From Streptomyces sp. NBC_01754 (GTDB lineage Bacteria; Actinomycetota; Actinomycetes; Streptomycetales; Streptomycetaceae), in the NCBI RefSeq assembly GCF_035918015.1, contig NZ_CP109132.1:4216001-4280000 (forward strand): 64,000 nucleotides of DNA. Reading direction: 5' to 3'. This document shows, piece by piece, positions 1 to 64,000 of the stretch. Within the stretch, counting starts at the first letter, position 1, and every line of letters starts with the position of its first letter. The position numbers and the translations under genes were made by a program. The notes beneath the pieces are model-generated. The model ran no database searches. It was not told the origin of the DNA and saw only the letters and a program-made list of their open reading frames with translations.

Positions 1-177
1 GGGTTTGGCACTGGCCCTCCCGGGGCGGGCGCCGGTCCGCGTCGAGGCCGGAATCCGACCCCGGATCCCGGCCCCCGGCCCGAGCGGGGACGGCACGAAG
101 CGCCGCCCGTGAGCCGTGCCGCGAGGTTTTTCCACAGGGGGCTCCGGGCACTGGCGCGGGCCCACTACCCTTGAGGG

Positions 178-1575
178 GTGACTATTCGCCTGTACGACAC
201 CAACGCCCGGCAGATCCGTGACTTCGTCCCGCTCACAGCGGGCTGTGTCTCGATCTACCTCTGTGGCGCGACTGTCCAGGCCGCCCCGCACATCGGGCAC
301 ATCCGTTCCGGGCTGAACTTCGACATCATGCGCCGCTGGTTCGCCCACCGCGGCTACGACGTGACGTTCATCCGCAACGTCACCGACATCGACGACAAGA
401 TCATCAAGAAGGCGGCGGAGCAGAACCGCCCCTGGTGGTCCATCGGCTACGAGAACGAGCGGGCCTTCAACGACGGCTACGCCGCGCTCGGCTGCCTCCC
501 GCCCACCTACGAACCGCGCGCCACCGGCCACATCACCGAGATGGTCGAGATGATGCGCGGCCTCATCGAGCGCGGCCACGCCTACGAGGCGGACGGCAAC
601 GTCTACTTCGACGTCCGCTCGTACGAGGGGTACCTGGAGCTCTCCAACCAGGACCTGGACGAACTGCGTCAGCCTTCCGGCGAGGGCGAGACGGGCAAGC
701 GCGACCCGCGCGACTTCGCGATGTGGAAGGCGGCCAAGCCGGGAGAGCCCAGCTGGGAGACCCCCTGGGGGCGCGGCCGGCCCGGCTGGCACCTGGAGTG
801 CTCCGCGATGGCGCACAAGTACCTGGGCAGCGCCTTCGACATCCACGGCGGCGGCATCGACCTGATCTTCCCGCACCACGAGAACGAGATCGCCCAGGCC
901 AAGGCCTTCGGCGACACGTTCGCGCGGTACTGGGTGCACAACGGCTGGGTCACCATGTCCGGCGAGAAGATGTCGAAGTCCCTCGGCAACTCCGTCCTCG
1001 TCAGCGAGATGGTCAAGCGGTGGCGCCCCATCGTGCTGCGCTACTACCTCGGCACCCCGCACTACCGGTCCATGATCGAGTACAGCGAGGAGGCGCTGCG
1101 CGAGGCCGAGTCCGCCTTCACGCGGATCGAGGGCTTCGTACAGCGGGTCACCGAGCTGGCCGGTGGCGAGGTCGCTCCGGCGGCCGAGGTCCCGCCCGCG
1201 TTCGCCGAGGCCATGGACGACGACCTGGGTGTCCCGCAGGCGCTGGCGATCGTCCACACCACCGTCCGGCAGGGCAATTCGGCCCTCGCGGCGGACGACA
1301 AGGAAGCGGCCGTCGCCCGCCTCGCCGAGGTCCGTGCCATGCTCGGTGTCCTGGGACTCGACCCGCTCGACGCACACTGGACGAGCGAGAGCGCGGGCGA
1401 GGACCTGCACGGGGTCGTGGACACTCTCGTACGCCTCGTCCTGGACCAGCGCCAGGCGGCACGCGAGCGCAAGGACTGGCCCGCGGCCGACGCCATCCGC
1501 GACCAGTTGAGCCAGGCGGGGCTGGTCGTCGAGGACGGCCCCGGCGGACCCCGGTGGACCCTCGGCGCGCGCTGA
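178..1575 (+). CDS. cysS: Cysteine--tRNA ligase
   Basis: Cytoplasmic class I aminoacyl-tRNA synthetase that charges tRNA-Cys. The 465-residue protein shows the HIGH signature (PHIGHIRSG, near residue 38), the KMSKS loop (GEKMSKSLGNS, near residue 262) and the family's conserved zinc-site context (HLECSAM, HHENEIAQ). Length is normal for the family. The start is GTG; no Shine-Dalgarno sits at a usable distance, and a TACCCT box lies about 8 nt upstream, so a leaderless or very short-leader transcript is possible (inference). It is followed by rlmB on the same strand after a hairpin, the usual actinobacterial order. Confidence 0.97.
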   Translation: MTIRLYDTNARQIRDFVPLTAGCVSIYLCGATVQAAPHIGHIRSGLNFDIMRRWFAHRGYDVTFIRNVTDIDDKIIKKAAEQNRPWWSIGYENERAFNDGYAALGCLPPTYEPRATGHITEMVEMMRGLIERGHAYEADGNVYFDVRSYEGYLELSNQDLDELRQPSGEGETGKRDPRDFAMWKAAKPGEPSWETPWGRGRPGWHLECSAMAHKYLGSAFDIHGGGIDLIFPHHENEIAQAKAFGDTFARYWVHNGWVTMSGEKMSKSLGNSVLVSEMVKRWRPIVLRYYLGTPHYRSMIEYSEEALREAESAFTRIEGFVQRVTELAGGEVAPAAEVPPAFAEAMDDDLGVPQALAIVHTTVRQGNSALAADDKEAAVARLAEVRAMLGVLGLDPLDAHWTSESAGEDLHGVVDTLVRLVLDQRQAARERKDWPAADAIRDQLSQAGLVVEDGPGGPRWTLGAR

Positions 1576-1609
1576 GGCACCCGCCGCACCCCGCGTGAAC
1601 AGCGCACAT

Positions 1610-1635
1610 GTGCCGCCCGGCCGTCCGGGCGGCAC
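1610..1635 (+). terminator. Hairpin between cysS and rlmB
   Basis: A perfect 11-bp GC-rich stem (GTGCCGCCCGG / CCGGGCGGCAC) with a CCGT loop lies between the cysS stop and the rlmB start. There is no long U-tract, as is usual for Streptomyces terminators. It could terminate or attenuate cysS transcription. Confidence 0.6.
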
Positions 1636-1681
1636 ACTCTCACTCGACGACGTCTTTCTGAAGCAACGAAACAGGTAGGTC

Positions 1682-2638
1682 ATGGCCGGGAACAGCCAGC
1701 GCAGGAACCGCCGCACGTCCAACAAGAAGGGCATGCAGGTCGGCAGCGGTGGCCAGCGACGCCGTGGTCTCGAAGGCAAGGGACCGACGCCGCCCGCCTC
1801 CGCCCGTAAGGGCCACAAGAAGAACCGGGTCGCGAACGCCCAGGCCAAGCAGGCCGCCGCCCGCCGCCCCGCCCCCCGCCGCGGCGGGGTCAAGGGCACC
1901 TCGGAGATGGTCGTCGGCCGCAACCCGGTCTACGAGGCGCTGCGCGACGGCGTCCCCGCGACGACCCTCTACGTCCAGCAGTACATCGACAACGACGAGC
2001 GGGTCCGCGAGTGCCTCCAGCTCGCCGGTGAGCGCGGCAACATCAACCTGATGGAGGCCCCCCGCCCCGAGCTCGACCGGATGACCAGGGGCCTGAACCA
2101 CCAGGGCCTCGTCCTCCAGGTCCCGCCGTACGAGTACGCGCACCCGGAGGACCTCACCGCCGCCGCGTACGACAACGACGAGGAACCGCTCATCGTCGCC
2201 CTCGACGGGGTCACCGACCCGCGTAACCTCGGCGCGATCGTCCGCTCCGTCTCGGCCTTCGGCGGCCACGGGGTCGTCGTGCCCGAGCGGCGCGCCGCCG
2301 GGATGACGGCCGGGGCGTGGAAGTCCTCGGCCGGCACCGCCGCCCGTACGCCGGTCTCCCGGGTCACCAACCTGACCCGTGCCCTGGAGGGTTACCAGAA
2401 GGCGGGCCTGACCGTCGTCGGCCTCGCCGCCGACGGCGAGCACACGGTCGAGGACCTGGAGGCGCTCGACGGGCCGGTCGTCGTCGTCATCGGCAGCGAG
2501 GGCAAGGGGCTGGGCCGTCTCGTGGGCGAGACCTGCGACTACCGGGTCCGGATCTCCATGCCGGGCGGCGCCGAGTCCCTGAACGCCGGGGTCGCCGCCG
2601 GTATCGTCCTGTACGAGGTGGCGCGCCGCCGCGCCTGA
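1682..2638 (+). CDS. rlmB: 23S rRNA (guanosine-2'-O-)-methyltransferase, TrmH/SpoU family (RlmB-like)
   Basis: Predicted SAM-dependent 2'-O-ribose methyltransferase acting on 23S rRNA. The 318-residue protein has a long Lys/Arg-rich N-terminal tail (residues 1-70), common in actinobacterial homologues and probably RNA-binding. It is followed by a substrate-binding domain (NPVYEALRDG, about residue 81) and the SpoU knot. All three SpoU motifs are visible: DPRNLGAIVRS, VIGSEGKGLGRLV and ISMPGGAESLNAGVAAGI. The ATG follows an AGGTAGG ribosome-binding site. It lies about 45 nt after the cysS terminator-like hairpin. Confidence 0.9.
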   Translation: MAGNSQRRNRRTSNKKGMQVGSGGQRRRGLEGKGPTPPASARKGHKKNRVANAQAKQAAARRPAPRRGGVKGTSEMVVGRNPVYEALRDGVPATTLYVQQYIDNDERVRECLQLAGERGNINLMEAPRPELDRMTRGLNHQGLVLQVPPYEYAHPEDLTAAAYDNDEEPLIVALDGVTDPRNLGAIVRSVSAFGGHGVVVPERRAAGMTAGAWKSSAGTAARTPVSRVTNLTRALEGYQKAGLTVVGLAADGEHTVEDLEALDGPVVVVIGSEGKGLGRLVGETCDYRVRISMPGGAESLNAGVAAGIVLYEVARRRA

Positions 2639-2885
2639 GCGTGTACGGGGCCGGCCCGGGGCGTGCGGCTCCCGGGCCGCGCCCGTGCGCCCTGTCCCGT
2701 GCGCCCCCGTGCCCGTGCGCCCCGTGCGCGCATCCGGTGCTGACGGTCCGGGGCGGCTTCGGGGCGGTCCAGGGGTGATATGCGGGCGAGGTGGGACGAA
2801 GTGAGGGGCTCGTACCGGCTGTTGACGGGTCTCGGACACTTCCGGTGTGTCAAGACAGTGTCCTAACGACACGTCACTCGGTTAG

Positions 2886-4496
2886 ATGAGTGTGGACACC
2901 AGAACGCCTCGGTTCGACGACCAACCCGCCCTAAGCATGACAAGGGTGGACAGCGACCCCGCCCAGGTCATCGTCAGCCACGCAAGCTTCCGGGTGCAGC
3001 TCGCCCCGGGCCAGCGCACACGTCTGCGCCCCGTGGCCCCCGCCGGACCGGTGAGGATCCCCGCCATGAGCGGCGCGCCCGGCCGCAGGCGGGCTCCCGT
3101 GGTCTGGAGCGGCAGGTCCGCACCGGGCGACCCCGGGGCCACCGGACTCCTGCAAGCCGTACGGAGTTCCACCGCGGGTTCTCTCGGCACCACGCCCGCC
3201 GACGCCTTCGGGGGAGGCGACGGCGACGCCACGGGCGGTGGCAGCACCCAGGTCATCCCGCTCCTGGAGGAGACCCAGCCCAACCCCGTGCTCCTCGCAC
3301 CGCATCAGCCCGGTGGCGGTCGCACCGGACCGCTGCTCCCCCCGATGCGGCGGGCCGTCGGTGCCTACGACCCCGTCGAGTCGGCCACCGGCGGCCGGGA
3401 GGACGAGGAGGACCCCGACGACACCGGCGAGGTGGAGAACCGCCAGAGCGGCGACACCGTCCGGCACGCCTACTACCCCGGACGCCGGATGAACCTCGGC
3501 GTCGTCCTGCTCCCGCTGCGCGTCGTCATCGGCTTCATCTCCATCTACGCCGGAATGGGCAAGCTCTGCGACCCGGTCTACTTCGACGACAGCGACCGCG
3601 GTTCCATGGTGCGGTGGCTGACGTCCCTGCACCCCTGGTCCGTCGCCGAACCGGTCCGTGACTTCGCGCTGACGCACCCCGTGGGTACCGGACTCTCCGT
3701 CGCCTTCCTCCAGGTCGTCGTCGGCGTCCTGACCGTCCTCGGCCTCTGGCAGCGGATCGCCGCGGGCTTCGGGCTGCTGCTCGCCGCCACCCTCGTCATC
3801 GCGGTCAGCTGGCGTGACACCGCCGCCTACGACGCCTCCGACATCATCTTCCTGGCGGCGTGGAGCCCTCTCGTCATCGCGGGCGCCCCGGTCTACTCCC
3901 TGGACGGGCGCCTCGCCGGCGAGGCCTGGCGCACGCTCGGACCGCGCTCGGCGATCTGGGACCTGCGCCGACGGGTCCTTCGTCGCGGTGCCGTCGTCGC
4001 CACCGTCGTCGTCGGCCTCACCCTGCTGGTCGGCGCGATGCTGGGCGGTGCGGTCCGTTCCACCGGGGTCGTCACGGTGCCCGGTCCCGGCGGCCACCCG
4101 ACCAACCAGCTGCCCGGCTCGCCGCTCCCCGACGAGACCGCCGGGAAGCACGGGAAGCCTTCCCGCTCGCCGGAACAGCGCCACTCCGAGGTCACACCGT
4201 CCACCGCGCCCACCACCCCCTCCGCCGAGGCTTCCACGCCGGGCGCCGAATCCGTCCCTGAGGGAGGCCAGGCACCGGAGGCGAGCAGCGGGCAGCCCAG
4301 CCAGACCCAGGGCACCGGCCAGGAACCCCCGGCGGAGACCGCCCCGCAGGAGCCCCCGGCCGACAGTGTGGGACCGACCTCCTCGGGCGGCACCGGCAGC
4401 GGCGGCTCCACCGGCGGGTCCGACGAGGACGGATCCCCGGACGAGGGTTCCACCGGAGGAGCCGGCCGGAACCCCATCGGCGGCCTCCTCGGCTGA
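2886..4496 (+). CDS. DoxX-family membrane protein with long disordered tails
   Basis: A 536-residue integral membrane protein. Residues 1-195 are low-complexity and hydrophilic. A DoxX-type four-helix membrane module spans about residues 200-335, beginning MNLGVVLLPLRVVIGFISIY and including the AGMGKLCDP segment. A further transmembrane helix lies near residue 375. The last 140 residues are Pro/Ser/Gly/Thr/Glu-rich and probably extracytoplasmic. DoxX proteins are linked to redox functions, but no specific activity can be read here. The gene follows rlmB after a 247-bp gap that holds no other gene and is closed by a strong bidirectional hairpin. Confidence 0.82.
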   Translation: MSVDTRTPRFDDQPALSMTRVDSDPAQVIVSHASFRVQLAPGQRTRLRPVAPAGPVRIPAMSGAPGRRRAPVVWSGRSAPGDPGATGLLQAVRSSTAGSLGTTPADAFGGGDGDATGGGSTQVIPLLEETQPNPVLLAPHQPGGGRTGPLLPPMRRAVGAYDPVESATGGREDEEDPDDTGEVENRQSGDTVRHAYYPGRRMNLGVVLLPLRVVIGFISIYAGMGKLCDPVYFDDSDRGSMVRWLTSLHPWSVAEPVRDFALTHPVGTGLSVAFLQVVVGVLTVLGLWQRIAAGFGLLLAATLVIAVSWRDTAAYDASDIIFLAAWSPLVIAGAPVYSLDGRLAGEAWRTLGPRSAIWDLRRRVLRRGAVVATVVVGLTLLVGAMLGGAVRSTGVVTVPGPGGHPTNQLPGSPLPDETAGKHGKPSRSPEQRHSEVTPSTAPTTPSAEASTPGAESVPEGGQAPEASSGQPSQTQGTGQEPPAETAPQEPPADSVGPTSSGGTGSGGSTGGSDEDGSPDEGSTGGAGRNPIGGLLG

Positions 4497-4514
4497 TCCC
4501 CGCCCGTAGGACAC

Positions 4515-4559
4515 GCGTGAGGGCGGCCACCGGAACCCATCCGATGGCCGCCCTCACGC
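4515..4559. terminator. Bidirectional terminator hairpin
   Basis: A perfect 15-bp inverted repeat (GCGTGAGGGCGGCCA and its complement) with a 15-nt loop sits between the + strand DoxX gene and the - strand nucleotidyltransferase. Its symmetry and convergent setting fit a two-way terminator. Confidence 0.75.
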
Positions 4560-4765
4560 ATGCCCGGGTCCACGCTCCACGTGCACGGCCCACGCCCACG
4601 CGCTGGGGCCTCATACCGTACGAGCCCATGTCCCGAGGCCCTGTGCCCTGTGTCCCGAGGCCCCGTGTCCCGAGGTTCTACGTCACGTGCGGCCAGGAGC
4701 CCCGAGAGCCTGATGCCTGCGGGCGCTTGCCCTGCGGCTACGTGATCTCCGAGGCGGGGGCCCTC

Positions 4766-5500
4766 TCAGGCGCCGCCCGGGTGGCGGGCTCCCAGTTCCT
4801 TCGCCGCCTCGGTGAGGTCCTTCGCGGTGTCGATGGCACGCCAGTACGCCCCGTGCGGCAGCGGATAGCCGGCCAGCCGGCGCTCGCGGGCCAGCCCCGG
4901 GAACGTCGTCCGCTCGTGGTCACCGCGATCCGGCAGCAGCGACGTGAACGCGGGCGCGAAGACGTACACCCCGGCGTTGATCAGGTACGGCGAGGGCGGC
5001 GACTCGATGAAGTCCGTGATGTGCCCGAACGCGTCCGTCTCGACGGCGCCCCAGGGGATCCGGGGACGGGCGAGCGCGAGGGTCGCGGTGGCGTCCCGCT
5101 CGGTGTGGAAGGCGGCCATCTCCCGCAGGGAGAACCGCGTCCAGATGTCACCGTTGGTCGCGTACCAGGGCTGCGACGGGTCGGGGAGCCGCGCCGCGGC
5201 ATGCTTGAGACCGCCGCCCCGGCCCAGTGGCTCGTCCTCGACGACGGTGGTGACGCGCAACGGAAGCACGGCCGACGCCAGCCACTCCTGGAGGACGCCG
5301 GCGAGATGGCCGCACGAGACCACGGCGTCGGTGACGCCCTCGGCGGCCAGCCAGGACAACTGATGGCCGATGATCGGGGTCCCGGTGCCAGGGATCTCGA
5401 CCATCGGCTTGGGGCGGTCATCGGTGTACGGACGCAGCCGGGAGCCCTGGCCACCCGCCAGGATCACGGCCTGCGTCGGATATGTATGCATGTCAGGCAC
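4766..5500 (-). CDS. NTP_transferase-family nucleotidyltransferase (sugar-1-phosphate type)
   Basis: Predicted nucleotidyltransferase that activates a phosphorylated sugar or similar substrate with NTP. The signature VILAGGQGSRLRPYT followed by RPKPMVEIPG is the glucose-1-phosphate thymidylyl/mannose-1-phosphate guanylyltransferase nucleotide-binding loop. The metal-site Asp lies in ATNGDIW. Only the catalytic Rossmann-like domain is present (244 aa), with no left-handed beta-helix. The start may be GTG at 5500 or ATG at 5491; neither has a good ribosome-binding site. The true substrate cannot be told from sequence. A secreted-protein gene lies upstream on the same strand. Confidence 0.88.
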   Translation of the reverse strand: MPDMHTYPTQAVILAGGQGSRLRPYTDDRPKPMVEIPGTGTPIIGHQLSWLAAEGVTDAVVSCGHLAGVLQEWLASAVLPLRVTTVVEDEPLGRGGGLKHAAARLPDPSQPWYATNGDIWTRFSLREMAAFHTERDATATLALARPRIPWGAVETDAFGHITDFIESPPSPYLINAGVYVFAPAFTSLLPDRGDHERTTFPGLARERRLAGYPLPHGAYWRAIDTAKDLTEAAKELGARHPGGA

Positions 5501-5539
5501 GATATGCCGTGCCCGGGGACCACCCGGCGGGGTGGCCGC

Positions 5540-5986
5540 TCAGCTGAACTGGGCGACACCCGAGGCGAACGAGGTGTCGCAGACCGGACGGGAGAAGCGG
5601 TGCGCCCGGGTCGGCCCGTACTGCTCGACGGCGGCCTTGCCCAGGGCCTTGGCGATCGACATGCAGTGCTTGGCCAGCGAAGGACGCGCCTCGACGGTGC
5701 GCTGGAGCTGGGTGAGCGCGACGCCCGGGTCGCTCTCGCGCAACTCCAGGAGGAGCTTGTCGCGCAGGACGTCCTGCGGGGCGGGCGCTTCGGCCTGCTT
5801 GGACAGGGCGGTCTCGGAGGCCGCGGTCAGCAGTTGGGACTCACTGCCCTGCGCCGACCACGACACGCGGGTGACCGCGAGGGTCCCGGACAGGACCATG
5901 ACGACGGGCAGTACGAGAGCGAGGGAGCGGCCGATGCGGCGTGCGGTGTGGGTCACGCAGGCGAGCGTAGCGCCCGGTGATGGCAT
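5540..5986 (-). CDS. Secreted or membrane-anchored conserved hypothetical protein
   Basis: A 148-residue protein I do not recognise. A hydrophobic segment (SLALVLPVVMVLSGTLAV, about residues 21-38) after an Arg-containing stretch suggests a signal peptide or single N-terminal anchor. The mature part is helical and holds two cysteines (KHCMSI and PVCDTS) that could form a disulfide outside the cell. An internal GTG at 5956 is an alternative start that would shorten the N-terminus before the hydrophobic run. It lies 39 nt upstream of the nucleotidyltransferase and may be co-transcribed with it. Confidence 0.7.
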   Translation of the reverse strand: MPSPGATLACVTHTARRIGRSLALVLPVVMVLSGTLAVTRVSWSAQGSESQLLTAASETALSKQAEAPAPQDVLRDKLLLELRESDPGVALTQLQRTVEARPSLAKHCMSIAKALGKAAVEQYGPTRAHRFSRPVCDTSFASGVAQFS

Positions 5987-6408
5987 GGCGACATTCCGTC
6001 ACTCTTGCGGGGGATGGTTCGACGCGTCCTTTCGAATTACCGGTTGACGCGAGGGCCTGAATGGCGCGGTATGCCAGGGATTGAGGCACCCGCGACGACG
6101 AAACCCGAAAGCGCCCGCGCCACGCGAACGGGTCCGCCGTTCACGGACCGGGGCGCCGCCCCTCGGCGACACACGCCCTGACGGGCTCTTCGCCCGCCCT
6201 GCTGACGGCAGTGCCCCTCGGGCGGCCTGCCGGGCTTCCCGGCAGGGCCGACGACGCCGCCCCCGGGCACCCCGGACGTGAACGGCCCCCGCGACCCGGA
6301 CGAGCCGAGTGCGGGGGCCGGTCATGTGGCTGCGCGGTGACAGCCGACACCAGGTGATGCCGGCCGGTACGAGCGTGTACCCGCCCGCACCTCCCCACAT
6401 CTGTCTGT
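5987..6408. other. Non-coding gap with GC-rich hairpins
   Basis: I see no credible gene here. Two stem-loops stand out: CCTGCCGGG-CTT-CCCGGCAGG at 6226-6246 and a 10-bp stem, CGGCCCCCGC / GCGGGGGCCG, at 6283-6320. Both may be transcription-termination or RNA-end structures between two - strand genes. Confidence 0.5.
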
Positions 6409-6428
6409 GCCTGCCGGTACCGGCAGGC
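6409..6428 (-). terminator. Terminator of msiK
   Basis: A perfect 20-bp palindrome (two 9-bp GC-rich arms around TA) begins 12 nt beyond the msiK stop on the - strand, where a factor-independent terminator would be expected. Confidence 0.65.
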
Positions 6429-6439
6429 GTCTGCCGGTG

Positions 6440-7576
<1,137 letters not shown>

Positions 7577-7753
7577 GCTGATCTTCTCCTCCACCGGCAG
7601 GAACGTGCCGGACGATCCGAGTAAGGGAGTGGTGTGGTCCACTCGAGTGAACCTGATGTGACGCTACCTGGCGTTTTCCGTTCTGTCAGTAGTCCAAGGA
7701 CCCGAATATCCCGTGCGGCCGAGGCCACGGCGTTGGTTACAATGCTCCGGCAC

Positions 7754-7827
7754 GCCTCCTTAGCTCAGATGGCCAGAGCAACGCACTTGTAATGCGTAGG
7801 TCGTCGGTTCGAATCCGACAGGGGGCT
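7754..7827 (+). tRNA. tRNA-Thr (anticodon TGT)
   Basis: A full cloverleaf is visible: acceptor GCCTCCT pairs with AGGGGGC, the D-arm is GCTC/GAGC, the anticodon stem ACGCA/TGCGT encloses loop CTTGTAA (anticodon TGT), and the T-arm is TCGGTTCGAATCCGA. The discriminator is T and no CCA is encoded. The 3' half from 7786 onward is duplicated at 38360, so this gene is the integration site of the element to its right and stays intact after insertion. Confidence 0.97.
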
Positions 7828-7914
7828 CGGTGAAACCCCAGGTCACATAACCCGTGACCTGGGGTTTCTGTTGTTCCGGGGCTGGTGTGCCGGATGGCCG
7901 GGGCGCGGCGGGAG
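7786..7914 (+). repeat. attL direct repeat (129 bp)
   Basis: Identical, base for base by eye, to 38360-38488. It starts inside the anticodon loop of tRNA-Thr and runs through the tRNA 3' end and the following terminator. At 129 bp it is longer than a usual att core, so the element probably carries chromosomal DNA beyond the crossover. Confidence 0.9.
7833..7867 (+). terminator. tRNA-Thr terminator
   Basis: A 14-bp perfect stem (AAACCCCAGGTCAC / GTGACCTGGGGTTT) with a 7-nt loop follows the tRNA immediately and is succeeded by a T-rich stretch. The same hairpin recurs in the right att copy. Confidence 0.8.
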
Positions 7915-7918
7915 TGCC

Positions 7919-7939
7919 TGCGTGAGCGGTGCGTGAGCG
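7919..7939 (+). repeat. Paired putative integrase arm sites, left end
   Basis: TGCGTGAGCG occurs twice, starting at 7919 and 7930 (11-bp pitch), just inside the left att copy. The same pair with the same pitch occurs at 38222 and 38233 near the right end. Placement at both ends and a helical-turn spacing suggest integrase or excisionase binding. Confidence 0.55.
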
Positions 7940-7956
7940 GAGCCGCTCAGGGACCT

Positions 7957-9266
7957 CTACTTCATCGGCTTCCGGCGCTTGGCCTTCACGGTCTCCTTGG
8001 GCTGGGCTTTCGCCTTGTTGCCCGGCTTGCCGCCCCTGGTCCTGCCGGCGTTCTTGGCCGCAGCCTTTTTGGCCTTCTCCTTCTTCGCGGCCTTGAGCGC
8101 GGCCTTCTCGGCCTCGGCCTTGCGCTGTAGGGGGACGAGCTTCGCGGTAGCCTCGGCGGCGCTCCTGCCGACGTGAGGCAGGACGCTCTGGTAGATGTCC
8201 CGTGTGATCCGGGTGTCGCTGTGGCCGAGGTGTCCGACACGATCTTGATGTCGATGCCGGCGGCGAGCATGAGCGTCGCCGCGCCGTGGCGTAGGTCGCG
8301 GAAGGCGATGAGGTGCCACATCGCGTACAGCCGGTCTTCGGCGACGAAGTCGAGGAAGGCGCCGGTCTGCTGGGGTGTCCAGACCATGACGGGCGACGGC
8401 TTCTCGCCCGTCTGCTCACACTTGGTGACCCGTTCGTCGGTCCACACGAGCGCCTTCGGTTTGCGTACGGGGTCGATCTCGACGTGGGCGGCGGGGTTGA
8501 AGGTGATGATCTGCTGCCCGATCGCGTCGTTCAGCGATGCCCGGAGGGTGGCCTTGACGTGCTGGCGCGTGGCGGGTCCGGTGATGCGGCGGAAGGGCGG
8601 CATCTTGTCGATGGCGGCCTGCATCGCCTTGCGCCGGGCTCGGTTCTCCACGCCCTTCCATGGCACGGTCGCCATCTCGTCGATCGCGGCTCGGCGCTGG
8701 GCGTTGTCCCCCAGAATCTGGGCGTTGGCGTCGCGGATGTCCGTGAACATCTCACTGAGGTGGCTGACGCGCAGCCGGTCCAGACGTCGGCCGCCGATGT
8801 GCGGCTTCAGGTGGACGCGGATGTCGGTCTCGTAGCGGTTCAGGCCGGACTTGCGTATGCGCTTGCCGGCCAACCACCGGTCGAGCCACTCGGCGACGGT
8901 CAGGCTACCGATGAGATCCTGGCCGGCGTTGAGCCGCCGCCTCGTCTCCTCGACCTCGGGCAGAGGTGACCGTTCGCGGCTGACCTCGGCCAGCATCTCG
9001 GCGATGAGGCCGGTGCCCTCGGGGTCGTCCGAGTCGGCGAGTCCGAGGAGGGCGCGTACGTGGTCGAGGTCGGCCTGGGCCGCCTTGAGGTTGCTGTACC
9101 CGCCATGGGCGAAGGAGCGTCGGCTGCCGTCCTCGCGGGATGGCAGCTCCTGGCGGATGGAGTAGGTGCAGTGGTTCCTGCTGTTGCGCTTGGGGCAGGA
9201 GGTGCCGAGTTCCTTGCCAGTCTTGGGGTCGCGGCAGGAGCAGCGGCGGTAGGTGGAGCCCTTCAA
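7957..9266 (-). pseudogene. int: Tyrosine site-specific integrase, doubly damaged
   Basis: Relic of the element's tyrosine recombinase. The N-terminal cysteine motif (RRCSCRDPKTG), SAM-like DNA-binding region and part of the catalytic domain are present, reading from a TTG (9266) that overlaps the upstream stop and follows GAGGAG. Two lesions are visible. The text LIAFRDLRHGAATL fuses the first catalytic-Arg box (normally like AFRGLRRGE) to the H-x-x-R box, so roughly 100 residues between them are missing (junction near 8291-8305). A base is also lost near 8228-8232: the C-terminal part LGHSDTRITRDIYQSV, with the catalytic Tyr, is in another frame. A basic Lys/Ala tail follows. It is unlikely to be active. 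Confidence 0.85.
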
Positions 9267-9964
9267 AGATCGTTCTCCTCGGTGGTGTCGGGGTCGATGC
9301 CGGGTGAGTTGATTACGGCGGCCACGTCGGGCCACAGGAACGGGGGTGTGACGCCCTCTTCCTCGATGAAGGCGCGAACTCTGCGCAGGCGGCTTGCGGC
9401 GCCATCGGCCGCTTCGGCGGCACGGGCCTGGGAGCGGAGGGCCTCGGCCTTGCGGTCGGCATTCGGCGCGGTCTGGGCGTGGTAGCGGGCGTACTCCTCG
9501 TCGCGTCGTGCGCTTCGCAGTCGCTCCTGGGCGGCGTGGTGGGCCCGGAAGTAACGGAGCATGTCGTCGTCCGCGCCGAGTTCGGTCTCTTCCCCGGTGA
9601 ACCAGCGCAGCGCGTCCAGGGGGGAGGTGGAGTCCTGGAGCGGAAGCCGCTGCACGTCGTCGGCGTAGCCGACGGGATAGATGAGGCAGATAGGAGGGGT
9701 GTTCAGCGCCTGAGCCAGGACCATGACATCGACCAAGGGCAGGTTGGAGCGGCGCCTGGACTCCATGTTGGCGATGACGTTGCGGGGGATCGGGTGGCCC
9801 ATCTCCTCGCACTTGTCGGCCAAGTCCTGTGCGCTCCAACCCAGTTCCCTCCGTCGTCTGCGGACCTCTGCGGCCACGGTGGCCATGACCTGGTCCACCC
9901 ACTCCAGGACGTCGTCCTCGTCGTCGGCCTTCTTGGATCTATGGTCGCTGCGGCGTTGTGTCAT
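9263..9964 (-). CDS. XRE-family DNA-binding protein of the element
   Basis: A 233-residue putative regulator. A Cro/C1-type helix-turn-helix lies at about residues 30-90 (RELGWSAQDLADKCEE, then NVIANMESRRRSNLPLVDVMVLAQALN). The C-terminal half is helical with many Arg/Ala/Glu residues and no recognised domain. It is immediately upstream of the integrase; its TGA overlaps the integrase TTG, so the two would be translationally coupled. Such genes often control integration or replication in Streptomyces elements (inference). No clear ribosome-binding site precedes the ATG. Confidence 0.8.
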   Translation of the reverse strand: MTQRRSDHRSKKADDEDDVLEWVDQVMATVAAEVRRRRRELGWSAQDLADKCEEMGHPIPRNVIANMESRRRSNLPLVDVMVLAQALNTPPICLIYPVGYADDVQRLPLQDSTSPLDALRWFTGEETELGADDDMLRYFRAHHAAQERLRSARRDEEYARYHAQTAPNADRKAEALRSQARAAEAADGAASRLRRVRAFIEEEGVTPPFLWPDVAAVINSPGIDPDTTEENDL

Positions 9965-10085
9965 GGGGACACATTAGCTCGCCTAGCGTTGATTCCAAGA
10001 CCTGGAGACGGGCGCGGCAGCCGCGTTCGCCGTGGGCTCAGTGATGGATGGAGCGCGTATGCGTGAGAGCGAAGAGGTTGGTCGA

Positions 10086-10289
10086 GTGAAGGGGATGAGT
10101 CGCGGCGAGCTTCTGGGGCTTCCTGCGGCCGTTGACCTGGAGACAGGCAACCGGGCGCTGGGGCTTGGGCGGAGCAAGGGGTATGAGTTCGCCAAGCGTG
10201 GCCAGTACCCGTGCAAGGTGCTCAGGCTCGGGAACGCCTACCGGGTGGTGACCGCAGACCTGTTGGCCCTGCTGGGGCTGGCGGCGTGA
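10086..10289 (+). CDS. Excisionase-like small helix-turn-helix protein
   Basis: A 67-residue protein (from GTG 10086, with GAAGAGG 8 nt upstream) resembling the excisionase/AlpA winged-helix group: LGLGRSKGYEFAKRGQYPCKVLRLGNAYRVVTADLLALLG is the typical helix, basic wing and C-terminal helix. In-frame starts upstream exist (ATG 10032) but lack a ribosome-binding site. It is divergent from the XRE/integrase pair and precedes the DUF3631 gene. The likely role is directing excision or controlling the element. Confidence 0.72.
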   Translation: MKGMSRGELLGLPAAVDLETGNRALGLGRSKGYEFAKRGQYPCKVLRLGNAYRVVTADLLALLGLAA

Positions 10290-10412
10290 AGCGCGTAATG
10301 CGTAGCAGGCACTTCTGCGCTGAGCTGACACAGAAACGCTGGACTGTGGCACGACGTGGACGTACTGTCCGTGGTCGCTCGCGGTGCCGACAAGCCCGCG
10401 AGAAGAGGGAGA

Positions 10413-10438
10413 GCCTCCGGCGGTGCAACGCCGGAGGC
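10413..10438 (+). promoter_or_regulatory. Leader hairpin upstream of the DUF3631 gene
   Basis: A perfect 10-bp stem (GCCTCCGGCG / CGCCGGAGGC) with a 6-nt loop lies in the 233-bp gap before the DUF3631 gene. It may be an attenuator or terminator. I see no coding signal in the rest of 10290-10522. Confidence 0.5.
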
Positions 10439-10522
10439 CCCAGGACTCCCCAGCAATCCCATGAGAACCGACCCGGCGGCAGGGGCGTGCAAGCCCGACG
10501 CCGCCAGACGAGGAGCCGCCCA

Positions 10523-11815
10523 ATGCAACCCGAGAACCCCGAGCCCTATTCCACCCCCGCCCGAGCGGCCTGGCCCACCACAGCCATCCCCGGCCGACCC
10601 GGCGCCCACCTGCGCCCCACTCAGGTTGACAGCGCCACGGTTGACCCGGGCGACGGCTGCGCCAGCGAGGCGGACCCGGCGAGCGGACTGGAAGCCATCC
10701 CGGACGCGGATCCGACATCCGGCTCGGAGCTGCTGGATGAACTGCGCTCCCAGATAGCCAAGTTCGTGATCCCACCCTCGTCCGAGGCGCTGGACGCGGT
10801 CACCCTGTGGGTGGTGGCAACGCATCTCCAGCCCGGGTGGCAGCACGCCCCACGGCTGGCGGTGGTGGGGCCGGCGAAGCGCTGCGGCAAGTCGCGACTC
10901 CTGGACGTGCTGACCGAGACGGTCCACGAGCCGATGCTCACCATCAACACCACACCAGCGGCCATCTTCCGCTCCATCGACGGCGAGGAGCCGCCGACGC
11001 TGCTGGTGGACGAGGCCGACACCATCTTCGGCCCCAAGGTCGCGGAGAAGAACGAGGAGACACGCGGCCTCCTCAACGCCGGCCATCAGCGCGGCCGGTA
11101 CGTCACCCGAGTCGTCGGCAACGACCACACCCCCCACAAGTTCGCCACCTTCGCCATGGCGGCCATCGCGGGAATCGGGGACCTCCCGGACACGGTCATG
11201 GACCGGTCGGTCGTCATCCGCATGCGCCGCAGGGCCGAGGGGGAGAAGGTCAAACCCTTCCGCTCGCGGCGCGACATCCCGGCCCTGCACGAGCTGCGCG
11301 ACCGCATCCACGCCTGGGCCCGCCCGCTGCTGGAGGATGCCGCGAACCTGGAGCCGGGCATGCCGGTCGAGGATCGTGCTGCCGACACGTGGGAGCCCCT
11401 GGTGACCGTCGCCGATCTGGCGGGCGGTCGCTGGCCCCGGCTCGCGCGGGTCGCGTGCGCGCGGATGGTCGCCGCCGAGGTGGCAGCCGAGGAAGACCAC
11501 CCCAGTGGGGCGCGCATCCTCGCCGACATCCGGCGGGTCTTCTTCGCCCAGCGGGAGGCGGACAGCCTCTCCACCGAGGATCTCCTGCACTACCTGAACG
11601 CGGACGCTGAAGCGCCGTGGGGAGAGCGGGGGCGCTACGGCCTGACCTCCCGGGAGCTCAGCGGGATGCTGCGCGACTACGACATCCGGCCCGGCAACGT
11701 GCGCATGGCCGACCGGTCGCAGCGCAAGGGCTATACGCGCAACAAATTCCTCGACGCGTGGCGACGGTACTGCCCGACCGTCCACCCGGTCGATGCTCCT
11801 CGCGGCGACGGCTGA
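10523..11815 (+). CDS. DUF3631 P-loop ATPase of an integrative element
   Basis: A 430-residue ATPase-like protein with Walker A (GPAKRCGKSRLLD, near residue 115) and Walker B (PTLLVDEADTIFG, near residue 155), then a DUF3631 region (DLPDTVMDRSVVIRMRRR). The C-terminus resembles a winged-helix (RELSGMLRDYDIRPGNVRM). Such proteins sit at the replication/primase position of Streptomyces integrative elements and plasmids, so a replication role is likely but unproven. ATG 10523 has AGGAG 7 nt upstream; the frame is open further upstream but looks non-coding there. Confidence 0.82.
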   Translation: MQPENPEPYSTPARAAWPTTAIPGRPGAHLRPTQVDSATVDPGDGCASEADPASGLEAIPDADPTSGSELLDELRSQIAKFVIPPSSEALDAVTLWVVATHLQPGWQHAPRLAVVGPAKRCGKSRLLDVLTETVHEPMLTINTTPAAIFRSIDGEEPPTLLVDEADTIFGPKVAEKNEETRGLLNAGHQRGRYVTRVVGNDHTPHKFATFAMAAIAGIGDLPDTVMDRSVVIRMRRRAEGEKVKPFRSRRDIPALHELRDRIHAWARPLLEDAANLEPGMPVEDRAADTWEPLVTVADLAGGRWPRLARVACARMVAAEVAAEEDHPSGARILADIRRVFFAQREADSLSTEDLLHYLNADAEAPWGERGRYGLTSRELSGMLRDYDIRPGNVRMADRSQRKGYTRNKFLDAWRRYCPTVHPVDAPRGDG

Positions 11816-12295
11816 ACCTCACCCTCCCTGGCTGCCGTACTTGCCGTCCCTGCCGTGATCTCGCAGGTCAGCGCACACACCGGCAAGACGGCAGCCGAGG
11901 GCAAGACGGCAACGCAGACGTCCCCGTGCTGGCAGCCCGCCAGGGGAAACCGCCCGGATCCGTCTTGCCCCGTCCCAGGCGTCCTTGCCGTATCGCCGCA
12001 GTTCACAGTCCTGCTCCCCGGGACGGCTGCCGCAAGGCAGTCGTCCCGGCAGGAGGCAAGCCGACCCAAGGCAGAGACCGGACCGCAGCAGCCGCCCCCT
12101 TGTTCCGGGTCGGAACAAGATCTGGCTCTGCTCCCCGGGGCGGAAGCCGCCACTTTCCTGTCCCGAGTCGGGACAGGGCGCCGGCGCTGCCTGCCGAGAC
12201 GGCGCGGCCGGAACGTTGCCGTCCCGTGCTGACCTGCACGTGCAACGGCCGAGACGGCAAAGACGCCCCACACCACTACCCCCAGGAGCTTTCGC
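11816..12295. other. Non-coding interval with twin palindromes
   Basis: I see no convincing gene in these 480 bp, which are rich in GGCAAGACGG-like short repeats. Two palindromes of the same design lie at 12099-12119 and 12157-12177 and are listed separately. The interval lies between the ATPase and DUF2637 genes and could hold replication-control sequences. Confidence 0.5.
12099..12177. repeat. Twin 21-bp palindromes, 58 bp apart
   Basis: CTTGTTCCG-GGT-CGGAACAAG (12099-12119) and CCTGTCCCG-AGT-CGGGACAGG (12157-12177) have the same 9-3-9 architecture. They differ at two positions in each arm, and each change is compensated in the partner arm, so the dyad is conserved. This suggests protein-binding or structured-RNA elements rather than chance. 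Confidence 0.6.
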
Positions 12296-13150
12296 TTGAC
12301 CGACCCGCATCTCACCACGCAAGCACCACGACCACGAGACGACGCCAGCAGCGAAAGTCAGCCGAAGGAGCGTGCTGACGCCGAACAGCTCGTGCTCGGC
12401 GCGGCCGGTATCGTCATCGTCGCCCTGACAGCCGGAGCGTTCTGGCTCTCCTACGCGCACCTCGCCGACGTCGCCGGCCAGCACGGGCTCGGAGCATCCC
12501 CCATCCGCCGTTGGGCCTGGCCCGCCACACTGGACGCGTTCATCATCGCGGGCGAACTGCTCATGCTGCGCGCAGCACTACGCCGCGTGACCGACCCCTG
12601 GGCGATCGCCGTGACCGCCGCCGGATCGGTCGGCTCCATCGCGTTGAACGTCGCCGGGGTCAGCCGTACCGGAAACGCGAGCGCTGTACCGCTCCTCGAC
12701 TACGTGGTCGCAGCCGTCCCTCCGGCCGCCGCGATGGTCGCCTTCGGCGTCCTCATGCGACAGATCCACCAGCTCGTCGCACCGTCAGACGAGGTTCCGG
12801 ACACCGGTTCCGTACAGACACAGGAACGGTCGGTCGTCGACACCAGCCACAGCCACCGGCCGGACTCAGCTCCCGCTGGTGCGTATGCCCCGAGTGACGA
12901 GGGGACGGAACCTGCGACCCATGTCCCGGAGAGCAAACCGAGCGGTGGCCGACCACCGAAGGCGACGATCGCGGAGCTGACGGATATCGGCCGGGCCACC
13001 GGTCATCAGCACGGCAAACTCACGCGCGGCCTGCTCCGAGCGGCCGTGAAAGACCGAGACCTGACGATCGGCAGTGACCGGCAGACCGAGGTGATGGAGC
13101 GGCTTCGGCCGGAACTCGAAGCCGTCGGTATCGAGGTATCCAGGCGCTGA
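12296..13150 (+). CDS. DUF2637 membrane protein (Spd-like, plasmid/element type)
   Basis: A 284-residue membrane protein. About four transmembrane helices lie in residues 33-155 (AAGIVIVALTAGAFWLSYAH; IRRWAWPATLDAFIIAGELL; WAIAVTAAGSVGSIALNVAG; DYVVAAVPPAAAMVAFGVLM), the DUF2637 pattern common beside replication and spread genes of Streptomyces plasmids. A hydrophilic linker leads to a C-terminal helix-turn-helix-like region (GGRPPKATIAELTDIGRATG). The start is TTG 12296 with AGGAG 7 nt upstream. It may act in intermycelial transfer, by analogy only. Confidence 0.78.
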   Translation: MTDPHLTTQAPRPRDDASSESQPKERADAEQLVLGAAGIVIVALTAGAFWLSYAHLADVAGQHGLGASPIRRWAWPATLDAFIIAGELLMLRAALRRVTDPWAIAVTAAGSVGSIALNVAGVSRTGNASAVPLLDYVVAAVPPAAAMVAFGVLMRQIHQLVAPSDEVPDTGSVQTQERSVVDTSHSHRPDSAPAGAYAPSDEGTEPATHVPESKPSGGRPPKATIAELTDIGRATGHQHGKLTRGLLRAAVKDRDLTIGSDRQTEVMERLRPELEAVGIEVSRR

Positions 13151-13403
13151 CGCCGGCCCTGCTCGGGTGACCGGAACCCATCCGGCCATCCGAGCACCGG
13201 TCAACCGGCCCGCGGATTTCCACACCTGTGGACACCGCGATGGCCGCCCCGCGCAGACATCCCCGCCCCCGCTCGGCCGGCCGCACCTGGAGCAGCTCCC
13301 TTGACGCAAGACCAGCATCTGCCCGACGACACCCACCCTGAGCCTTCCGTGTCACCGCAGTCCCCTACGTTGCTCGCATGTCTGCGGCGGGCGTTCGGAC
13401 GGC

Positions 13404-13542
13404 TGGCTCCTGGCGGAGCCAGTAGTACCCCGAGTCCGACTCTTGGCCGATCTTCGGGGGTCTCCGCCCCGGGGGTGGCGGAGACGGACCGGCGCCTGGG
13501 GGCGCCGGGCCGGGAGGTCGGGGCCCGAGGACGGCCCCGACC
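13404..13542. other. Candidate oriT: four tandem inverted repeats
   Basis: Four hairpins are packed into 139 bp just upstream of mobC and the relaxase gene: TGGCTCC/GGAGCCA (13404-13421), GTCTCCGCC/GGCGGAGAC (13460-13485), GGCGCC/GGCGCC (13491-13506) and GGTCGGGGCC/GGCCCCGACC (13516-13542). Relaxase genes usually lie beside their origin of transfer, and clustered inverted repeats are typical of one. The nick site cannot be identified by eye. A short open frame from TTG 13301 crosses this region, but I do not consider it a gene. Confidence 0.55.
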
Positions 13543-13619
13543 CGGACAAGCTGCACGCCACCCAGCAAGCGATCCTCCGCCCGACGCGCACTGAAGCCCC
13601 AACCGTCAGCGAGTCCGCC

Positions 13620-14027
13620 GTGCAGAGCGTCCAGCCGACGATCCGCCGGTTCACCGGTGACGCGCGCCTTGAGCGCGTCGGCCCCTTGCGCTTCACCGAC
13701 GACGAGCGCACCAGCCTGCGCGAGGCCGCAGCTGAGCACGGCTACAAGGGCGCATCCGGCTTCGCCGCCGACGTCGTCCTCGCCTTCGTCGACGGCCGAT
13801 TCACCGCGAACCTCCCCCTGTCCGAGGACCGACGCCGCACCCACATGTTCCGTGCCCAGGTCCTGCGCGCCCTCAACCGCACCGGCGCCAACGTCAACCA
13901 GATCGCCCGCGCCCTCAACAGCGACCTCACCCCGCCTGACATCCGCCAGCGCCTCGACGAACTACAGCGCCTGCTCACCCTGATCGCCGAGGCCCTGCGC
14001 AGGCCCACCGACACGACGGAGGACTGA
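13620..14027 (+). CDS. mobC: MobC-like relaxosome accessory protein
   Basis: A 135-residue protein with a ribbon-helix-helix-like N-terminus (GPLRFTDDERTSLREAAAEH) and the MobC hallmark GANVNQIARALN near residue 83, followed by a C-terminal helix. MobC proteins help melt oriT and recruit the relaxase. I place the start at GTG 13620, because upstream in-frame sequence (to TTG 13443) runs through the hairpin array and does not look protein-like. It ends 5 nt before the relaxase start, the usual operon arrangement. Confidence 0.8.
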   Translation: MQSVQPTIRRFTGDARLERVGPLRFTDDERTSLREAAAEHGYKGASGFAADVVLAFVDGRFTANLPLSEDRRRTHMFRAQVLRALNRTGANVNQIARALNSDLTPPDIRQRLDELQRLLTLIAEALRRPTDTTED

Positions 14028-14032
14028 TCCGC

Positions 14033-15757
14033 GTGATCGCCGCCATCAAACCGGCAGGATCCAACACCCGCGGTCTGCTCGCCTACCTATACGGTCCCGG
14101 CCGGCACGACGAACACCTCGACCCACACCTCGTCGCCGCCTTCGCCATGCTCGGCATGCCCGACCCCGGCCGCGACGAACACGCCACCCTGACCGAACTC
14201 GGCCATCACCTCGACGAGCCCGTGCGCCTGCGGAACAGCGAGTTCGGTAAGGAGGTCACCGACCATGTCTGGCACTGTCCCGTCCGCGCCGCACCCGGGG
14301 ACCGCTACCTCTCCGACGCCGAGTGGGGCGAGAACGCCCAGCGCATCGTCCAGGCAGCCGGCATCGCCCCGGCCGGTGACGATCTGGCTTGCCGCTGGAT
14401 CGCCGTACGTCATGCCGACGACCACATCCACATCCTCGCGACCACCGTCCGCGAAGACGGCCGGCGCCCCAAGCTCCACGACAGCGGCATCCGTGTCGGC
14501 GACGAGTGCCGGGAGATCGAGAAGGACTACGGGCTGCGCCGCCTGAAGAAGGGCGACCGTACCGGCGCCCGGCGGCCCACCCAGGCCGAGATGCACAAGG
14601 CCGAGCGCCTCGGCTGGGAGCAGACCAGCCGCGAGTGGCTACAGGACCGCATCCGATTCGCCATCCCGCACGCCACCAGCACCGGGGAACTTTTCGCCTA
14701 CCTCGAAGCCGACGACATCCTGGTCAAGCCCCGCCGAGGCCCCTCCGGAGACCTTCTCGGCTACGCCGTCGGCCGGCCAGGCGACCTGAACAAGGACGGC
14801 GTGCAGATCTACCACCCCGGCGGGAAGATCGCCCCCGACCTGTCCCTGCCCAAGCTGAATGCCCGCCTGGAGACCAGCGCACCGGAGGAACACCCCACCG
14901 CCCGGCGCGACCGCCCCGCCACCGCCTGGGACCAGGCCACCGAAGCCCTCGACACCCTCCACACAGAGATCACCGGCACGAGCGCCGACCAGGACGCACG
15001 GACACAGGCGAACATCAGCGCTCTGGGCGAACTGATCGAAGCCACCGCCCAAGCAGCACCCGCCGACCACCGTGCTCAACTGCGCGCAGCCAGTGCGGCA
15101 TTCGCCCATGCACAGCGGTCACAGATCCGAGCCGAAGACCGTGCCGCCCATGCCCTGCGGACCGCGGCCCGCGACATCGTGCACACCGCCACCGGCCCCG
15201 ACGGCAGCGCCTTCGCAGCCCTGACCGCCGCCCTCCTCTGGGCCGCCATCCTCGCCGCACGCTGGCACGAGGCCAAGGGCCACGCCCACCAGGCCGACGC
15301 TGCCCGCCAAGCCGCCCAGCGCCTTCAGTCGGCAGCTGATGCCGCGCTCGCTCCGATGCTCACCGCACTCGAAGCCCGGCGCCCTGGTGAAGGGACCTGC
15401 CGCACTCTTGCCAACGACGTACGCGCAGCCGTCCCTGAACACGCCGAGCGGATCCTCGCCGACCCGGGCTGGCCCGGGCTCGCCACCGTTCTCGCCGACG
15501 CCGAAGCCAGCGGCCACAAACCCCACCAGCTCCTCAAGGAAGCCGCAGCCCGCCGAGAGCTCAGCACAGCCCGCCAACCGGCCCGCGTCCTGATCTCCCG
15601 CATCCAGCACACCAGCCGCAACCCCCCACCCAACCGCCGCGCCGAAGCAGCCCGCCTACGAAGCGTCAGCGCATCAGCCTTCGGCGCCCCTTCACCTAAC
15701 GACCAGCCGAGGACTACTGCCGCGCCCACGAGCCAGCCGAGCCGCCACCGACGCTGA
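14033..15757 (+). CDS. Relaxase (mobilization nuclease, MobA/VirD2-like)
   Basis: A predicted 574-residue DNA-nicking transesterase that would start conjugal mobilization at oriT. The N-terminal relaxase fold (residues 1-200) carries the metal-binding three-histidine motif RHADDHIHI (near residue 123) after DDLACRWIA. The candidate catalytic Tyr may be in YLYGPGR (near residue 19). Residues about 280-574 are Ala/Arg-rich helices, probably coiled, with no further domain. The GTG start lies 5 nt after mobC. No coupling protein is recognisable in the element, so transfer would need a helper. Confidence 0.85.
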   Translation: MIAAIKPAGSNTRGLLAYLYGPGRHDEHLDPHLVAAFAMLGMPDPGRDEHATLTELGHHLDEPVRLRNSEFGKEVTDHVWHCPVRAAPGDRYLSDAEWGENAQRIVQAAGIAPAGDDLACRWIAVRHADDHIHILATTVREDGRRPKLHDSGIRVGDECREIEKDYGLRRLKKGDRTGARRPTQAEMHKAERLGWEQTSREWLQDRIRFAIPHATSTGELFAYLEADDILVKPRRGPSGDLLGYAVGRPGDLNKDGVQIYHPGGKIAPDLSLPKLNARLETSAPEEHPTARRDRPATAWDQATEALDTLHTEITGTSADQDARTQANISALGELIEATAQAAPADHRAQLRAASAAFAHAQRSQIRAEDRAAHALRTAARDIVHTATGPDGSAFAALTAALLWAAILAARWHEAKGHAHQADAARQAAQRLQSAADAALAPMLTALEARRPGEGTCRTLANDVRAAVPEHAERILADPGWPGLATVLADAEASGHKPHQLLKEAAARRELSTARQPARVLISRIQHTSRNPPPNRRAEAARLRSVSASAFGAPSPNDQPRTTAAPTSQPSRHRR

Positions 15758-15863
15758 CCCGGCAGGAGAGTCAGATCCCCAGAGACCCGCCAGCAGCGTC
15801 GGCGCGGGTCTCCCCAGGTCGCCCGTGAGCCCCGGAAGCGCGGACCTACGTTGGAGAGGCGCC

Positions 15864-15923
15864 GACGTATCAACGGCTGGGCCGGTCACCACGTGTGGTG
15901 ACCGGCCCAGCCGTTGATACGTC
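15864..15923. repeat. 60-bp perfect palindrome (29-bp arms)
   Basis: The arms 15864-15892 and 15895-15923 are exact reverse complements separated by 2 nt, with CACGTG at the centre. It lies between the convergent relaxase and Cys-rich protein genes. A bidirectional terminator is the plainest reading, but the stem is far longer than other hairpins in this window. No gene is seen in 15758-15941. Confidence 0.8.
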
Positions 15924-15941
15924 CACTGTCCGTTCTCGGTC

Positions 15942-16313
15942 TCACTCCCGACGGAACATGCCGCCCCGCGCGCGATGCTTTCCAACGCGGCGTCCCTCAG
16001 GCTGCTCGGCCGCAGAAGCCGTGCTCACAGGTGGCGGGCGAGTCGGTTCGTCGTGAAGGAGGAGAGACTGCCAGACCTGCTCCTGCAAGACGCGGATGCA
16101 CGGGCCGCAGGCGAACATCGCCGCCTGGGCACCCGCCACACTCACTGGGCCGATCCATAGAACACGGGTCCATCGTTGGCCGCAGTAGAGCCAGCAGAAG
16201 CCGTCAGTCCACGTATTGCCGTCGTCAGTGTCTGCTGCGGTCGGCAGACCGCCGCGGGCGAACTCGGCGATGCCGGGTATGACCCGAGGTGTCACGGCCA
16301 GTTCTATCAACAC
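15942..16313 (-). CDS. Small cysteine-containing conserved hypothetical protein
   Basis: A 123-residue protein of unknown function. Two cysteine pairs (GFCWLYCG near residue 39 and FACGPCIRVL near residue 68) suggest a small zinc or Fe-S knuckle. An aromatic-rich core (WTDGFCWLYCGQRWTRVLW) lies between, and the Arg-rich tail looks disordered. GTG 16313 has GGGGA about 8 nt upstream. It is 16 nt downstream of the CYTH gene and so is the last gene of the radical SAM operon. Confidence 0.6.
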   Translation of the reverse strand: MLIELAVTPRVIPGIAEFARGGLPTAADTDDGNTWTDGFCWLYCGQRWTRVLWIGPVSVAGAQAAMFACGPCIRVLQEQVWQSLLLHDEPTRPPPVSTASAAEQPEGRRVGKHRARGGMFRRE

Positions 16314-16329
16314 AGATCGGTCCCCAAGA

Positions 16330-16917
16330 TCACTCGCTCGGGACAGCTGCCTTGGCCGAAGCCTGCTTGTCGGCGTCGGCGAAGAGGAGCGTGGGCTCGG
16401 CCAGGATGTCCCTGCCGGCCTCGCTCTTGTAGATCTCGTCGACGCTGCCGAATCGTGCCTCGGTGTAGTCGAGGTCGAGCATGGCGGCTGCCTGGCGGAC
16501 CGATGCCTCGTCGGGTCCTTCGATCTCGACGAAGGTGGGGAGGTCCGGCCAGGTGTCGAAGTCGAAGGCGACTTCGCCCAGGCGCCACTCCTCGCGGTAG
16601 TTCTCCTGGTAGCGGACTTCGCGCAGGCCGACGTTGCGGAGGATCTCGGCCATGGCGTGCAGGTCGGACACCTCGGTCTCGATCTCGGTGGTGCCGTCGA
16701 TCGTCGTGGAGTCGGTGACCTGCTTGAGCGTGAGCGTGGAGCGGGTGGCCTCGTCCCTCAGGCGGACCCAGGCGCCGCCTTCGAGGGCGTCGTTCTCGAA
16801 GATCTTCCGGGTGAGGAGGGTGCGCGGAAATGCCTGGGCGGCTCCGAGCGCGATCAGTTTGGCCTGGAGGCCGTCGACATCGATGGCGAGGAACTTGGCC
16901 TCGTACTCGTGCTTCAT
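16330..16917 (-). CDS. CYTH-domain protein (triphosphatase/class IV cyclase-like)
   Basis: A 195-residue CYTH-fold protein. The N-terminal ExExK-type signature (HEYEAKFL) and alternating charged strands (TRKIFENDALEGGAWVRLRD, LTLKQV, EIETEV, VAFDFDTWPDLPTFVEIEG) line the tunnel that binds triphosphate substrates. Known members are inorganic triphosphatase, thiamine-triphosphatase and CyaB-type adenylate cyclase; the specific reaction cannot be assigned. AAGGAC precedes the ATG closely. It lies 21 nt downstream of the methyltransferase in the same operon. Confidence 0.82.
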   Translation of the reverse strand: MKHEYEAKFLAIDVDGLQAKLIALGAAQAFPRTLLTRKIFENDALEGGAWVRLRDEATRSTLTLKQVTDSTTIDGTTEIETEVSDLHAMAEILRNVGLREVRYQENYREEWRLGEVAFDFDTWPDLPTFVEIEGPDEASVRQAAAMLDLDYTEARFGSVDEIYKSEAGRDILAEPTLLFADADKQASAKAAVPSE

Positions 16918-16938
16918 AGGTCCTTCTTTCCCGTAACT

Positions 16939-17592
16939 CTAGGAGGGGTTGGACGCACGGGCGGCGAGAAGGAGGCCCATGCGGTGGTTGTGGTCCTGCA
17001 GCTGTCCGACGTGCGCCTGCTCGGTGAACTCGTTGGTCCGCAGGGTGAGCAGGACGTCCCAGTCCCCGATGAAGTAACGCCGCAGCTTCTCGGGGGATGT
17101 GTAGTGCTCCAGCACGTGGTGGCGTTGCGTGAGGGGCATCATGAACTCCGCGCCGAACAGACCGCCGGGCCGGACCAGGCGCTGCATGCGGTCGACGAAC
17201 TCGCCCAACGGCCGGTGGTGGTTGGCACTGTAATGCCACGAGCAGCTCGTCCAGACGGCATCACAGGGGGCGGTGACGGATTCGGAGGCGAGGAAGTCCT
17301 TCTCCACGACCTGGACACGGTCGTGAAGCCCTTCCTGCTTCAGCCGCTCGATCATGCCCGTCGCGTGACCGGTTCTGTCACCCGGGAGTTGGACCTCGCC
17401 GCCGTGGAGGGCGAGCGGGTCGCGCTCGATGGCGATGACGCGGTAGCCGGCCGCGGCCAGTGGCACGACGAGTCTGCCGTCGCTCGCGCCGATGACCGTC
17501 ACCGTGGAGTCAGGCTCCGTACGCTCCTTCAGCGCGGCGAGGAACTGAGGGAAGAAGGTGAGGGTGTGCCGCCACATGCTGGGTGTCTGCAC
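16939..17592 (-). CDS. Class I SAM-dependent methyltransferase
   Basis: A 217-residue Rossmann-fold methyltransferase: motif I VTVIGASDGRLVVPLAAAG (about residue 30), motif II VIAIERD, a downstream acidic residue in VVEKDF, and the RLVRPGGLFGAEF post-I region. The acceptor is unknown. GTG 17592 is preceded by AAGGAGAG; the first 83 nt overlap the P-loop gene upstream, suggesting tight translational coupling. Confidence 0.82.
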   Translation of the reverse strand: MQTPSMWRHTLTFFPQFLAALKERTEPDSTVTVIGASDGRLVVPLAAAGYRVIAIERDPLALHGGEVQLPGDRTGHATGMIERLKQEGLHDRVQVVEKDFLASESVTAPCDAVWTSCSWHYSANHHRPLGEFVDRMQRLVRPGGLFGAEFMMPLTQRHHVLEHYTSPEKLRRYFIGDWDVLLTLRTNEFTEQAHVGQLQDHNHRMGLLLAARASNPS

Positions 17593-18151
17593 TGGCTCGC
17601 TCTCCTTGCGGGTGGGTGCTCAGGACGGCTCGGAGTACCTCGTCGGGAGTGAGGCCGGTGGTGTCCACGCGGTGCATCGGGAACGAGGCGTAGGCGTCGG
17701 TGATCTTCTCGGCGGTGATCTCGGCGAGGGTGTCCCAACGCGAGACAGGCTTGTCGCGCCGGGCGAGTCGGCGCCGGCGCTCCTCCTCCGCGCAGACGAG
17801 GTAGTGGGTGACGGGACGCGGGATGCCCGGCGGCAGGGACACGGAGAGGTTGGCTCCGAAAGCGCGATGGTTGGCCAGACAGCGTGCGAAGTAGCTTTCG
17901 ACGACGACCGGGATGCCGGCGGACAGGTACCGCTGGATCTGATCGGTGGCGGTGAACAGGGCCGAGAGGTAGAAGCACATGCGGGCCTCTGCATTTCCCA
18001 GCCGGTCGACCTCCTGCCGCAGTGCCTGGTAGGCGGGCGGCACGGTCGGGACCATTACCGCGCCACGGGCGGCCGCGAGCACGGGGGCGAGGGTGGATTT
18101 GCCGGTGCCGCGGAGCCCTTCGACGCTCTCGAACGATGCCGGGTCAGACAC
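17510..18151 (-). CDS. P-loop NTPase, nucleotide/deoxynucleotide-kinase-like
   Basis: A 213-residue P-loop protein. Walker A EGLRGTGKSTLAP occurs at the N-terminus. Later segments recall thymidylate or nucleoside kinases: VVVESYFARCLANHR resembles the DR(Y/F) base-recognition region, and EEERRRRLARRD resembles the Arg-rich lid. It is likely a small-molecule or nucleotide kinase; the substrate is unknown. The GTG start overlaps the radical SAM stop by 8 nt, and the 3' end overlaps the methyltransferase. Confidence 0.72.
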   Translation of the reverse strand: MSDPASFESVEGLRGTGKSTLAPVLAAARGAVMVPTVPPAYQALRQEVDRLGNAEARMCFYLSALFTATDQIQRYLSAGIPVVVESYFARCLANHRAFGANLSVSLPPGIPRPVTHYLVCAEEERRRRLARRDKPVSRWDTLAEITAEKITDAYASFPMHRVDTTGLTPDEVLRAVLSTHPQGERASADTQHVAAHPHLLPSVPRRAEGAYGA

Positions 18152-19046
18152 GTCCGTACACCACGTCCGGCACCGCGAGGGTGAGCTCGTCAGTGGGGGA
18201 GGGCCGGTGATCGATGTGGTCGGCCAGCTTGTCGTACCAGAACGCGTGCGAGTCCTTACCGACAGCCTTGCAGGACATCGTGAGCGCGCCACGGGGGTCG
18301 GCCTCGATCCGTTCGATCTCGACTGGGCCCCCATTGGGAACGCAGGCATCCGGGGCGCCGGCCTCGGACAGGTCCTCGTCGACGATCACCTCGATCTCCA
18401 GGCCGGCCACATCCAACCAGCGGCGAAGGCAGGTGTAGGCCGTGGGGTCGGTGATCAGGAGCTCGGGATGATCGGCCGCATTGCCAACCGGCCGGAGACA
18501 GTGCAGTTTCAGCTGCTCCACGCCGTAGCCCTGGAGTACCCGAGCGAGCGGCAGCACCTCTTCGATGTTGCGTGAGGTGACCGTCATGGTGGCTCCGGTG
18601 CGGACACCGAGTCGCTGGGCGATTTCGAGGGCGCTCAACGCGCTGCGGTAGCTTCCGAACTTGCGGATGTGGTCGTTGGTCGAGCCGATGCCCTCCAGCG
18701 ATACCCGGAGCAGGTCCAGGTCGGGGCCGATCTCGGTCAGCCGGCGCTCGATCCGGTAGCCATTGGTACAGATCTCGACCCGCAGCCCAAGATCCCGCTT
18801 GGCGTACCGGACGACCTGAGTGAGGTCCCGGTAGACGAACGGTTCGCCGCCCAGCAGGGTGACAGCCTCGGTGCCGTACTGGTCGCGCATGAGGGTGAGG
18901 AGATTGATCGCCTCGTCCGCGGTGAAGGCGTCGGCGTGCTGGAGCCGCTTGCCGTGGAAGCAGTGCAGGCATTCGAAGTTGCAGCGGTACAGCAGCTGCA
19001 GGTACAGCATCCGGATTCTGCGGATCCCGGTGACTTCGCTGATCAC
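18144..19046 (-). CDS. Radical SAM enzyme heading the element's cluster
   Basis: About 300 residues, with a CxxxCxxC [4Fe-4S] motif (RCNFECLHCFHGKR), a GGEP SAM-binding motif (VTLLGGEPFVYRD), VEICTNGY and RVSLEG, i.e. a complete radical SAM barrel. Two further cysteines near the C-terminus (DACVPNG, MSCKAVG) do not make a full SPASM set. CFHGK is reminiscent of viperin's CFH, but SGGEP and other viperin features are absent. I prefer GTG 19046 (GGAG 6 nt upstream) to the upstream start at 19115. First gene of a five-gene operon; substrate unknown. Confidence 0.82.
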   Translation of the reverse strand: MISEVTGIRRIRMLYLQLLYRCNFECLHCFHGKRLQHADAFTADEAINLLTLMRDQYGTEAVTLLGGEPFVYRDLTQVVRYAKRDLGLRVEICTNGYRIERRLTEIGPDLDLLRVSLEGIGSTNDHIRKFGSYRSALSALEIAQRLGVRTGATMTVTSRNIEEVLPLARVLQGYGVEQLKLHCLRPVGNAADHPELLITDPTAYTCLRRWLDVAGLEIEVIVDEDLSEAGAPDACVPNGGPVEIERIEADPRGALTMSCKAVGKDSHAFWYDKLADHIDHRPSPTDELTLAVPDVVYGRV

Positions 19047-19136
19047 GAGGGTCTCCTTCGGGCGTTTGCCTGGTGGGAGACCTGATATTGGCGGGACAGG
19101 TACGGACTCCGTCACCGCGTATCGGGACGCTCCAAA

Positions 19137-19152
19137 GACGTCCTGGGACGTT
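19137..19152 (-). promoter_or_regulatory. Putative operator of the radical SAM operon
   Basis: AACGTCCCAGGACGTC (read on the - strand) lies between the HAD stop and the radical SAM start. It matches AACGTCCCGGAACGTC at 19891 in 14 of 16 positions, and a further GCGTCCC half-site follows. Its position in two promoters of one cluster suggests control by the neighbouring XRE protein. Confidence 0.5.
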
Positions 19153-19153
19153 T

Positions 19154-19846
19154 TCAGGACGCCGCGAACGTCTCCAGGATCCCGAGCACGCGAGCGGTGT
19201 CCACGAGATTCGGTAGCACCCTTTGAGCACCGGCAGCGGCCAGTTCCTCGGCGCTGTGAACGCCGGAGGCGACGGCGATGATCTCGGAGCCCGTAGCGAT
19301 TGCGGCCTCGACGTCTCTGGGCGTATCGCCCACGAGCACGACGGGCACGTCGGCCTGCGCACCTCGCAGCCGCTGAGCACGCTCACGGGCGACAGCAACT
19401 AGGTCCGGCCGCTGGAGAGCGTCAGCACCATAGGCGCCAACTCGCAGATCGAGCAGGGAGTCAAGGCCGAAGGCTGACACCTTCACCCGGGCGTTGGCCG
19501 CGATATTTCCGGTGAGCACCGAGGACACCCAGGTACTGCGTACGGAGGCTTCCTTCAAGATCTCACGCACGCCAGGCAAGGCTGTTCCGCGTCGGCTGAG
19601 CTCGGCCAGACGCGCGGCACCTGCGGCCGTGAGGGCCTCCTCGACAGCAGCCCAGTCCGGCTCAGACACACCGTTTCGGTGGAACATGTCGCACATGATC
19701 AGGCGATCCGTACGACCTTCCGTCCGCGCCGGCCCCATAGGCTCTCTCCCCGACAGCGCTGTGAAGGCAGCGGCGTAGATCTCCTTGCTGACCCCGGCAT
19801 TCTCGATCAGCGTGTGGTCGATGTCCCACAGGACGATGAGCTCCAT
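19154..19846 (-). CDS. HAD-superfamily phosphatase
   Basis: A 230-residue haloacid-dehalogenase-like hydrolase. Motif I is LWDIDHTLI (nucleophile and acid Asp), motif II VLTGN, the Lys region is replaced by RPDLVAVAR, and motif IV is VLVGDTPRDVEAA. A helical cap lies between motifs I and II, as in phosphoglycolate-phosphatase-like enzymes. The ATG is placed at 19846 from the motif position. It is divergent from the XRE gene and upstream of the radical SAM operon on the same strand. Substrate not predictable. Confidence 0.85.
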   Translation of the reverse strand: MELIVLWDIDHTLIENAGVSKEIYAAAFTALSGREPMGPARTEGRTDRLIMCDMFHRNGVSEPDWAAVEEALTAAGAARLAELSRRGTALPGVREILKEASVRSTWVSSVLTGNIAANARVKVSAFGLDSLLDLRVGAYGADALQRPDLVAVARERAQRLRGAQADVPVVLVGDTPRDVEAAIATGSEIIAVASGVHSAEELAAAGAQRVLPNLVDTARVLGILETFAAS

Positions 19847-19881
19847 ACGCCCAGCGTAAGCACCCTGGTCGTGCTGTCGAT

Positions 19882-19907
19882 GTCCCGCAGAACGTCCCGG
19901 AACGTCC
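19882..19907. promoter_or_regulatory. Putative operator between the HAD and XRE genes
   Basis: Three ACGTCC-type half-sites occur in tandem (GTCCC, then AACGTCCCGG, then AACGTCC) in the 88-bp divergent promoter. The core is shared with the site upstream of the radical SAM operon. Autoregulation by the adjacent helix-turn-helix protein is a reasonable inference. Confidence 0.5.
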
Positions 19908-19934
19908 TTGCCGCTCCCGGCCCCTTCAGCTTGT

Positions 19935-20717
19935 ATGGCGCCTGTGAACGAGCGACTGCACTCCGTACTCGCCCAGCGCGGCATCCCACCCGAATCCCTC
20001 GCCGAAGTCTGCGAGGTGGACCCCAAGACGGTGAGCCGATGGCTCGGCGGACGTGTTCCCCACGCCCGCCACCGCTTCCGCGTCGCCCGGCACCTGCGGG
20101 TGGAGGAATTGTTCCTCTGGCCGGTACCGGCACGCGGTGCTCAACAGCAGTCCGCCGGGTCAGAGCAGGAGCTGGTCACGACCTACCAGAACCGTGCGAG
20201 CGTCCCACGGGACACGTGGCTGTCGCTGCTCAAGGGCGCCCAGGAGCAGATCAGCGTCCTCGTCTTCTCCGGTACCTTCTTCGCCCAGTCCAACCCCCAC
20301 GTCGCCAAGATGCTCGCCGAGCGTGCGTCGGACGGGGTGCGAGTGCGGCTCTGCTTCGGCGACTCGAACGGCCAGGCAGCAGCCATCCGGGGCCGGGAGG
20401 AGGGCATCGGCGACACCCTCGCCGCCAAGATCCGCGCCTCCCTCACCTACTACCGGCCCTTACTCTCCGAGGCAGGCTGCGAGGTAAGACTGCACGACAC
20501 CACGCTCTACACCTCCATGTTCCGCTACGACAACAACCTCCTGGCCAACCCACACGTCTGGGGCCAACCGGCCAGCGCCAACCCCATCCTGCATCTCCGC
20601 AGAGCTGACACCACGGGCTGGTTCGACAACTACGCTCAGAGTTTCGAAGCTGTCTGGGCCACCGCACGGCCCTGGGCACCGGACCGGGAGGGGCCCTCGT
20701 CACATGGGCAGGACTGA
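19935..20717 (+). CDS. Helix-turn-helix regulator with DUF5919-like C-terminal domain
   Basis: A 260-residue protein. The N-terminal XRE-type DNA-binding domain (residues 1-65) includes LAEVCEVDPKTVSRWLGGRV. The C-terminal domain (80-250) looks like a phospholipase-D-fold, DUF5919-type module, with conserved-looking VRVRLCFGDSNG and LHDTTLYTSMFRYDNNLL, and may sense a ligand. The ATG at 19935 has no ribosome-binding site, so the mRNA may be leaderless. It overlaps the NUDIX gene by 14 nt and probably controls the divergent HAD and radical SAM units. Confidence 0.75.
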   Translation: MAPVNERLHSVLAQRGIPPESLAEVCEVDPKTVSRWLGGRVPHARHRFRVARHLRVEELFLWPVPARGAQQQSAGSEQELVTTYQNRASVPRDTWLSLLKGAQEQISVLVFSGTFFAQSNPHVAKMLAERASDGVRVRLCFGDSNGQAAAIRGREEGIGDTLAAKIRASLTYYRPLLSEAGCEVRLHDTTLYTSMFRYDNNLLANPHVWGQPASANPILHLRRADTTGWFDNYAQSFEAVWATARPWAPDREGPSSHGQD

Positions 20718-21171
20718 GTACTACAACGACCCCAAGGCCCCCAAGGCGAATACGCTCATCCCCGCCAACAATCTCCTCGTCGTCGACGAAAACGGCGCCA
20801 TACTGCTCCAGCGCCGCCGGGACACAGGCCAGTGGGCCCTGCCGGGCGGCGCCCAGGACATCGGCGAGACGGCGGCCGAGTGCGCAGTGCGCGAATGCCT
20901 GGAGGAGACCGGAATCATCGCCGAGGTCACGGGATTCTTGGGGGTCTACACGAACCCGAACCACATCGTGGCCTACACGGACGGCGAGATCCGCCAGCAG
21001 TACGAGAACACCTACATCGGCCGCCCCGTGGGCGGCGAGCCCACGATCAACGACGAAGCCGACGGCGTCCGCTACGTCCAGCCCAACAACTTGGACGACT
21101 ACGACATCCACCCCAGCATGCGCCAGCAGATCGGCGACTACCTCGCCGGCACATACCCTTACCTGGGCTGA
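20704..21171 (+). CDS. NUDIX hydrolase
   Basis: A 155-residue pyrophosphohydrolase. The Nudix box begins at GGAQDIGETAAECA and ends RECLEETGI (near residues 48-71), with all catalytic Glu residues present (RExxEE). It should cleave a nucleoside diphosphate linked to another group; the substrate is unknown. It is co-transcribed with the XRE/DUF5919 gene (14-nt overlap) and its 3' end overlaps the convergent HD gene by 13 nt. Confidence 0.9.
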   Translation: MGRTEYYNDPKAPKANTLIPANNLLVVDENGAILLQRRRDTGQWALPGGAQDIGETAAECAVRECLEETGIIAEVTGFLGVYTNPNHIVAYTDGEIRQQYENTYIGRPVGGEPTINDEADGVRYVQPNNLDDYDIHPSMRQQIGDYLAGTYPYLG

Positions 21172-21722
21172 GCCGCCAACGCCGCCTCCACTCGCCCCAC
21201 CGCCTCAAGGATGTCCGGCTTCGCCTGACGGATGAACCGCCCCACCAGGCTGCCCGTGCCGTAGCGAACGACGATCTCCGCCAGCCGGGCCTTCGCAGAG
21301 GTGACCTCGCCATCGGGTGTGGTCGTCATGTCACAGTAGATGAGCCCATCTACAAGAAGCTGGTCGTCCAACAGCGGAAACTCCGCCTCCAACATGTCCC
21401 GCAACCCCCGCTCCTCAGCCTCCAACAATGCCATCGAGTGGTTCGCCACCAACCGAACCAGCCGCTCATCCGCAGCATGGATGTCGCGAAGGAACCGGGC
21501 ACCATCCAGCGGATGGAAGCCGGTCGCGGCCAGTCGCGGAGCGTAACCGATATCGTGTAGGACCGCCGCAGAGCTCAGCAGCTGCGCATCGTCGCCCAGG
21601 ATCCTGGCCACTTCGACCGCGCGCTGCGCGACCCCTTGGGAGTGCGCCCACCGACGAGGAAGCGGTCCACACAACTCTGCCTCGGCCACTGCGCACGCCC
21701 ACTTCGCCATTGCTTCGCTCAT
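21159..21722 (-). CDS. HD-domain phosphohydrolase
   Basis: A 187-residue HD-domain protein: His in RRWAHSQGVA, the HD doublet in AAVLHDIGYAP and a later VANHSMALL His form the usual metal site. HD proteins hydrolyse nucleotides, cyclic nucleotides or other phosphoesters. The start at ATG 21722 is chosen from domain position (MSEAMAKW). It is convergent with, and slightly overlaps, the NUDIX gene. It completes a set of five phosphate-handling enzymes around the radical SAM protein. Confidence 0.8.
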   Translation of the reverse strand: MSEAMAKWACAVAEAELCGPLPRRWAHSQGVAQRAVEVARILGDDAQLLSSAAVLHDIGYAPRLAATGFHPLDGARFLRDIHAADERLVRLVANHSMALLEAEERGLRDMLEAEFPLLDDQLLVDGLIYCDMTTTPDGEVTSAKARLAEIVVRYGTGSLVGRFIRQAKPDILEAVGRVEAALAAQPR

Positions 21723-21868
21723 GGGTAGGAACCTGCCCCGGTGAAGCCTTGTACAGCCTTGGTGGGGCAGTCCAGCCCCTGACCTCCGCCTTGTCCGACA
21801 GCTTGCAACTCGATGGTCATGACGGAGAGCAGCACGATTAGCGAGAGCGCTTGGTGACCGGGTGGCCG

Positions 21869-22651
21869 TCACTGGGACACTGCACCGGTACGTGGTGAGG
21901 GTGCTGGGACAACCGGGCCGACCAAGTCGAGCCATGCTGCGAGCGCCTCGGCCAAGTCATCGCCGAGTGCAGCCGCCGCATAGGGGAGTGACCCGGTCGT
22001 CTCCAGGAACCGCAACACGTCCGCGAAGGGGTCGTGGCAAAGCGCTAGTGCAATCTCCTCTGCGCGATGATGGTCGCCTACGCGGAAGTTCTGGTGCCAG
22101 GCGACCAGCAAGGTCTGGCATTTGATGTATGCCGACCTTCGGCCCATCACTAGTTCGGGCCTATCGTTAAGTCCGAAAACTTGGATTGACACCCTCCCCT
22201 TAAGTGAGGGATCGCCCGAGGGTGTGACTGGGCGATATTTACCTGTTACTGGTTCCAGGCGTATATGATCAGCTGGGTCGTCCATGCTTGGATTGATTAG
22301 TAGGCACTGTCCGAACGTGTCGCATGGGTACGCGTCGCGTTTCAGGTTGCTATTGCAGTGCGAGCATGCAAGTAAATGGTTGTGCCAGCAAAATGTACGC
22401 AAGGGGAAATGGGCCTTAGGGGCGAAATGATCGATGTCCGTACCCCGGCTATCCAGGCAGTACATGCAGCGCAGTACCCCCGGCGCCATCTGCTCCAGGA
22501 GGCTTCGGATCTCTTCCTTAGCGGCAGTGGCCAGCTTCCACTGCTCTGCGGCGGCTTCTCCGGTGGCTCTGCCTTCGATGACCTTCTGTGTTCGAAAAGC
22601 GGTGAGTCTCAGTAGGCGTTCCGTTGCTGCAGGGCGCTGAAGAGGAATCAC
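21869..22651 (-). CDS. ptuB: HNH endonuclease of a Septu-like defence pair (PtuB-like)
   Basis: A 260-residue HNH nuclease. The core is RCMYCLDSRGTDIDHFAPK, then WHNHLLACSHCNSNLKRDA: a zinc-binding CxxC...CxxC pair around the catalytic IDH. This layout matches retron/Septu-associated HNH proteins (TIGR02646-type). Its ATG overlaps the ATPase stop by 4 nt. In Septu, PtuA ATPase and PtuB HNH act together against phage. Here the nuclease frame is intact but its partner is disrupted. Third-position GC looks lower than in the flanking chromosome. Confidence 0.7.
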   Translation of the reverse strand: MIPLQRPAATERLLRLTAFRTQKVIEGRATGEAAAEQWKLATAAKEEIRSLLEQMAPGVLRCMYCLDSRGTDIDHFAPKAHFPLRTFCWHNHLLACSHCNSNLKRDAYPCDTFGQCLLINPSMDDPADHIRLEPVTGKYRPVTPSGDPSLKGRVSIQVFGLNDRPELVMGRRSAYIKCQTLLVAWHQNFRVGDHHRAEEIALALCHDPFADVLRFLETTGSLPYAAAALGDDLAEALAAWLDLVGPVVPAPSPRTGAVSQ

Positions 22652-23752
22652 CCGTCGTATCCCAATCGAGCGGCTACTTCGTCCACGCGGGCGGAACGAG
22701 AACTACTCAGGCGTGTCGTGCGTTCGCGATATTCGCGGGCCTCTGCTTCGGTGGCCTGGCCTGCGAAGACCTTACGCTCCAGTGGCACCAACTCTCGCCT
22801 TTCCTGTTCAGCGCGATCGGAGTATGGGGTTTCTAGGCCGAATAGTTTGGAGAGCGCCACGTCCTCGCCGCTCCCGTATACGATGCGTCGGTATAGGGAG
22901 TCGTCCACAACCTCGGGTCCACATTGCTCATCTGGTCCCGGTAGGCGGATTAGACCACCAGGATCTGCGGCTTGGCAGATATACGGACTGTGGCTAGTCA
23001 CGATGAACTGGATTAGCGGAAAATGGGCGCGAAGCCAGCTACCGATCTGCCGTTGCCAAGTGACATGGAGATGGGCATCCACCTCGTCGATGATCACAAT
23101 GCCGGGCATTCGGATAACCGGTTTCCCCGCATCATTCGTGCCCGCGTTCAGTGTTCCGTAAGAGTTCTGCAGTTGCCTCACCATATCCAAAACTAGCGAG
23201 GCGACCGTTCTGAACCCGTCGCTCATTTCCCTTAGCGGGTACGCGCGTTCGGGCTGACCGGGTGGGGCCACCCACAACCCCTCAGAACTTACTCGCATCG
23301 CTATATAGCCATCGGGCAACAAGCCGTCCGAGAGTAGCGCCTGCACAGTTTTCAATAGCGCAGATGCCTGCTCTTGCCCCTCCAAAGCTCTCAGGTGCAG
23401 CTCCTTGAGCCAGTTCACCCCTTCGGCGAGCGACGCGTCTTCGTGGAAGAGGGAGGCCATGCGCCCCGCCGGGCCAGGCGCAAGCATCATCCGTTGAGCT
23501 TCACCTGAGCCACCAGCCATGCGTCGAAAGGGGCCGTAAGCTGCGCAGAACCAGCCCTGCGGGTTGTCAGCCCAAGGACCGCGGGCGGCCCCTGCCCAGC
23601 CTGTTTTCTTGTCGTAGGGGGACAGGTGAGGCTATCGCGACATGCCGAAGGCGTTATGCCCAGCTGATGCAGCCTCTGGAGCTGTCCAGTCCAGTCCCAG
23701 CAAGAGGGGGCCACCAGGTGCTCTTCCGCTTGCGGTGAGCCTGTCGACTGAG
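22648..23752 (-). pseudogene. ptuA: Septu-like ATPase (PtuA-like), C-terminal fragment
   Basis: The largest piece of an ABC/OLD-type ATPase. It holds the signature-like REMSDGFRTVASLVLD, Walker B GIVIIDEVDAHLH and the switch His in FIVTSHSPYI. The fragment continues upstream (GPWADNPQGWFC, then GPFRR) across an in-frame TAG at 23634-23632 to the 1704-bp IS. Rejoined with the pieces at 25457-25557 and 26905-27083 it gives one 457-codon frame, still broken by that TAG. A polypeptide could restart at ATG 23520 but would lack the P-loop. Confidence 0.75.
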
Positions 23753-23897
23753 TGCGTTGTGGCAAACCGGATCTCGTTCGAAGCCTGCGGTGCGGGTGAT
23801 CATTCGGACAGAGATGCCGGTGCGGTCGTGGGCATGAAGAAACGGGCCCCTTGGTAGTGACGTGGTTGTTGAGGCCGGTCACGAGCAAGGAGACCCG

Positions 23898-24854
23898 TTG
23901 TCGGACGAGTTGACCATCTCTGCGGTGCCTGCGTCCACCGCGGTCACCCTTGGGTGTGACTGCTACGTGCACAGGTTCGGTTCGATCGCTCCGGGACGGC
24001 GGGCCGGCTGCTATCCCAGTGACATGACGGACGCGGAGTGGGCCGAGGTCCGCTCCGTCATGCCGGTGCCGGCCTGGCTCCTCAAGCAGGGCGGCCGCCC
24101 CGAGGCGTACTGCCACCGCGAGATGCTCGACGCTGTGCGCTACCTGGTCGACAACGGCGTGAAGTGGATGGCCCTGCCGGTCGACTTCCCGCACTGGCGG
24201 GCCGTCTACGACTTCTTCCGCCGCTGGCGGTCCTACGACTACGTGCGTGAGCTGTACGAACGCCTGCGACGCTCGGCGAGGGAACGCACCGGCCGCAACG
24301 CCGAGCCCAGTGGCGGGATCATCGACAGTCAGTCGGTGGACGCCTCCGAAACCGTCGGCGAGGACAGTCGCGGATACGACGGCGGCAAGTCACGTGACGG
24401 GCGCAAACGTCACATCCTGACCGACGCCGAGGGCCTGCTCCTGGAGGTGACCGTGACCACGGCCGATGTGCACGACTCCAAAGCCGCCCCGGCGCTGTTG
24501 GAAGCATTCATGGCCGAGCCGGGCCGGCTGCTGAAACTGGTGTGGGTCGACAGCGCTTACCAGGGTCCGGCGCTGGCGAAGGCGTTCGCCCGCCACGGGG
24601 TGCGGATCGAGGTCGTGCGCCGCTCCGACGGGCAACGCGGATTTGTCGTACTGGCCCGCAGGTGGGTGGTGGAGCGCACGCTGAGCTGGCTCTCCCGCTC
24701 ACGCCGCCTCAACCGCGACCACGAACGCCGCCCCGACCACCACGCCCAGATGGTGTGGTGGGCAGCCATCATCAGGCTGTCCCGGCGCCTGGCCGGAGAC
24801 GCTCCGCGCTGGCCGGAGAAGCGTCCCGGGCGACTGCTCCCGGCGTCGGCGTGA
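23898..24854 (+). CDS. IS5-family DDE transposase (copy 1)
   Basis: A 318-residue transposase with N-terminal DUF4096-like helix-turn-helix (MTDAEWAEVRSVMPVPAW) and DDE domain: first Asp in IIDSQSVD, second in VWVDSAYQG, Glu in RRWVVERTLSWL. TTG 23898 is preceded by AAGGAG; the frame is open further upstream. It appears intact and single-frame. Its 3' end overlaps the convergent passenger gene by 83 nt. Confidence 0.9.
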   Translation: MSDELTISAVPASTAVTLGCDCYVHRFGSIAPGRRAGCYPSDMTDAEWAEVRSVMPVPAWLLKQGGRPEAYCHREMLDAVRYLVDNGVKWMALPVDFPHWRAVYDFFRRWRSYDYVRELYERLRRSARERTGRNAEPSGGIIDSQSVDASETVGEDSRGYDGGKSRDGRKRHILTDAEGLLLEVTVTTADVHDSKAAPALLEAFMAEPGRLLKLVWVDSAYQGPALAKAFARHGVRIEVVRRSDGQRGFVVLARRWVVERTLSWLSRSRRLNRDHERRPDHHAQMVWWAAIIRLSRRLAGDAPRWPEKRPGRLLPASA

Positions 24855-25338
24855 ACCGCCCGTCTTCCGCCCGCAGCAGCCAGCCCCGCTTCTCCAGCGC
24901 ATAGGCACGGTGACGGATCTTCTCCACCTCGTTCTTGACCCCCGCCTTCCGGCCCACCGCCCGCGTCAACTCCACCCCGTTCACCGGCCCCGAAGCGGCC
25001 ACCACCGCGGCGAACACCTCCCGATACACGCCGCTGAGCACCTCCTCACCCATACCCGACCGCCACACCGGCGGCCGCCCGCCATGCCCCGCGCCGGAGC
25101 CGCTCGATCCCACGGCGGCAGCCATCTCACCACCAGACGGCACGGGAACCGGCGTATCCACCGGGCTCTCCTCGGCCAGCACCGACACGAGCTCCTCACG
25201 CCCCACCCGGGCCCGCTCAACTCGCTCCCGTGCGGCATCCACCTCCGCCTGAGCCTGCTCCAGGACCTCCGTCCAGGACTCCAGATCCTGCCTCGCCCGC
25301 GCCTCACGCTGTTCCATCAACCCCAGCACCGACGGCAT
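24772..25338 (-). CDS. IS passenger protein: coiled coil plus winged-helix-like domain (copy 1)
   Basis: A 188-residue protein carried inside the IS, on the strand opposite the transposase. An N-terminal coiled coil (about residues 5-55, EQREARARQDLESWTEVLEQ onward) leads to a Pro/Gly linker and a C-terminal winged-helix-like region (GPVNGVELTRAVGRKAGVKN, then EKRGWLLRAEDGRF). The ATG has GAGGAGGG upstream. It is not a known transposition factor to me; a regulator of the IS or a DNA-binding cofactor is possible. Confidence 0.72.
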   Translation of the reverse strand: MPSVLGLMEQREARARQDLESWTEVLEQAQAEVDAARERVERARVGREELVSVLAEESPVDTPVPVPSGGEMAAAVGSSGSGAGHGGRPPVWRSGMGEEVLSGVYREVFAAVVAASGPVNGVELTRAVGRKAGVKNEVEKIRHRAYALEKRGWLLRAEDGRFTPTPGAVARDASPASAERLRPGAGTA

Positions 25339-25456
25339 CGCACCCTCCTCTATCCACAACAAGCCGTCCGCTGCCTGCCCCTACCCCTCCGCGGCCATGC
25401 CCCGCACACGAAGAAGTCCCTGCTCATCGAACAGGGACTCCCTTTGCCACAACGCA

Positions 25457-25557
25457 CTGAGTAGTCAGGCTTTACGTACACCTGGGCCCACGCAGCATTC
25501 TCTCCAGTTGCAATCCATCCGCTGAAATCCTGCATCAGAGTGCGAGCCACCTGTGGG
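25457..25557 (-). pseudogene. ptuA: Septu-like ATPase, central fragment between two ISs
   Basis: About 30 codons stranded between two ISs. Read on the - strand after removing one ACCTGTGGG copy it gives ...QVARTLMQDFSGWIATGEN..., which joins LTLAGP of the N-terminal piece in frame. At its other end, YVKPDYS runs in frame into VDRLTASG of the C-terminal piece. Confidence 0.75.
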
Positions 25558-26904
25558 CAGGGCTTGCGCAAGTTCCCGGGATCACCCAACTGGCGTGCGG
25601 ATGCCGCAGGTCGGGGTGGATGACGGAGCGGACACGGGATCCGTGATCATTCAGGTGTCTAAGCCAAGTGATCAAGAGGGTTCCCGTGTCCGCTGTCTCA
25701 TCTTCCCCGATCCCTGCCGTGTTGGCCAAGTTGGGTCCGCTCCATCCGGATGACATGTCTGACCTGCGTTTCTTCCTGGAATCGGTGCCCGATCCCCGCT
25801 CCCGGCGGGGCCGCTGGTACTCGCTGACCTCGATCCTGCTGGTCTGCGCGGCTGCCGCGGTCTCGGGAGCCCGGACCATCGACGAACTCGCCGAGTGGGG
25901 CGCCCGCGCCGACGCAGAACTGCTCGCCACACTCGGCGTGCGCCGGCATCTGCTGCACTGGCGGCATGCACCGTCCAGGTCGGCGATCGGGAGACTCCTC
26001 GAGCGTCTCGACCCCGACGCACTCGATGCGGCCGTGGGAGCCTGGCTGGCTCACCGCCATACCGCCGCAGTCCCGGGCAGGCGACGGGTGATCGCCGTGG
26101 ACGGCAAGGCACTGCGCGGCTCCGCCCGCCTGGACCAGCCCCGCCGGCACCTGCTGTCCGCCGTCACCCACGGCCGCCCGGTCACCCTCGCCCAGACCGA
26201 GGTTGGGTCCAAGACCAACGAGACGCGGCACTTCCAGCCCCTGCTCACGCCGCTTGACCTGGACGGAGACGTGGTCACCTTCGACGCGCTGCACACCGTG
26301 AAGGCCAATGCCGCCTGGCTGGTGGAGGTCAAGAAGGCGCACTACGTGGCCGTGATCAAGCCCAATCAGCCCACCGCCTGGGCCCAACTGGACGGCCTGG
26401 ACTGGCATGCGGTGGCCATCCAGCACACCGCCTCGAACAAGGGACACGGCCGCCGCGAGTCCCGCTCGGTCAAAACTCTCGCCATCGCCGACAACCTTGG
26501 AGGCATCGCCTTCCCTCACGCGAAGCTCGCCCTCCGCGTTCACCGCCGCCGCAAAGAGACCGGCAGGAAGGAGACCCGCGAGACCGTCTATGCGGTCACC
26601 AGCCTCGACGTCCACCAGGCGAAACCGGCCGAACTCGCCTCTCACCTGCGCGGACACTGGACCGTGGAAGCCCAGCACCACATCCGCGACCGTACCTTCG
26701 CCGAAGACGCCTCCACTGTCCACGCAGGCAACGCACCCCGCGTCATGGCCGCCCTGCGCAACCTCGCGATCGGAGCCCTCAAAGCCCTCGGAGCGACCAA
26801 CATCGCGAAGACCACCCGGGCCATCCGCGACCAACCCGAACGAGCCCTCCCCATCCTGGGCATCACCTACAAGCCCGACCTCAACGGAACTTGATCAAGC
26901 CCTG
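25558..26904 (+). mobile_element. ISAs1-family element, 1347 bp, in ptuA
   Basis: Inverted ends read CAGGGCTTGCGCAAGTTCC (left) and CAGGGCTTGATCAAGTTCC (right, reversed), 17 of 19 matching. A perfect 9-bp target duplication ACCTGTGGG lies at 25549-25557 and 26905-26913. It contains one intact transposase. The exact ends and duplication indicate a recent insertion. Confidence 0.9.
25668..26894 (+). CDS. ISAs1-family transposase
   Basis: About 400 residues. The ISAs1 N-terminal signature FFLESVPDPRSRRGRWYSL, IAVDGKALRGS (first Asp), VVTFDALHTVKANAAWLVE (second Asp) and the C-terminal HWTVEAQHHIRDRTFAED with the Glu are all present. A GTG at 25686 may be the true start; 25668 (GTG) is the longest option. 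It appears intact. Confidence 0.88.
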   Translation: MIKRVPVSAVSSSPIPAVLAKLGPLHPDDMSDLRFFLESVPDPRSRRGRWYSLTSILLVCAAAAVSGARTIDELAEWGARADAELLATLGVRRHLLHWRHAPSRSAIGRLLERLDPDALDAAVGAWLAHRHTAAVPGRRRVIAVDGKALRGSARLDQPRRHLLSAVTHGRPVTLAQTEVGSKTNETRHFQPLLTPLDLDGDVVTFDALHTVKANAAWLVEVKKAHYVAVIKPNQPTAWAQLDGLDWHAVAIQHTASNKGHGRRESRSVKTLAIADNLGGIAFPHAKLALRVHRRRKETGRKETRETVYAVTSLDVHQAKPAELASHLRGHWTVEAQHHIRDRTFAEDASTVHAGNAPRVMAALRNLAIGALKALGATNIAKTTRAIRDQPERALPILGITYKPDLNGT

Positions 26905-27083
26905 ACCTGTGGGCCGGCCAGCGTGAGCGCGAGAGCGCGCAGGAGGGTGGACTTTCCTGAACCGTTGCGGCCAGCGATCACTGTCCAGCTGCCGCTGCCA
27001 TCGGCTGGGAGCGGCAGCTGACCAACGGCACGCGGTCCGGCGAAACCTCGGACATTGGAGAAGCCGATTCCGGTTACGTACAT
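26905..27083 (-). pseudogene. ptuA: Septu-like ATPase, N-terminal fragment with Walker A
   Basis: The true 5' end of the ATPase gene: ATG at 27083 with an excellent AAGGAGGGTGA ribosome-binding site. It encodes YVTGIGFSNVRGF, then the P-loop VIAGRNGSGKSTLLRALALTLAGP, where the ISAs1-type element enters. It starts 149 nt after the hsdR stop on the same strand, so it was probably expressed with or just after the R-M operon. Confidence 0.78.
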
Positions 27084-27231
27084 TCACCCTCCTTTTGTCC
27101 TATTAGCCAGCCGCTTGAGCATCTCATGAAGGGCTGACACGGACGAGGCGTGGTGTTCTCCCACAGGGCACTGGGGTAGAGGTGAACCGGGCATAGAAAC
27201 TCCAACATGAACTTTCTCGCTGCCTCCCGGC

Positions 27232-27718
27232 TCAGGACCACTCCTCTGCCTTGACCTCAGTCTGCTTCAGCACGCGATCGACGGCATCCGGTGCCTTGTC
27301 CGGCGGATAGCCGTAGAAGTTGAGCAGGAACTGGACCTTGGCGCGGATGCGGTCGCGCGCCTGGTCCTTGATCCGCCAGTCGACCGTGACGTCCTCAGAC
27401 ACCAGGCGGTGCAGGTGCCGGGCGATCTGCCGCAGGATGTCGTCGCCCATCTGCAGAGCCGAGGGGTTAGCGGCGACTGCATCGTAAAAGGCGAGTTCAT
27501 CTTCTGTCAGGCCGAGTTCAGTAGCGCGGGCCCGATCGGCGGAGACCTCGCGGGCGAACTCGACGAGGATGTCCATCGTCTGGGCCGAGGTGAGGAGCCC
27601 GTTATGGTACTGATTCATCGTCTCCTGCATACGCTTTGTGAAGGCGCGTTGCCGGGTGATGTTGCCCGGATGGGAGTCGTGGATCTCCTTCATCAGGGAG
27701 CGGCGCAGGGCCTCGAGG
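27232..27718 (-). pseudogene. hsdR: Type I restriction HsdR, C-terminal fragment
   Basis: Last part of the restriction subunit: LRRSLMKEIHDSHPGNITRQ, then the helical HsdR tail ending KAEEWS. Removing the 1385-bp IS and one GGCCTCGAGG copy joins ...HPNLALEA to LRRSLMKE without a frame change. Alone, the fragment is not expected to function. Confidence 0.85.
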
Positions 27719-29103
27719 CAGGGGCATTGCGTGAAGTGATCTTGTCCGGTTTCGTCAGATAAGGCCGAGGGCGGCCAGGGGACGGTGGCAGTCGCGGGCG
27801 GCATGGCGGAGGGCTGCGGCGATGTTCCTCGCGCCGTCCTGGCGGTGCAGGCCGATGGCGAGGTTGCGCAGGCCTGCCATGGTGCGGGGCAGTTGGGCGG
27901 TGCGGACCTTGGAGTCGTCCTCGCGGAAGGTGCGGTCGCGGACGTGGTGGAGGCAGTTTTCGATGAGCCAGTGGCCGCGGATCCAAGCGGCGAGCTCGGC
28001 GCCACTGGCGGCGCCGGGCGGCAGGCTGGTGACCAGGTAGACCCGCTCGATGGTCAGCTTGCCCTCGGTCAGGTCGCTTCTCCAGCGCACGACTTGGAGG
28101 GCCTGGGCGGCGTCGGGGTATTCGAGGTGGGCGAAGGCGGCGGTCTTGAGTCGGCGGATCTCGAGGCGGTGGTGGGCCCGGGTTCGGTCCCTGTGGTCCA
28201 GCGCGATCTCGGCCCAGGGCAGCCGGCGGATCCTCTCGTAGAGGCCAGGGTGGTTCTTCTTGACGATCGCGATGTAGTGGGCGCCGCGTTCACGGAGGTA
28301 GGTGCCGTGGTCGTGCTGGGTGTGCAGCGCGTCGGCGGTGATGAGGGTGCCGGTCAGGTCCAGGCCGTCCAGCAGCGGGGCGAAGGCGGGGATCTCGTTG
28401 CTCTTGTCGGCGACCTGTCGCTGGGCCAGGACCTCGCCGCTGTGGGCCATGGCCGCAAGCAGCGTCACGGCCGTCTTCTCGCCGGCCCGCGAGCCGCGCA
28501 GGACCTTTCCGTCCACGGCGATCGGCCGCAGAGCGGGCCGGGACTCCTCAGGTGTGGGGGCCGGCCGGCGGCGGGCGTCGAGGAATGCGCCGATCGCGGC
28601 ATCCAGCAGATCGCCGTCGAGGCGGGCCAGCAGGCGGCGGACGGTTCCCGGATGCGGTACGGGGACCGTGCCGGTGAGCGCATCGGGCGGGAAGCCCAGA
28701 GCGCGCAGGGCCCACGCGGGCGCGTCGGCAAGCCACTCGCCGATCGCGAGCAGGGAGCGGGCGCCGGCCAGGACGCTGGCGGCCGCCGCGCTCAGCAGCG
28801 CGGCCAGTGGATAGCGCCGTCCGCGGGCATCACGGGGATCGGGCACCCCAGACAGGAATCGGTGCAGGTCAACGGCGTCGCGCAGCGGAGCAGGCGCCTC
28901 GGCATGGGCCAGGTGCTCCAGCGCGGAGGGCATGGGAGAGGATGTCGGGGCAGGCACGGGCTCGCTCGGTGTTCATGGGACGTAGACACTCACATGATCA
29001 CCGGCACCGTGCCTGCACCGCGTTCCACAGAGGGCCGGGCAACTTCGGACACGACGGGCCATCAGGCACAGGCGTGACGAAGTGGCTTCACGCAAAGCCC
29101 CTG
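27719..29103 (-). mobile_element. ISAs1-family element, 1385 bp, in hsdR
   Basis: Inverted ends CAGGGGCATTGCGTGAAG and CAGGGGCTTTGCGTGAAG (one mismatch) are flanked by a perfect 10-bp duplication GGCCTCGAGG (27709-27718, 29104-29113). It encodes one intact transposase, clearly different in sequence from that of the 1347-bp element. Confidence 0.9.
27755..28957 (-). CDS. ISAs1-family transposase (second type)
   Basis: A 400-residue transposase: FLSGVPDPRDARGRRYPLA near the N-terminus, IAVDGKVLRGSRAG (first Asp), LITADALHTQHDHG (second Asp) and HWLIENCLHHVRDRTFRED (Glu). It is intact and full-length for the family, but only distantly similar to the transposase at 25668. Confidence 0.9.
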   Translation of the reverse strand: MPAPTSSPMPSALEHLAHAEAPAPLRDAVDLHRFLSGVPDPRDARGRRYPLAALLSAAAASVLAGARSLLAIGEWLADAPAWALRALGFPPDALTGTVPVPHPGTVRRLLARLDGDLLDAAIGAFLDARRRPAPTPEESRPALRPIAVDGKVLRGSRAGEKTAVTLLAAMAHSGEVLAQRQVADKSNEIPAFAPLLDGLDLTGTLITADALHTQHDHGTYLRERGAHYIAIVKKNHPGLYERIRRLPWAEIALDHRDRTRAHHRLEIRRLKTAAFAHLEYPDAAQALQVVRWRSDLTEGKLTIERVYLVTSLPPGAASGAELAAWIRGHWLIENCLHHVRDRTFREDDSKVRTAQLPRTMAGLRNLAIGLHRQDGARNIAAALRHAARDCHRPLAALGLI

Positions 29104-29721
29104 GGCCTCGAGGGCCAGGTTGGGGTGCCGGCTTGCCTTCAACTGCGCGACGAACTCCTCATCCAGGTGAGAGAGGTCGGGCTTGGTGAGACCTGCGGCG
29201 TCGTAGATGTCCACCACCCCATCGGCAACGACCGCTGCGGCGTTGAGCTGCTCGATGTAGCGGAGCTGGTCGGCAGCCGTGGCAAGACCCTGGTCGGCCC
29301 GGGCGTCCACATCGAGCTTCTCGCGGGAGGCGCGTACGGAAGCGAAGAACCGGATGTCGTCGAGGAGGTCCTCGACGCCCTCGTGAGTGGGGCAGAGCGA
29401 GAACGCTTGGGACAGTAGCTTGCCGACGTGCATGAAGCGCTGCAGACGGGTGGGTTTACCGGGCTGCAGGGCGGGCTCGGCCTCGCGAAGGAACTCCAGG
29501 ACGGTGTAAAGCGCCTCCTGGTAGCCGTCCGATCCGAGCCTCTCGCGCCACGGGCAGTCGCCGAGCAACTCGGTGATCGACTGATGCTTTTCCCGTACGA
29601 TCTTGACGGCCTCCGAGATGTCTGCGCCGATGGTCTCCTCGTCCTGGTCGTTGCCCGAGGTGTACTCGGCGACGGCATCCGTGAGATGCCGAGCCACTCC
29701 CAGGAAGTCCACGACTAGGCC
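29104..29721 (-). pseudogene. hsdR: Type I restriction HsdR, central fragment
   Basis: About 200 codons between two ISs, encoding VVDFLGVARHLTDAVAEY through DEEFVAQLKASRHPNLALEA. This is the part of HsdR after the helicase lobes. Both ends join their neighbours in frame once the ISs and one target copy each are removed (GEKPSG-LVVDFLG on the 5' side, LALEA-LRRS on the 3' side). Confidence 0.85.
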
Positions 29722-31257
29722 CAATGCCGTTCGGTTAGGGGTTCGTTCGGCGGTGCAACTCTCGGCGTTTCGGCTGGTGATACGGGTGCAGCCCTTGTAG
29801 TGGTTCTCGGGTCCGCCAAGACTCGTGTTCCTCTGCAAGGGCTGCAGTGTCTGATTCTGTCATTACGCATGCTCCCGGTGTGTTTGCCGTGGGGCACCTG
29901 GGCGAGTTGACCCAGGTCGTTCCGTTCGATCTTGTCGACGAGGCACTCGCGTCCGCGGGTGGTCTGCAGCATCGGGTGCGGCGGCTGCCGTCGCGGGTGG
30001 TGGTCTACCTCCTGCTCGCAGGCGCGCTGTTCACCGGGACGGGCTGGACGGGAATCTGGTCCCGGCTGAACGCCTCGCTGCCTGTGCCGCTGCCTGTACC
30101 GGCGCCTTCATCGATCACGGCTGCGATGCGGCGGGTCGGCCCCAGACCGTTGAAAGCACTGTTCGATCTGGTCAAAGGCCCCGCAGCGGTGACCGCGACA
30201 CAGGTGACACGGTTCGCGGGCAGGCTGGTGGTCGCGATCGATGGCACCCAGATCGCGCTGCCGGACACGCCCGCGAACCTGTCGGTGTTCCCCAAGGCGA
30301 AGGCCGGACCGAACGGCCCGGCTGGTTACCCGATGCTGCGTCTGGTCACGCTGACGGCCTGCGGGACCCGAACCCTCATGGACGCCGTCTTCGGCACCGA
30401 CGTGACCGGCGAGCTGACCTACGCCCGTGACCTGGTCACAGGCGCGGGCACGACCAGAGCACTCCGGCGCGGGATGCTGCTGCTGGGTGACCGAAACTTC
30501 TCAGCCACCAGGTTCGTGGACACGGTCGCATCCACGGGCGCGGACTTCCTTATCCGGGCCAAGACCCACAGCACAGCGCTCAAGCTGCCGATCCTGCGCC
30601 GTCTGCCCGACGGCACGTTCCTGTCCCGCATAGGTGAAGTCCCCGTCCGTGTCATTGAGGCCACCCTCACCCTCACCCCTGCCGACAGCACCAGCAAGCA
30701 CACTGCCACCCAACACGCCTACCGGCTGGTCACCAGCCTGCTCGACCCCGACGAAGCACCCGCCACCGCTCTGGTCAGGCTCTACCGAGAGCGCTGGGAG
30801 ATCGAGACCAGCTACTGCGAGCTGAAATCGGCCCTCCTCGGCGGCAGAGTCCTGCGCGGCCGCCACCCGGCGGCCGTCACCCAGGAGACCTGGGCACTTC
30901 TGGTCGCCTACCAGGCACTACGCACCGCGATGAGCGACGCCGTCCTGCACCGGCCCGACATCGACCCCGACCGCGCCGCATTCACCATCGCGCTGAACAC
31001 AGCACGTGACCAGATCATCCGGGCCGCCGGCATCATCCACACCCAGACCGACCTCGTCGGACAGATCGGCACCGCCATACTCAACGGCCTCCTACCCGCC
31101 CGCCGAGACCGGTCCCGACCCCGCGTGAAGAAACGAGCGATCAGCTCCAAGTACCGCGCCGTCGGCCGCAACACCGACCACCGAACCCACAGAACCGCCG
31201 TCCATATCGAGATCAACGCATTGCCAAACCCGCCAGACGGCTAACCGAACGGCATTG
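29722..31257 (+). mobile_element. IS4-family element, 1536 bp, in hsdR
   Basis: Perfect inverted ends CAATGCCGTTCGGTTAG at each side, and a perfect 10-bp target duplication CGACTAGGCC (29712-29721, 31258-31267). It carries one transposase frame spanning most of its length. Duplication length and transposase motifs fit the IS4 family. Confidence 0.9.
29847..31244 (+). CDS. IS4-family transposase
   Basis: A 465-residue DDE transposase with an N-terminal domain (VVYLLLAGALFTGTGW), first Asp in RLVVAIDGTQIALP, second in LLLGDRNFSATRF, and the IS4 signature YRERWEIETSYCELK carrying the catalytic Glu. It appears intact; the frame ends within the right inverted repeat. Confidence 0.92.
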   Translation: MSDSVITHAPGVFAVGHLGELTQVVPFDLVDEALASAGGLQHRVRRLPSRVVVYLLLAGALFTGTGWTGIWSRLNASLPVPLPVPAPSSITAAMRRVGPRPLKALFDLVKGPAAVTATQVTRFAGRLVVAIDGTQIALPDTPANLSVFPKAKAGPNGPAGYPMLRLVTLTACGTRTLMDAVFGTDVTGELTYARDLVTGAGTTRALRRGMLLLGDRNFSATRFVDTVASTGADFLIRAKTHSTALKLPILRRLPDGTFLSRIGEVPVRVIEATLTLTPADSTSKHTATQHAYRLVTSLLDPDEAPATALVRLYRERWEIETSYCELKSALLGGRVLRGRHPAAVTQETWALLVAYQALRTAMSDAVLHRPDIDPDRAAFTIALNTARDQIIRAAGIIHTQTDLVGQIGTAILNGLLPARRDRSRPRVKKRAISSKYRAVGRNTDHRTHRTAVHIEINALPNPPDG

Positions 31258-33415
31258 CGACTAGGCCCGACGGCTTCTCGCCCCAGGTCCGATTGACGCG
31301 GGCAACGGCCTGCATTAGGGCGGCACCGCGCATCCGGCGGTCGAGGTAGAGGGTATGCAGCGGGGGTGAGTCGAAGCCGGTCAGCCACAGTGACTGGACG
31401 ATGACGAGCTCGAGTTCGTCGTTAGGGTCGGCGGCTCGCGCCTGAATGGCCTTGAGCTTCTCGGGTGAACGGACATAGGGAGCAATCTCTGCGTCGTCCC
31501 TTCCGGGATTGCCCGTGTATACGACCCGGACCTTTCCGGTGGCGTCTGGAAGCAGGCCGGTCTTCTGGTCAGGCTCGCCGACCCAGTCGGGACGGCGGGT
31601 GGCGAGGGCGTTGAAGAGCCGGGCCGCGATCCTGCGCGAGGAACAGACGACCATCCCCTTACCGGGGCTGCCCGTCAGCTTGGCCATCTCTATGCTGCGG
31701 CTATCCCAGTGGGACAGAAGGGTGTCAGCAAGCGTCCCTATGCGCTCGCGCGCACCGATCACACTCTCGAATGTGGCGAACTGGGCTCGAACGCGGCTCT
31801 GTTCAGCCTCGCTCAGCCCCTCGACGAGCCCCTCGGCCTGAGCATCCATCTCATCCAGGTCCTTGTCATCCGGGAGCTTCACCTTGTGGAGGATCGGCTC
31901 GTAGAAGACACGGACGGTTGCCCCGTCGTTGACCGCCTGGGTGTGGTCGTAGGTGTGGATCGTCGGCCCGAAGATGGCGAGGGTGCTGCCCGTTCGGTTG
32001 TCGATTGGGGTACCGGTGAAGGCGATGAAGGTGGCGCTGGGGAGCGCGTCTCGCAGATGGCGAGCGAAGCCGTCCTCGAAGTCGTAGTGGCTACGGTGCG
32101 CCTCGTCGACGATGACGATGACGTCTCGGCGGTTAGAGAGCAGCGGATGCCGAGTGCCCGCAGCTTTCTCCGCCTTGCTGATCCGGAACTTGTGGAGAGT
32201 GGTGAAGATAACACCGCCGCTGCCCTCGCGCCGGGTGAGGAGATCCTTCAGCTGGTCGCTGTTATGAGCCTTTTCCGGCAGGCCGCCGATCGCTCGATGA
32301 AGGCTGTGGCTCGCGTTGAACGTGTTGAAGAGCTGGGTGTCGAGGTCGATACGGTCGGTGATGAGAACGACTGTCGGGCGGGGTAGCCCAGGGAGACCAC
32401 CTGCTTTGCCGGTGTAGAAGAGCATCTCCTCGCTCTTGCCTGCACCCTGTGTATGCCAGATGACACCCGCTTTCCCGTCTGCAGTGGCGGCGGACACGGT
32501 GGCGGCGAGGGCCGTTTCGACGGCGATGTACTGGTGTGCCTTGGCGAGCTTGACCGTGTCCACACTGCCGCCGGTGCCTTCGGCGGAGTAGGAGAGGAAG
32601 CCAGCGACCAGGCCGAGGAGGTGGTTAGGTTCGAGTGCTCCGGCGATCATCCGTTCCAGGGCACGCCCGTCCTCTCGTTCTTCCTTCTTCTTGAGTAGGA
32701 CTCCATCCTCGGCGTGCCAGGGCGCCATGTGCTCCCACGGCGTGAAAGGGGTGCCGAGGCGGGCGGTTACCCCGTCGGTGGCGACAGCGAGAAACAAGCT
32801 ATGGAAGGTGCCGTCAGCCTTCAACTCACGTCGGTAGTTCTGGATCTGCTCGTATGCAGCGCGGGAATCGTCCGGCCCGCTGGCCTTCTTCAGTTCGACG
32901 ACGCAGAGCGGCAGGCCATTGACGTACAGGATGATGTCGAAGATGAACGCTCGCTCGCTGGCCGCGCGTATCCGTACCTGTGAGGAGGCGACGAGATCGT
33001 TGCCGTGCGGATCGGCGAAGTCGACGGGCCGGACGGTGACGCTGTGCTTCTTGTCGGTGAGCGAGTCCGTGTAGCTGACCTTCAGGCCGCCCGTGAGCTT
33101 CTTGTAGAAGTCCCAGTTCTTACGGACGTCGCTGCCAGGTGTCTGCCGCAGCAGTTCGGTGATCGCCTCCTCCACGGCATGGGAGGGCAGCTGAGGGTGA
33201 CGAGTCGCGATGGCGGAACGCAGCCGGGGGTACAGGACGAGGTCACCCCAGTCTTTACGGTGACCGCTGTTTGGGTTGAGGTCCTTGCCGGGAAAGTGCT
33301 GCCAGCCGAACTCGGCGAGCTGATCGAGCGCGAGCGCCTCCCAATCTCGCTCAGAGAACCCGCCGAAGGACCTCTCCTCGGACTCCCCTGCCCCGGCAGC
33401 ACTTTCTTCGCTCAC
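31258..33415 (-). pseudogene. hsdR: Type I restriction HsdR, N-terminal fragment (nuclease and helicase)
   Basis: About 718 codons. The PD-(D/E)xK nuclease region (LPLCVVELKKASGPDD) and helicase motifs VIWHTQGAGKSEEM (Walker A), VIVDEAHRSHYD (DEAH) and AFTGTP are intact. The coding sequence stops after TWGEKPSG when the IS4-type element adds a few foreign codons and a TAG. ATG 33415 overlaps the hsdS stop by 4 nt. With both ISs removed hsdR is 1081 codons, normal for the family; as it stands, restriction should be lost. Confidence 0.88.
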
Positions 33416-34635
33416 GACGCAACATCCTCCACGACGCGCACAGCGTCCTTGACACGGATCTTTCCGGTGACGAGCTGGGGGAGCAGGGTTCCACGTAGTT
33501 CGATGATGGTGCGGGTCTCGCGCTGCGCTGCGCTCGCATGTCTAGCCAGGGAACGCACGGTCTCGGTGAACGCCGCTCCAGCCGCGTCACCGTTAGGGAG
33601 CCTAACGCGGAGCTTCTCGATCCGATCGGTGCCGAGACGTCCTGTTCCGTGTCCGGCAGTGTCGACGAGACCGAGGATCTCCCGAGTCCTGGACCGAAGG
33701 GCGAGCAGCAACGTAACGGAGTCGATTCCCGGGTGCGGGACAAGCGCCTTGCAGTCCTGACCGAAGGCTACTTCGCGCTGTGTCAGGCCTACCCGGAACT
33801 CCGAAGTGAGACTCATGCCCCGAACTACGAAGACGATTGTGTCGGCAGCCACGAGCTTGGTCCCGTTCTCTGCTCCGAGTCCGGTGATCTTCCGCTCGGA
33901 GTCATCGAGCCACGGGGACTTGAGACTTGCTGCCGAGATCCAGGGGATATCACCGTCCCAGTAGTCTGGCTCGCTGGTATTGGGTGTTCCGCCGGACATC
34001 CACTTTGCGGTGTCTGCCAACGCGGCCTCGTGCCAGCCATTTTCGTTTGCGGAATCTCGGACGTAGAGCGCCTCGGCGAGCGCGAGCGTGGTCTCGGCGA
34101 TTCGCTCGTTGGCAGCGATCTTGGCATCGAGTGAACCGAGGACTTCGGCGATAGCTTGCTGTTCACACAAGGGCGGTACCTCCGGCAACGGAAGTTCTCG
34201 AACTTGCGCAACACGTAGGTGCGAGACCGTTGACCCAGATGCCCGGGAATGGAGCTCGTGTTGTACTTGCGGACCCATCAAGAGATAGGTCAGATAACGT
34301 GGGTTGACCCGATTGCGATCAGCTCGGAGAAGCACGGTTCTCTGTCCGAGGCAAATCTTCATGTTGCTTTCCACGAGACCTACGCGTCCGACTGGGGCCT
34401 CGCGCGTAAGCACAACATCCCCTGCTTGGGGCACTGCGCGCTGTGTCCACGTGTCGTATGTCTCCTGGTTCACCCGCTTGCCGTCATTGAGGAGAATTCG
34501 ACCATTCAGGATGTCGGGAGTGCCGATCGCGTGCCCCACTGCCTCCTCAGTATTTCTGGTGAGCGGGGGAGTTCGGTTTTTACAGTCGACAATCAGCTCA
34601 CAGAGATCTTCCAAGCGGCTCCTCTGCTCTGTCAC
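33412..34635 (-). CDS. hsdS: Type I R-M specificity subunit HsdS
   Basis: An intact 407-residue specificity protein. Two target-recognition domains alternate with helical spacers; the central spacer CEQQAIAEVLGSLDAKIAAN and the C-terminal ETRTIIELRGTLLPQLVTGK are typical. It would direct the M2S methylase and R2M2S complex to a bipartite target. It overlaps hsdM and hsdR by 4 nt each and is the only uninterrupted gene of the operon. The DNA target cannot be read from sequence. Confidence 0.88.
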   Translation of the reverse strand: MTEQRSRLEDLCELIVDCKNRTPPLTRNTEEAVGHAIGTPDILNGRILLNDGKRVNQETYDTWTQRAVPQAGDVVLTREAPVGRVGLVESNMKICLGQRTVLLRADRNRVNPRYLTYLLMGPQVQHELHSRASGSTVSHLRVAQVRELPLPEVPPLCEQQAIAEVLGSLDAKIAANERIAETTLALAEALYVRDSANENGWHEAALADTAKWMSGGTPNTSEPDYWDGDIPWISAASLKSPWLDDSERKITGLGAENGTKLVAADTIVFVVRGMSLTSEFRVGLTQREVAFGQDCKALVPHPGIDSVTLLLALRSRTREILGLVDTAGHGTGRLGTDRIEKLRVRLPNGDAAGAAFTETVRSLARHASAAQRETRTIIELRGTLLPQLVTGKIRVKDAVRVVEDVAS

Positions 34636-36042
34636 AGCCTTTTCACCTGCTCCCGCACTACCGCTTCCAACCGGCCCGCTTCCTCGAAGTGCAAAAATAG
34701 TTCTTTCGTCAGTCGCTCTACTTTCGCCTCCGCCGACTCCGCGTCTGGGTCGTCAGGCGCTTCGGCTACTCCTGCGTACCGTCCTGGTGTTAGGGCGAAG
34801 TCGTGAGCCTCCACTTCCGCCAGCGATGCACTTCGACAGAACCCTGGTACATCTCGGTATGAGCCAGCTCCCTCAGCTCCTCGCCACGCACGGAATACGG
34901 AGGAAATTTGCTCGATGTCCGGGTCCTTGAGCTCCCGTAGTGTGCGCTCCTCCATCGTGCCTAGCCCGGTTGCGTCGATGAACAGCACTTCATTGGCACG
35001 TCCCTTGACCCACTCCGCGTGCCGCTGGTCCTTTCCCTCCGCGAGGAACCACAGGCATGCCGGAATCTGAGTCGATCGGAACAACTGCGCTGGCAGCGCC
35101 ACCATGCAGGCCACGAGGTTGTCCTTGACCATCCGCCGCCTGATGTCGCCCTCGCCTCCCGACTTGCCGCTCATCGAACCATTGGCCAGTACGATTCCTG
35201 CGCGTCCGCCCGGACGCAACTTGTTGACCATGAGCTGGATCCAGGCGAAGTTTGCGTTGCCCACCGGCGGTACGCCGTACGTCCAGCGAGGGTCCATCCC
35301 GAGCCGCTCGCCGCCCCAGTTGGAGATGTTGAACGGCGGATTGGCGAGGACCACGTCGGCCTTCAGTTCGGGGTGCTGGTCATCGTGGAAGGAGTCTGCG
35401 GGCTCCTCGCCGAGGTTGGCCTCGATGCCGTGGATGGCAAGGTTCATCTTTGCCAGCCGCCACGTCGTGAGGTTGCGCTCCTGGCCGTACACGGAGATGT
35501 TGAAGCGGTTGCCATCGTGCAGCTCGATGAACTTCTCCGTCTGGACGAACATGCCGCCCGAACCGCATGCCGGGTCCAGGACACGCTCGCCCTCCTGCGG
35601 CTCCAGCATCTCTACGAGAAGCCGGACGATGGACTCAGGCGTGAAGAACTCCCCGCCCTTGCGCCCCTCGGCGAGCGCGAACTGTGCGAGGAAGTACTCG
35701 TACACCTCACCCATCAGGTCCCTGGCCCCAATGCGCTTGCCGTCCTCACCGACCTGGGACTGGAATTCGAGGCGGTCGAGGAGCTTCACGAGGCCGGCGA
35801 GTGTTGTCTCGTTGACCCGTGGACTGTTGTACTCCTGGGGGAGAGTGCCGCGGAGTGTGGGGTTGACCTTCTCGATGGTGTCCATCGCGTCGTTAACGAC
35901 CTCCCCGAGGGACTGGCCCTCCAAGGTTCCCCTGGCCCGCTCCATCACTACTTCCCAGCGGGCGGTTGGCGGTACGTAGAAGAGCCCGGCCCCCGTGTAC
36001 TGCCTGCGGTCCTCCACCGTCTGGACGATCAGACCCTCTGAG
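34632..36042 (-). pseudogene. hsdM: Type I R-M methylase HsdM, main fragment
   Basis: About 469 codons holding the catalytic domain: motif I VLDPACGSGGMFVQ and the N6-adenine motif ANPPFNISNW, then the C-terminal helices. It lacks its N-terminal helical domain, separated by the 1704-bp IS. Precise removal of the IS and one CTGAG restores ...[20 protein letters not shown]... and a 547-codon gene. Without the N-terminus, methylation activity is doubtful. Confidence 0.87.
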
Positions 36043-36160
36043 TGCGTTGTGGCAAAGGGAGTCCCTGTTCGATGAGCAGGGACTTCTTCGTGTGCGGGGC
36101 ATGGCCGCGGAGGGGTAGGGGCAGGCAGCGGACGGCTTGTTGTGGATAGAGGAGGGTGCG

Positions 36161-36727
36161 ATGCCGTCGGTGCTGGGGTTGATGGAACAGCGTGAGGCGC
36201 GGGCGAGTCAGGATCTGGAGTCCTGGACGGAGGTCCTGGAGCAGGCTCAGGCGGAGGTGGATGCCGCACGGGAGCGAGTTGAGCGGGCCCGGGTGGGGCG
36301 TGAGGAGCTCGTGTCGGTGCTGGCCGAGGAGAGCCCGGTGGATACGCCGGTTCCCGTGCCGTCTGGTGGTGAGATGGCTGCCGCCGTGGGATCGAGCGGC
36401 TCCGGCGCGGGGCATGGCGGGCGGCCGCCGGTGTGGCGGTCGGGTATGGGTGAGGAGGTGCTCAGCGGCGTGTATCGGGAGGTGTTCGCCGCGGTGGTGG
36501 CCGCTTCGGGGCCGGTGAACGGGGTGGAGTTGACGCGGGCGGTGGGCCGGAAGGCGGGGGTCAAGAACGAGGTGGAGAAGATCCGTCACCGTGCCTATGC
36601 GCTGGAGAAGCGGGGCTGGCTGCTGCGGGCGGAAGACGGGCGGTTCACGCCGACGCCGGGAGCAGTCGCCCGGGACGCTTCTCCGGCCAGCGCGGAGCGT
36701 CTCCGGCCAGGCGCCGGGACAGCCTGA
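36161..36727 (+). CDS. IS passenger protein (copy 2)
   Basis: A 188-residue protein identical to the copy at 24772-25338 except for Ser replacing Arg in EQREARASQDLES. The coiled-coil N-terminus and winged-helix-like C-terminus are the same, and it is convergent with the transposase. Both copies being open argues that the gene is kept, not decayed. Confidence 0.72.
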   Translation: MPSVLGLMEQREARASQDLESWTEVLEQAQAEVDAARERVERARVGREELVSVLAEESPVDTPVPVPSGGEMAAAVGSSGSGAGHGGRPPVWRSGMGEEVLSGVYREVFAAVVAASGPVNGVELTRAVGRKAGVKNEVEKIRHRAYALEKRGWLLRAEDGRFTPTPGAVARDASPASAERLRPGAGTA

Positions 36728-37601
36728 TGATGGCTGCCCACCACACCATCTGGGCGTGGTGGTCGGGGCGGCGTTCGTGGTCGCGGTTGAGGCGGCGTGA
36801 GCGGGAGAGCCAGCTCAGCGTGCGCTCCACCACCCACCTGCGGGCCAGTACGACAAATCCGCGTTGCCCGTCGGAGCGGCGCACGACCTCGATCCGCACC
36901 CCGTGGCGGGCGAACGCCTTCGCCAGCGCCGGACCCTGGTAAGCGCTGTCGACCCACACCAGTTTCAGCAGCCGGCCCGGCTCGGCCATGAATGCTTCCA
37001 ACAGCGCCGGGGCGGCTTTGGAGTCGTGCACATCGGCCGTGGTCACGGTCACCTCCAGGAGCAGGCCCTCGGCGTCGGTCAGGATGTGACGTTTGCGCCC
37101 GTCACGTGACTTGCCGCCGTCGTATCCGCGACTGTCCTCGCCGACGGTTTCGGAGGCGTCCACCGACTGACTGTCGATGATCCCGCCACTGGGCTCGGCG
37201 TTGCGGCCGGTGCGTTCCCTCGCCGAGCGTCGCAGGCGTTCGTACAGCTCACGCACGTAGTCGTAGGACCGCCAGCGGCGGAAGAAGTCGTAGACGGCCC
37301 GCCAGTGCGGGAAGTCGACCGGCAGGGCCATCCACTTCACGCCGTTGTCGACCAGGTAGCGCACAGCGTCGAGCATCTCGCGGTGGCAGTACGCCTCGGG
37401 GCGGCCGCCCTGCTTGAGGAGCCAGGCCGGCACCGGCATGACGGAGCGGACCTCGGCCCACTCCGCGTCCGTCATGTCACTGGGATAGCAGCCGGCCCGC
37501 CGTCCCGGAGCGATCGAACCGAACCTGTGCACGTAGCAGTCACACCCAAGGGTGACCGCGGTGGACGCAGGCACCGCAGAGATGGTCAACTCGTCCGACA
37601 A
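36645..37601 (-). CDS. IS5-family DDE transposase (copy 2)
   Basis: Identical in deduced protein to the transposase at 23898-24854 (318 residues from TTG; DDE residues in IIDSQSVD, VWVDSAYQG and RRWVVERTLSWL). Apparently intact, so the IS should be active. Confidence 0.9.
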   Translation of the reverse strand: MSDELTISAVPASTAVTLGCDCYVHRFGSIAPGRRAGCYPSDMTDAEWAEVRSVMPVPAWLLKQGGRPEAYCHREMLDAVRYLVDNGVKWMALPVDFPHWRAVYDFFRRWRSYDYVRELYERLRRSARERTGRNAEPSGGIIDSQSVDASETVGEDSRGYDGGKSRDGRKRHILTDAEGLLLEVTVTTADVHDSKAAPALLEAFMAEPGRLLKLVWVDSAYQGPALAKAFARHGVRIEVVRRSDGQRGFVVLARRWVVERTLSWLSRSRRLNRDHERRPDHHAQMVWWAAIIRLSRRLAGDAPRWPEKRPGRLLPASA

Positions 37602-37746
37602 CGGGTCTCCTTGCTCGTGACCGGCCTCAACAACCACGTCACTACCAAGGGGCCCGTTTCTTCATGCCCACGACCGCACCGGCATCTCTGTCCGAATGAT
37701 CACCCGCACCGCAGGCTTCGAACGAGATCCGGTTTGCCACAACGCA

Positions 37747-37981
37747 CTGAGGCGGCGCCCTCAAGGCCGAGTGAGGCAAGCGTGCTGCCGTCCCGGAGCC
37801 CTTCCTCCAGCTGCGCCCGCTTCTCGGCCATAGCCACGGACACGTACTTAAGGAAGACCAGCCCGAGCACGAAGTGCTTGTACTCAGCGGCGTCCAGAGT
37901 GCCTCGCAACTGGTCGGCGGACTCCCACAGAATCGCCTTGAGCGGCTTGGGCTTGGTGTCCTTCTTTTTCCGCGGTGGCAC
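37747..37981 (-). pseudogene. hsdM: Type I R-M methylase HsdM, N-terminal fragment
   Basis: About 77 codons from GTG 37981: a Lys-rich start ([11 protein letters not shown]), then [35 protein letters not shown], the classic HsdM N-terminal domain. The IS joins after [11 protein letters not shown]. This is the 5' end of the hsdMSR operon. Confidence 0.85.
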
Positions 37982-38359
37982 TGGCTCTCGCTTCTCTATC
38001 CGTTCCGCACTAAACGTGAGCGTTTCTGCGCGTCGAGTGCGTCTACCTGCTGAGGGGCTACTGGGGAAGCCTACCGACGGGCACCCAGGAGAGTGGCGGG
38101 TCAGGGAAGAGTAGATCGTTCGGCACCTGGGCCGGGCTGATGCCTACCTGTCGCTCGGTTGTATGGATGCATTTACCCGGGCGGACTCTGGCCTTCTGGA
38201 GGTTGCGGGTGCGCTGAACTGTGCGTGAGCGCTGCGTGAGCGGACGGGGTGGCACAGGGTGGATTAGGCGACACGTAGGTCGAGGGGGTCAGGTCCCTGA
38301 CCTGGGGGAACGGGATTCGACAGCACCGCCCGGCATCACCCGGGATGATCTTGCAGGCC
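37982..38359. other. Right-end non-coding region of the element
   Basis: I see no gene in these 378 bp. They should hold the hsdM promoter (near 37990-38060, less GC-rich) and the right-end recombination sites, including the paired TGCGTGAGCG repeats at 38222-38242. Confidence 0.6.
38222..38242 (+). repeat. Paired putative integrase arm sites, right end
   Basis: TGCGTGAGCG at 38222 and again at 38233, the same sequence, orientation and 11-bp pitch as at 7919 and 7930 by the left end. Both pairs lie within the element, about 120 bp outside the right att copy and 5 bp inside the left. Confidence 0.55.
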
Positions 38360-38488
38360 CTTGTAATGCGTAGGTCGTCGGTTCGAATCCGACAGGGGGC
38401 TCGGTGAAACCCCAGGTCACATAACCCGTGACCTGGGGTTTCTGTTGTTCCGGGGCTGGTGTGCCGGATGGCCGGGGCGCGGCGGGAG
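38360..38488 (+). repeat. attR direct repeat (129 bp) with partial tRNA-Thr
   Basis: Perfect copy of 7786-7914: the 3' half of tRNA-Thr from the anticodon loop, its terminator and 47 bp beyond. No 5' half precedes it, so this is not a tRNA gene. The chromosome resumes to its right. Confidence 0.9.
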
Positions 38489-38588
38489 GGCCTGAGTGAG
38501 CGGAGGCACTCAGGGACCTACTGGCTCCTCCCGGACCAACTCCGCACACCCGGAGGCCAGCCATTCGTCCATCGGCTACGGGTCGCCG

Positions 38589-38608
38589 GGCCCCCACGTC
38601 CGGGGGCC
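38589..38608 (-). terminator. Hairpin downstream of the small protein gene
   Basis: GGCCCCC / GGGGGCC with a 6-nt loop lies 36 nt past the stop of the - strand gene at 38644, a plausible terminator. Confidence 0.5.
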
Positions 38609-38643
38609 GGGCGTTGTCGTCCGCCTACCGCTGGCCCTCCGCG

Positions 38644-39069
38644 TCATACCTCGATATCGCCCCCGCAGCCCAGCACTCGCCCGATGGCCTGGACCACCGG
38701 CAAGGCAGAGGCCAGTGCCGAGACCCCCGTCGTTCCCACTTCCAGGTAACCGCGAAGCCGCTCCAGGCGGCCCGGGGACGGGCTCCCCGACTGTGCGATG
38801 TCATCGGTGATGGAGGTGATTTCGGAGCGGACCCCGTCCGTCTCCTCCGTCGGCGTCAGCAGTTGCAGATGCTCACGGAGCGCCGCCAGGGCCTCCAGCA
38901 GTTCACCCGTCGCCTCGTCGATGACAGAGTTCCCGGGTGCCGCCTGGTGGACGGCCTGACCCCGGTAGCCCGTCGCGACGGCTCCTCCGGTCATCGTCCC
39001 GATGTGTACGTCTCCGCCGTCCCCACCCGGTTCGCTCCGGGTGGCCTCCGGCTGTCCGTCCTCGTTCAC
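38644..39069 (-). CDS. Small protein with TGGAVATG motif, partner of the upstream membrane protein
   Basis: A 141-residue protein of unknown function. The N-terminal region reads GDVHIGTMTGGAVATGYRG, a Gly-rich motif nearly repeated at the C-terminus of the membrane protein upstream. A helical middle (ELLEALAALREHLQLLTPTE) and a small hydrophobic C-terminus (VSALASALPVVQAIGRVLG) follow. The GTG start overlaps the upstream TGA by 2 nt. The shared motif and coupling suggest the two proteins interact or are handled alike. Confidence 0.7.
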   Translation of the reverse strand: MNEDGQPEATRSEPGGDGGDVHIGTMTGGAVATGYRGQAVHQAAPGNSVIDEATGELLEALAALREHLQLLTPTEETDGVRSEITSITDDIAQSGSPSPGRLERLRGYLEVGTTGVSALASALPVVQAIGRVLGCGGDIEV

Positions 39070-40829
39070 CGCATCCCCGCCCTGTTGATGGTGTTGTCGG
39101 CCCGGCCTCGCTTGCCCGTGGCGACCGCACCCCCGGTGACCTGGCCGAGTGCCGTCCCGCCAGCCATGTGCCTGATGAAGAGCCCGCCGTCTCCGACGTT
39201 GATGATCTGCTGCTCGAAGCGGTCCGTCTGATAGCCGCTCTGCTCCAGGGCGTCCCGGACACCCGAGGCGATCCGGTCCTGAACCGTCTTGACGTACCGA
39301 CTCACGTCCATCTCCTGGAACAGGGAGGACATCGGTGCGCTGCCCATCTCCCGGACGGACTTGACGGGTGCGCCCGGCATCGCGCTCTCCGGCTCCGACA
39401 ACCATGTCCGGAAGACCATGAGACCGGTGCGCAGGGCCGAGATCCCGGTAGCCGCCGAGACACTCGGTGCCGAGAAGAAGGCTCTGACGACATCGCTCGG
39501 CCAGTCCCGGGCGGCGACGGACGTGCTCGGTCCGAGGAAGAGCGCCCGCAACACCGTGCGTGGCAGGTCCTGCATCCGGCCGGAACGGGCGGCTACCGCA
39601 TCGACCTCCATGAACTCGTCCTTGATCGGACCGAGCACATGCGGAGCGACTTCCAGGACGAGCATCCGCCCCTGTGTGTGCACCCGTACGAAAATGGTGA
39701 CCACGACCTGTTCGTCCCACGCACCGATCCTGACGCGCAGGAAGTGGCGGCGGCCCTCGGCCCCCTCGTCCACCGACGCCTCGATGTGCTGCCGAATCCG
39801 CTCGCGTCCGAAGACGGCTTCATCGCCTCGGACGGCACCGGGAGGCAGATAGACGAACTCCTCGACCTCCAGGTCCTTGAGCCTGTCCCTCCCGGTGCGG
39901 GACGCCGACTCACGGAGCGACTCCAGACGCGGCGTGATCAGATCGATGATGTTCCGGGGGGTGAGGACGGTGTCACCGGCGGCGCCCTGAACCGGAATGG
40001 TCGCTTCGTCGGTGCCCTCGTCACGTTTGCGCTGCAACTCCAGGGCGAGCGACCAGGGTTGGTGCGGTGTCCCCGCACCGACGAAGGGGAGCTGAGGGTT
40101 GTAGACCGCCCCTGACGCGTGCTGTTCGTTCGTGATGAGCCGCTGTAGCCGGAAGTATCGCTCCGAGTCCGGCAGCTGAACACCACGGCCTCCCGCCTGT
40201 CGGAGACGGAACGTCTCCGCGGCGAGAGCGTTGCGGAGGGCCAGGGTCACACGAGCCCGATGCACCCATACGACGAACGCGATGAGCAACGGGAACAGCA
40301 CGACGGAGGGAGTGCTCCTCCATGCGAACAGGGCCGCGATCCAGTAGCCGGCGTTGAGTGCCCAGAACACGAGTGTGAGGACGACGGCCCACACCTTGCG
40401 GAGGAACCGCAGCTTCTGGAAACCGTCGAGCAGCGGCGTCCCCATGTAACGGTCGACCGGGAGACCGGAGACGTGTCTGGCCAGCAGCATGCCCAGGCAC
40501 ACCAGGGCGTACCACGACGCCCAGAAGTGCTCGAGAACAAAGTCCGGGACCGGGAGTTCCAACCAGTCGAGTTTTTCGCTTCCCGTCGCGAAGAAGCCGA
40601 TCCAGACGACCAGCAGCGCGACTGCCGCCATGACCTCCTGGCGCCGGGCGCGCAGTGCGTGCGCAAGGACGGACAGGACGTCAACTCCCAGTGACGGTGC
40701 GACGGTTCGTTCCTCGTGACTGACAAGTTCGTCGACGACCTGCCGACGGAAGGCGGGGCTCAGGTAACTTCCCGCGCAGAGCAGCCTGGTGGCCTCACTA
40801 CCGGCATGACGCGGTGATGATCCATTCAT
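39066..40829 (-). CDS. Membrane protein of unknown function
   Basis: A 587-residue protein. About four transmembrane helices lie in residues 66-190 (VMAAVALLVVWIGFFATG, WYALVCLGMLLA, WAVVLTLVFWALNAGYWIAA, VVLFPLLIAFVVWVH), followed by a large soluble domain (about 200-540) with beta-rich segments such as EQVVVTIFVRVHTQGRMLVLEV. The tail DGGLFIRHMAGGTALGQVTG, then GAVATGKRG, carries the motif shared with the downstream small protein. The ATG has GGGA nearby. I do not recognise a family. Confidence 0.75.
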   Translation of the reverse strand: MNGSSPRHAGSEATRLLCAGSYLSPAFRRQVVDELVSHEERTVAPSLGVDVLSVLAHALRARRQEVMAAVALLVVWIGFFATGSEKLDWLELPVPDFVLEHFWASWYALVCLGMLLARHVSGLPVDRYMGTPLLDGFQKLRFLRKVWAVVLTLVFWALNAGYWIAALFAWRSTPSVVLFPLLIAFVVWVHRARVTLALRNALAAETFRLRQAGGRGVQLPDSERYFRLQRLITNEQHASGAVYNPQLPFVGAGTPHQPWSLALELQRKRDEGTDEATIPVQGAAGDTVLTPRNIIDLITPRLESLRESASRTGRDRLKDLEVEEFVYLPPGAVRGDEAVFGRERIRQHIEASVDEGAEGRRHFLRVRIGAWDEQVVVTIFVRVHTQGRMLVLEVAPHVLGPIKDEFMEVDAVAARSGRMQDLPRTVLRALFLGPSTSVAARDWPSDVVRAFFSAPSVSAATGISALRTGLMVFRTWLSEPESAMPGAPVKSVREMGSAPMSSLFQEMDVSRYVKTVQDRIASGVRDALEQSGYQTDRFEQQIINVGDGGLFIRHMAGGTALGQVTGGAVATGKRGRADNTINRAGMR

Positions 40830-41008
40830 GGTTTCCCATTCAACGTTCCCCTAAGGCGTTGCCCCAGATGGGTCGTTTACGGTAGCCGGTCCCTGCCAGG
40901 GAGCCAAACGGAAAGGGCGGTAGTCCCCGAAAGGCTGATCTCTCCAGTTGATTTCATGCCATGATCTTTTCTGCGGAAGCCCGCACGGAGACGCCCGCGG
41001 GAATCCGC

Positions 41009-41167
41009 ATTCCACATTCTTCTGGGCGCATTCTCTTTGCGGCGGATCCCGAGCAGGGCCCGGTGCGGCCGGTCGAAGACCCCGGCCATCTGCCATCTGT
41101 CCGGGCGACGCCAGTACGTCTGACCCGAGCCGAACCCCGGCTCCAGGGGTAGGAGTCGCCTGGCCAT
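41009..41167 (-). pseudogene. Remnant of an IS5-type transposase N-terminus
   Basis: The stretch LLPLEPGFGSGQTYWRRPDRWQMAGVFDRPHRALLG resembles the N-terminal W-R-R...WQ.AGV(W).LH..LL pattern of streptomycete IS5-group transposases. No DDE domain follows. It is old transposon debris in a 588-bp gap without an intact gene (40830-41417). Confidence 0.55.
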
Positions 41168-41279
41168 GTCGTTGTGGAGGACGGGCGATGAGTCGTGGGC
41201 GTCGCCCGCCTCCGGCGGGCCAGTCGAGTTCACCCGGCCCTCGCCCGGTGTCGGGCCCGGCTCTGTCCGCACGGCGTCC

Positions 41280-41345
41280 TTATGGCTCCAAGATCGCCTC
41301 GCGCCGGTTGGCGCCGGTCACGAACGCGGACCAGGTCTCCGGCCG
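41280..41345 (-). pseudogene. Possible DUF397-like C-terminal remnant
   Basis: ETWSAFVTGANRREAILEP before a stop recalls the WxAFVxGV(R/K) end of DUF397 proteins. The upstream frame is closed by stops, so at most a fragment remains. Weak evidence. Confidence 0.25.
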
Positions 41346-41417
41346 TCACCCGGCCCGCCCGCGCGCCCGCGGCGAGCCGCGTCACGCGCGGGCGGAACCT
41401 TGATGCCGCGCGCTTCT

Positions 41418-42692
41418 CTAGGCCCGCTGGAAGGGGTGGCTTCCGGAGGCCAGCGCCGCGTCCAGCACGGCGGGGGACAGTACGTGGTCTCGTACGAGGA
41501 GGGCGGCTCCGGTGATTCCGGCATAGGACTTGTACCCGGTGGGGGCGATCTGCAGTTGCCGTGTGGCCAGGGGAAGCGAGCGCTGGTACACGACCTCGCG
41601 GACGCCGGCCATGAGGTGGTCCCCGGTGCTGCCCAGCATCCCCCCGAGGACGATGACGTCGGGGTTGAGGAGGCTGGTGGCGTGGGCGACGGACTCACCC
41701 AGTACGCGACCGGCCCTCCTGAGTGCGGCGATCGCGCGGCTGTCACCGTGCCTGACACGATCGACGACGAAGCGGGCGTCGTCGGCGTCGCCCTCCCGCC
41801 CGTCGCGCAGATCACGGGCCAGCGCCCAGCCGCCGACGAGGGATTCGAGGCACCCCTGGTTGCCGCAGCGGCACTGCGGGTCCCCGAAACCGTTGATGTG
41901 TGCGTGCCCGATGTCCCCCGCCGCCCCCTGGGCCCCTCGGTGGACGTGGCCGCCGACCACCATCCCGCTGCCGACACCGGTGCCGGCCTTGATGTAGAGC
42001 AGGTTCTGCCGGTCGCTCCAGAACCGGCGGTGCTCCGCGAGGGTGAGCAGGTTGACGTCGTTGTCGATGAGGATGGGTACCTGCCAAGTCTCGTGCAGGT
42101 GGCCGCGGATGTCGTAGTTGTCCCAGCCGGACATGATGGACCAGCCGAGCACACGTCCGGCCTCGTAGTCGACGGGGGCGGGCAGCCCGAAGCCGATGCC
42201 CGCCACCGGCTTGTTTCCCACCCCGGCTTCCTCGATGACCTCACGCACCGTCGCCGTGACCCTGTCGAGCAGTACGCGGGGCCCGTCGCCGACCGCGAGC
42301 GGTTCGACGCAGTCGGCGAGGACGTTGGCATGGAGATCGGTGACGGCCACGCGCGTGCGTGACTCACCGATGTCGACGGCGATGACGGCCCCCGCCGCAC
42401 TGTTGAGGTGAATCGACCGTGAGGGGCGGCCGCGGGAAGAGGCGCTGACGTCACCCTCCCGCACCAGATCCGCCTCGAAGAGGGAGTCGAGGCGCTGGCT
42501 CACGGTCGACCGGGAGAGTCCGGTGAGCCGGGCTATGCCGCTGCGCGTCCGCGCCTGACCCGTGGTGATCAGTTCAAGGATGCGGCCGGGCCCGTCATCC
42601 GGGCGCCAGGGCGCCGGACTCGATGCGACCGCAGGTGGAGTACCGGGCATCTCGCTCCCGTTCTGTTGTCCGATCGGCGTGGACACCGACAT
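41418..42692 (-). CDS. ROK-family transcriptional repressor
   Basis: A 424-residue regulator. The N-terminal winged helix (SGIARLTGLSRSTVSQRLD, about residue 52) is followed by a ROK sugar-binding/kinase-like domain: VIAVDIGESRTRVAV phosphate-binding loop, IKAGTGVGSGMVVGG, and the zinc-binding GHAHINGFGDPQCRCGNQGCLE signature. It is divergent from the ABC sugar operon with CTTTATG palindromes between them, so it very likely represses that operon until the sugar binds. Confidence 0.9.
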   Translation of the reverse strand: MSVSTPIGQQNGSEMPGTPPAVASSPAPWRPDDGPGRILELITTGQARTRSGIARLTGLSRSTVSQRLDSLFEADLVREGDVSASSRGRPSRSIHLNSAAGAVIAVDIGESRTRVAVTDLHANVLADCVEPLAVGDGPRVLLDRVTATVREVIEEAGVGNKPVAGIGFGLPAPVDYEAGRVLGWSIMSGWDNYDIRGHLHETWQVPILIDNDVNLLTLAEHRRFWSDRQNLLYIKAGTGVGSGMVVGGHVHRGAQGAAGDIGHAHINGFGDPQCRCGNQGCLESLVGGWALARDLRDGREGDADDARFVVDRVRHGDSRAIAALRRAGRVLGESVAHATSLLNPDVIVLGGMLGSTGDHLMAGVREVVYQRSLPLATRQLQIAPTGYKSYAGITGAALLVRDHVLSPAVLDAALASGSHPFQRA

Positions 42693-42737
42693 CTTTATGT
42701 CGATCAGAATACATAAAGCAGATCTTTATGCTTGACA
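42693..42737. promoter_or_regulatory. Operator/promoter between the ROK gene and the ABC operon
   Basis: CTTTATG (42693-42699), CATAAAG (42712-42718) and CTTTATG (42724-42730) form two interleaved inverted repeats in an AT-rich island, directly followed by TTGACA (42732-42737), a possible -35 box for the operon. The first arm abuts the ROK start codon, which also suggests autoregulation. Confidence 0.68.
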
Positions 42738-42848
42738 GTCGATGTAATCATGCGCAGCATCAACCTAACATCCCCGTCACGCCAGCCACGGAAGCAACTC
42801 CAGCCCCATGGCCTGGCGGGTGGCCTTCGTCCATGGAGGACTGAGTCA

Positions 42849-43862
42849 ATGAAGATCGTCCGACGCGCTGCCGGCTCCGCCGGCCTCAAGGTCCCGGCCC
42901 TGGCCCTGGTTTGCGCCTTCGCCGCCGTCGCCTGTGGCGGGAACGGTGCGGGCGACGCCGACGGGAAGCCGACCATCGGCATCGTCGCGCTGAACCTCAG
43001 CAATCCGTTCTTCGGCACGCTGGAGAAGGCGACCGAGAACGCCGCCAAGGAAAAGGGCTGGAAGGTCATGAAGGCGGAGGCCAAGACACCCGGCGACTCC
43101 GCGACCCAGGTCACGGCCATCGAGAACATGATCGCCAACAAGGTGAAGGCGATCGTCGTCACTCCGGCCAGTGCCACGGCCCTCAACGGAGTCCTCAAGC
43201 GGGCTGAGGACCAGGGCATCCTGGTGCTCGCAGTCAACGCTCCGCTCAATCCCGTGAGCACCGCGGACGGGACGTACGCCACCGACAACGTCGCCGCCGG
43301 AAAGCTCATCGGGCAGTGGGCCAAGGCGTCCGCGCCGGCCGATCCCCGCGTGGCGATGCTGGACTTCGACCTGTCGGACGCACCGGCCGCCGACCGGCAC
43401 GAGGGATTCCTGGCCGGATTCGGAATCGCCCCGTCGGCGCTGGCGGGCAGTGCTCTGACGAAGGGGACCGAGGACACCGGGCAGCAGGAGATGGAGAATC
43501 TGCTGTCGGCGCACTCCGACATCAACGTCGTCTACACCATCAACGAACCGACCGCACGCGGCGCCCACACCGCCATCAAGAACAAGGGCCTCGAGGGCGA
43601 GGTCGTCCTGGTGTCGGTCGACGGCGCGTGCAGCGGTGTGCAGGACGTCAAGGACGGCGTGATCGGCGCAACCGCCATGCAGTTCCCCGACAAGATGGGT
43701 GAGAAGGCCGTAGAGGCTGTCGCCGCCTTCATCGCGGACGGCACGAAGCCCGAGGGCGGCGTCGTCGACTCCGGGACGGAACTCGTCACCGACCACCCGG
43801 TGAAGGGCCTCGCGTCCCAGACGTCGGAGTGGGGCCTTGAACACTGCTGGGGCCCGAAGTGA
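42849..43862 (+). CDS. Sugar ABC transporter substrate-binding lipoprotein (FrcB/RbsB-like)
   Basis: A 337-residue periplasmic-binding-protein-like lipoprotein. The signal peptide ends in the lipobox AAVACGG; the mature protein begins TIGIVALNLSNPFFGTLEKA, typical of type I sugar-binding proteins, with SVDGACSGVQDVKDG and TAMQFPDKMGEKAVEA later. It captures a sugar or polyol outside the membrane. GGAGG lies 10 nt before the ATG. Its stop overlaps the permease start by 4 nt. Confidence 0.9.
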   Translation: MKIVRRAAGSAGLKVPALALVCAFAAVACGGNGAGDADGKPTIGIVALNLSNPFFGTLEKATENAAKEKGWKVMKAEAKTPGDSATQVTAIENMIANKVKAIVVTPASATALNGVLKRAEDQGILVLAVNAPLNPVSTADGTYATDNVAAGKLIGQWAKASAPADPRVAMLDFDLSDAPAADRHEGFLAGFGIAPSALAGSALTKGTEDTGQQEMENLLSAHSDINVVYTINEPTARGAHTAIKNKGLEGEVVLVSVDGACSGVQDVKDGVIGATAMQFPDKMGEKAVEAVAAFIADGTKPEGGVVDSGTELVTDHPVKGLASQTSEWGLEHCWGPK

Positions 43863-44872
43863 CGACGCGTACCGCCCGGGAGTCCGAGATCGCCACACTC
43901 GAGACTCCGCTCCGGGCGCGGCGGGACCTGCGCAGCCTCGCCACCCACCAGGTCTTCGGACCGCTGCTCGCCCTGGTGGTGGCGGTGATCGTGTTCAGTC
44001 TCACGACCACCACCTTCTTCAACTCGGGCAACCTGGCGCTCATCGCCCAGCAGTCCGTCGTGGTCGGCACCCTGGCCCTGGGGCAGACCCTGATCATCCT
44101 GACCTCCGGGATCGACCTGGCCAACGGCGCCATCATGGTGCTGGGGTCCGTGGTGATCGGGAAGATGGCCGTCAGCAACGACCCCGTTCTGGCGGCGGTG
44201 GTCGGCCTGTTGGTCTGTGTGGCGCTCGGCGCGGTCAACGGCGCTCTGGTGTCCTGGCTGAAACTGCCACCGTTCATCGTGACCCTCGGCGTCATGTCGG
44301 TGGTCATGGCCGCGGCCCGCCTCTTCACCGACTCGCAGAGCTACCCCATCACTTCGGACTTCCTCACCGTACTGAACGAGGGACCGACGATCGGCGGAGT
44401 CACCGTCACCTATGGGGTCATGCTGTGGATCGGGCTGACCGCGGTCCTGGGCTTCGCCCTCACCCAGACGTCCTGGGGTGTGCGGGTCTACGCGATCGGG
44501 GACAACGCCCGGGCGGCGGAACTGGCCGGGATCAAGGTGCGACGGGTGCTGCTGAGCGTCTACGTGGTCGCGGGCCTCGTGTACGCCCTGGCCGCGTGGC
44601 AGGCGCTGGGCCGTACACCGACCGCCGATCCCAGCGGGTACATGAACGGCAACCTCGACAGCATCACCGCGGTCGTCATCGGTGGCACCAGCCTCCTCGG
44701 CGGCCGGGGCGGCGTCGTGGGAACGCTCATCGGGGCGCTCATCGTGACCGTGCTCCAGAACGGGCTCACCCAGGCGGGCATCGACTCGCTCTACCAGCAG
44801 GTCGCGACCGGCGTCCTGGTGATCGTCGCGGTGGGCGTGGACCACCTGGCACGAAGGAGGCAGGCGCGATGA
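43859..44872 (+). CDS. Sugar ABC transporter permease (FrcC/RbsC-like)
   Basis: A 337-residue polytopic membrane protein of the BPD_transp_2 family. It has about nine hydrophobic helices and the cytoplasmic loop ARAAELAGIKVRRVLLSVYV with the coupling EAA-like motif, then GGTSLLGGRGGVVGTLIGAL. GTG start overlapping the SBP gene. It forms the channel with the ATPase next in the operon. Confidence 0.9.
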   Translation: MTTRTARESEIATLETPLRARRDLRSLATHQVFGPLLALVVAVIVFSLTTTTFFNSGNLALIAQQSVVVGTLALGQTLIILTSGIDLANGAIMVLGSVVIGKMAVSNDPVLAAVVGLLVCVALGAVNGALVSWLKLPPFIVTLGVMSVVMAAARLFTDSQSYPITSDFLTVLNEGPTIGGVTVTYGVMLWIGLTAVLGFALTQTSWGVRVYAIGDNARAAELAGIKVRRVLLSVYVVAGLVYALAAWQALGRTPTADPSGYMNGNLDSITAVVIGGTSLLGGRGGVVGTLIGALIVTVLQNGLTQAGIDSLYQQVATGVLVIVAVGVDHLARRRQAR

Positions 44873-45717
44873 CCGGATCGGATCCCGCGGTCAACGTGCT
44901 GGAGGCACGCGGGCTGACCAAGCACTACGGGCACGTCGTCGCCATGGACGACTGCGACTTCGACCTGCGCCCCGGCGAGATCCTCGCCGTGATCGGCGAC
45001 AACGGAGCGGGGAAGTCCACCCTCATCAAGTCGCTGACGGGCGCGGTCGTCCCGGACTCGGGGACCATGCTCCTCGACGGGGAACCCGTGCGGTTCCGCA
45101 ATCCGCTGGACGCGCGGGGCGCCGGTATCGAGACCGTGTACCAGGAGTTGGGGGTGGCCCCGGCCCTCGACATCGCGCAGAACCTCTACCTCGGCCGCGA
45201 ACAGCGCCGCAAGGGGATCCTCGGCACCGTCTTCCGTCAGCTGGACAGGGGCCGGATGCGGCACGAGTCGGCCCGGCAGATGGCGGATCTGGGGATCCGG
45301 GTGCAGTCCATCGCCCAGAAGGTGGAGACCCTCTCCGGAGGCCAGCGCCAAGCCGTCGCGGTGGCACGTGTCGCCGCATGGGCCAAACGCGTGGTGGTCA
45401 TGGACGAACCGACCGCGGCTCTGGGCGTACGGGAGACCAACCAGGTCCTGGACCTCATCCTGCGCGTCCGGGACAGAGGACTGCCCGTCGTACTCATCAG
45501 CCACAACATGCCCAACGTGTTCCAGGTCGCCGACCGAATCCACATCCACCGGCTGGGACGCCGCATCGCGCTCGTCGAACCCGCGCAGACCTCCATGGAG
45601 GAGGTGGTCGCGATCATGACCGGTGCCAAACAGCCCGATCCCGTCCACACCGGTGGCACGTCCGCCCCCGGCGAGGCCGAAGCGGTCCCCGTACAGAAGA
45701 AGGGAGAGCGGGAATGA
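44869..45717 (+). CDS. Sugar ABC transporter ATPase (FrcA-like)
   Basis: A 282-residue ABC ATPase with a single nucleotide-binding domain, as in FrcA, not the duplicated RbsA form. Walker A GDNGAGKST, Q-loop VYQELGV, signature LSGGQRQAVAVAR, Walker B VVVMDEPTAALG, switch VLISHNMPNV. It energises the permease. The start overlaps the permease stop by 4 nt. A short Pro/Glu-rich tail ends the protein. Confidence 0.92.
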   Translation: MTGSDPAVNVLEARGLTKHYGHVVAMDDCDFDLRPGEILAVIGDNGAGKSTLIKSLTGAVVPDSGTMLLDGEPVRFRNPLDARGAGIETVYQELGVAPALDIAQNLYLGREQRRKGILGTVFRQLDRGRMRHESARQMADLGIRVQSIAQKVETLSGGQRQAVAVARVAAWAKRVVVMDEPTAALGVRETNQVLDLILRVRDRGLPVVLISHNMPNVFQVADRIHIHRLGRRIALVEPAQTSMEEVVAIMTGAKQPDPVHTGGTSAPGEAEAVPVQKKGERE

Positions 45718-46421
45718 CCCGGAGCACGGGTACCGAGGAGGACGGTACGCCGAGGGCGGAGGAGGTCGGCCCATCGGAACTCGTCGCCTCCGCGCGATCA
45801 ATGATCGTCCCCGGGCAGCGCGCCGTCCTGGGCATCGTCGGGGCCCCGGGCTCGGGCAAGTCGACGCTCGGTGAGGCTCTGGTGGCCGCACTCGGCGAAC
45901 AGGCGGTCCTGGTGGGCCTGGACGGGTTCCACCTGGCCAACGCCGAACTGGACCGGCTGGGCAGACATCCCCGCAAGGGCGCCGTCGACACGTTCGACGC
46001 CGCCGGATACGTCAGTCTCCTCCGCAGACTTCGCGCGCGGGACGAGGAGGTCGTGTACGCCTCCCTGTTCGACCGGAGTCTGGAGGAATCCATCGCCTGC
46101 GCCGTACCGGTGCCCCGCGACGTCCCCCTCGTCGTCACCGAGGGCAACTACCTGCTGGTCGAGGACGGGCCGTGGGAGCAGGTACGCGGACTGCTCGACA
46201 CCTGCTGGTTCCTGGAGCCCAGGGAGGAGACCCGGCTGCGGCGGCTCGTCACCCGGCACATGTCGTACGGGCGCTCCCCGGAGGAAGCCCACGACCGCTC
46301 GCACGGTTCCGACCAGGCCAACGCCGAACTGATCGCCCGCACACGCCGCCGCGCCGACCGTGTCATACGTGTCGTGACGTCGGACGACCCCACGGATCTC
46401 GTCAAGGAGCCCACCTCATGA
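45714..46421 (+). CDS. Nucleoside/sugar kinase-like P-loop protein (FrcK-like)
   Basis: A 235-residue kinase of the uridine kinase/PanK-like P-loop group: Walker A GAPGSGKST, LVGLDGFHLANAEL (base-site Asp), VVTEGNYLLV and the lid R..LVTRHMSYGRS. It resembles the FrcK protein that accompanies frcBCA in rhizobia. It probably phosphorylates the imported sugar. Overlaps of 4 nt on both sides tie it to the operon. Confidence 0.85.
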   Translation: MTRSTGTEEDGTPRAEEVGPSELVASARSMIVPGQRAVLGIVGAPGSGKSTLGEALVAALGEQAVLVGLDGFHLANAELDRLGRHPRKGAVDTFDAAGYVSLLRRLRARDEEVVYASLFDRSLEESIACAVPVPRDVPLVVTEGNYLLVEDGPWEQVRGLLDTCWFLEPREETRLRRLVTRHMSYGRSPEEAHDRSHGSDQANAELIARTRRRADRVIRVVTSDDPTDLVKEPTS

Positions 46422-47185
46422 ACGCGCTGGACAGATTTCGCCTCGACGGCCAGGTCGCCGTCGTCACCGGAGGGAACCGGGGCATCGGCAAGGCCATCGC
46501 CACGGCGTTCGCCGAGGCGGGTGCCGCCGTGGCCATCGCAGGCCGGGACGAGGAACGCAACGAGCGGGCCGCGGCCGAACTCGTCGCCGGCGGAGCCACG
46601 GCCGTGGGTGTGCGGGCCGACGTCACCAGCCGGGCCGACCTGACCGCCTTGCACGATCAGGTGACCCGGCAGCTCGGCCCCGTCGACGTCCTGGTCAACA
46701 ACGCCGGGATCGGTATCCACGGCGAATCGCTCTCCATCAGCGACGAGGACTGGGACCGGGTGATGGCCACCAACCTGAGCGCGGTGTGGAAGGCGAGCCA
46801 GGTGTTCGGCGCCTCCATGGTCGAACGCGGCGCCGGCTCGATCGTCAATGTCGGGTCCATGTCCGGCATGATCGTCAACCGGCCGCAGTGGCACGCCCCG
46901 TACGCCGTCTCCAAGGCCGGGGTCCACCACCTGACCAAGTCGCTCGCCGCCGAATGGGCCCCGCGTTCGGTGCGGGTCAACGCGATCGCCCCCGGATACA
47001 CCAAGACGGAGATCTCCGACATCGACAGCCCGGAGTACAAGCACTACTGGATCGACGAGGTGCCCATGCAGAGGTACGCGCAGTCCTCCGAGATCGCCCC
47101 GGCCGCGCTGTACCTGGCCAGCCCGGCCTCGTCCTTCGTCACGGGCGAGATCCTCGTCGTGGACGGCGGGTACACGCTGTGGTAG
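46418..47185 (+). CDS. Short-chain dehydrogenase/reductase, sugar- or polyol-type
   Basis: A 255-residue classical SDR: cofactor motif TGGNRGIGKA, NNAG, catalytic Ser in VNVGSMSG and YxxxK in YAVSKAG. It resembles arabinitol/gluconate-type dehydrogenases, but the substrate is not determined. Inside the operon it probably oxidises the transported polyol or its phosphate. Starts at ATG, overlapping the kinase stop. Confidence 0.88.
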   Translation: MNALDRFRLDGQVAVVTGGNRGIGKAIATAFAEAGAAVAIAGRDEERNERAAAELVAGGATAVGVRADVTSRADLTALHDQVTRQLGPVDVLVNNAGIGIHGESLSISDEDWDRVMATNLSAVWKASQVFGASMVERGAGSIVNVGSMSGMIVNRPQWHAPYAVSKAGVHHLTKSLAAEWAPRSVRVNAIAPGYTKTEISDIDSPEYKHYWIDEVPMQRYAQSSEIAPAALYLASPASSFVTGEILVVDGGYTLW

Positions 47186-49293
47186 ACACCCCGTCGCCGG
47201 AGCGGGCCCGGACCACCACCTCCGGCGACTTCCACTGGACCGACCTGGACCGGCGTGCCGTCGTCGCCGCCCGAGTCCTGGCCATGGACGCCGTCGAGGA
47301 GGCCGGACACGGCCATCCCGGTACCGCGGTCAGCCTGGCCCCCGCCGCCCACCTGATCTTCCAGCGCTTCCTGAGGCACGATCCCGCCGACCCCGCCTGG
47401 CCGGGCCGTGACCGCTTCGTGCTCTCGTGCGGCCACTCCAGTCTCACGCTCTACATCCAGCTCCTCCTCACGGGCTACCCCCTCACCCTGGACGACCTCC
47501 GCGACTACCGGAAGATGGGCAGCCTCACCCCGGCTCACCCGGAATGGGGGCACACTCCGGGCGTCGAGACCACCACCGGACCGCTCGGACAGGGCATAGC
47601 CACCGCCGTGGGCATGGCCATGGCGGCCCGGCGGGAGCGCGGGCTGCTGGATCCGGACGCGCCGGAGGGGGCGAGCCCCTTCGACCACCGGGTGTTCGTC
47701 CTCTGCTCCGACGGCGACATCCAGGAAGGAATCAGCGCGGAGGCGGCGTCGTTCGCCGGTCATCAGAAGCTCGGCAACCTTGTCGTCGTCCACGACGACA
47801 ACCGGATCTCGATCGAGGGCAGTACCGAACTGGCCACGAGCGAGGACGTGGCCGCCCGCTACGCCGCACAGGGCTGGCACGTCCAGCGCGTGGACCTGGC
47901 CGCCGACGGCGACGTCGATGTCGCGGGACTGTCCGAGGCGCTCGAGGCGGCGACCGCCGAAACGTCCCGGCCCTCGATCGTCGTCATGCGCAGCACCATC
48001 GCCTGGCCTGTTCCCGGGGCGAAGGACACCGCGGCCTCCCACGGCTCCGCCCTCGGCGCCGAAGCGGTCCGCAAGGCCAAGGCCGTGCTGGGTGCCGACA
48101 CCGAGGCCACCTTCGCCCTTCCGGCGGACGTGTACGAGGGGACCACCCGGACGGCCCGGAGCAAGGGCGCGGCAGTGCGCGGCGCATGGGAGCAGGCTCT
48201 CGCCCGGTGGGCCCGGGCCCACCCCGACCGCGACGCCCTGCTGACCCGTATCAGGAGCGGTCAGCCGCCGGCGGACTTCCCCGACGCGCGCCCGGTGTTC
48301 GGCCCCGGCTCCCCGGTCGCCACCCGCAAGGCGTTCGGTCAGGCGCTGCGCGCCGCGGCTGTCCACCTGCCCGAGCTGTGGGGCGGATCCGCGGACCTGG
48401 GCGACTCCAACCACACCACGGTCGACCCGGCTTCCTCCTTCCTGCCCGCCTCCAGCACACTGCCCGGCGCTGATCCCGCCGGCCGGACCATCCACTGGGG
48501 CATCCGAGAGCACTTCATGGCCGCCGCCATGAACGGCATCGCCCTCTCCGGACTCAGCCGCCCCTACGGAGGAACCTTCCTCGTCTTCAGCGACTACATG
48601 CGCCCGGCCGTACGCCTGGCGGCGCTCATGGGGCTGCCGACGCTCTACGTCTGGACACACGACTCCATCGGCCTCGGCGAGGACGGCCCCACCCACCAGC
48701 CGGTCGAGCACCTCGCCTCCCTCCGCGCCATGCCGGGACTGGACGTGGTGCGACCCGCCGACGCCAATGAGACCGCCGTCACGCTCTGGCGGGTTCTCGG
48801 CGACAGAAGCCGTCCCGTGGGCTTCAGCCTCAGCAGGCAGGACCTCCCCGTGCTGCCCGACAGCGGGGACGGTCTGAGGTCGACCGAGGGGGCCGCGCAC
48901 GGCGGCTACGTCCGCTACGAAGCTCCTGCCGGGAGAGAGTCCGGGGACCCTGACGTCGTCCTCGTCGCCACCGGCTCGGAGGTGTGGGTGGCCATCGAGG
49001 CCGCTCGCGCTCTCGCGGCGGAATCGATCCGGGCGCGTGTGGTCTCCATGCCGTGCCGGGAGTGGTTCGACGCTCAGCCCGCCACCTACCGTGATGCCGT
49101 CATCCCGCCCTCGGTACGCCGTCGGATCGTCGTCGAGGCAGGGGTGAGCCAGGGCTGGCACGACCTGCTGGGGCTGGACGGGCGGGCGGTCTGCGTGGAG
49201 GAGTTCGGCGCCTCCGCCTCGGCGTCCGAACTCTTCGAGCGCTTCGGCATCACCCCCGATGCGGTGGCGGAGGTCGCGCGGGCGCTCGTGTGA
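47179..49293 (+). CDS. Transketolase
   Basis: A 704-residue thiamine-diphosphate enzyme transferring two-carbon units in the pentose phosphate pathway. Substrate His in [19 protein letters not shown]-binding [19 protein letters not shown], catalytic Glu region [13 protein letters not shown] and the C-terminal [14 protein letters not shown] domain are all present. GTG 47179 overlaps the SDR stop. A second, operon-specific transketolase suggests that the pathway yields a ketopentose or similar phosphate. Confidence 0.93.
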
Positions 49294-49386
49294 GGGGCGG
49301 CGCGTCGGGGCCGGAGCCTGGGAACAGCCGCCCGCGAGCGCCGTCCCCGGAAGCCGTGCCCGAGGCGGCCGACCACATCGCGGCCC

Positions 49387-51078
49387 TCACGCCACCGCGA
49401 CCCGGGTGAAGCGCTCCGCGATGTGCAGCTCGGCCTCGATCCTTGCCACGGTGGTGCGGAGCTGGGGGAGGACCTGTTCCTCGCACTCCTCGATCGTGCG
49501 GCTGCTGCTGTGCATGGCCACGTTGATCGACGCGATGGCGCGGCCGGCGCGGTCGCGGACGGGGACGGCGACCGAGCGGAGTCCGGCTTCCAACTCCTCG
49601 TCCACCAGGGCGTGTCCCTGTTCCCGGACGCGGTCCAGAACCGTTTCGAGGGTGCCGCGGCGGGTCATGGTGTGCTGGGTGAGAGGGCGGAGCTCGGTGC
49701 GGGCGAGCGCGGCGGTGAGGTCGGCGGGGGGCAGGTCGGCCAGCAGGACGCGGCCGAGCGAGGTGGCGTAGGCGGGGAAGCGGGTGCCCACCGTGATGTT
49801 GACGGTCATGATGCTGTGCGTCGCCGCCCGGGCGACGTACTGCACGGAATCGTCGGCGAGCACGGCCAGCGACACCGAGTCCCCGATCTGCCCGGCCAGC
49901 GCCGCGAGATGGGGCTGTGCGATCTCGGAGAGAGTCGTGCGGGAGAGCGTCGGGTAGCCGAGGCCCAGGACGCGGGGGGTGAGCCGGTGGTGGCGGCCCT
50001 CGGAAGCGGTGTGGCCGAGGTGCTCGAGGGTGATGAGGGCCCGGCGGGCGGAGGCCCGGGAGAGGCCGGTGGCCTGGGCGACTTCGCTCAGGGTGAGGCG
50101 GTCCCCGCGGTCGCCGAAGGCGGTCAGGACGGTCAGGCCCCGCGCGAGGGATTCGATGAACTCGCGGCCCAGCTCCTGTTTCGAGGCGCCCGTCCAGGAG
50201 GCGAGCGCCTCGGGCGCGGCCGCGGGTGCCGCGGGTGGGGCGTCGTACAGGTGGCGTTCCATCTCCTGGGCGGCGGTGCGCAGTCGGGCGAGCAGACTGT
50301 CGCGTAGCTCCTCCGCGGTGTGCCGACTGGTGTGGCTCACCACGCTCAGTGCGCAGGCGGGGATCTCGGCGGGCCCGTGGACCGGGACGGCGAGTGCCAC
50401 CAGGCCGGGTTCGATCAACTGGTCGTCCAGCGACCACTGCTCGGTCCGTGCACGGGCCACCCTCTGTTCGAACCGGTCGGCCGCCGGGAGCGGGTGCGGG
50501 GGCAGGGACGGGAAGCGTCTGCCGTCCGGGTCTCCGGCCCTCCGGTCACGCCAGGCCGTCCATGTGGCGCTGTCCCAGTCGGCTGCGAACAGGGGCCCCG
50601 GGGCGGTCCGTTCGGCGGGCAGCAGGTCGCCGATGCGGAAGCTGAGGGACATGGCGCGGCGCCGGGTGGCCTGATGGACGAAGCGGATGCCTTCGCCGTC
50701 GCGCACGGCCAGGGAGACGGACTCGTCGAGTTCGTCCGCGAGGGCGTCCGCCCGCCCGCCGAGGAGATCGGGAAGGCGGATGGAGGCCAGATAGGCGTTG
50801 CCGAGTTCCATCAGGCGCGGGACGAGGGTGACGTCGCGGCCGTCGAGGCGTACGTATCCCATGCGGGCGAGCGTGGTGGCGACGCGGTCGACGGTGGAGC
50901 GGGCCAGACCGGTCGAGCGTTCCAGCGCGCTGAGGCTCATCGTCCCGTCGCCGTCGGTGAGCCGGCGCAGCACGGTGATCCCCCGCATGAGCGGGGCGAC
51001 GGCCTCGGCCGGTACCTGTGTGGCGACGGCCTCGGCCGGTGCCTGCGTCTCGGGCGGAAGGTTCCGGGTCGGTGGCAT
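49387..51078 (-). CDS. Duplicated IclR-family regulator, probable pca regulator
   Basis: A 563-residue protein containing two complete IclR modules in tandem. Module 1 (about 28-275): helix-turn-helix SALERSTGLARSTVDRVATT plus an effector domain. Module 2 (about 305-560): LSEVAQATGLSRASARRALI plus VSLAVLADDSVQYVARA and ASINVAMHSSSRT. The second module resembles PcaR/PobR-type regulators. It is divergent from pcaI across a 348-bp promoter region and so likely controls the pca operon. Two fused modules in one chain could mimic the usual dimer. Confidence 0.88.
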   Translation of the reverse strand: MPPTRNLPPETQAPAEAVATQVPAEAVAPLMRGITVLRRLTDGDGTMSLSALERSTGLARSTVDRVATTLARMGYVRLDGRDVTLVPRLMELGNAYLASIRLPDLLGGRADALADELDESVSLAVRDGEGIRFVHQATRRRAMSLSFRIGDLLPAERTAPGPLFAADWDSATWTAWRDRRAGDPDGRRFPSLPPHPLPAADRFEQRVARARTEQWSLDDQLIEPGLVALAVPVHGPAEIPACALSVVSHTSRHTAEELRDSLLARLRTAAQEMERHLYDAPPAAPAAAPEALASWTGASKQELGREFIESLARGLTVLTAFGDRGDRLTLSEVAQATGLSRASARRALITLEHLGHTASEGRHHRLTPRVLGLGYPTLSRTTLSEIAQPHLAALAGQIGDSVSLAVLADDSVQYVARAATHSIMTVNITVGTRFPAYATSLGRVLLADLPPADLTAALARTELRPLTQHTMTRRGTLETVLDRVREQGHALVDEELEAGLRSVAVPVRDRAGRAIASINVAMHSSSRTIEECEEQVLPQLRTTVARIEAELHIAERFTRVAVA

Positions 51079-51426
51079 CAGCTCTCCGTCGGGTGGTTCC
51101 GCACCGTGACGAGGCGGCGCGGGGCGGCACGCGGCCGCGTCTCAGGCGGTCGCCGCACCCATACTTCCAGGTCAGGTGCCCAGCTCTGCCGGCTGCGCCA
51201 AGAGCGTCCGTCCGGGGAGTGCCGGTGCGCCCTCGCGTACGTCCGCCACCGTGCTCCGGCCGTGCCCGTCGCGTCCCGCGCCGCACCGCGTGTCAGGGAC
51301 GAAACGGCGCTCGCGTCGTATGTGATCCGTACCGGGACCATTGACAGACCTCCGGACCTGGGAGCATGCTCGTGCGTAACAGTGAAGGAAACTTCACCAA
51401 GCGAACATTACTGGATGGGCGGTCCC
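51079..51426. promoter_or_regulatory. Divergent promoter region between the IclR gene and pcaI
   Basis: This 348-bp gap has no gene. TTGACA at 51341-51346 may be a -35 box for pcaI. A perfect dyad GTGAAG-GAAA-CTTCAC at 51382-51397 lies 30 nt before the pcaI ATG and is the best candidate operator. Confidence 0.55.
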
Positions 51427-52197
51427 ATGGACAAGGTGGTCGCGTCGGCGGCACTGGCCGTGGCCGACGTGCCGGACGGTGCGTCGATGGCGGTGGGAGG
51501 CTTCGGTCTCAGTGGTGTGCCGAACGTGTTGATCGACGCCCTGTACGCCCGAGGCGTCGGCGGACTCGAAGTCGTCTCCAACAACTGCGGGGCGATGGAC
51601 TCCGGGCTCGCGGTGCTGCTTGCCGCGGGCCGGATCACCAGGGTCACCGGCTCGTACATCGGCGGGAACAAGGAGTTCGCCCGGCAGTACCTCGGGGGCG
51701 AACTGGAGCTCGAACTCATCCCCCAGGGCACGCTGGCCGAGCGGCTGCGGGCCGGCGGGGCGGGCATCCCCGCGTTCTACACCCCCGCCGGCGTGGGCAC
51801 CCAGGTCGCGGACGGCGGACTGCCCTGGCGCTACGACGGCGAGGGTGGCGTGACCCTGGTGTCGCCGGCCAAGGAGGTGCGCGCGTTCGACGGCACCGAG
51901 TACGTACTGGAACGCGGTATCCGCACCGATTTCGCGCTCGTGCGAGCGGCGAAGGGCGACCGGCACGGCAACCTCGTGTTCAACAAGTCCGCGCGCAACT
52001 TCAACCCGCTCGCGGCCATGGCGGGCCGGGTCACGGTCGCGGAGGTCGAGGAGCTGGTCGAGCCGGGCGAGATCGACCCGGACCACGTCCACCTCCCCGG
52101 CGTATTCGTGCAGCGAGTGGTCGGGCTGACCCGGGAACAGGCCGCGGACAAGAAGATCGAACAGCGCACGGTGACCCAGCGGGAGGTGCGGGGCTGA
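51427..52197 (+). CDS. pcaI: 3-oxoadipate CoA-transferase subunit A
   Basis: A 256-residue alpha subunit of succinyl-CoA:3-oxoadipate CoA-transferase, which activates 3-oxoadipate in the beta-ketoadipate pathway. [17 protein letters not shown] near the N-terminus, [10 protein letters not shown] and [20 protein letters not shown] are characteristic. First gene of the operon; its TGA overlaps the pcaJ ATG. Confidence 0.95.
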
Positions 52198-52844
52198 TGG
52201 CCTGGAACCGGAACGAGATGGCGGCCAGGGCCGCGGCCGAGCTGCGCGACGGCGAGTACGTCAACCTCGGCATCGGGCTGCCGACGCTGATCCCGAACCA
52301 TCTGCCCGAGGGCGTGCACGTCGTCCTGGAGTCCGAGAACGGGATCCTGGGCACCGGCGCCTTCCCGTACGACGAGGACGTCGACCCCGATCTGATCAAC
52401 GCGGGCAAGGAGACGGTGACCGTCCGGCCCGGCGCCTCGTTCTTCGACTCGGCGCTGTCCTTCGGCATGATACGAGGCGGCCACATCGACACCGCCGTAC
52501 TCGGCGCCATGGAGGTCTCGGCCCGCGGTGACCTGGCCAACTGGGCGGTGCCGGGGAAGATGGTGACCGGTATCGGCGGGGCCATGGACCTGGTGCACGG
52601 CGCGCGCCGCGTCATAGTGACCATGACGCACACCGCCAAGGACGGCAGCCCGAAGATCGTCCAGGAGTGCACGCTGCCGCTGACCGGCAGGGCGTGCGTC
52701 CACCGTGTGATCACCGATCTGGCCGTGCTCGACGTGACCCGGGACGGGCTCGTCCTGGTGGAGACCGCCCCCGGGGTGAGCGTCGACGACGTGCTGGCCG
52801 CGACCGCCGCCCCCGTACACGCCACAGAGAGGACCGGTTCATGA
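52197..52844 (+). CDS. pcaJ: 3-oxoadipate CoA-transferase subunit B
   Basis: A 215-residue beta subunit. [16 protein letters not shown] and the catalytic-Glu motif [13 protein letters not shown] are both clear; [20 protein letters not shown] follows. It partners PcaI. The start overlaps pcaI by 1 nt and the stop overlaps pcaF by 4 nt. Confidence 0.95.
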
Positions 52845-54055
52845 GTCCCCGACCGCGCGACGTCTACGTCGTCGATGCCGTCCGTACGCCGATCGGCCGG
52901 TACAACGGGGCGCTGGCTCAGGTGCGCCCCGACGACCTGGCCGCCCACGCCATCCGCGCGCTCCTGGCCCGGACCCCGGCGCTCGACCCGGCACGCATCG
53001 GCGATGTGGTGCTCGGCAACGCCAACGGCGCCGGCGAGGAGAACCGCAACGTCGGCCGTATGGCCGCGCTCCTGGCGGGACTGCCGGTCACCGTCCCGGG
53101 CGTCACCGTCAACCGGCTGTGCGCCTCGGGCCTGGAGGCCGTGGTGCAGGCCGCCCGCGCGATCGCCCTCGGCGACCAGTCGCTGGTCGTGGCGGGCGGT
53201 GTCGAGTCGATGACCCGCGCCCCGTACGTGCTGCCCAAGAGCGATCGCGCCTTCCCGGCGGGGCACACCGAGATGTACTCGACCACGCTCGGCTGGCGCA
53301 TGGTCAACCCGAAGATGGACCCGCAGTGGACGTTGCCGCTCGGCGAGAGCGCCGAACTGATCGCGGAGAAGCACTCCCTCAGCCGTGAGCAGCAGGACGA
53401 GTTCGCCCTCGCCTCCCACCGCAAGGCGTCCGCGGCGCGGGCCGCCGGCCTGTTCGACGGGGAGATCGTGCCGCTCACGATCCCGCGCCGCAAGGGCGAG
53501 GCACTCGTCGTGGACCGCGACGAGTGCGTCAGGGACGACGCCTCGCCGGAGGCCATGGCCAAGCTCCGCACCTCGTTCCGGACGGAGAACGGCACCGTCA
53601 CCGCGGGGAACTCCTCGCCGCTCAACGACGGGGCGGCCGCGCTCCTGCTGGCCGACGAGGAAGGGCTGCGGGCCACCGGCCGCGAGCCGCTGGCCCGGAT
53701 CTCGGCCACCGGGGTGTCCGCCAACGAGCCGCACTACTTCGGTCTCGCGCCCGTCGAGGCCGTGAACCGGGCTCTGGACCGGGCGGGCAGGACCTTCGCC
53801 GACCTCACGACGCTCGAACTCAACGAGGCGTTCGCCGCCCAGGTGCTGGGCTGCGTCGCCGAGTGGCCCGACTTCGACCCGGCGATCCTCAACCCGCGCG
53901 GCGGCGCGATCGCGATCGGCCACCCGCTCGGAGCCTCGGGCGCCCGGCTGGCGGGCGCGGTCGCCCACCAGCTCAAGGCAGCCGGATCAGGTGTCGGCGT
54001 GGCCACACTGTGCATCGGCGTGGGCCAGGGCTCGGCCCTCGTACTGGAAAGGTAG
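52841..54055 (+). CDS. pcaF: 3-oxoadipyl-CoA thiolase
   Basis: A 404-residue thiolase that cleaves 3-oxoadipyl-CoA to succinyl-CoA and acetyl-CoA. Nucleophile Cys in [28 protein letters not shown] and the second catalytic Cys in TLCIGVGQG are all present. Last step of the pathway encoded here. Confidence 0.94.
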
Positions 54056-54062
54056 AACCCGC

Positions 54063-54833
54063 ATGACGATCCCGCTCACCCAGGACGACATCACCGCCGA
54101 AATCCGCGAGGCGCACGAGCGGTACACCGAGCACCTCACCGCGGGCGGCCCGGTCCGCCCGCACCCGGACCGGGCCTACACCCCGTACCGCAGCAGCGTG
54201 CTGCGCCACCCGAGGCAGCCCCTGCTGCCCGCCGGAGACCCGGAGGCCGTCGAGCTCACCGGCCCGGCCTTCGGCGTCACCGACGTCACCGAACTGGACC
54301 ACGACCTGACGCGTCAGCACCCCGGCGAACCGCTCGGTGAGCGGATCAACGTCACCGGCCGGGTCCTGGACCGCTCGGGGCGGCCGGTGCGCGGACAGCT
54401 GGTGGAGATCTGGCAGGCCAACGCGTCGGGCCGGTACGCCCACCAGCGCGACCAGCACCCCGCGCCGCTCGATCCCAACTTCACCGGCGTGGGGCGTTGC
54501 CTGACGGACGACGAGGGCGGCTACTCCTTCGTCACCGTCAGGCCGGGTGCCCACCCCTGGCGCAACCACACCAACGCCTGGCGTCCCGCGCACATCCACT
54601 TCTCGCTGTTCGGCTCCGCGTTCGCGCAACGCCTGATCACGCAGATGTACTTCCCCGGCGATCCGCTGTTCGCGTACGACCCGATCCTCCAGTCGGTCAC
54701 CGACGACAGCGCCCGCGACCGTCTGGTCGCCACCTACGACCACGATCTGTCCACCCCGGAGTGGTCGCTCGGCTACCGCTGGGACATCGTCCTGGACGGG
54801 CCGTCCGCCACCTGGATCGAGGAGGGCCGCTGA
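54063..54833 (+). CDS. pcaH: Protocatechuate 3,4-dioxygenase beta subunit
   Basis: A 256-residue intradiol dioxygenase subunit carrying the non-heme Fe(III) site. Ligand Tyr residues lie in ASGRYAHQRDQ and the GYSF region, and the His pair in RPAHIHFSLFG. An N-terminal extension (DDITAEIREAHERY) is typical of beta subunits. It opens the ring of protocatechuate to 3-carboxy-cis,cis-muconate together with PcaG. Starts 8 nt after pcaF. Confidence 0.95.
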   Translation: MTIPLTQDDITAEIREAHERYTEHLTAGGPVRPHPDRAYTPYRSSVLRHPRQPLLPAGDPEAVELTGPAFGVTDVTELDHDLTRQHPGEPLGERINVTGRVLDRSGRPVRGQLVEIWQANASGRYAHQRDQHPAPLDPNFTGVGRCLTDDEGGYSFVTVRPGAHPWRNHTNAWRPAHIHFSLFGSAFAQRLITQMYFPGDPLFAYDPILQSVTDDSARDRLVATYDHDLSTPEWSLGYRWDIVLDGPSATWIEEGR

Positions 54834-55435
54834 TGTCCCGCCCCACGCTTCCCGCACCGCGGGCCGATATGGCCCCCACCCCGTCCCAGACGGTCGGCCC
54901 CTTCTACGGATACGCACTGCCGTTCCTGGGCGGCGGCGACATCGCCCCGGCCGGGCACCCGGAGACCGTCACCCTGCACGGACACGTCCTGGACGGGGCC
55001 GGCGCACCGGTGCCGGACGCCGTCATCGAGGTGTGGCAGCCGGCTCCGGACGGTTCCCGCGCCGGTGCGCCGGGGTCGATGCGCCGCGATCCGGTGGACG
55101 GCGCGTTCATCGGCCGCGACGGACTGGTCTTCACCGGCTTCGGCCGGGTGGCCACGGACGCCGACGGCCGTTACGCCGTGCGGACCCTCCCGCCGGGAGG
55201 GGTGCCGTACGTGTCACTGGCCGTCTTCGCCCGCGGGCTGCTGCACCATCTGTACACCCGGGCCTATCTGCACGACGCGAGCGGCCTCACGGCCGACCCC
55301 CTGCTCGCCGGGCTGCCCGCCGGACGCCGTGCCACGCTGGTCACGAGGCCGGACGGGGCCGGTGTGCACCGCTTCGACGTCCGACTTCAGGGCGACGCAC
55401 GACATGAGGAGACGGTCTTCCTTGACTTCGGCTGA
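54833..55435 (+). CDS. pcaG: Protocatechuate 3,4-dioxygenase alpha subunit
   Basis: A 200-residue alpha subunit: PSQTVGPFYGYALP at the N-terminus, then IEVWQPAPDG, FTGFGRVATDADGRY and GLLHHLYTRAYL. The intradiol fold is present, but the iron His pair is not of the HIH type, as expected for the alpha chain. The ATG overlaps the pcaH stop by 1 nt. Confidence 0.94.
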   Translation: MSRPTLPAPRADMAPTPSQTVGPFYGYALPFLGGGDIAPAGHPETVTLHGHVLDGAGAPVPDAVIEVWQPAPDGSRAGAPGSMRRDPVDGAFIGRDGLVFTGFGRVATDADGRYAVRTLPPGGVPYVSLAVFARGLLHHLYTRAYLHDASGLTADPLLAGLPAGRRATLVTRPDGAGVHRFDVRLQGDARHEETVFLDFG

Positions 55436-56846
55436 GACGTCGGCTGATTCCGTCGCGGACGTAGGTCTGCTCTCTCCGGTCCAGGCGGGGTCGGCAGTGG
55501 AGGGGCTGACGGGCGACGCGGCCTACGTCCGGGCGATGCTCGACGCCGAGGTGGCACTGGTCCGCGCCCAGGCGACGCTGGGTCTGGCCCCCGGCCACGC
55601 GGCGGACGCCGTCGCGGCCGCCGCGGGTCTGCCGGGCCGCTTCGACGCCCGCGACCTCGCGCTGCGGTCCCGCTCCGGCGGAAATCCGGTCATCCCGCTG
55701 GTCCTCGATCTGACGGCGGCCGTACGGGAGGCCGACCAGGAGGCGGCGGCGTACGTGCACCGGGGAGCGACCAGCCAGGACGTCCTGGACACCGCCACGA
55801 TGCTGGTGGCCTCGCGCGCACTGGGACCGGTCCTGGACGACCTCGGCCGTGTCGCCGACGCCCTCGGGCGGCTGGCCGCCGAGCACCGGGACACCGCGAT
55901 GCCGGGCCGCACACTGACCCAGCACGCGGTGCCGACGACCTTCGGTCTGAAGGCAGCGGGCTGGCGCGCCCTCGTACTCGACGCCCACGACCGGGTCGCC
56001 ACCGCACGGTCCGCTCTGCCGGTCCAGCTGGGGGGTGCCGCAGGCACGTTGGCGGCCTTCGCCGAAGAGGTGGACGGCGCCGCCCCGGCCGAGGGCGGCG
56101 CGGATCCGGGAGTGCGGCTGCTGGCCGCCTACGCCGCGGGGACCGGGCTCGCCGAACCCGTGCTGCCCTGGCACGTGCTCCGTACCCCCGTCGCCGATCT
56201 GGGCGGTGCCCTGGCGTTCACGGCGGGGGCGCTCGGCAAGCTCGCCGCCGATGTGCTGGTGCTCTCGCGGACGGAGATCGGCGAGGTGTCCGAGGGCACG
56301 GGCGGTGAGTCGTCGGCCATGCCGCACAAGGCCAATCCGGCCCGTGCCACCCTGATCGCTGGCGCGGCCCGACGTGTGCCGGCGCTGGCGGGGATCCTCT
56401 ACGGTTCACTCGTCGCCGAGGACGAACGCCCCGCCGGCGCCTGGCACGCGGAGTGGCAGACGCTGCGGGACGCGCTCCGCACCGTCGGCGCCGCCGCCGC
56501 GACGGCGGCCGGCCTGGCGGAGGGGCTCCGGGTCCGTCCGGGCCGGATGCGGAACAACCTCGACGCCACCCACGGACTGATCACCACGGAACGGCTGGTC
56601 TCCGCCTACGCACCGCTGGCGGGACGGGCCGAGGCACGCGCCGCCGTGACACGCGCCGGCGAACGCGCGGTGCGCGAAGGAGCCGGGCTGTACGCCTCGT
56701 TGCTCGCTGAGCCCGTGCTCATGGGCCTGCTGCCCGAGGAGCGGCTGCGCGCCCTCGTCGACCCCACCGGATATCCGGGCTCGGCGGGCCCACTCGTCGA
56801 CCGGGCCCTGGACCGGCGGCCGCACAGCCCCCCGCGGCCCGACTGA
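55422..56846 (+). CDS. pcaB: 3-carboxy-cis,cis-muconate cycloisomerase
   Basis: A roughly 474-residue member of the fumarase/adenylosuccinate-lyase superfamily, converting carboxymuconate to 4-carboxymuconolactone. The superfamily signature SEGTGGESSAMPHKANPARA and the VHRGATSQDVLDTA segment are clear. I favour TTG 55422 (GAGGAG 10 nt upstream), inside the end of pcaG; ATG 55404 is an alternative with a weaker site. Confidence 0.92.
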   Translation: MTSAETSADSVADVGLLSPVQAGSAVEGLTGDAAYVRAMLDAEVALVRAQATLGLAPGHAADAVAAAAGLPGRFDARDLALRSRSGGNPVIPLVLDLTAAVREADQEAAAYVHRGATSQDVLDTATMLVASRALGPVLDDLGRVADALGRLAAEHRDTAMPGRTLTQHAVPTTFGLKAAGWRALVLDAHDRVATARSALPVQLGGAAGTLAAFAEEVDGAAPAEGGADPGVRLLAAYAAGTGLAEPVLPWHVLRTPVADLGGALAFTAGALGKLAADVLVLSRTEIGEVSEGTGGESSAMPHKANPARATLIAGAARRVPALAGILYGSLVAEDERPAGAWHAEWQTLRDALRTVGAAAATAAGLAEGLRVRPGRMRNNLDATHGLITTERLVSAYAPLAGRAEARAAVTRAGERAVREGAGLYASLLAEPVLMGLLPEERLRALVDPTGYPGSAGPLVDRALDRRPHSPPRPD

Positions 56847-56943
56847 GCCCGCCCCTTACGCCGGGGTTCCCGCCTGCTCCGGGCCTCGCGCCCGTGCGCA
56901 CCTCCACCACCGGCCTCCACCAGGCCGTCACGCAAGGAGACCC

Positions 56944-58134
56944 ATGACATCCCGTACCTCCACGGGCCTGCTGCACCATCAGGTGGACGGTCCGGCTTCC
57001 GCCCCGCCGCTGTTGCTGGGCCCGTCCCTCGGCACGTCGCTCGCCGTCTGGGCCCCGCAGGCCGCCGGGCTGGCCCGCGCCCACCGTGTGGTCCGCTGGG
57101 ACCTGCCCGGCCACGGCCGCTGCCCCGCCTCGATGCTGCCCGGGGGCGCCCAGGTCGCCGACCTGGGCCGCGAGGTGCTGCGGCTGGCCGACGCTCTCGG
57201 CATCGACCGGTTCGCGTACGCAGGTATCTCCCTCGGAGGCGCGGTCGGCACCTGGCTCGCCGTCCACCACCCGGAGCGGGTGACCGCACTGGCGATCGTG
57301 TGCTCCTCCGCCCACTTCGGCGATCCGCGACAGTGGCGGGACCGGGCGGCGCTCGTACGCTCGGCCGGCACCGGACAGGTCGCGGACGGGGCGGCGGGCC
57401 GCTGGTTCACCCCCGGGTTCGCCGGGGAACCCGCCGCACTGGCCCTCGTCGAGGACATGAGGGCCGCCGACCCGGGCGCGTACGCGACACTGTGCGAGGC
57501 GGTCGCCTCGTACGACGTGCGCGGCGATCTGGCCCGGATCACGGCGCCCACCCTGGTGGTGGCCGGCCGGGAGGACCCCGCGACACCCGTGGCCCACGCC
57601 CGGGAACTCGCCGACGGCATCGCCGGCGCCGGACTGGTCGAGGTGCCGGGGGCGGCACACCTGGCGGGAGTCGAGCGGCCCGGTCCGGTGCTGTCCGCCC
57701 TGCTGGGGCACTTCGCGGCCGCCGCGGAGACCGTGGCGGACGACGGCACCCGGCACGCGGCGGGAATGTCGGTGCGACGCCAGGTCCTGGGCGACGAGCA
57801 CGTGGACCGCGCGGTCGCCGGCACCACCCCGTTCACCTCGGTCTTCCAGGACTTCATCACCCGCTACGCGTGGGGCGAGGTGTGGAGCAGGCCCGGCCTC
57901 GACCACCGCACCCGCCGCTGTCTCACCATCACCGCGTTGACCGCCCTGGGGCACCACGGCGAGCTGGAGATGCATCTGCGCGCCGCCGTGCGCAGCGGCG
58001 ATCTGACGCCCGCCGATGTGCGGGAAGTGCTGCTGCAATCAGCCGTCTACTGCGGGGTTCCGGCCGCCAACGCGGCCTTCGCCGTCGCCGACCGCGTCAT
58101 CGCGGAGAACGCCGGCGCCCTGGAGCGGGAATAG
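56944..58134 (+). CDS. pcaL: Fused 3-oxoadipate enol-lactonase / 4-carboxymuconolactone decarboxylase
   Basis: A 396-residue bifunctional protein (PcaD-PcaC fusion, known as PcaL). Residues 1-255 are an alpha/beta hydrolase: nucleophile Ser in YAGISLGGAVG, acid in VVAGREDPATP, His in GAAHLAGVE. Residues 270-396 are the decarboxylase: GEVWSRPGLDHRTRR, HHGELEMHLRAAVRSG, QSAVYCGVPAANAAF. It catalyses two consecutive steps between PcaB and PcaIJ. It ends the pca operon after a 97-bp gap from pcaB. Confidence 0.94.
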   Translation: MTSRTSTGLLHHQVDGPASAPPLLLGPSLGTSLAVWAPQAAGLARAHRVVRWDLPGHGRCPASMLPGGAQVADLGREVLRLADALGIDRFAYAGISLGGAVGTWLAVHHPERVTALAIVCSSAHFGDPRQWRDRAALVRSAGTGQVADGAAGRWFTPGFAGEPAALALVEDMRAADPGAYATLCEAVASYDVRGDLARITAPTLVVAGREDPATPVAHARELADGIAGAGLVEVPGAAHLAGVERPGPVLSALLGHFAAAAETVADDGTRHAAGMSVRRQVLGDEHVDRAVAGTTPFTSVFQDFITRYAWGEVWSRPGLDHRTRRCLTITALTALGHHGELEMHLRAAVRSGDLTPADVREVLLQSAVYCGVPAANAAFAVADRVIAENAGALERE

Positions 58135-58136
58135 CC

Positions 58137-58229
58137 GTGCCCACCACGGCCGGCGTCATCGGCGGCGGCTCGGCCGGGCTTCCGCGGGCCCTGCGCCGCC
58201 ACGGCGGGAGCGCCTGGCACCCGGCGTAG
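58137..58229 (+). pseudogene. Possible N-terminal remnant of an FAD hydroxylase (PobA-like)
   Basis: The 30-codon frame PTTAGVIGGGSAGLPRALRR carries an FAD-binding GxGxxG-like start similar to 4-hydroxybenzoate 3-monooxygenase (RTTVGIIGAGPAGL). It then closes with a stop. Location directly after pcaL, where pobA is often found, supports a deleted pobA, but 30 codons are thin evidence. Confidence 0.35.
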
Positions 58230-58295
58230 CGGGTACCGGGCGCCGGGCGTCCGGCGTGCGGACCGGGACGGCCGCACGGGTCGGTGCACCGGGGC

Positions 58296-59117
58296 TCATG
58301 GGTGCGGGAGGTCGGCCGCCGTGACCTGGTGCAGTGCTGTGGCCCCGCCGTCGATGGTGTGCACGCCGCCCGTCATGAAGCTCGACGCGTCGCTGACCAG
58401 CAGCAGCGCCTGAGCCACCAGTTCGTCCGGTTCGCCCCAGCGTCCCAGCGGGATGGTGCGCTCCCAGGCGGCGGTCTTGGCGGCCGGACGCGGTCCGGGG
58501 CCACCGATGTTGGTGGTGAACGGCCCGGGGGCGATGGCGTTGACCCGCACCCCGTACCGGGCCAGCTCCAGCGCGCTCTGCCGTACGAGTGCCACCACCG
58601 CCGACTTCGCCGCGACGTAGGCGTAACTCACCATGGGCTCGGGGCGCAGGCCGGCCGTGGAGGCCGTCACGACGACGGCGCCGTGCCGCTGCCGCTTCAT
58701 GACCTTGGCGGAGTGCCGCAGGCAGTGGAAGAAGCCGTCCAGGTTGATGTCGAGGACGCGTCGCCACACCTCGGGCGGCAGCTCGTCGATGGCGCCCCCT
58801 TCGGCGGCCAGGCCCGCGCCGGCGTTGACGCCGGCGTTGAGGAAGGCACCGTCCAGGCGGGTGCCCTCCGGACCGAAGGGGGCGAACAGCTCGGCCACCT
58901 GCGCCGGATCCGCGATGTCGCAGAGCGTGGTGTCGACCCGGTGCCCCGTGTCGCGCAGTTCGGTGGCGAGGGCGGCGAGCGCGTCGGCGTCGATGTCGGC
59001 GAGACGCACCCGCGCACCGGCGCGCGCGCAGCCCGTCGCGATCGCCCGGCCGATGCCGCTGGCGGCGCCGGTCACCAGGACGGTGCGGTCCGCGAGGTCG
59101 AAGACCACGTCGTTCAT
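58296..59117 (-). CDS. Short-chain dehydrogenase of the AcnX operon
   Basis: A 273-residue SDR: TGAASGIGRAIATG, LADIDAD, NAGVNAGAG, catalytic Ser in VVVTASTAG and YVAAK. It has a classical C-terminal GGVHTIDGG. Last gene of the - strand operon; its ATG overlaps the AcnX small-subunit stop by 4 nt. It probably oxidises a hydroxy intermediate with NAD(P)+. Substrate unknown. Confidence 0.87.
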   Translation of the reverse strand: MNDVVFDLADRTVLVTGAASGIGRAIATGCARAGARVRLADIDADALAALATELRDTGHRVDTTLCDIADPAQVAELFAPFGPEGTRLDGAFLNAGVNAGAGLAAEGGAIDELPPEVWRRVLDINLDGFFHCLRHSAKVMKRQRHGAVVVTASTAGLRPEPMVSYAYVAAKSAVVALVRQSALELARYGVRVNAIAPGPFTTNIGGPGPRPAAKTAAWERTIPLGRWGEPDELVAQALLLVSDASSFMTGGVHTIDGGATALHQVTAADLPHP

Positions 59118-59611
59118 GTCTTGCCTTCCTGCTGTGGGAGGGGTGTCCCCGGCCCGGGTGCGGTGACGGTCAGCAGACCGTTGTCCGCGTCCACGTGCAC
59201 CTGGTCGCCTGTGCGGATCACCCCGGTGAACGCGGTCTCGCCGCCCGTCACCGCGGGGGTGCGCAGGACCACGAGACCCAGCGCGAGTTTGGTGTTGAGC
59301 CGGTCGAACACGATCGCCGCGGGAGCGGTGCCGTTGAGCATGGCCAGATGGAACTGGCCCGACCATCCCGAGGAGCCCTTGGCGCCGGGGATCACCAGGA
59401 TCTTCCCGGCGAAACCGGCTCCGTGCTGGGGGTGGCGGGTCTCCACGATGGTGCCGGTGGCGGGATCGATACCGCCCCAGCCGGAGATCGGCTCGGTGCA
59501 CACCAGCGCCTCCCCGGCGGCGCTTCCGGGGCGGACACCCTCCACGGCCCAGGTCCGTCCGCGCCCGTCGGCGGCCGGTTCGCCCACACCGCCGCCCCTG
59601 AGGTCATCCAC
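59114..59611 (-). CDS. Aconitase X small subunit (DUF126 swivelling domain)
   Basis: A 165-residue protein: SGWGGIDPATGTIVETRHPQ, then GKILVIPGAKGSSGWSGQF and LALGLVVLRTPAVTGG are the hallmarks of the AcnX small subunit. It forms the swivelling half of an AcnX dehydratase with the next protein. GTG 59611 overlaps the large-subunit stop by 8 nt. Confidence 0.85.
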   Translation of the reverse strand: MDDLRGGGVGEPAADGRGRTWAVEGVRPGSAAGEALVCTEPISGWGGIDPATGTIVETRHPQHGAGFAGKILVIPGAKGSSGWSGQFHLAMLNGTAPAAIVFDRLNTKLALGLVVLRTPAVTGGETAFTGVIRTGDQVHVDADNGLLTVTAPGPGTPLPQQEGKT

Positions 59612-60875
59612 GCCGCCACTTCCCTTCGACGGCGGCCTCGACGCAGGCCGCCGTGGACCCGAACCAGCCCTGTACACCCATGATGGCGGGCAGGTAGTGG
59701 GCCTGCTTGGCCGAGTCGGTGGCGAACACCCGCGTCCCGGGCGGCAGGAACTGCGCGATCGCCGGACAGGTGTCGCTGAGCACCCGGCCGCCGGCCGCCT
59801 CGATGACCTCCACGTAACCGTTGCGCTGTGCGGTCTCGCGCAGCGAACGCGGCGCGAACACCCACAGGGCGGTGCGCTCCGAGATCCGGCGTCCCTCCAA
59901 AAGCCGGGCGATGTCGCGCATCTGGTTCAGCGAGGCGTGCGGGCAGCCGAGCATCACGAAGTCGAGGTCGGTGTCGTGGGCGGTCGCGTTGAGCGACTCC
60001 ACGGTGGCCTCGAACTCCCTGCGGCCGAACCGGCTGACCCGCTCGGGGGCCAGCCCGCCGAGCGCGTCCTCGACGTCGCGCGCTTCGGGCGTCACCCCGG
60101 GGATGTGGTACATCTCCACATCGCCCGAGGAGGCCGCCGCCGCCCCGAACTGCTTCAGGTCGACGGGGTCGGGCCGCAGCCCGGGCCCGTCGAGCACCAC
60201 CACGTCGTCGCCGACGGCGCCGCCCGCGAAGTAGCCCAGCACGTTCCACGCGTAGGTGTCCTCGACCGGTGTCTCCACCCGCAGTACGTGGGTGGCGCGC
60301 CGGTGCTCGGGGATGTGGAAACCCCAGTACGGGATCCGGCCGGTGAGCATCGCCGCGGCGGCGGACTCGCGGCCCTCCACGTTGCTGCGCGCGCCCAGCA
60401 CCGAGTTGATGTAGATCACTGCAGAGGACTCCATCCACGCGCAGTGCTCGCCCAGGCGCGGCACGTTGCCGGCCTGGTACGGGGTGCAGGTGTTGAGGAG
60501 GTTGACGCCGTGCTCGGCGAGATAGCGCTCGCTGCGGTCGATCGCCGCGTTGGTCTCGGCCGAGATCCCCTGGAGCTGCCAGTTCTCGGGGTCGCGCGGG
60601 CCGATGACCTGGCAGCTGTGGGCGGCGAAGGGCGGTACGGCCAGCGGCCGGTCGCTGGCCAGGGAGTACCGGGAGAACAGTGTCTCGGGCTCCTCGGTGC
60701 CGAGCACCTTGGAGTGGCGGGGGCCGAAGATGTTGGCCCCGCACACGTTGTCGGTCGGGACCAGGCGTTCGGCGCCGAGGATCTCGCCGTACTCGACGAG
60801 GATCCGCATCGCCGCGGCGATCGCCTCGCCCTCGGTGCCGTCGGCCATGCGCAGTTCGTCGTCGGTCAGCCGCAT
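59604..60875 (-). CDS. Aconitase X large (catalytic) subunit
   Basis: A 423-residue DUF521/AcnX catalytic subunit. ILGAERLVPTDNVCGANIFG, NLLNTCTPYQAGNVPRLGEH, ARSNVEGRESAAAAMLTGRI, VMLGCPHASLNQMR and SDTCPAIAQFLP carry the Cys and polar residues that bind Fe-S or Fe and substrate. Known AcnX enzymes are hydro-lyases such as cis-3-hydroxy-L-proline dehydratase and mevalonate 5-phosphate dehydratase; the context here fits neither clearly. Starts at ATG, overlapping the hydrolase stop. Confidence 0.88.
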   Translation of the reverse strand: MRLTDDELRMADGTEGEAIAAAMRILVEYGEILGAERLVPTDNVCGANIFGPRHSKVLGTEEPETLFSRYSLASDRPLAVPPFAAHSCQVIGPRDPENWQLQGISAETNAAIDRSERYLAEHGVNLLNTCTPYQAGNVPRLGEHCAWMESSAVIYINSVLGARSNVEGRESAAAAMLTGRIPYWGFHIPEHRRATHVLRVETPVEDTYAWNVLGYFAGGAVGDDVVVLDGPGLRPDPVDLKQFGAAAASSGDVEMYHIPGVTPEARDVEDALGGLAPERVSRFGRREFEATVESLNATAHDTDLDFVMLGCPHASLNQMRDIARLLEGRRISERTALWVFAPRSLRETAQRNGYVEVIEAAGGRVLSDTCPAIAQFLPPGTRVFATDSAKQAHYLPAIMGVQGWFGSTAACVEAAVEGKWRRG

Positions 60876-61669
60876 CAGACCTCCGTTCCGGTCGTCGTCC
60901 GGTCGATCAGCGTGCTCACGCGGTCCGCCTGTTCCAAGGCGGCCATATGGCCCGTGCCGGGAAGTTCGACCAATCGCGCACCGGGGATCAGCCGGGCGTA
61001 TTCGTGGGAGTGCGTGGTGGGTACGGCGCCGTCCGCGGTGCCCACGACGACGGTCGTGGGACAGGTGACGCGCGGCGCCACGTCACGGGCGTCGGCGTCG
61101 GCCAGGGCTTCGCAGGCCGCCGCGTACCCGTCGGCGTCCAGCGCGCGCAGTTGGTTCACACAGTCGGCCACCAGGGCCGGGGAGGACCGGCGGAAGGACT
61201 CGCTGAACCACCGCTGGTCCACACCGTCCGCCGCCACCGCCAGGCCCCCGGCGCGCACCGCCTCGGCCCTGGCGCGCCAGAAGGCCGGGTTCTCCTGGTG
61301 GGTGGGCGCGTTGACCACGGTCAGGGAGCCGACCAGCGGCGGGTGGGCGGCGGCGAGGAGGACGCCCACCAGACCGCCCAGCGAGACACCGCAGAAGGCG
61401 ACCGGACCGCCGCCGGCCGTCTCGATGACGGCCCGGGCGTCCTCGACCAGGTCGGCGACGGTGAACGGACGCGGGGCGCCGGTGGAACCGCCGTGCCCGC
61501 GGTGGTCGTAGGTGACACAGCGGTAGCGCGAGCCGAGCTCGTCCACCAGCGGGCGCCAGGAGTCCTGGACCGCGCCGAGGGAGTTGGAGAGGACCAGGGT
61601 GGGCCCGTACGGATTACCGGTGACCCGGTAGGCGACGGACCGCCCCGGCACGGTGCGGGGCTGCTTCAC
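60875..61669 (-). CDS. Alpha/beta hydrolase (enol-lactonase-like)
   Basis: A 264-residue alpha/beta hydrolase. Nucleophile Ser in AFCGVSLGGLVGV, acid in VVVGTADGAVP, His in GTGHMAALEQA. It is related to 3-oxoadipate enol-lactonase, so a lactone or ester substrate is plausible. It overlaps the lipoprotein gene by 4 nt and the AcnX large-subunit gene by 1 nt. Confidence 0.85.
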   Translation of the reverse strand: MKQPRTVPGRSVAYRVTGNPYGPTLVLSNSLGAVQDSWRPLVDELGSRYRCVTYDHRGHGGSTGAPRPFTVADLVEDARAVIETAGGGPVAFCGVSLGGLVGVLLAAAHPPLVGSLTVVNAPTHQENPAFWRARAEAVRAGGLAVAADGVDQRWFSESFRRSSPALVADCVNQLRALDADGYAAACEALADADARDVAPRVTCPTTVVVGTADGAVPTTHSHEYARLIPGARLVELPGTGHMAALEQADRVSTLIDRTTTGTEV

Positions 61670-62658
61670 TGCTCACCCCTCCAGACGACGTCGTCGTACG
61701 AGACGCTCTTGTCGAGGATCTTGTACTTCGTCGCGTACTCGTCGAACAGCTCGATCGATTCCTTCGGGATCTCCGGGTAGAACGAGGGCAGGGTGATCTT
61801 GTCGAGCAGGCCCTTGTCGATGTCGGTGAACTTCGAGACCTGCGTCCGCACCTCGTCCGGGTGCTCCTGGGCGTAGGCCAGCGACTCGTCGATGGCGCCC
61901 CGGATCGCCTCGAACAGCTTGGGGTTCTTCTTGAGCTGGGACTCGCTGGTGAAGTAGGCCGAGGTCAGCATGGAGGTCTTCGACATCGAGAGGTACGGCG
62001 AGGAGATCACCTCGTGGCCCTCCGCCGAAGCGGTGGTGTCGAACGGCTCGGCGCCGACCATCGCGTCGATCTCGCCCGCCTTCATGGCGGCCAGCGCCTC
62101 GGGGAAGCCCAGCTCGACGAAGTTGACCTTGGAGGAGTCGCCGCCGGCCGCGTCCACACCGACGCTGCCGAGCAGCTCCATCAGGTTGCCCACGGTGTTG
62201 ACGGCGACCTTCTTGCCCGCCAGCTGCTCGGCCGAGGTGATGCCGGAGCCCTTGGCCGCGTGGATCATGGTGACGTCCTTGCCCTCCACGGCGGTCGAGC
62301 TGGAGCCGGCCGCCACTATCTTCAGCGGCAGGCCCTTGTCCCGTGCGGTGAGGATGGACACCATGTTGCTGAACGCGAACTGGTACTCACCGCTGACCAC
62401 CGGCGGGACCAGCGCGGCGCCGCCCTGGCCGGTGCTGATCTTGAGGTTGATGCCGCGGTCGGAGAAGAACCCCTTCTCCTGGCCGAGGTACAGGGCGGCG
62501 ACATCGATGACCGGGATGAATCCGGCCTTCACGGTGACCGGCGTCTTCTCGGTGGGCTCGGTGGCCTCGCTGCCACCGCCACCGCAGGCGGACAGGGTGA
62601 GCGCGGCCACGGCGGCGAGGGCGATCGCGGGCTTGAGGGGCATGACTCTGGTTCTCAT
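61666..62658 (-). CDS. NMT1/SsuA-type ABC substrate-binding lipoprotein
   Basis: A 330-residue lipoprotein: signal peptide with lipobox LTLSACGG, then VTVKAGFIPVIDVAALYLGQEKGFF and VAVNTVGNLMELL, typical of the SsuA/ThiY/TauA group that binds organic acids, sulfonates or pyrimidine precursors. ATG 62658 is preferred; a GTG at 62673 is possible. No permease or ATPase is present up to the window edge, so partners may lie beyond 64000. Confidence 0.87.
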   Translation of the reverse strand: MRTRVMPLKPAIALAAVAALTLSACGGGGSEATEPTEKTPVTVKAGFIPVIDVAALYLGQEKGFFSDRGINLKISTGQGGAALVPPVVSGEYQFAFSNMVSILTARDKGLPLKIVAAGSSSTAVEGKDVTMIHAAKGSGITSAEQLAGKKVAVNTVGNLMELLGSVGVDAAGGDSSKVNFVELGFPEALAAMKAGEIDAMVGAEPFDTTASAEGHEVISSPYLSMSKTSMLTSAYFTSESQLKKNPKLFEAIRGAIDESLAYAQEHPDEVRTQVSKFTDIDKGLLDKITLPSFYPEIPKESIELFDEYATKYKILDKSVSYDDVVWRGEQ

Positions 62659-62763
62659 GGGGATCTCTTTCACAGAAGGTGTTCCGAGGAGACGCGAAGG
62701 GCGCGCCGTGGGCTCGTCGGCCTGGACCGGGGGTGTGTGGGGCGGAGGGGTGCGGGGAGGGGC

Positions 62764-64000
62764 TCAGCCGAGCCAGGCGCCCTCGGACTCCAGGTAGGCG
62801 CGCAACTTACGGACGTCGAGGTCACGCGGGGCGAGAGCGTCGTCGAGGGCCTGGGCGGCGGCCGAGCCCGCGGCCTGTCCCATGGCGAAGCACGGACCGG
62901 CCACCCGGGCGGCGGACTGACCGGTGTGGGTCATCGACGCGCAACGGCCGGCGACCAGCAGGTTGTCGACCCGCTGCGGCACCAGCATGCGGTAGGGGAG
63001 CTGGTTGTAGCCCCGGGGGTCGTCCCCGTACGGCCAGCGGATCTCGACGTCGCCGTGCACATGGGCCTCCACCGGCCAGCCGTTGACGCCGATGGAGTCC
63101 TCGAAGTCGGCGCAGCCGAGGACGTCCTCTTCGGTCAGCTGGTAGGAGCCGAGCACGCGGCGGGTCTCCCGTACACCGATCTCGGGGCCGATGTCGACGA
63201 TGTAGGAGCGGTCGAAGCCCGGCAGTTCGGACTTGATGAAGCCGAACACCTCGGCGGCCTGCCGCCGTCCGTCGATCTCACCCTTGGTCAGCGCCCAGAC
63301 GTCCGTACCGTCCAGCGCGGTGCCGTCGTCGGCGCGCAGCTGGGTGGCGTTGGCCCGCCACTCGATGTCGTCGCGCTGCGGCCGCACGATGGCGCCGCGG
63401 CGCGGGAAGGCAGGCCGTCCGGCCGCGACCGCCGCGTCCATCAGACGGGGCAGGATCTTCCACGCGGGACCGGCCGCGGCGGCGTCCACGGCGTTGATGC
63501 GGAACAGCGTCGACGGGTAGATCATCTCGTCCGGGGCGGACTTCTCGTACGGGGCCCCGGCCCAGTACGCCAGGTCGGCGTCGCCCGAGCAGTCGACGAA
63601 CATGCCGGCACGCAGCGCGAACCGTCCCGACTTCGACTCCAGGACCACGGTGTCTATGTGACTGTCGTCGCGCATGGTGAGTCCCACGGCGAAGGCGTGG
63701 AAGAGCAGTTCGGCGCCGGAGGCGAGCACGAGGTCGTCGGCCGCCATCCGGTAGGCGGGGATGTCGTAGGCCTGGGCCATGACGCGGTCCCCGAAGGACA
63801 GGTGCGCCGCGCGCAGACCGTCGTATCCGGTGATCCGGTCCAGGAGTTCGTCGGCGTAGCCACGTGTGGTGCGCCGGTGCTCGCCGTGCACGTTGGAGTG
63901 CAGTCCGCAGAAGGTGCTCAGGCCGCCGCCGGTGCCGGCGCCGCCCAGGAAACCGCTCTTCTCGACGAGCAGGGTGCGCTTGCCGGCCCGGCCCGCCGCG
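62764..64000 (-). CDS. FAD-dependent oxidoreductase, N-terminus beyond the window
   Basis: At least 411 codons are visible; the 5' end, with the GxGxxG dinucleotide loop, is outside. The open frame reaches the edge through LLVEKSGFLGGAGTGGGLST. Internal motifs FVDCSGDADLAYWAG and the C-terminal LLVAGRCASMTHTGQSAARV, then GQAAGSAAAQAL, are typical of the FAD_oxidored family. Presumably first or early in the AcnX operon, 105 bp before the lipoprotein gene. Confidence 0.85.
   Translation of the reverse strand, partial: AAGRAGKRTLLVEKSGFLGGAGTGGGLSTFCGLHSNVHGEHRRTTRGYADELLDRITGYDGLRAAHLSFGDRVMAQAYDIPAYRMAADDLVLASGAELLFHAFAVGLTMRDDSHIDTVVLESKSGRFALRAGMFVDCSGDADLAYWAGAPYEKSAPDEMIYPSTLFRINAVDAAAAGPAWKILPRLMDAAVAAGRPAFPRRGAIVRPQRDDIEWRANATQLRADDGTALDGTDVWALTKGEIDGRRQAAEVFGFIKSELPGFDRSYIVDIGPEIGVRETRRVLGSYQLTEEDVLGCADFEDSIGVNGWPVEAHVHGDVEIRWPYGDDPRGYNQLPYRMLVPQRVDNLLVAGRCASMTHTGQSAARVAGPCFAMGQAAGSAAAQALDDALAPRDLDVRKLRAYLESEGAWLG

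Follow-up and report, generated by a model that had tools for sequence, protein, structure and literature searches.

Gene organization and conservation of the cassette

The window analyzed is the whole 64,000-nt stretch of Streptomyces sp. NBC_01754 (NZ_CP109132.1), to whose numbering all coordinates refer. The cassette region, 15942..21722, contains nine genes, labeled A to I, and a promoter region between two divergent genes:

15942-16313, minus strand: A, small Cys-rich protein (open reading frame; optional, not core)
16330..16917, minus strand: B, CYTH / triphosphate-tunnel enzyme, 195 aa (PF01928)
16939..17592, minus strand: C, class I SAM methyltransferase, 217 aa (Methyltransf_25 / Methyltransf_11)
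17510..18151, minus strand: D, P-loop kinase with a predicted thymidylate kinase fold, 213 aa (start at about 18151)
18144..19115, minus strand: E, radical SAM enzyme (rSAM), 323 aa (PF04055)
19154..19846, minus strand: F, HAD hydrolase (PF12710; start refined to 19846)
19847..19943, no strand: F/G divergent promoter region with tandem ACGTCC boxes, a candidate XRE operator
19944..20717, plus strand: G, XRE-type HTH regulator with a DUF5919/PLD-like C-terminal domain (GTG start at 19944, placed from relatives)
20704..21171, plus strand: H, NUDIX hydrolase, 155 aa (PF00293)
21159..21722, minus strand: I, HD-domain phosphohydrolase, 187 aa (PF01966; start refined to 21722)

All reading frames named in the preliminary description are open, and the expected families were matched except for the small Cys protein A, for which profile searches gave no family match. 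The four phosphate hydrolases proposed there correspond to four phosphohydrolase-type enzymes (HAD, CYTH, NUDIX, and HD). The compact layout is likewise borne out: the coordinates give overlaps of 8 bp (E/D), 83 bp (D/C), 14 bp (G/H), and 13 bp (H/I), and no insertion lies inside the cassette at the window locus.

At least seven of the eight core genes occur in 57 of 71 related loci, which share ancestry and are therefore not independent counts, and gene order and strands are kept in all 57. The rSAM protein is 64-95% identical to the window copy across 59 loci. Consequently, the eight genes are a co-inherited unit rather than a chance row. Independent scattering of homologues, the outcome that would have spoken against a unit, was not seen. 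The proposal of a nine-gene unit is thus retained for eight genes. Gene A is not core, because it is carried by only 37/71 loci and its distant relatives (35-43% identity) recur in other islands, beside islands with JmjC and aldo-keto reductase genes. In addition, HD-NUDIX-XRE is a known module, and genes F to I also occur elsewhere without the rSAM genes. The methyltransferase C is present in 62/71 loci, and the HAD gene F is absent from all five Nocardia loci.

The carriers are mobile DNA of soil actinobacteria. In the window, direct repeats of 147 bp (98% identical) are located at 7783-7929 and 38357-38503, the left one overlapping tRNA-Thr (7754-7828), and the element carries a relaxase and MobC, in agreement with the earlier assignment to a mobile element. 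The two defence systems reported beside the cassette were also recovered: PtuB and a truncated PtuA adjoin it, and about 9.5 kb further lie the R and S genes of a type I restriction system whose M gene is reduced to its beginning. Relaxase relatives were matched in only 23/71 loci, in three of them over short stretches; contig ends truncate some of the loci. Tallies of defence genes near the loci cover 134 of 214 candidate neighbour proteins, drawn from the 148 left by a 500-aa cut and a limit on number, and have no control, so no enrichment is claimed.

The rSAM gene was found in 36/392 Streptomyces genomes (about 1 in 11, own genome included), whereas NUDIX relatives occur in 248/392. Among plasmid records, none covers 80% of the cassette DNA (nine are partial), and none has an rSAM match of at least 60% identity (160 have weaker matches). 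Viral contigs yielded no kinase relative, only weak rSAM matches, and no convincing phage-borne copy.

Radical SAM enzyme and kinase

In the profile search, E matches Radical_SAM PF04055 at 1.1e-19. Its cluster motif, C45-x3-C49-x2-C52, is kept in 28/28 sequences and is of the single-cluster type; this CxxxCxxC motif is common to many radical SAM families, viperin included. Five Cys columns are invariant in the 28 sequences, those beyond the motif being only C116 and C282 (C258 is found in 21/28 and C206 in 15/28). The C-terminal SPASM domain is characterized by seven auxiliary-cluster cysteines, and this set was not found in the 28 aligned sequences. E was consequently rejected as a SPASM-type RiPP maturase. 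Judged from gap lengths alone, the median F-E gap of 38 bp and the E-D overlap leave little room for a precursor peptide gene.

When the E profile was compared with solved sequences, BlsE was the best match, followed by SkfB and viperins. The fold comparison of the predicted model (pLDDT 84.1) placed SkfB first and BlsE second. Because peptide maturases, BlsE, and viperin were nearly tied in this comparison, the fold does not fix the substrate class of E. Against the NCBIfam viperin family NF038283, E scores 56.1 bits (curated cut-off 180), less than against 15 other rSAM families; against the BlsE family TIGR04466, it scores 55.8 bits (curated cut-off 400). Direct membership in the viperin family was rejected, since that cut-off is missed and SkfB and BlsE are as near or nearer.

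The predicted fold of D is that of a thymidylate kinase, and the best 50 matches listed for the model are all thymidylate kinases; a second structure comparison with Foldseek gave a mixture of thymidylate and shikimate kinases. By profile against solved sequences, a putative adenylate kinase and shikimate kinases are best and a thymidylate kinase is next. D matches AAA_33 (2.2e-4) below cut-off and Thymidylate_kin PF02223 (0.0074) with 16.4 bits, below the gathering score of 27. It also matches the PADLOC model PDC-M51B (7e-21). This model fires in 13/14 control genomes as well and is thus unspecific, and its partner PDC-M51A was not found near the cassette, with only two weak matches, each more than 2 Mb away. 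PDC-M51 was therefore rejected as a defence candidate. PDLC04691 proved to belong to another family.

The comparison with viperin and nucleotide kinases suggested in the preliminary description thus favors a thymidylate kinase fold for D and leaves E nearly tied among SkfB, BlsE, and viperin. The nucleotide-like molecule envisaged there is supported insofar as the two enzymes expected to define the substrate point to nucleotide-type chemistry, D by its kinase fold and E by the appearance of BlsE, then SkfB and viperins, as the best solved matches of its profile.

Accessory enzymes, regulator, and promoter

B matches CYTH PF01928 (8.5e-10; 39.2 bits, above the cut-off of 23.2) with an intact EYEAK motif. 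Its closest solved sequence is the triphosphate tunnel metalloenzyme Saci_0718 (4.1e-7), and it scores 37.8 bits against class IV adenylate cyclase CyaB (TIGR00318), below the cut-off of 57.95. C matches Methyltransf_25 PF13649 (1.8e-5; 25.8 bits, below the cut-off of 27) and Methyltransf_11 PF08241 (1.1e-4, above its cut-off) and carries a GASDGR motif. F matches HAD PF12710 (5.4e-10), with a DIDHT motif, and the PhnX-like TIGR03351 (8.4e-11) below cut-off. H matches NUDIX PF00293 (2.5e-19), its Nudix box being intact in 60/60 sequences; it is the most conserved cassette protein, with a median identity of 92.3% to the window copy across 59 loci. I matches HD PF01966 (6.5e-9), and its HD motif is intact in 55/56.

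The regulator G matches DUF5919 (3.7e-4; 20.8 bits, cut-off 23.5) and PLDc_2 (0.015), both below cut-off. Between the divergent genes F and G, ACGTCC boxes are located at 19892-19897 and 19902-19907. This promoter element is conserved: among the 49 rSAM loci with a placeable G start, 27 have a tandem ACGTCC-N3-5-ACGTCC upstream of G, compared with 0.01 expected from shuffles, and the distance between the beginning of the tandem and the start of G is 53 bp in 18 of the 27. From this pattern, the boxes are a candidate XRE operator.

Related modules and known systems

The HAD-XRE-NUDIX-HD genes (F-I) are also found before another operon, which includes a second putative radical SAM enzyme, a phosphoketolase, and an enolase-family enzyme. 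The putative radical SAM gene of this operon was found in 14/256 genomes. HAD and XRE adjoin it in five of the 14 loci, those at 74-100% identity; the other nine have no adjoining HAD/XRE within 1.5 kb, and wider stretches of seven of these contain no F-I. Since F-I exists elsewhere without the rSAM operon, its hydrolases need not act on the product of the rSAM pathway.

In locus L112, the cassette is followed by exporter, NUDIX, JmjC, and aldo-keto reductase genes, JmjC and reductase genes recur in four further loci, and L115 holds a cassette relative with a PLP decarboxylase. A trio of JmjC, aldo-keto reductase, and unknown-protein genes accompanies the cassette or module in L072, L073, L074, L098, L112, L134, and L136. 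JmjC relatives occur in 32/256 genomes, and F-I was found at none of the 13 trio sites examined (of 33 places listed). The trio was therefore rejected as a system part and is regarded as mostly separate cargo.

On an 18-kb Streptomyces plasmid (L162) that has integrase and FtsK genes, XRE-NUDIX-HD stands by itself, arranged as in the cassette. In the NUDIX tree (83 rows collapsed to 81, rows with fewer than 120 aligned residues excluded), the cassette NUDIX forms a separate, very conserved lineage far from the NUDIX of this and another plasmid, the bootstrap being not settled and the split by operon type resting on unstarred branches (96/75 and 83/79). L105, whose contig ends within the kinase, and L120, a broken copy, are labeled 'none' for operon type; the rSAM-bearing L105 sits among phosphoketolase-type rows. 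This placement, the adenylate and shikimate kinase matches of D, the near-tied folds of E, and the absence of HAD from the Nocardia loci count against the pathway proposed below.

To our knowledge, no other cassette gene is a known blasticidin gene, and viperin loci do not include the remaining cassette genes. Among the known systems compared were BlsE, the cytosylglucuronate decarboxylase of the blasticidin S pathway (PDB 7vob), and prokaryotic viperin with a nucleotide kinase, E falling below both family cut-offs, as well as PADLOC PDC-M51. The tubercidin cluster tub resembles the cassette in combining radical SAM and Nudix hydrolase genes in a small nucleoside cluster (PMC6112128). It differs in that its deazapurine nucleoside is built by a GTP cyclohydrolase, a CPH4 synthase, and a phosphoribosylpyrophosphate transferase, families without matches in the cassette.

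The HD-NUDIX-XRE part has been described before as a module of integrative elements. Ghinet et al. 2011 (PMC3218068) report mdp-nud-xre as a cluster common to Sco5349, pMEA100, pSE211, and four Frankia elements, and name Pif, the NUDIX protein of pSAM2, as conferring conjugal immunity. Compared by description, both this module and the cassette have adjacent HD, NUDIX, and XRE genes on integrative/conjugative elements, whereas the window additionally has HAD and, facing the module, an operon centered on the radical SAM gene, and its NUDIX is of a separate lineage. No published description of the eight-gene set was found in the open-licence literature (main articles), nor were papers on radical SAM with CYTH and nudix in Streptomyces or on DUF5919. 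The accessible portions of PMC11706625, PMC3218068, PMC9513070, PMC6112128, PMC13118837, and PMC10853773 do not describe the cassette.

Possible function and alternative explanations

The chances are judged to be about even that the cassette is a mobile pathway that regulates itself and serves a modified small molecule of the nucleotide type. With its predicted thymidylate kinase fold, D would phosphorylate a nucleotide-like substrate, and the single-cluster enzyme E may alter the sugar or side chain of this substrate, analogous to BlsE and viperin. The methyltransferase C would tailor the molecule, while CYTH may trim a triphosphate and HAD a monophosphate. NUDIX and HD would destroy the product or by-products and thereby keep the host from being poisoned. 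The XRE/DUF5919 protein may bind the ACGTCC boxes and repress both divergent operons until a ligand or stress releases it.

A secreted nucleoside-type natural product, with the cassette as a compact biosynthetic cluster whose phosphohydrolases provide self-resistance, is unlikely. BlsE is the best solved sequence match of E and second by fold, relatives in L112 and L115 are accompanied by the additional genes described above, and the same F-I module precedes an operon with a phosphoketolase; however, the core has neither an exporter nor a scaffold-building enzyme, the JmjC-reductase trio mostly occurs apart from the module, and the BlsE model cut-off is missed. It is unlikely that E acts as a viperin-like antiviral enzyme, converting an NTP that the kinase supplies into a chain-terminating nucleotide while the hydrolases protect the host. 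This explanation is weakened by the low NF038283 score, by SkfB and BlsE being at least as near by fold and better by profile, by defence-gene tallies without a background control, and by viral contigs with no kinase relative.

Element maintenance, with XRE-NUDIX-HD as a Pif-like conjugal-immunity module and the rSAM operon as an effector arm blocking redundant transfer, is improbable. In its favor are the described module of integrative elements, the conjugal immunity conferred by Pif, and the 18-kb plasmid carrying the module alone, but the cassette NUDIX is distant from both plasmid proteins, NUDIX relatives are far more widespread than rSAM, and relaxase relatives were matched in a minority of loci. 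RNA-end enzymes are known from the CYTH, kinase, and methyltransferase families, and these proteins with the radical SAM enzyme could form an RNA/tRNA modification or repair set. This is very improbable, as no RNA ligase or RNA-binding family appears among the cassette profile matches and the best kinase matches listed are thymidylate kinases.

Within the nucleotide pathway reading, an intracellular role, either signaling or immunity to phages or rival elements, is slightly favored over a secreted antibiotic, since the core lacks an exporter and a scaffold-building enzyme and lies on mobile elements; the genes of L112 and the four further JmjC-reductase loci fit a secreted product better. More tentatively, the cassette could represent a new mobile class of immunity or signaling, in which the XRE/DUF5919 sensor derepresses a D/E/C/CYTH operon making a modified nucleotide and a dedicated, slowly changing NUDIX, with HD/HAD, clears the product. 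Because the sensor-hydrolase half is also plugged into at least one other operon, it could serve generally as a chassis for mobile pathways of nucleotides or phosphorylated metabolites.

Should the cassette make an intracellular modified nucleotide, nucleotide-based immunity or signaling would have a further radical SAM route besides viperin; a secreted product would be an overlooked one of the nucleoside type, carried on mobile DNA. In either case, the analysis provides a concrete hypothesis for a possible job of the described, unexplained HD-NUDIX-XRE module of actinomycete elements.

Cassette genes and host element

The cassette consists of eight core genes, B to I, and an optional gene A. 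It lies within a mobile element bordered by 147-bp direct repeats that are 98% identical.

Cassette genes and element borders (window positions)
7783-7929: direct repeat 1, within and past tRNA-Thr
15942-16313, - strand: A, small Cys protein
16330-16917, - strand: B, CYTH
16939-17592, - strand: C, methyltransferase
17510-18151, - strand: D, kinase
18144-19115, - strand: E, radical SAM (rSAM)
19154-19846, - strand: F, HAD
19944-20717, + strand: G, XRE/DUF5919
20704-21171, + strand: H, NUDIX
21159-21722, - strand: I, HD
38357-38503: direct repeat 2

The element encodes a relaxase and MobC. Its integrase may be damaged; in the integrase reading frame (7986-9902) only an N-terminal SAM-like domain was recognised (3.8e-4, below the cut-off). 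A Septu-like pair occupies 21869-23520: next to PtuB (5.4e-80) lies PtuA, the ATPase, in truncated form. Of the 446 positions of the PtuA model, it covers only 161-444, and it ends before an IS4/5-family transposase gene (23862-24854). In the type I restriction system at 31241-37981, the R and S subunits are accompanied by just the beginning of the methylase (37700-37981), next to which that transposase gene recurs as a second copy (36645-37637). This system looks broken by insertion.

Distribution and co-inheritance

The rSAM gene was found in 36/392 whole genomes of the genus (E up to 1e-40), 29/391 of the order (E up to 1e-30) and 4/296 of the class (E up to 1e-25), the own genome being counted in each. 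A contig scan yielded 71 named loci, in which gene presence was scored at 60% coverage. Because these loci were picked via rSAM, its presence is by construction, and the informative result is the presence of the other genes. All nine genes occur in 34 loci and all except A in 16, while four are without A and HAD and three without HD alone; three have rSAM only, three have zero genes at this coverage, and the remainder are partial. rSAM, kinase, methyltransferase and CYTH occur together in 62 of the 71.

Of the eight core genes, 57 loci have seven or more, and gene order and strands are kept in every one of these 57. They come from Streptomycetaceae genera, Sphaerimonospora and Nocardia. Identity to the window is 75% for the copy in Sphaerimonospora and 65% for the one in Streptomyces albireticuli, which suggests horizontal transfer. 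Certain copies are split or interrupted by stops; consequently, the cassette can be lost.

Measured against the window, median identity (54-59 loci each) is 92.3% for NUDIX, 85.9% for CYTH, 79.1% for XRE, 76.8% for rSAM, 75.4% for HAD, 73.5% for methyltransferase, 71.1% for HD and 66.2% for kinase. The slow change of NUDIX suggests a fixed, specific substrate.

Sensor-hydrolase module and exchangeable operon

PMC3218068 describes HD-NUDIX-XRE as a cluster common to integrative elements and credits Pif, a NUDIX protein, with conferring conjugal immunity. HD-NUDIX-XRE also stands alone on an 18-kb Streptomyces plasmid, and NUDIX relatives (E up to 1e-30) occur in 248/392 genomes. From genomes in which the 392-genome genus search gave no rSAM match, twenty places were chosen that carry a close NUDIX (75-92%). 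HAD at 56% identity or more adjoins NUDIX in 10 of them, with a weak HAD match in two more. At five loci (L140, L142, L143, L144, L147), HAD is followed by a different gene, a putative radical SAM by its Cys motif (no Pfam match), together with enolase-family, OmdA-like (below cut-off) and HAD genes; four of the five carry a full phosphoketolase. This alternative operon sits behind HAD-XRE-NUDIX-HD and spans 1018-7162 in L140. Larger versions without the module, with ABC exporter and NUDIX genes, occur at L191 and L192. On a Kitasatospora plasmid (L129, 6390-7457), cyaB, annotated as class IV adenylate cyclase, directly precedes NUDIX, with HAD nearby and polyketide genes alongside.

Operon types cluster on the NUDIX tree of 81 rows (11 changes vs 22.2 in shuffles). 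Five phosphoketolase-type rows fall within one group of eight, and the complete rSAM-kinase type within a group of 69 (support for these two groups 96/75 and 83/79, not starred). The latter includes 12 rows without the rSAM-kinase operon, probably losses or decay. L105, an rSAM-bearing locus cut off in the kinase by the end of its contig, also falls in the group of eight. The two plasmid NUDIX proteins are distant and sit on long branches. Given the tree and the module's association with different operons, the simplest picture is a sensor-hydrolase half joined to an exchangeable synthetic half.

Divergent promoter region

The divergent F-G region contains ACGTCC-N4-ACGTCC at 19892-19907. Among the 49 rSAM loci whose G start could be placed, an ACGTCC tandem, 3-5 bases apart and beginning 52-54 bp away from the start of G, occurs in 27 (0.01 expected) and a single ACGTCC in 44 (3.0 expected), both expectations coming from shuffles that ignore kinship. 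The tandem is also present in 3/10 module loci without the rSAM operon. The boxes are a candidate operator, probably bound by G.

Distant relatives and proposed function

rSAM, kinase, methyltransferase and CYTH are kept together in distant relatives from Nocardiopsis, where a PLP decarboxylase gene lies between kinase and rSAM, Planosporangium and Actinocrinis. A divergent HTH regulator also accompanies a second CYTH gene in Actinocrinis (from sequence) and, by Pfam, in Catenulispora. In Nonomuraea and Streptomyces sp. FH025, an rSAM relative at 36-38% neighbours epimerase, thymidylate-synthase-like, carbamoyltransferase, methyltransferase, APH and Nudix-box genes, an assortment suggestive of nucleoside or nucleotide-sugar chemistry. 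This cluster is conserved between Nonomuraea basaltis and FH025 (L124, 5229-13488, and L121). A trio of JmjC_2 protein, aldo/keto reductase and unknown 296-aa protein (L112, 15691-17651; L177-L189) recurs on Streptomyces islands, with JmjC in 32/256 genomes; a 35-43% relative of A often adjoins it.

No published description of the cassette's gene combination was found in the literature searched. Its enzymes are most economically read as carrying out nucleotide-type chemistry. Antiviral, antibiotic and transfer-control uses are rival explanations that rank behind an XRE-controlled pathway. Such a pathway, making a nucleotide-like and probably intracellular product, is placed first, the pathway reading itself being given about an even chance.
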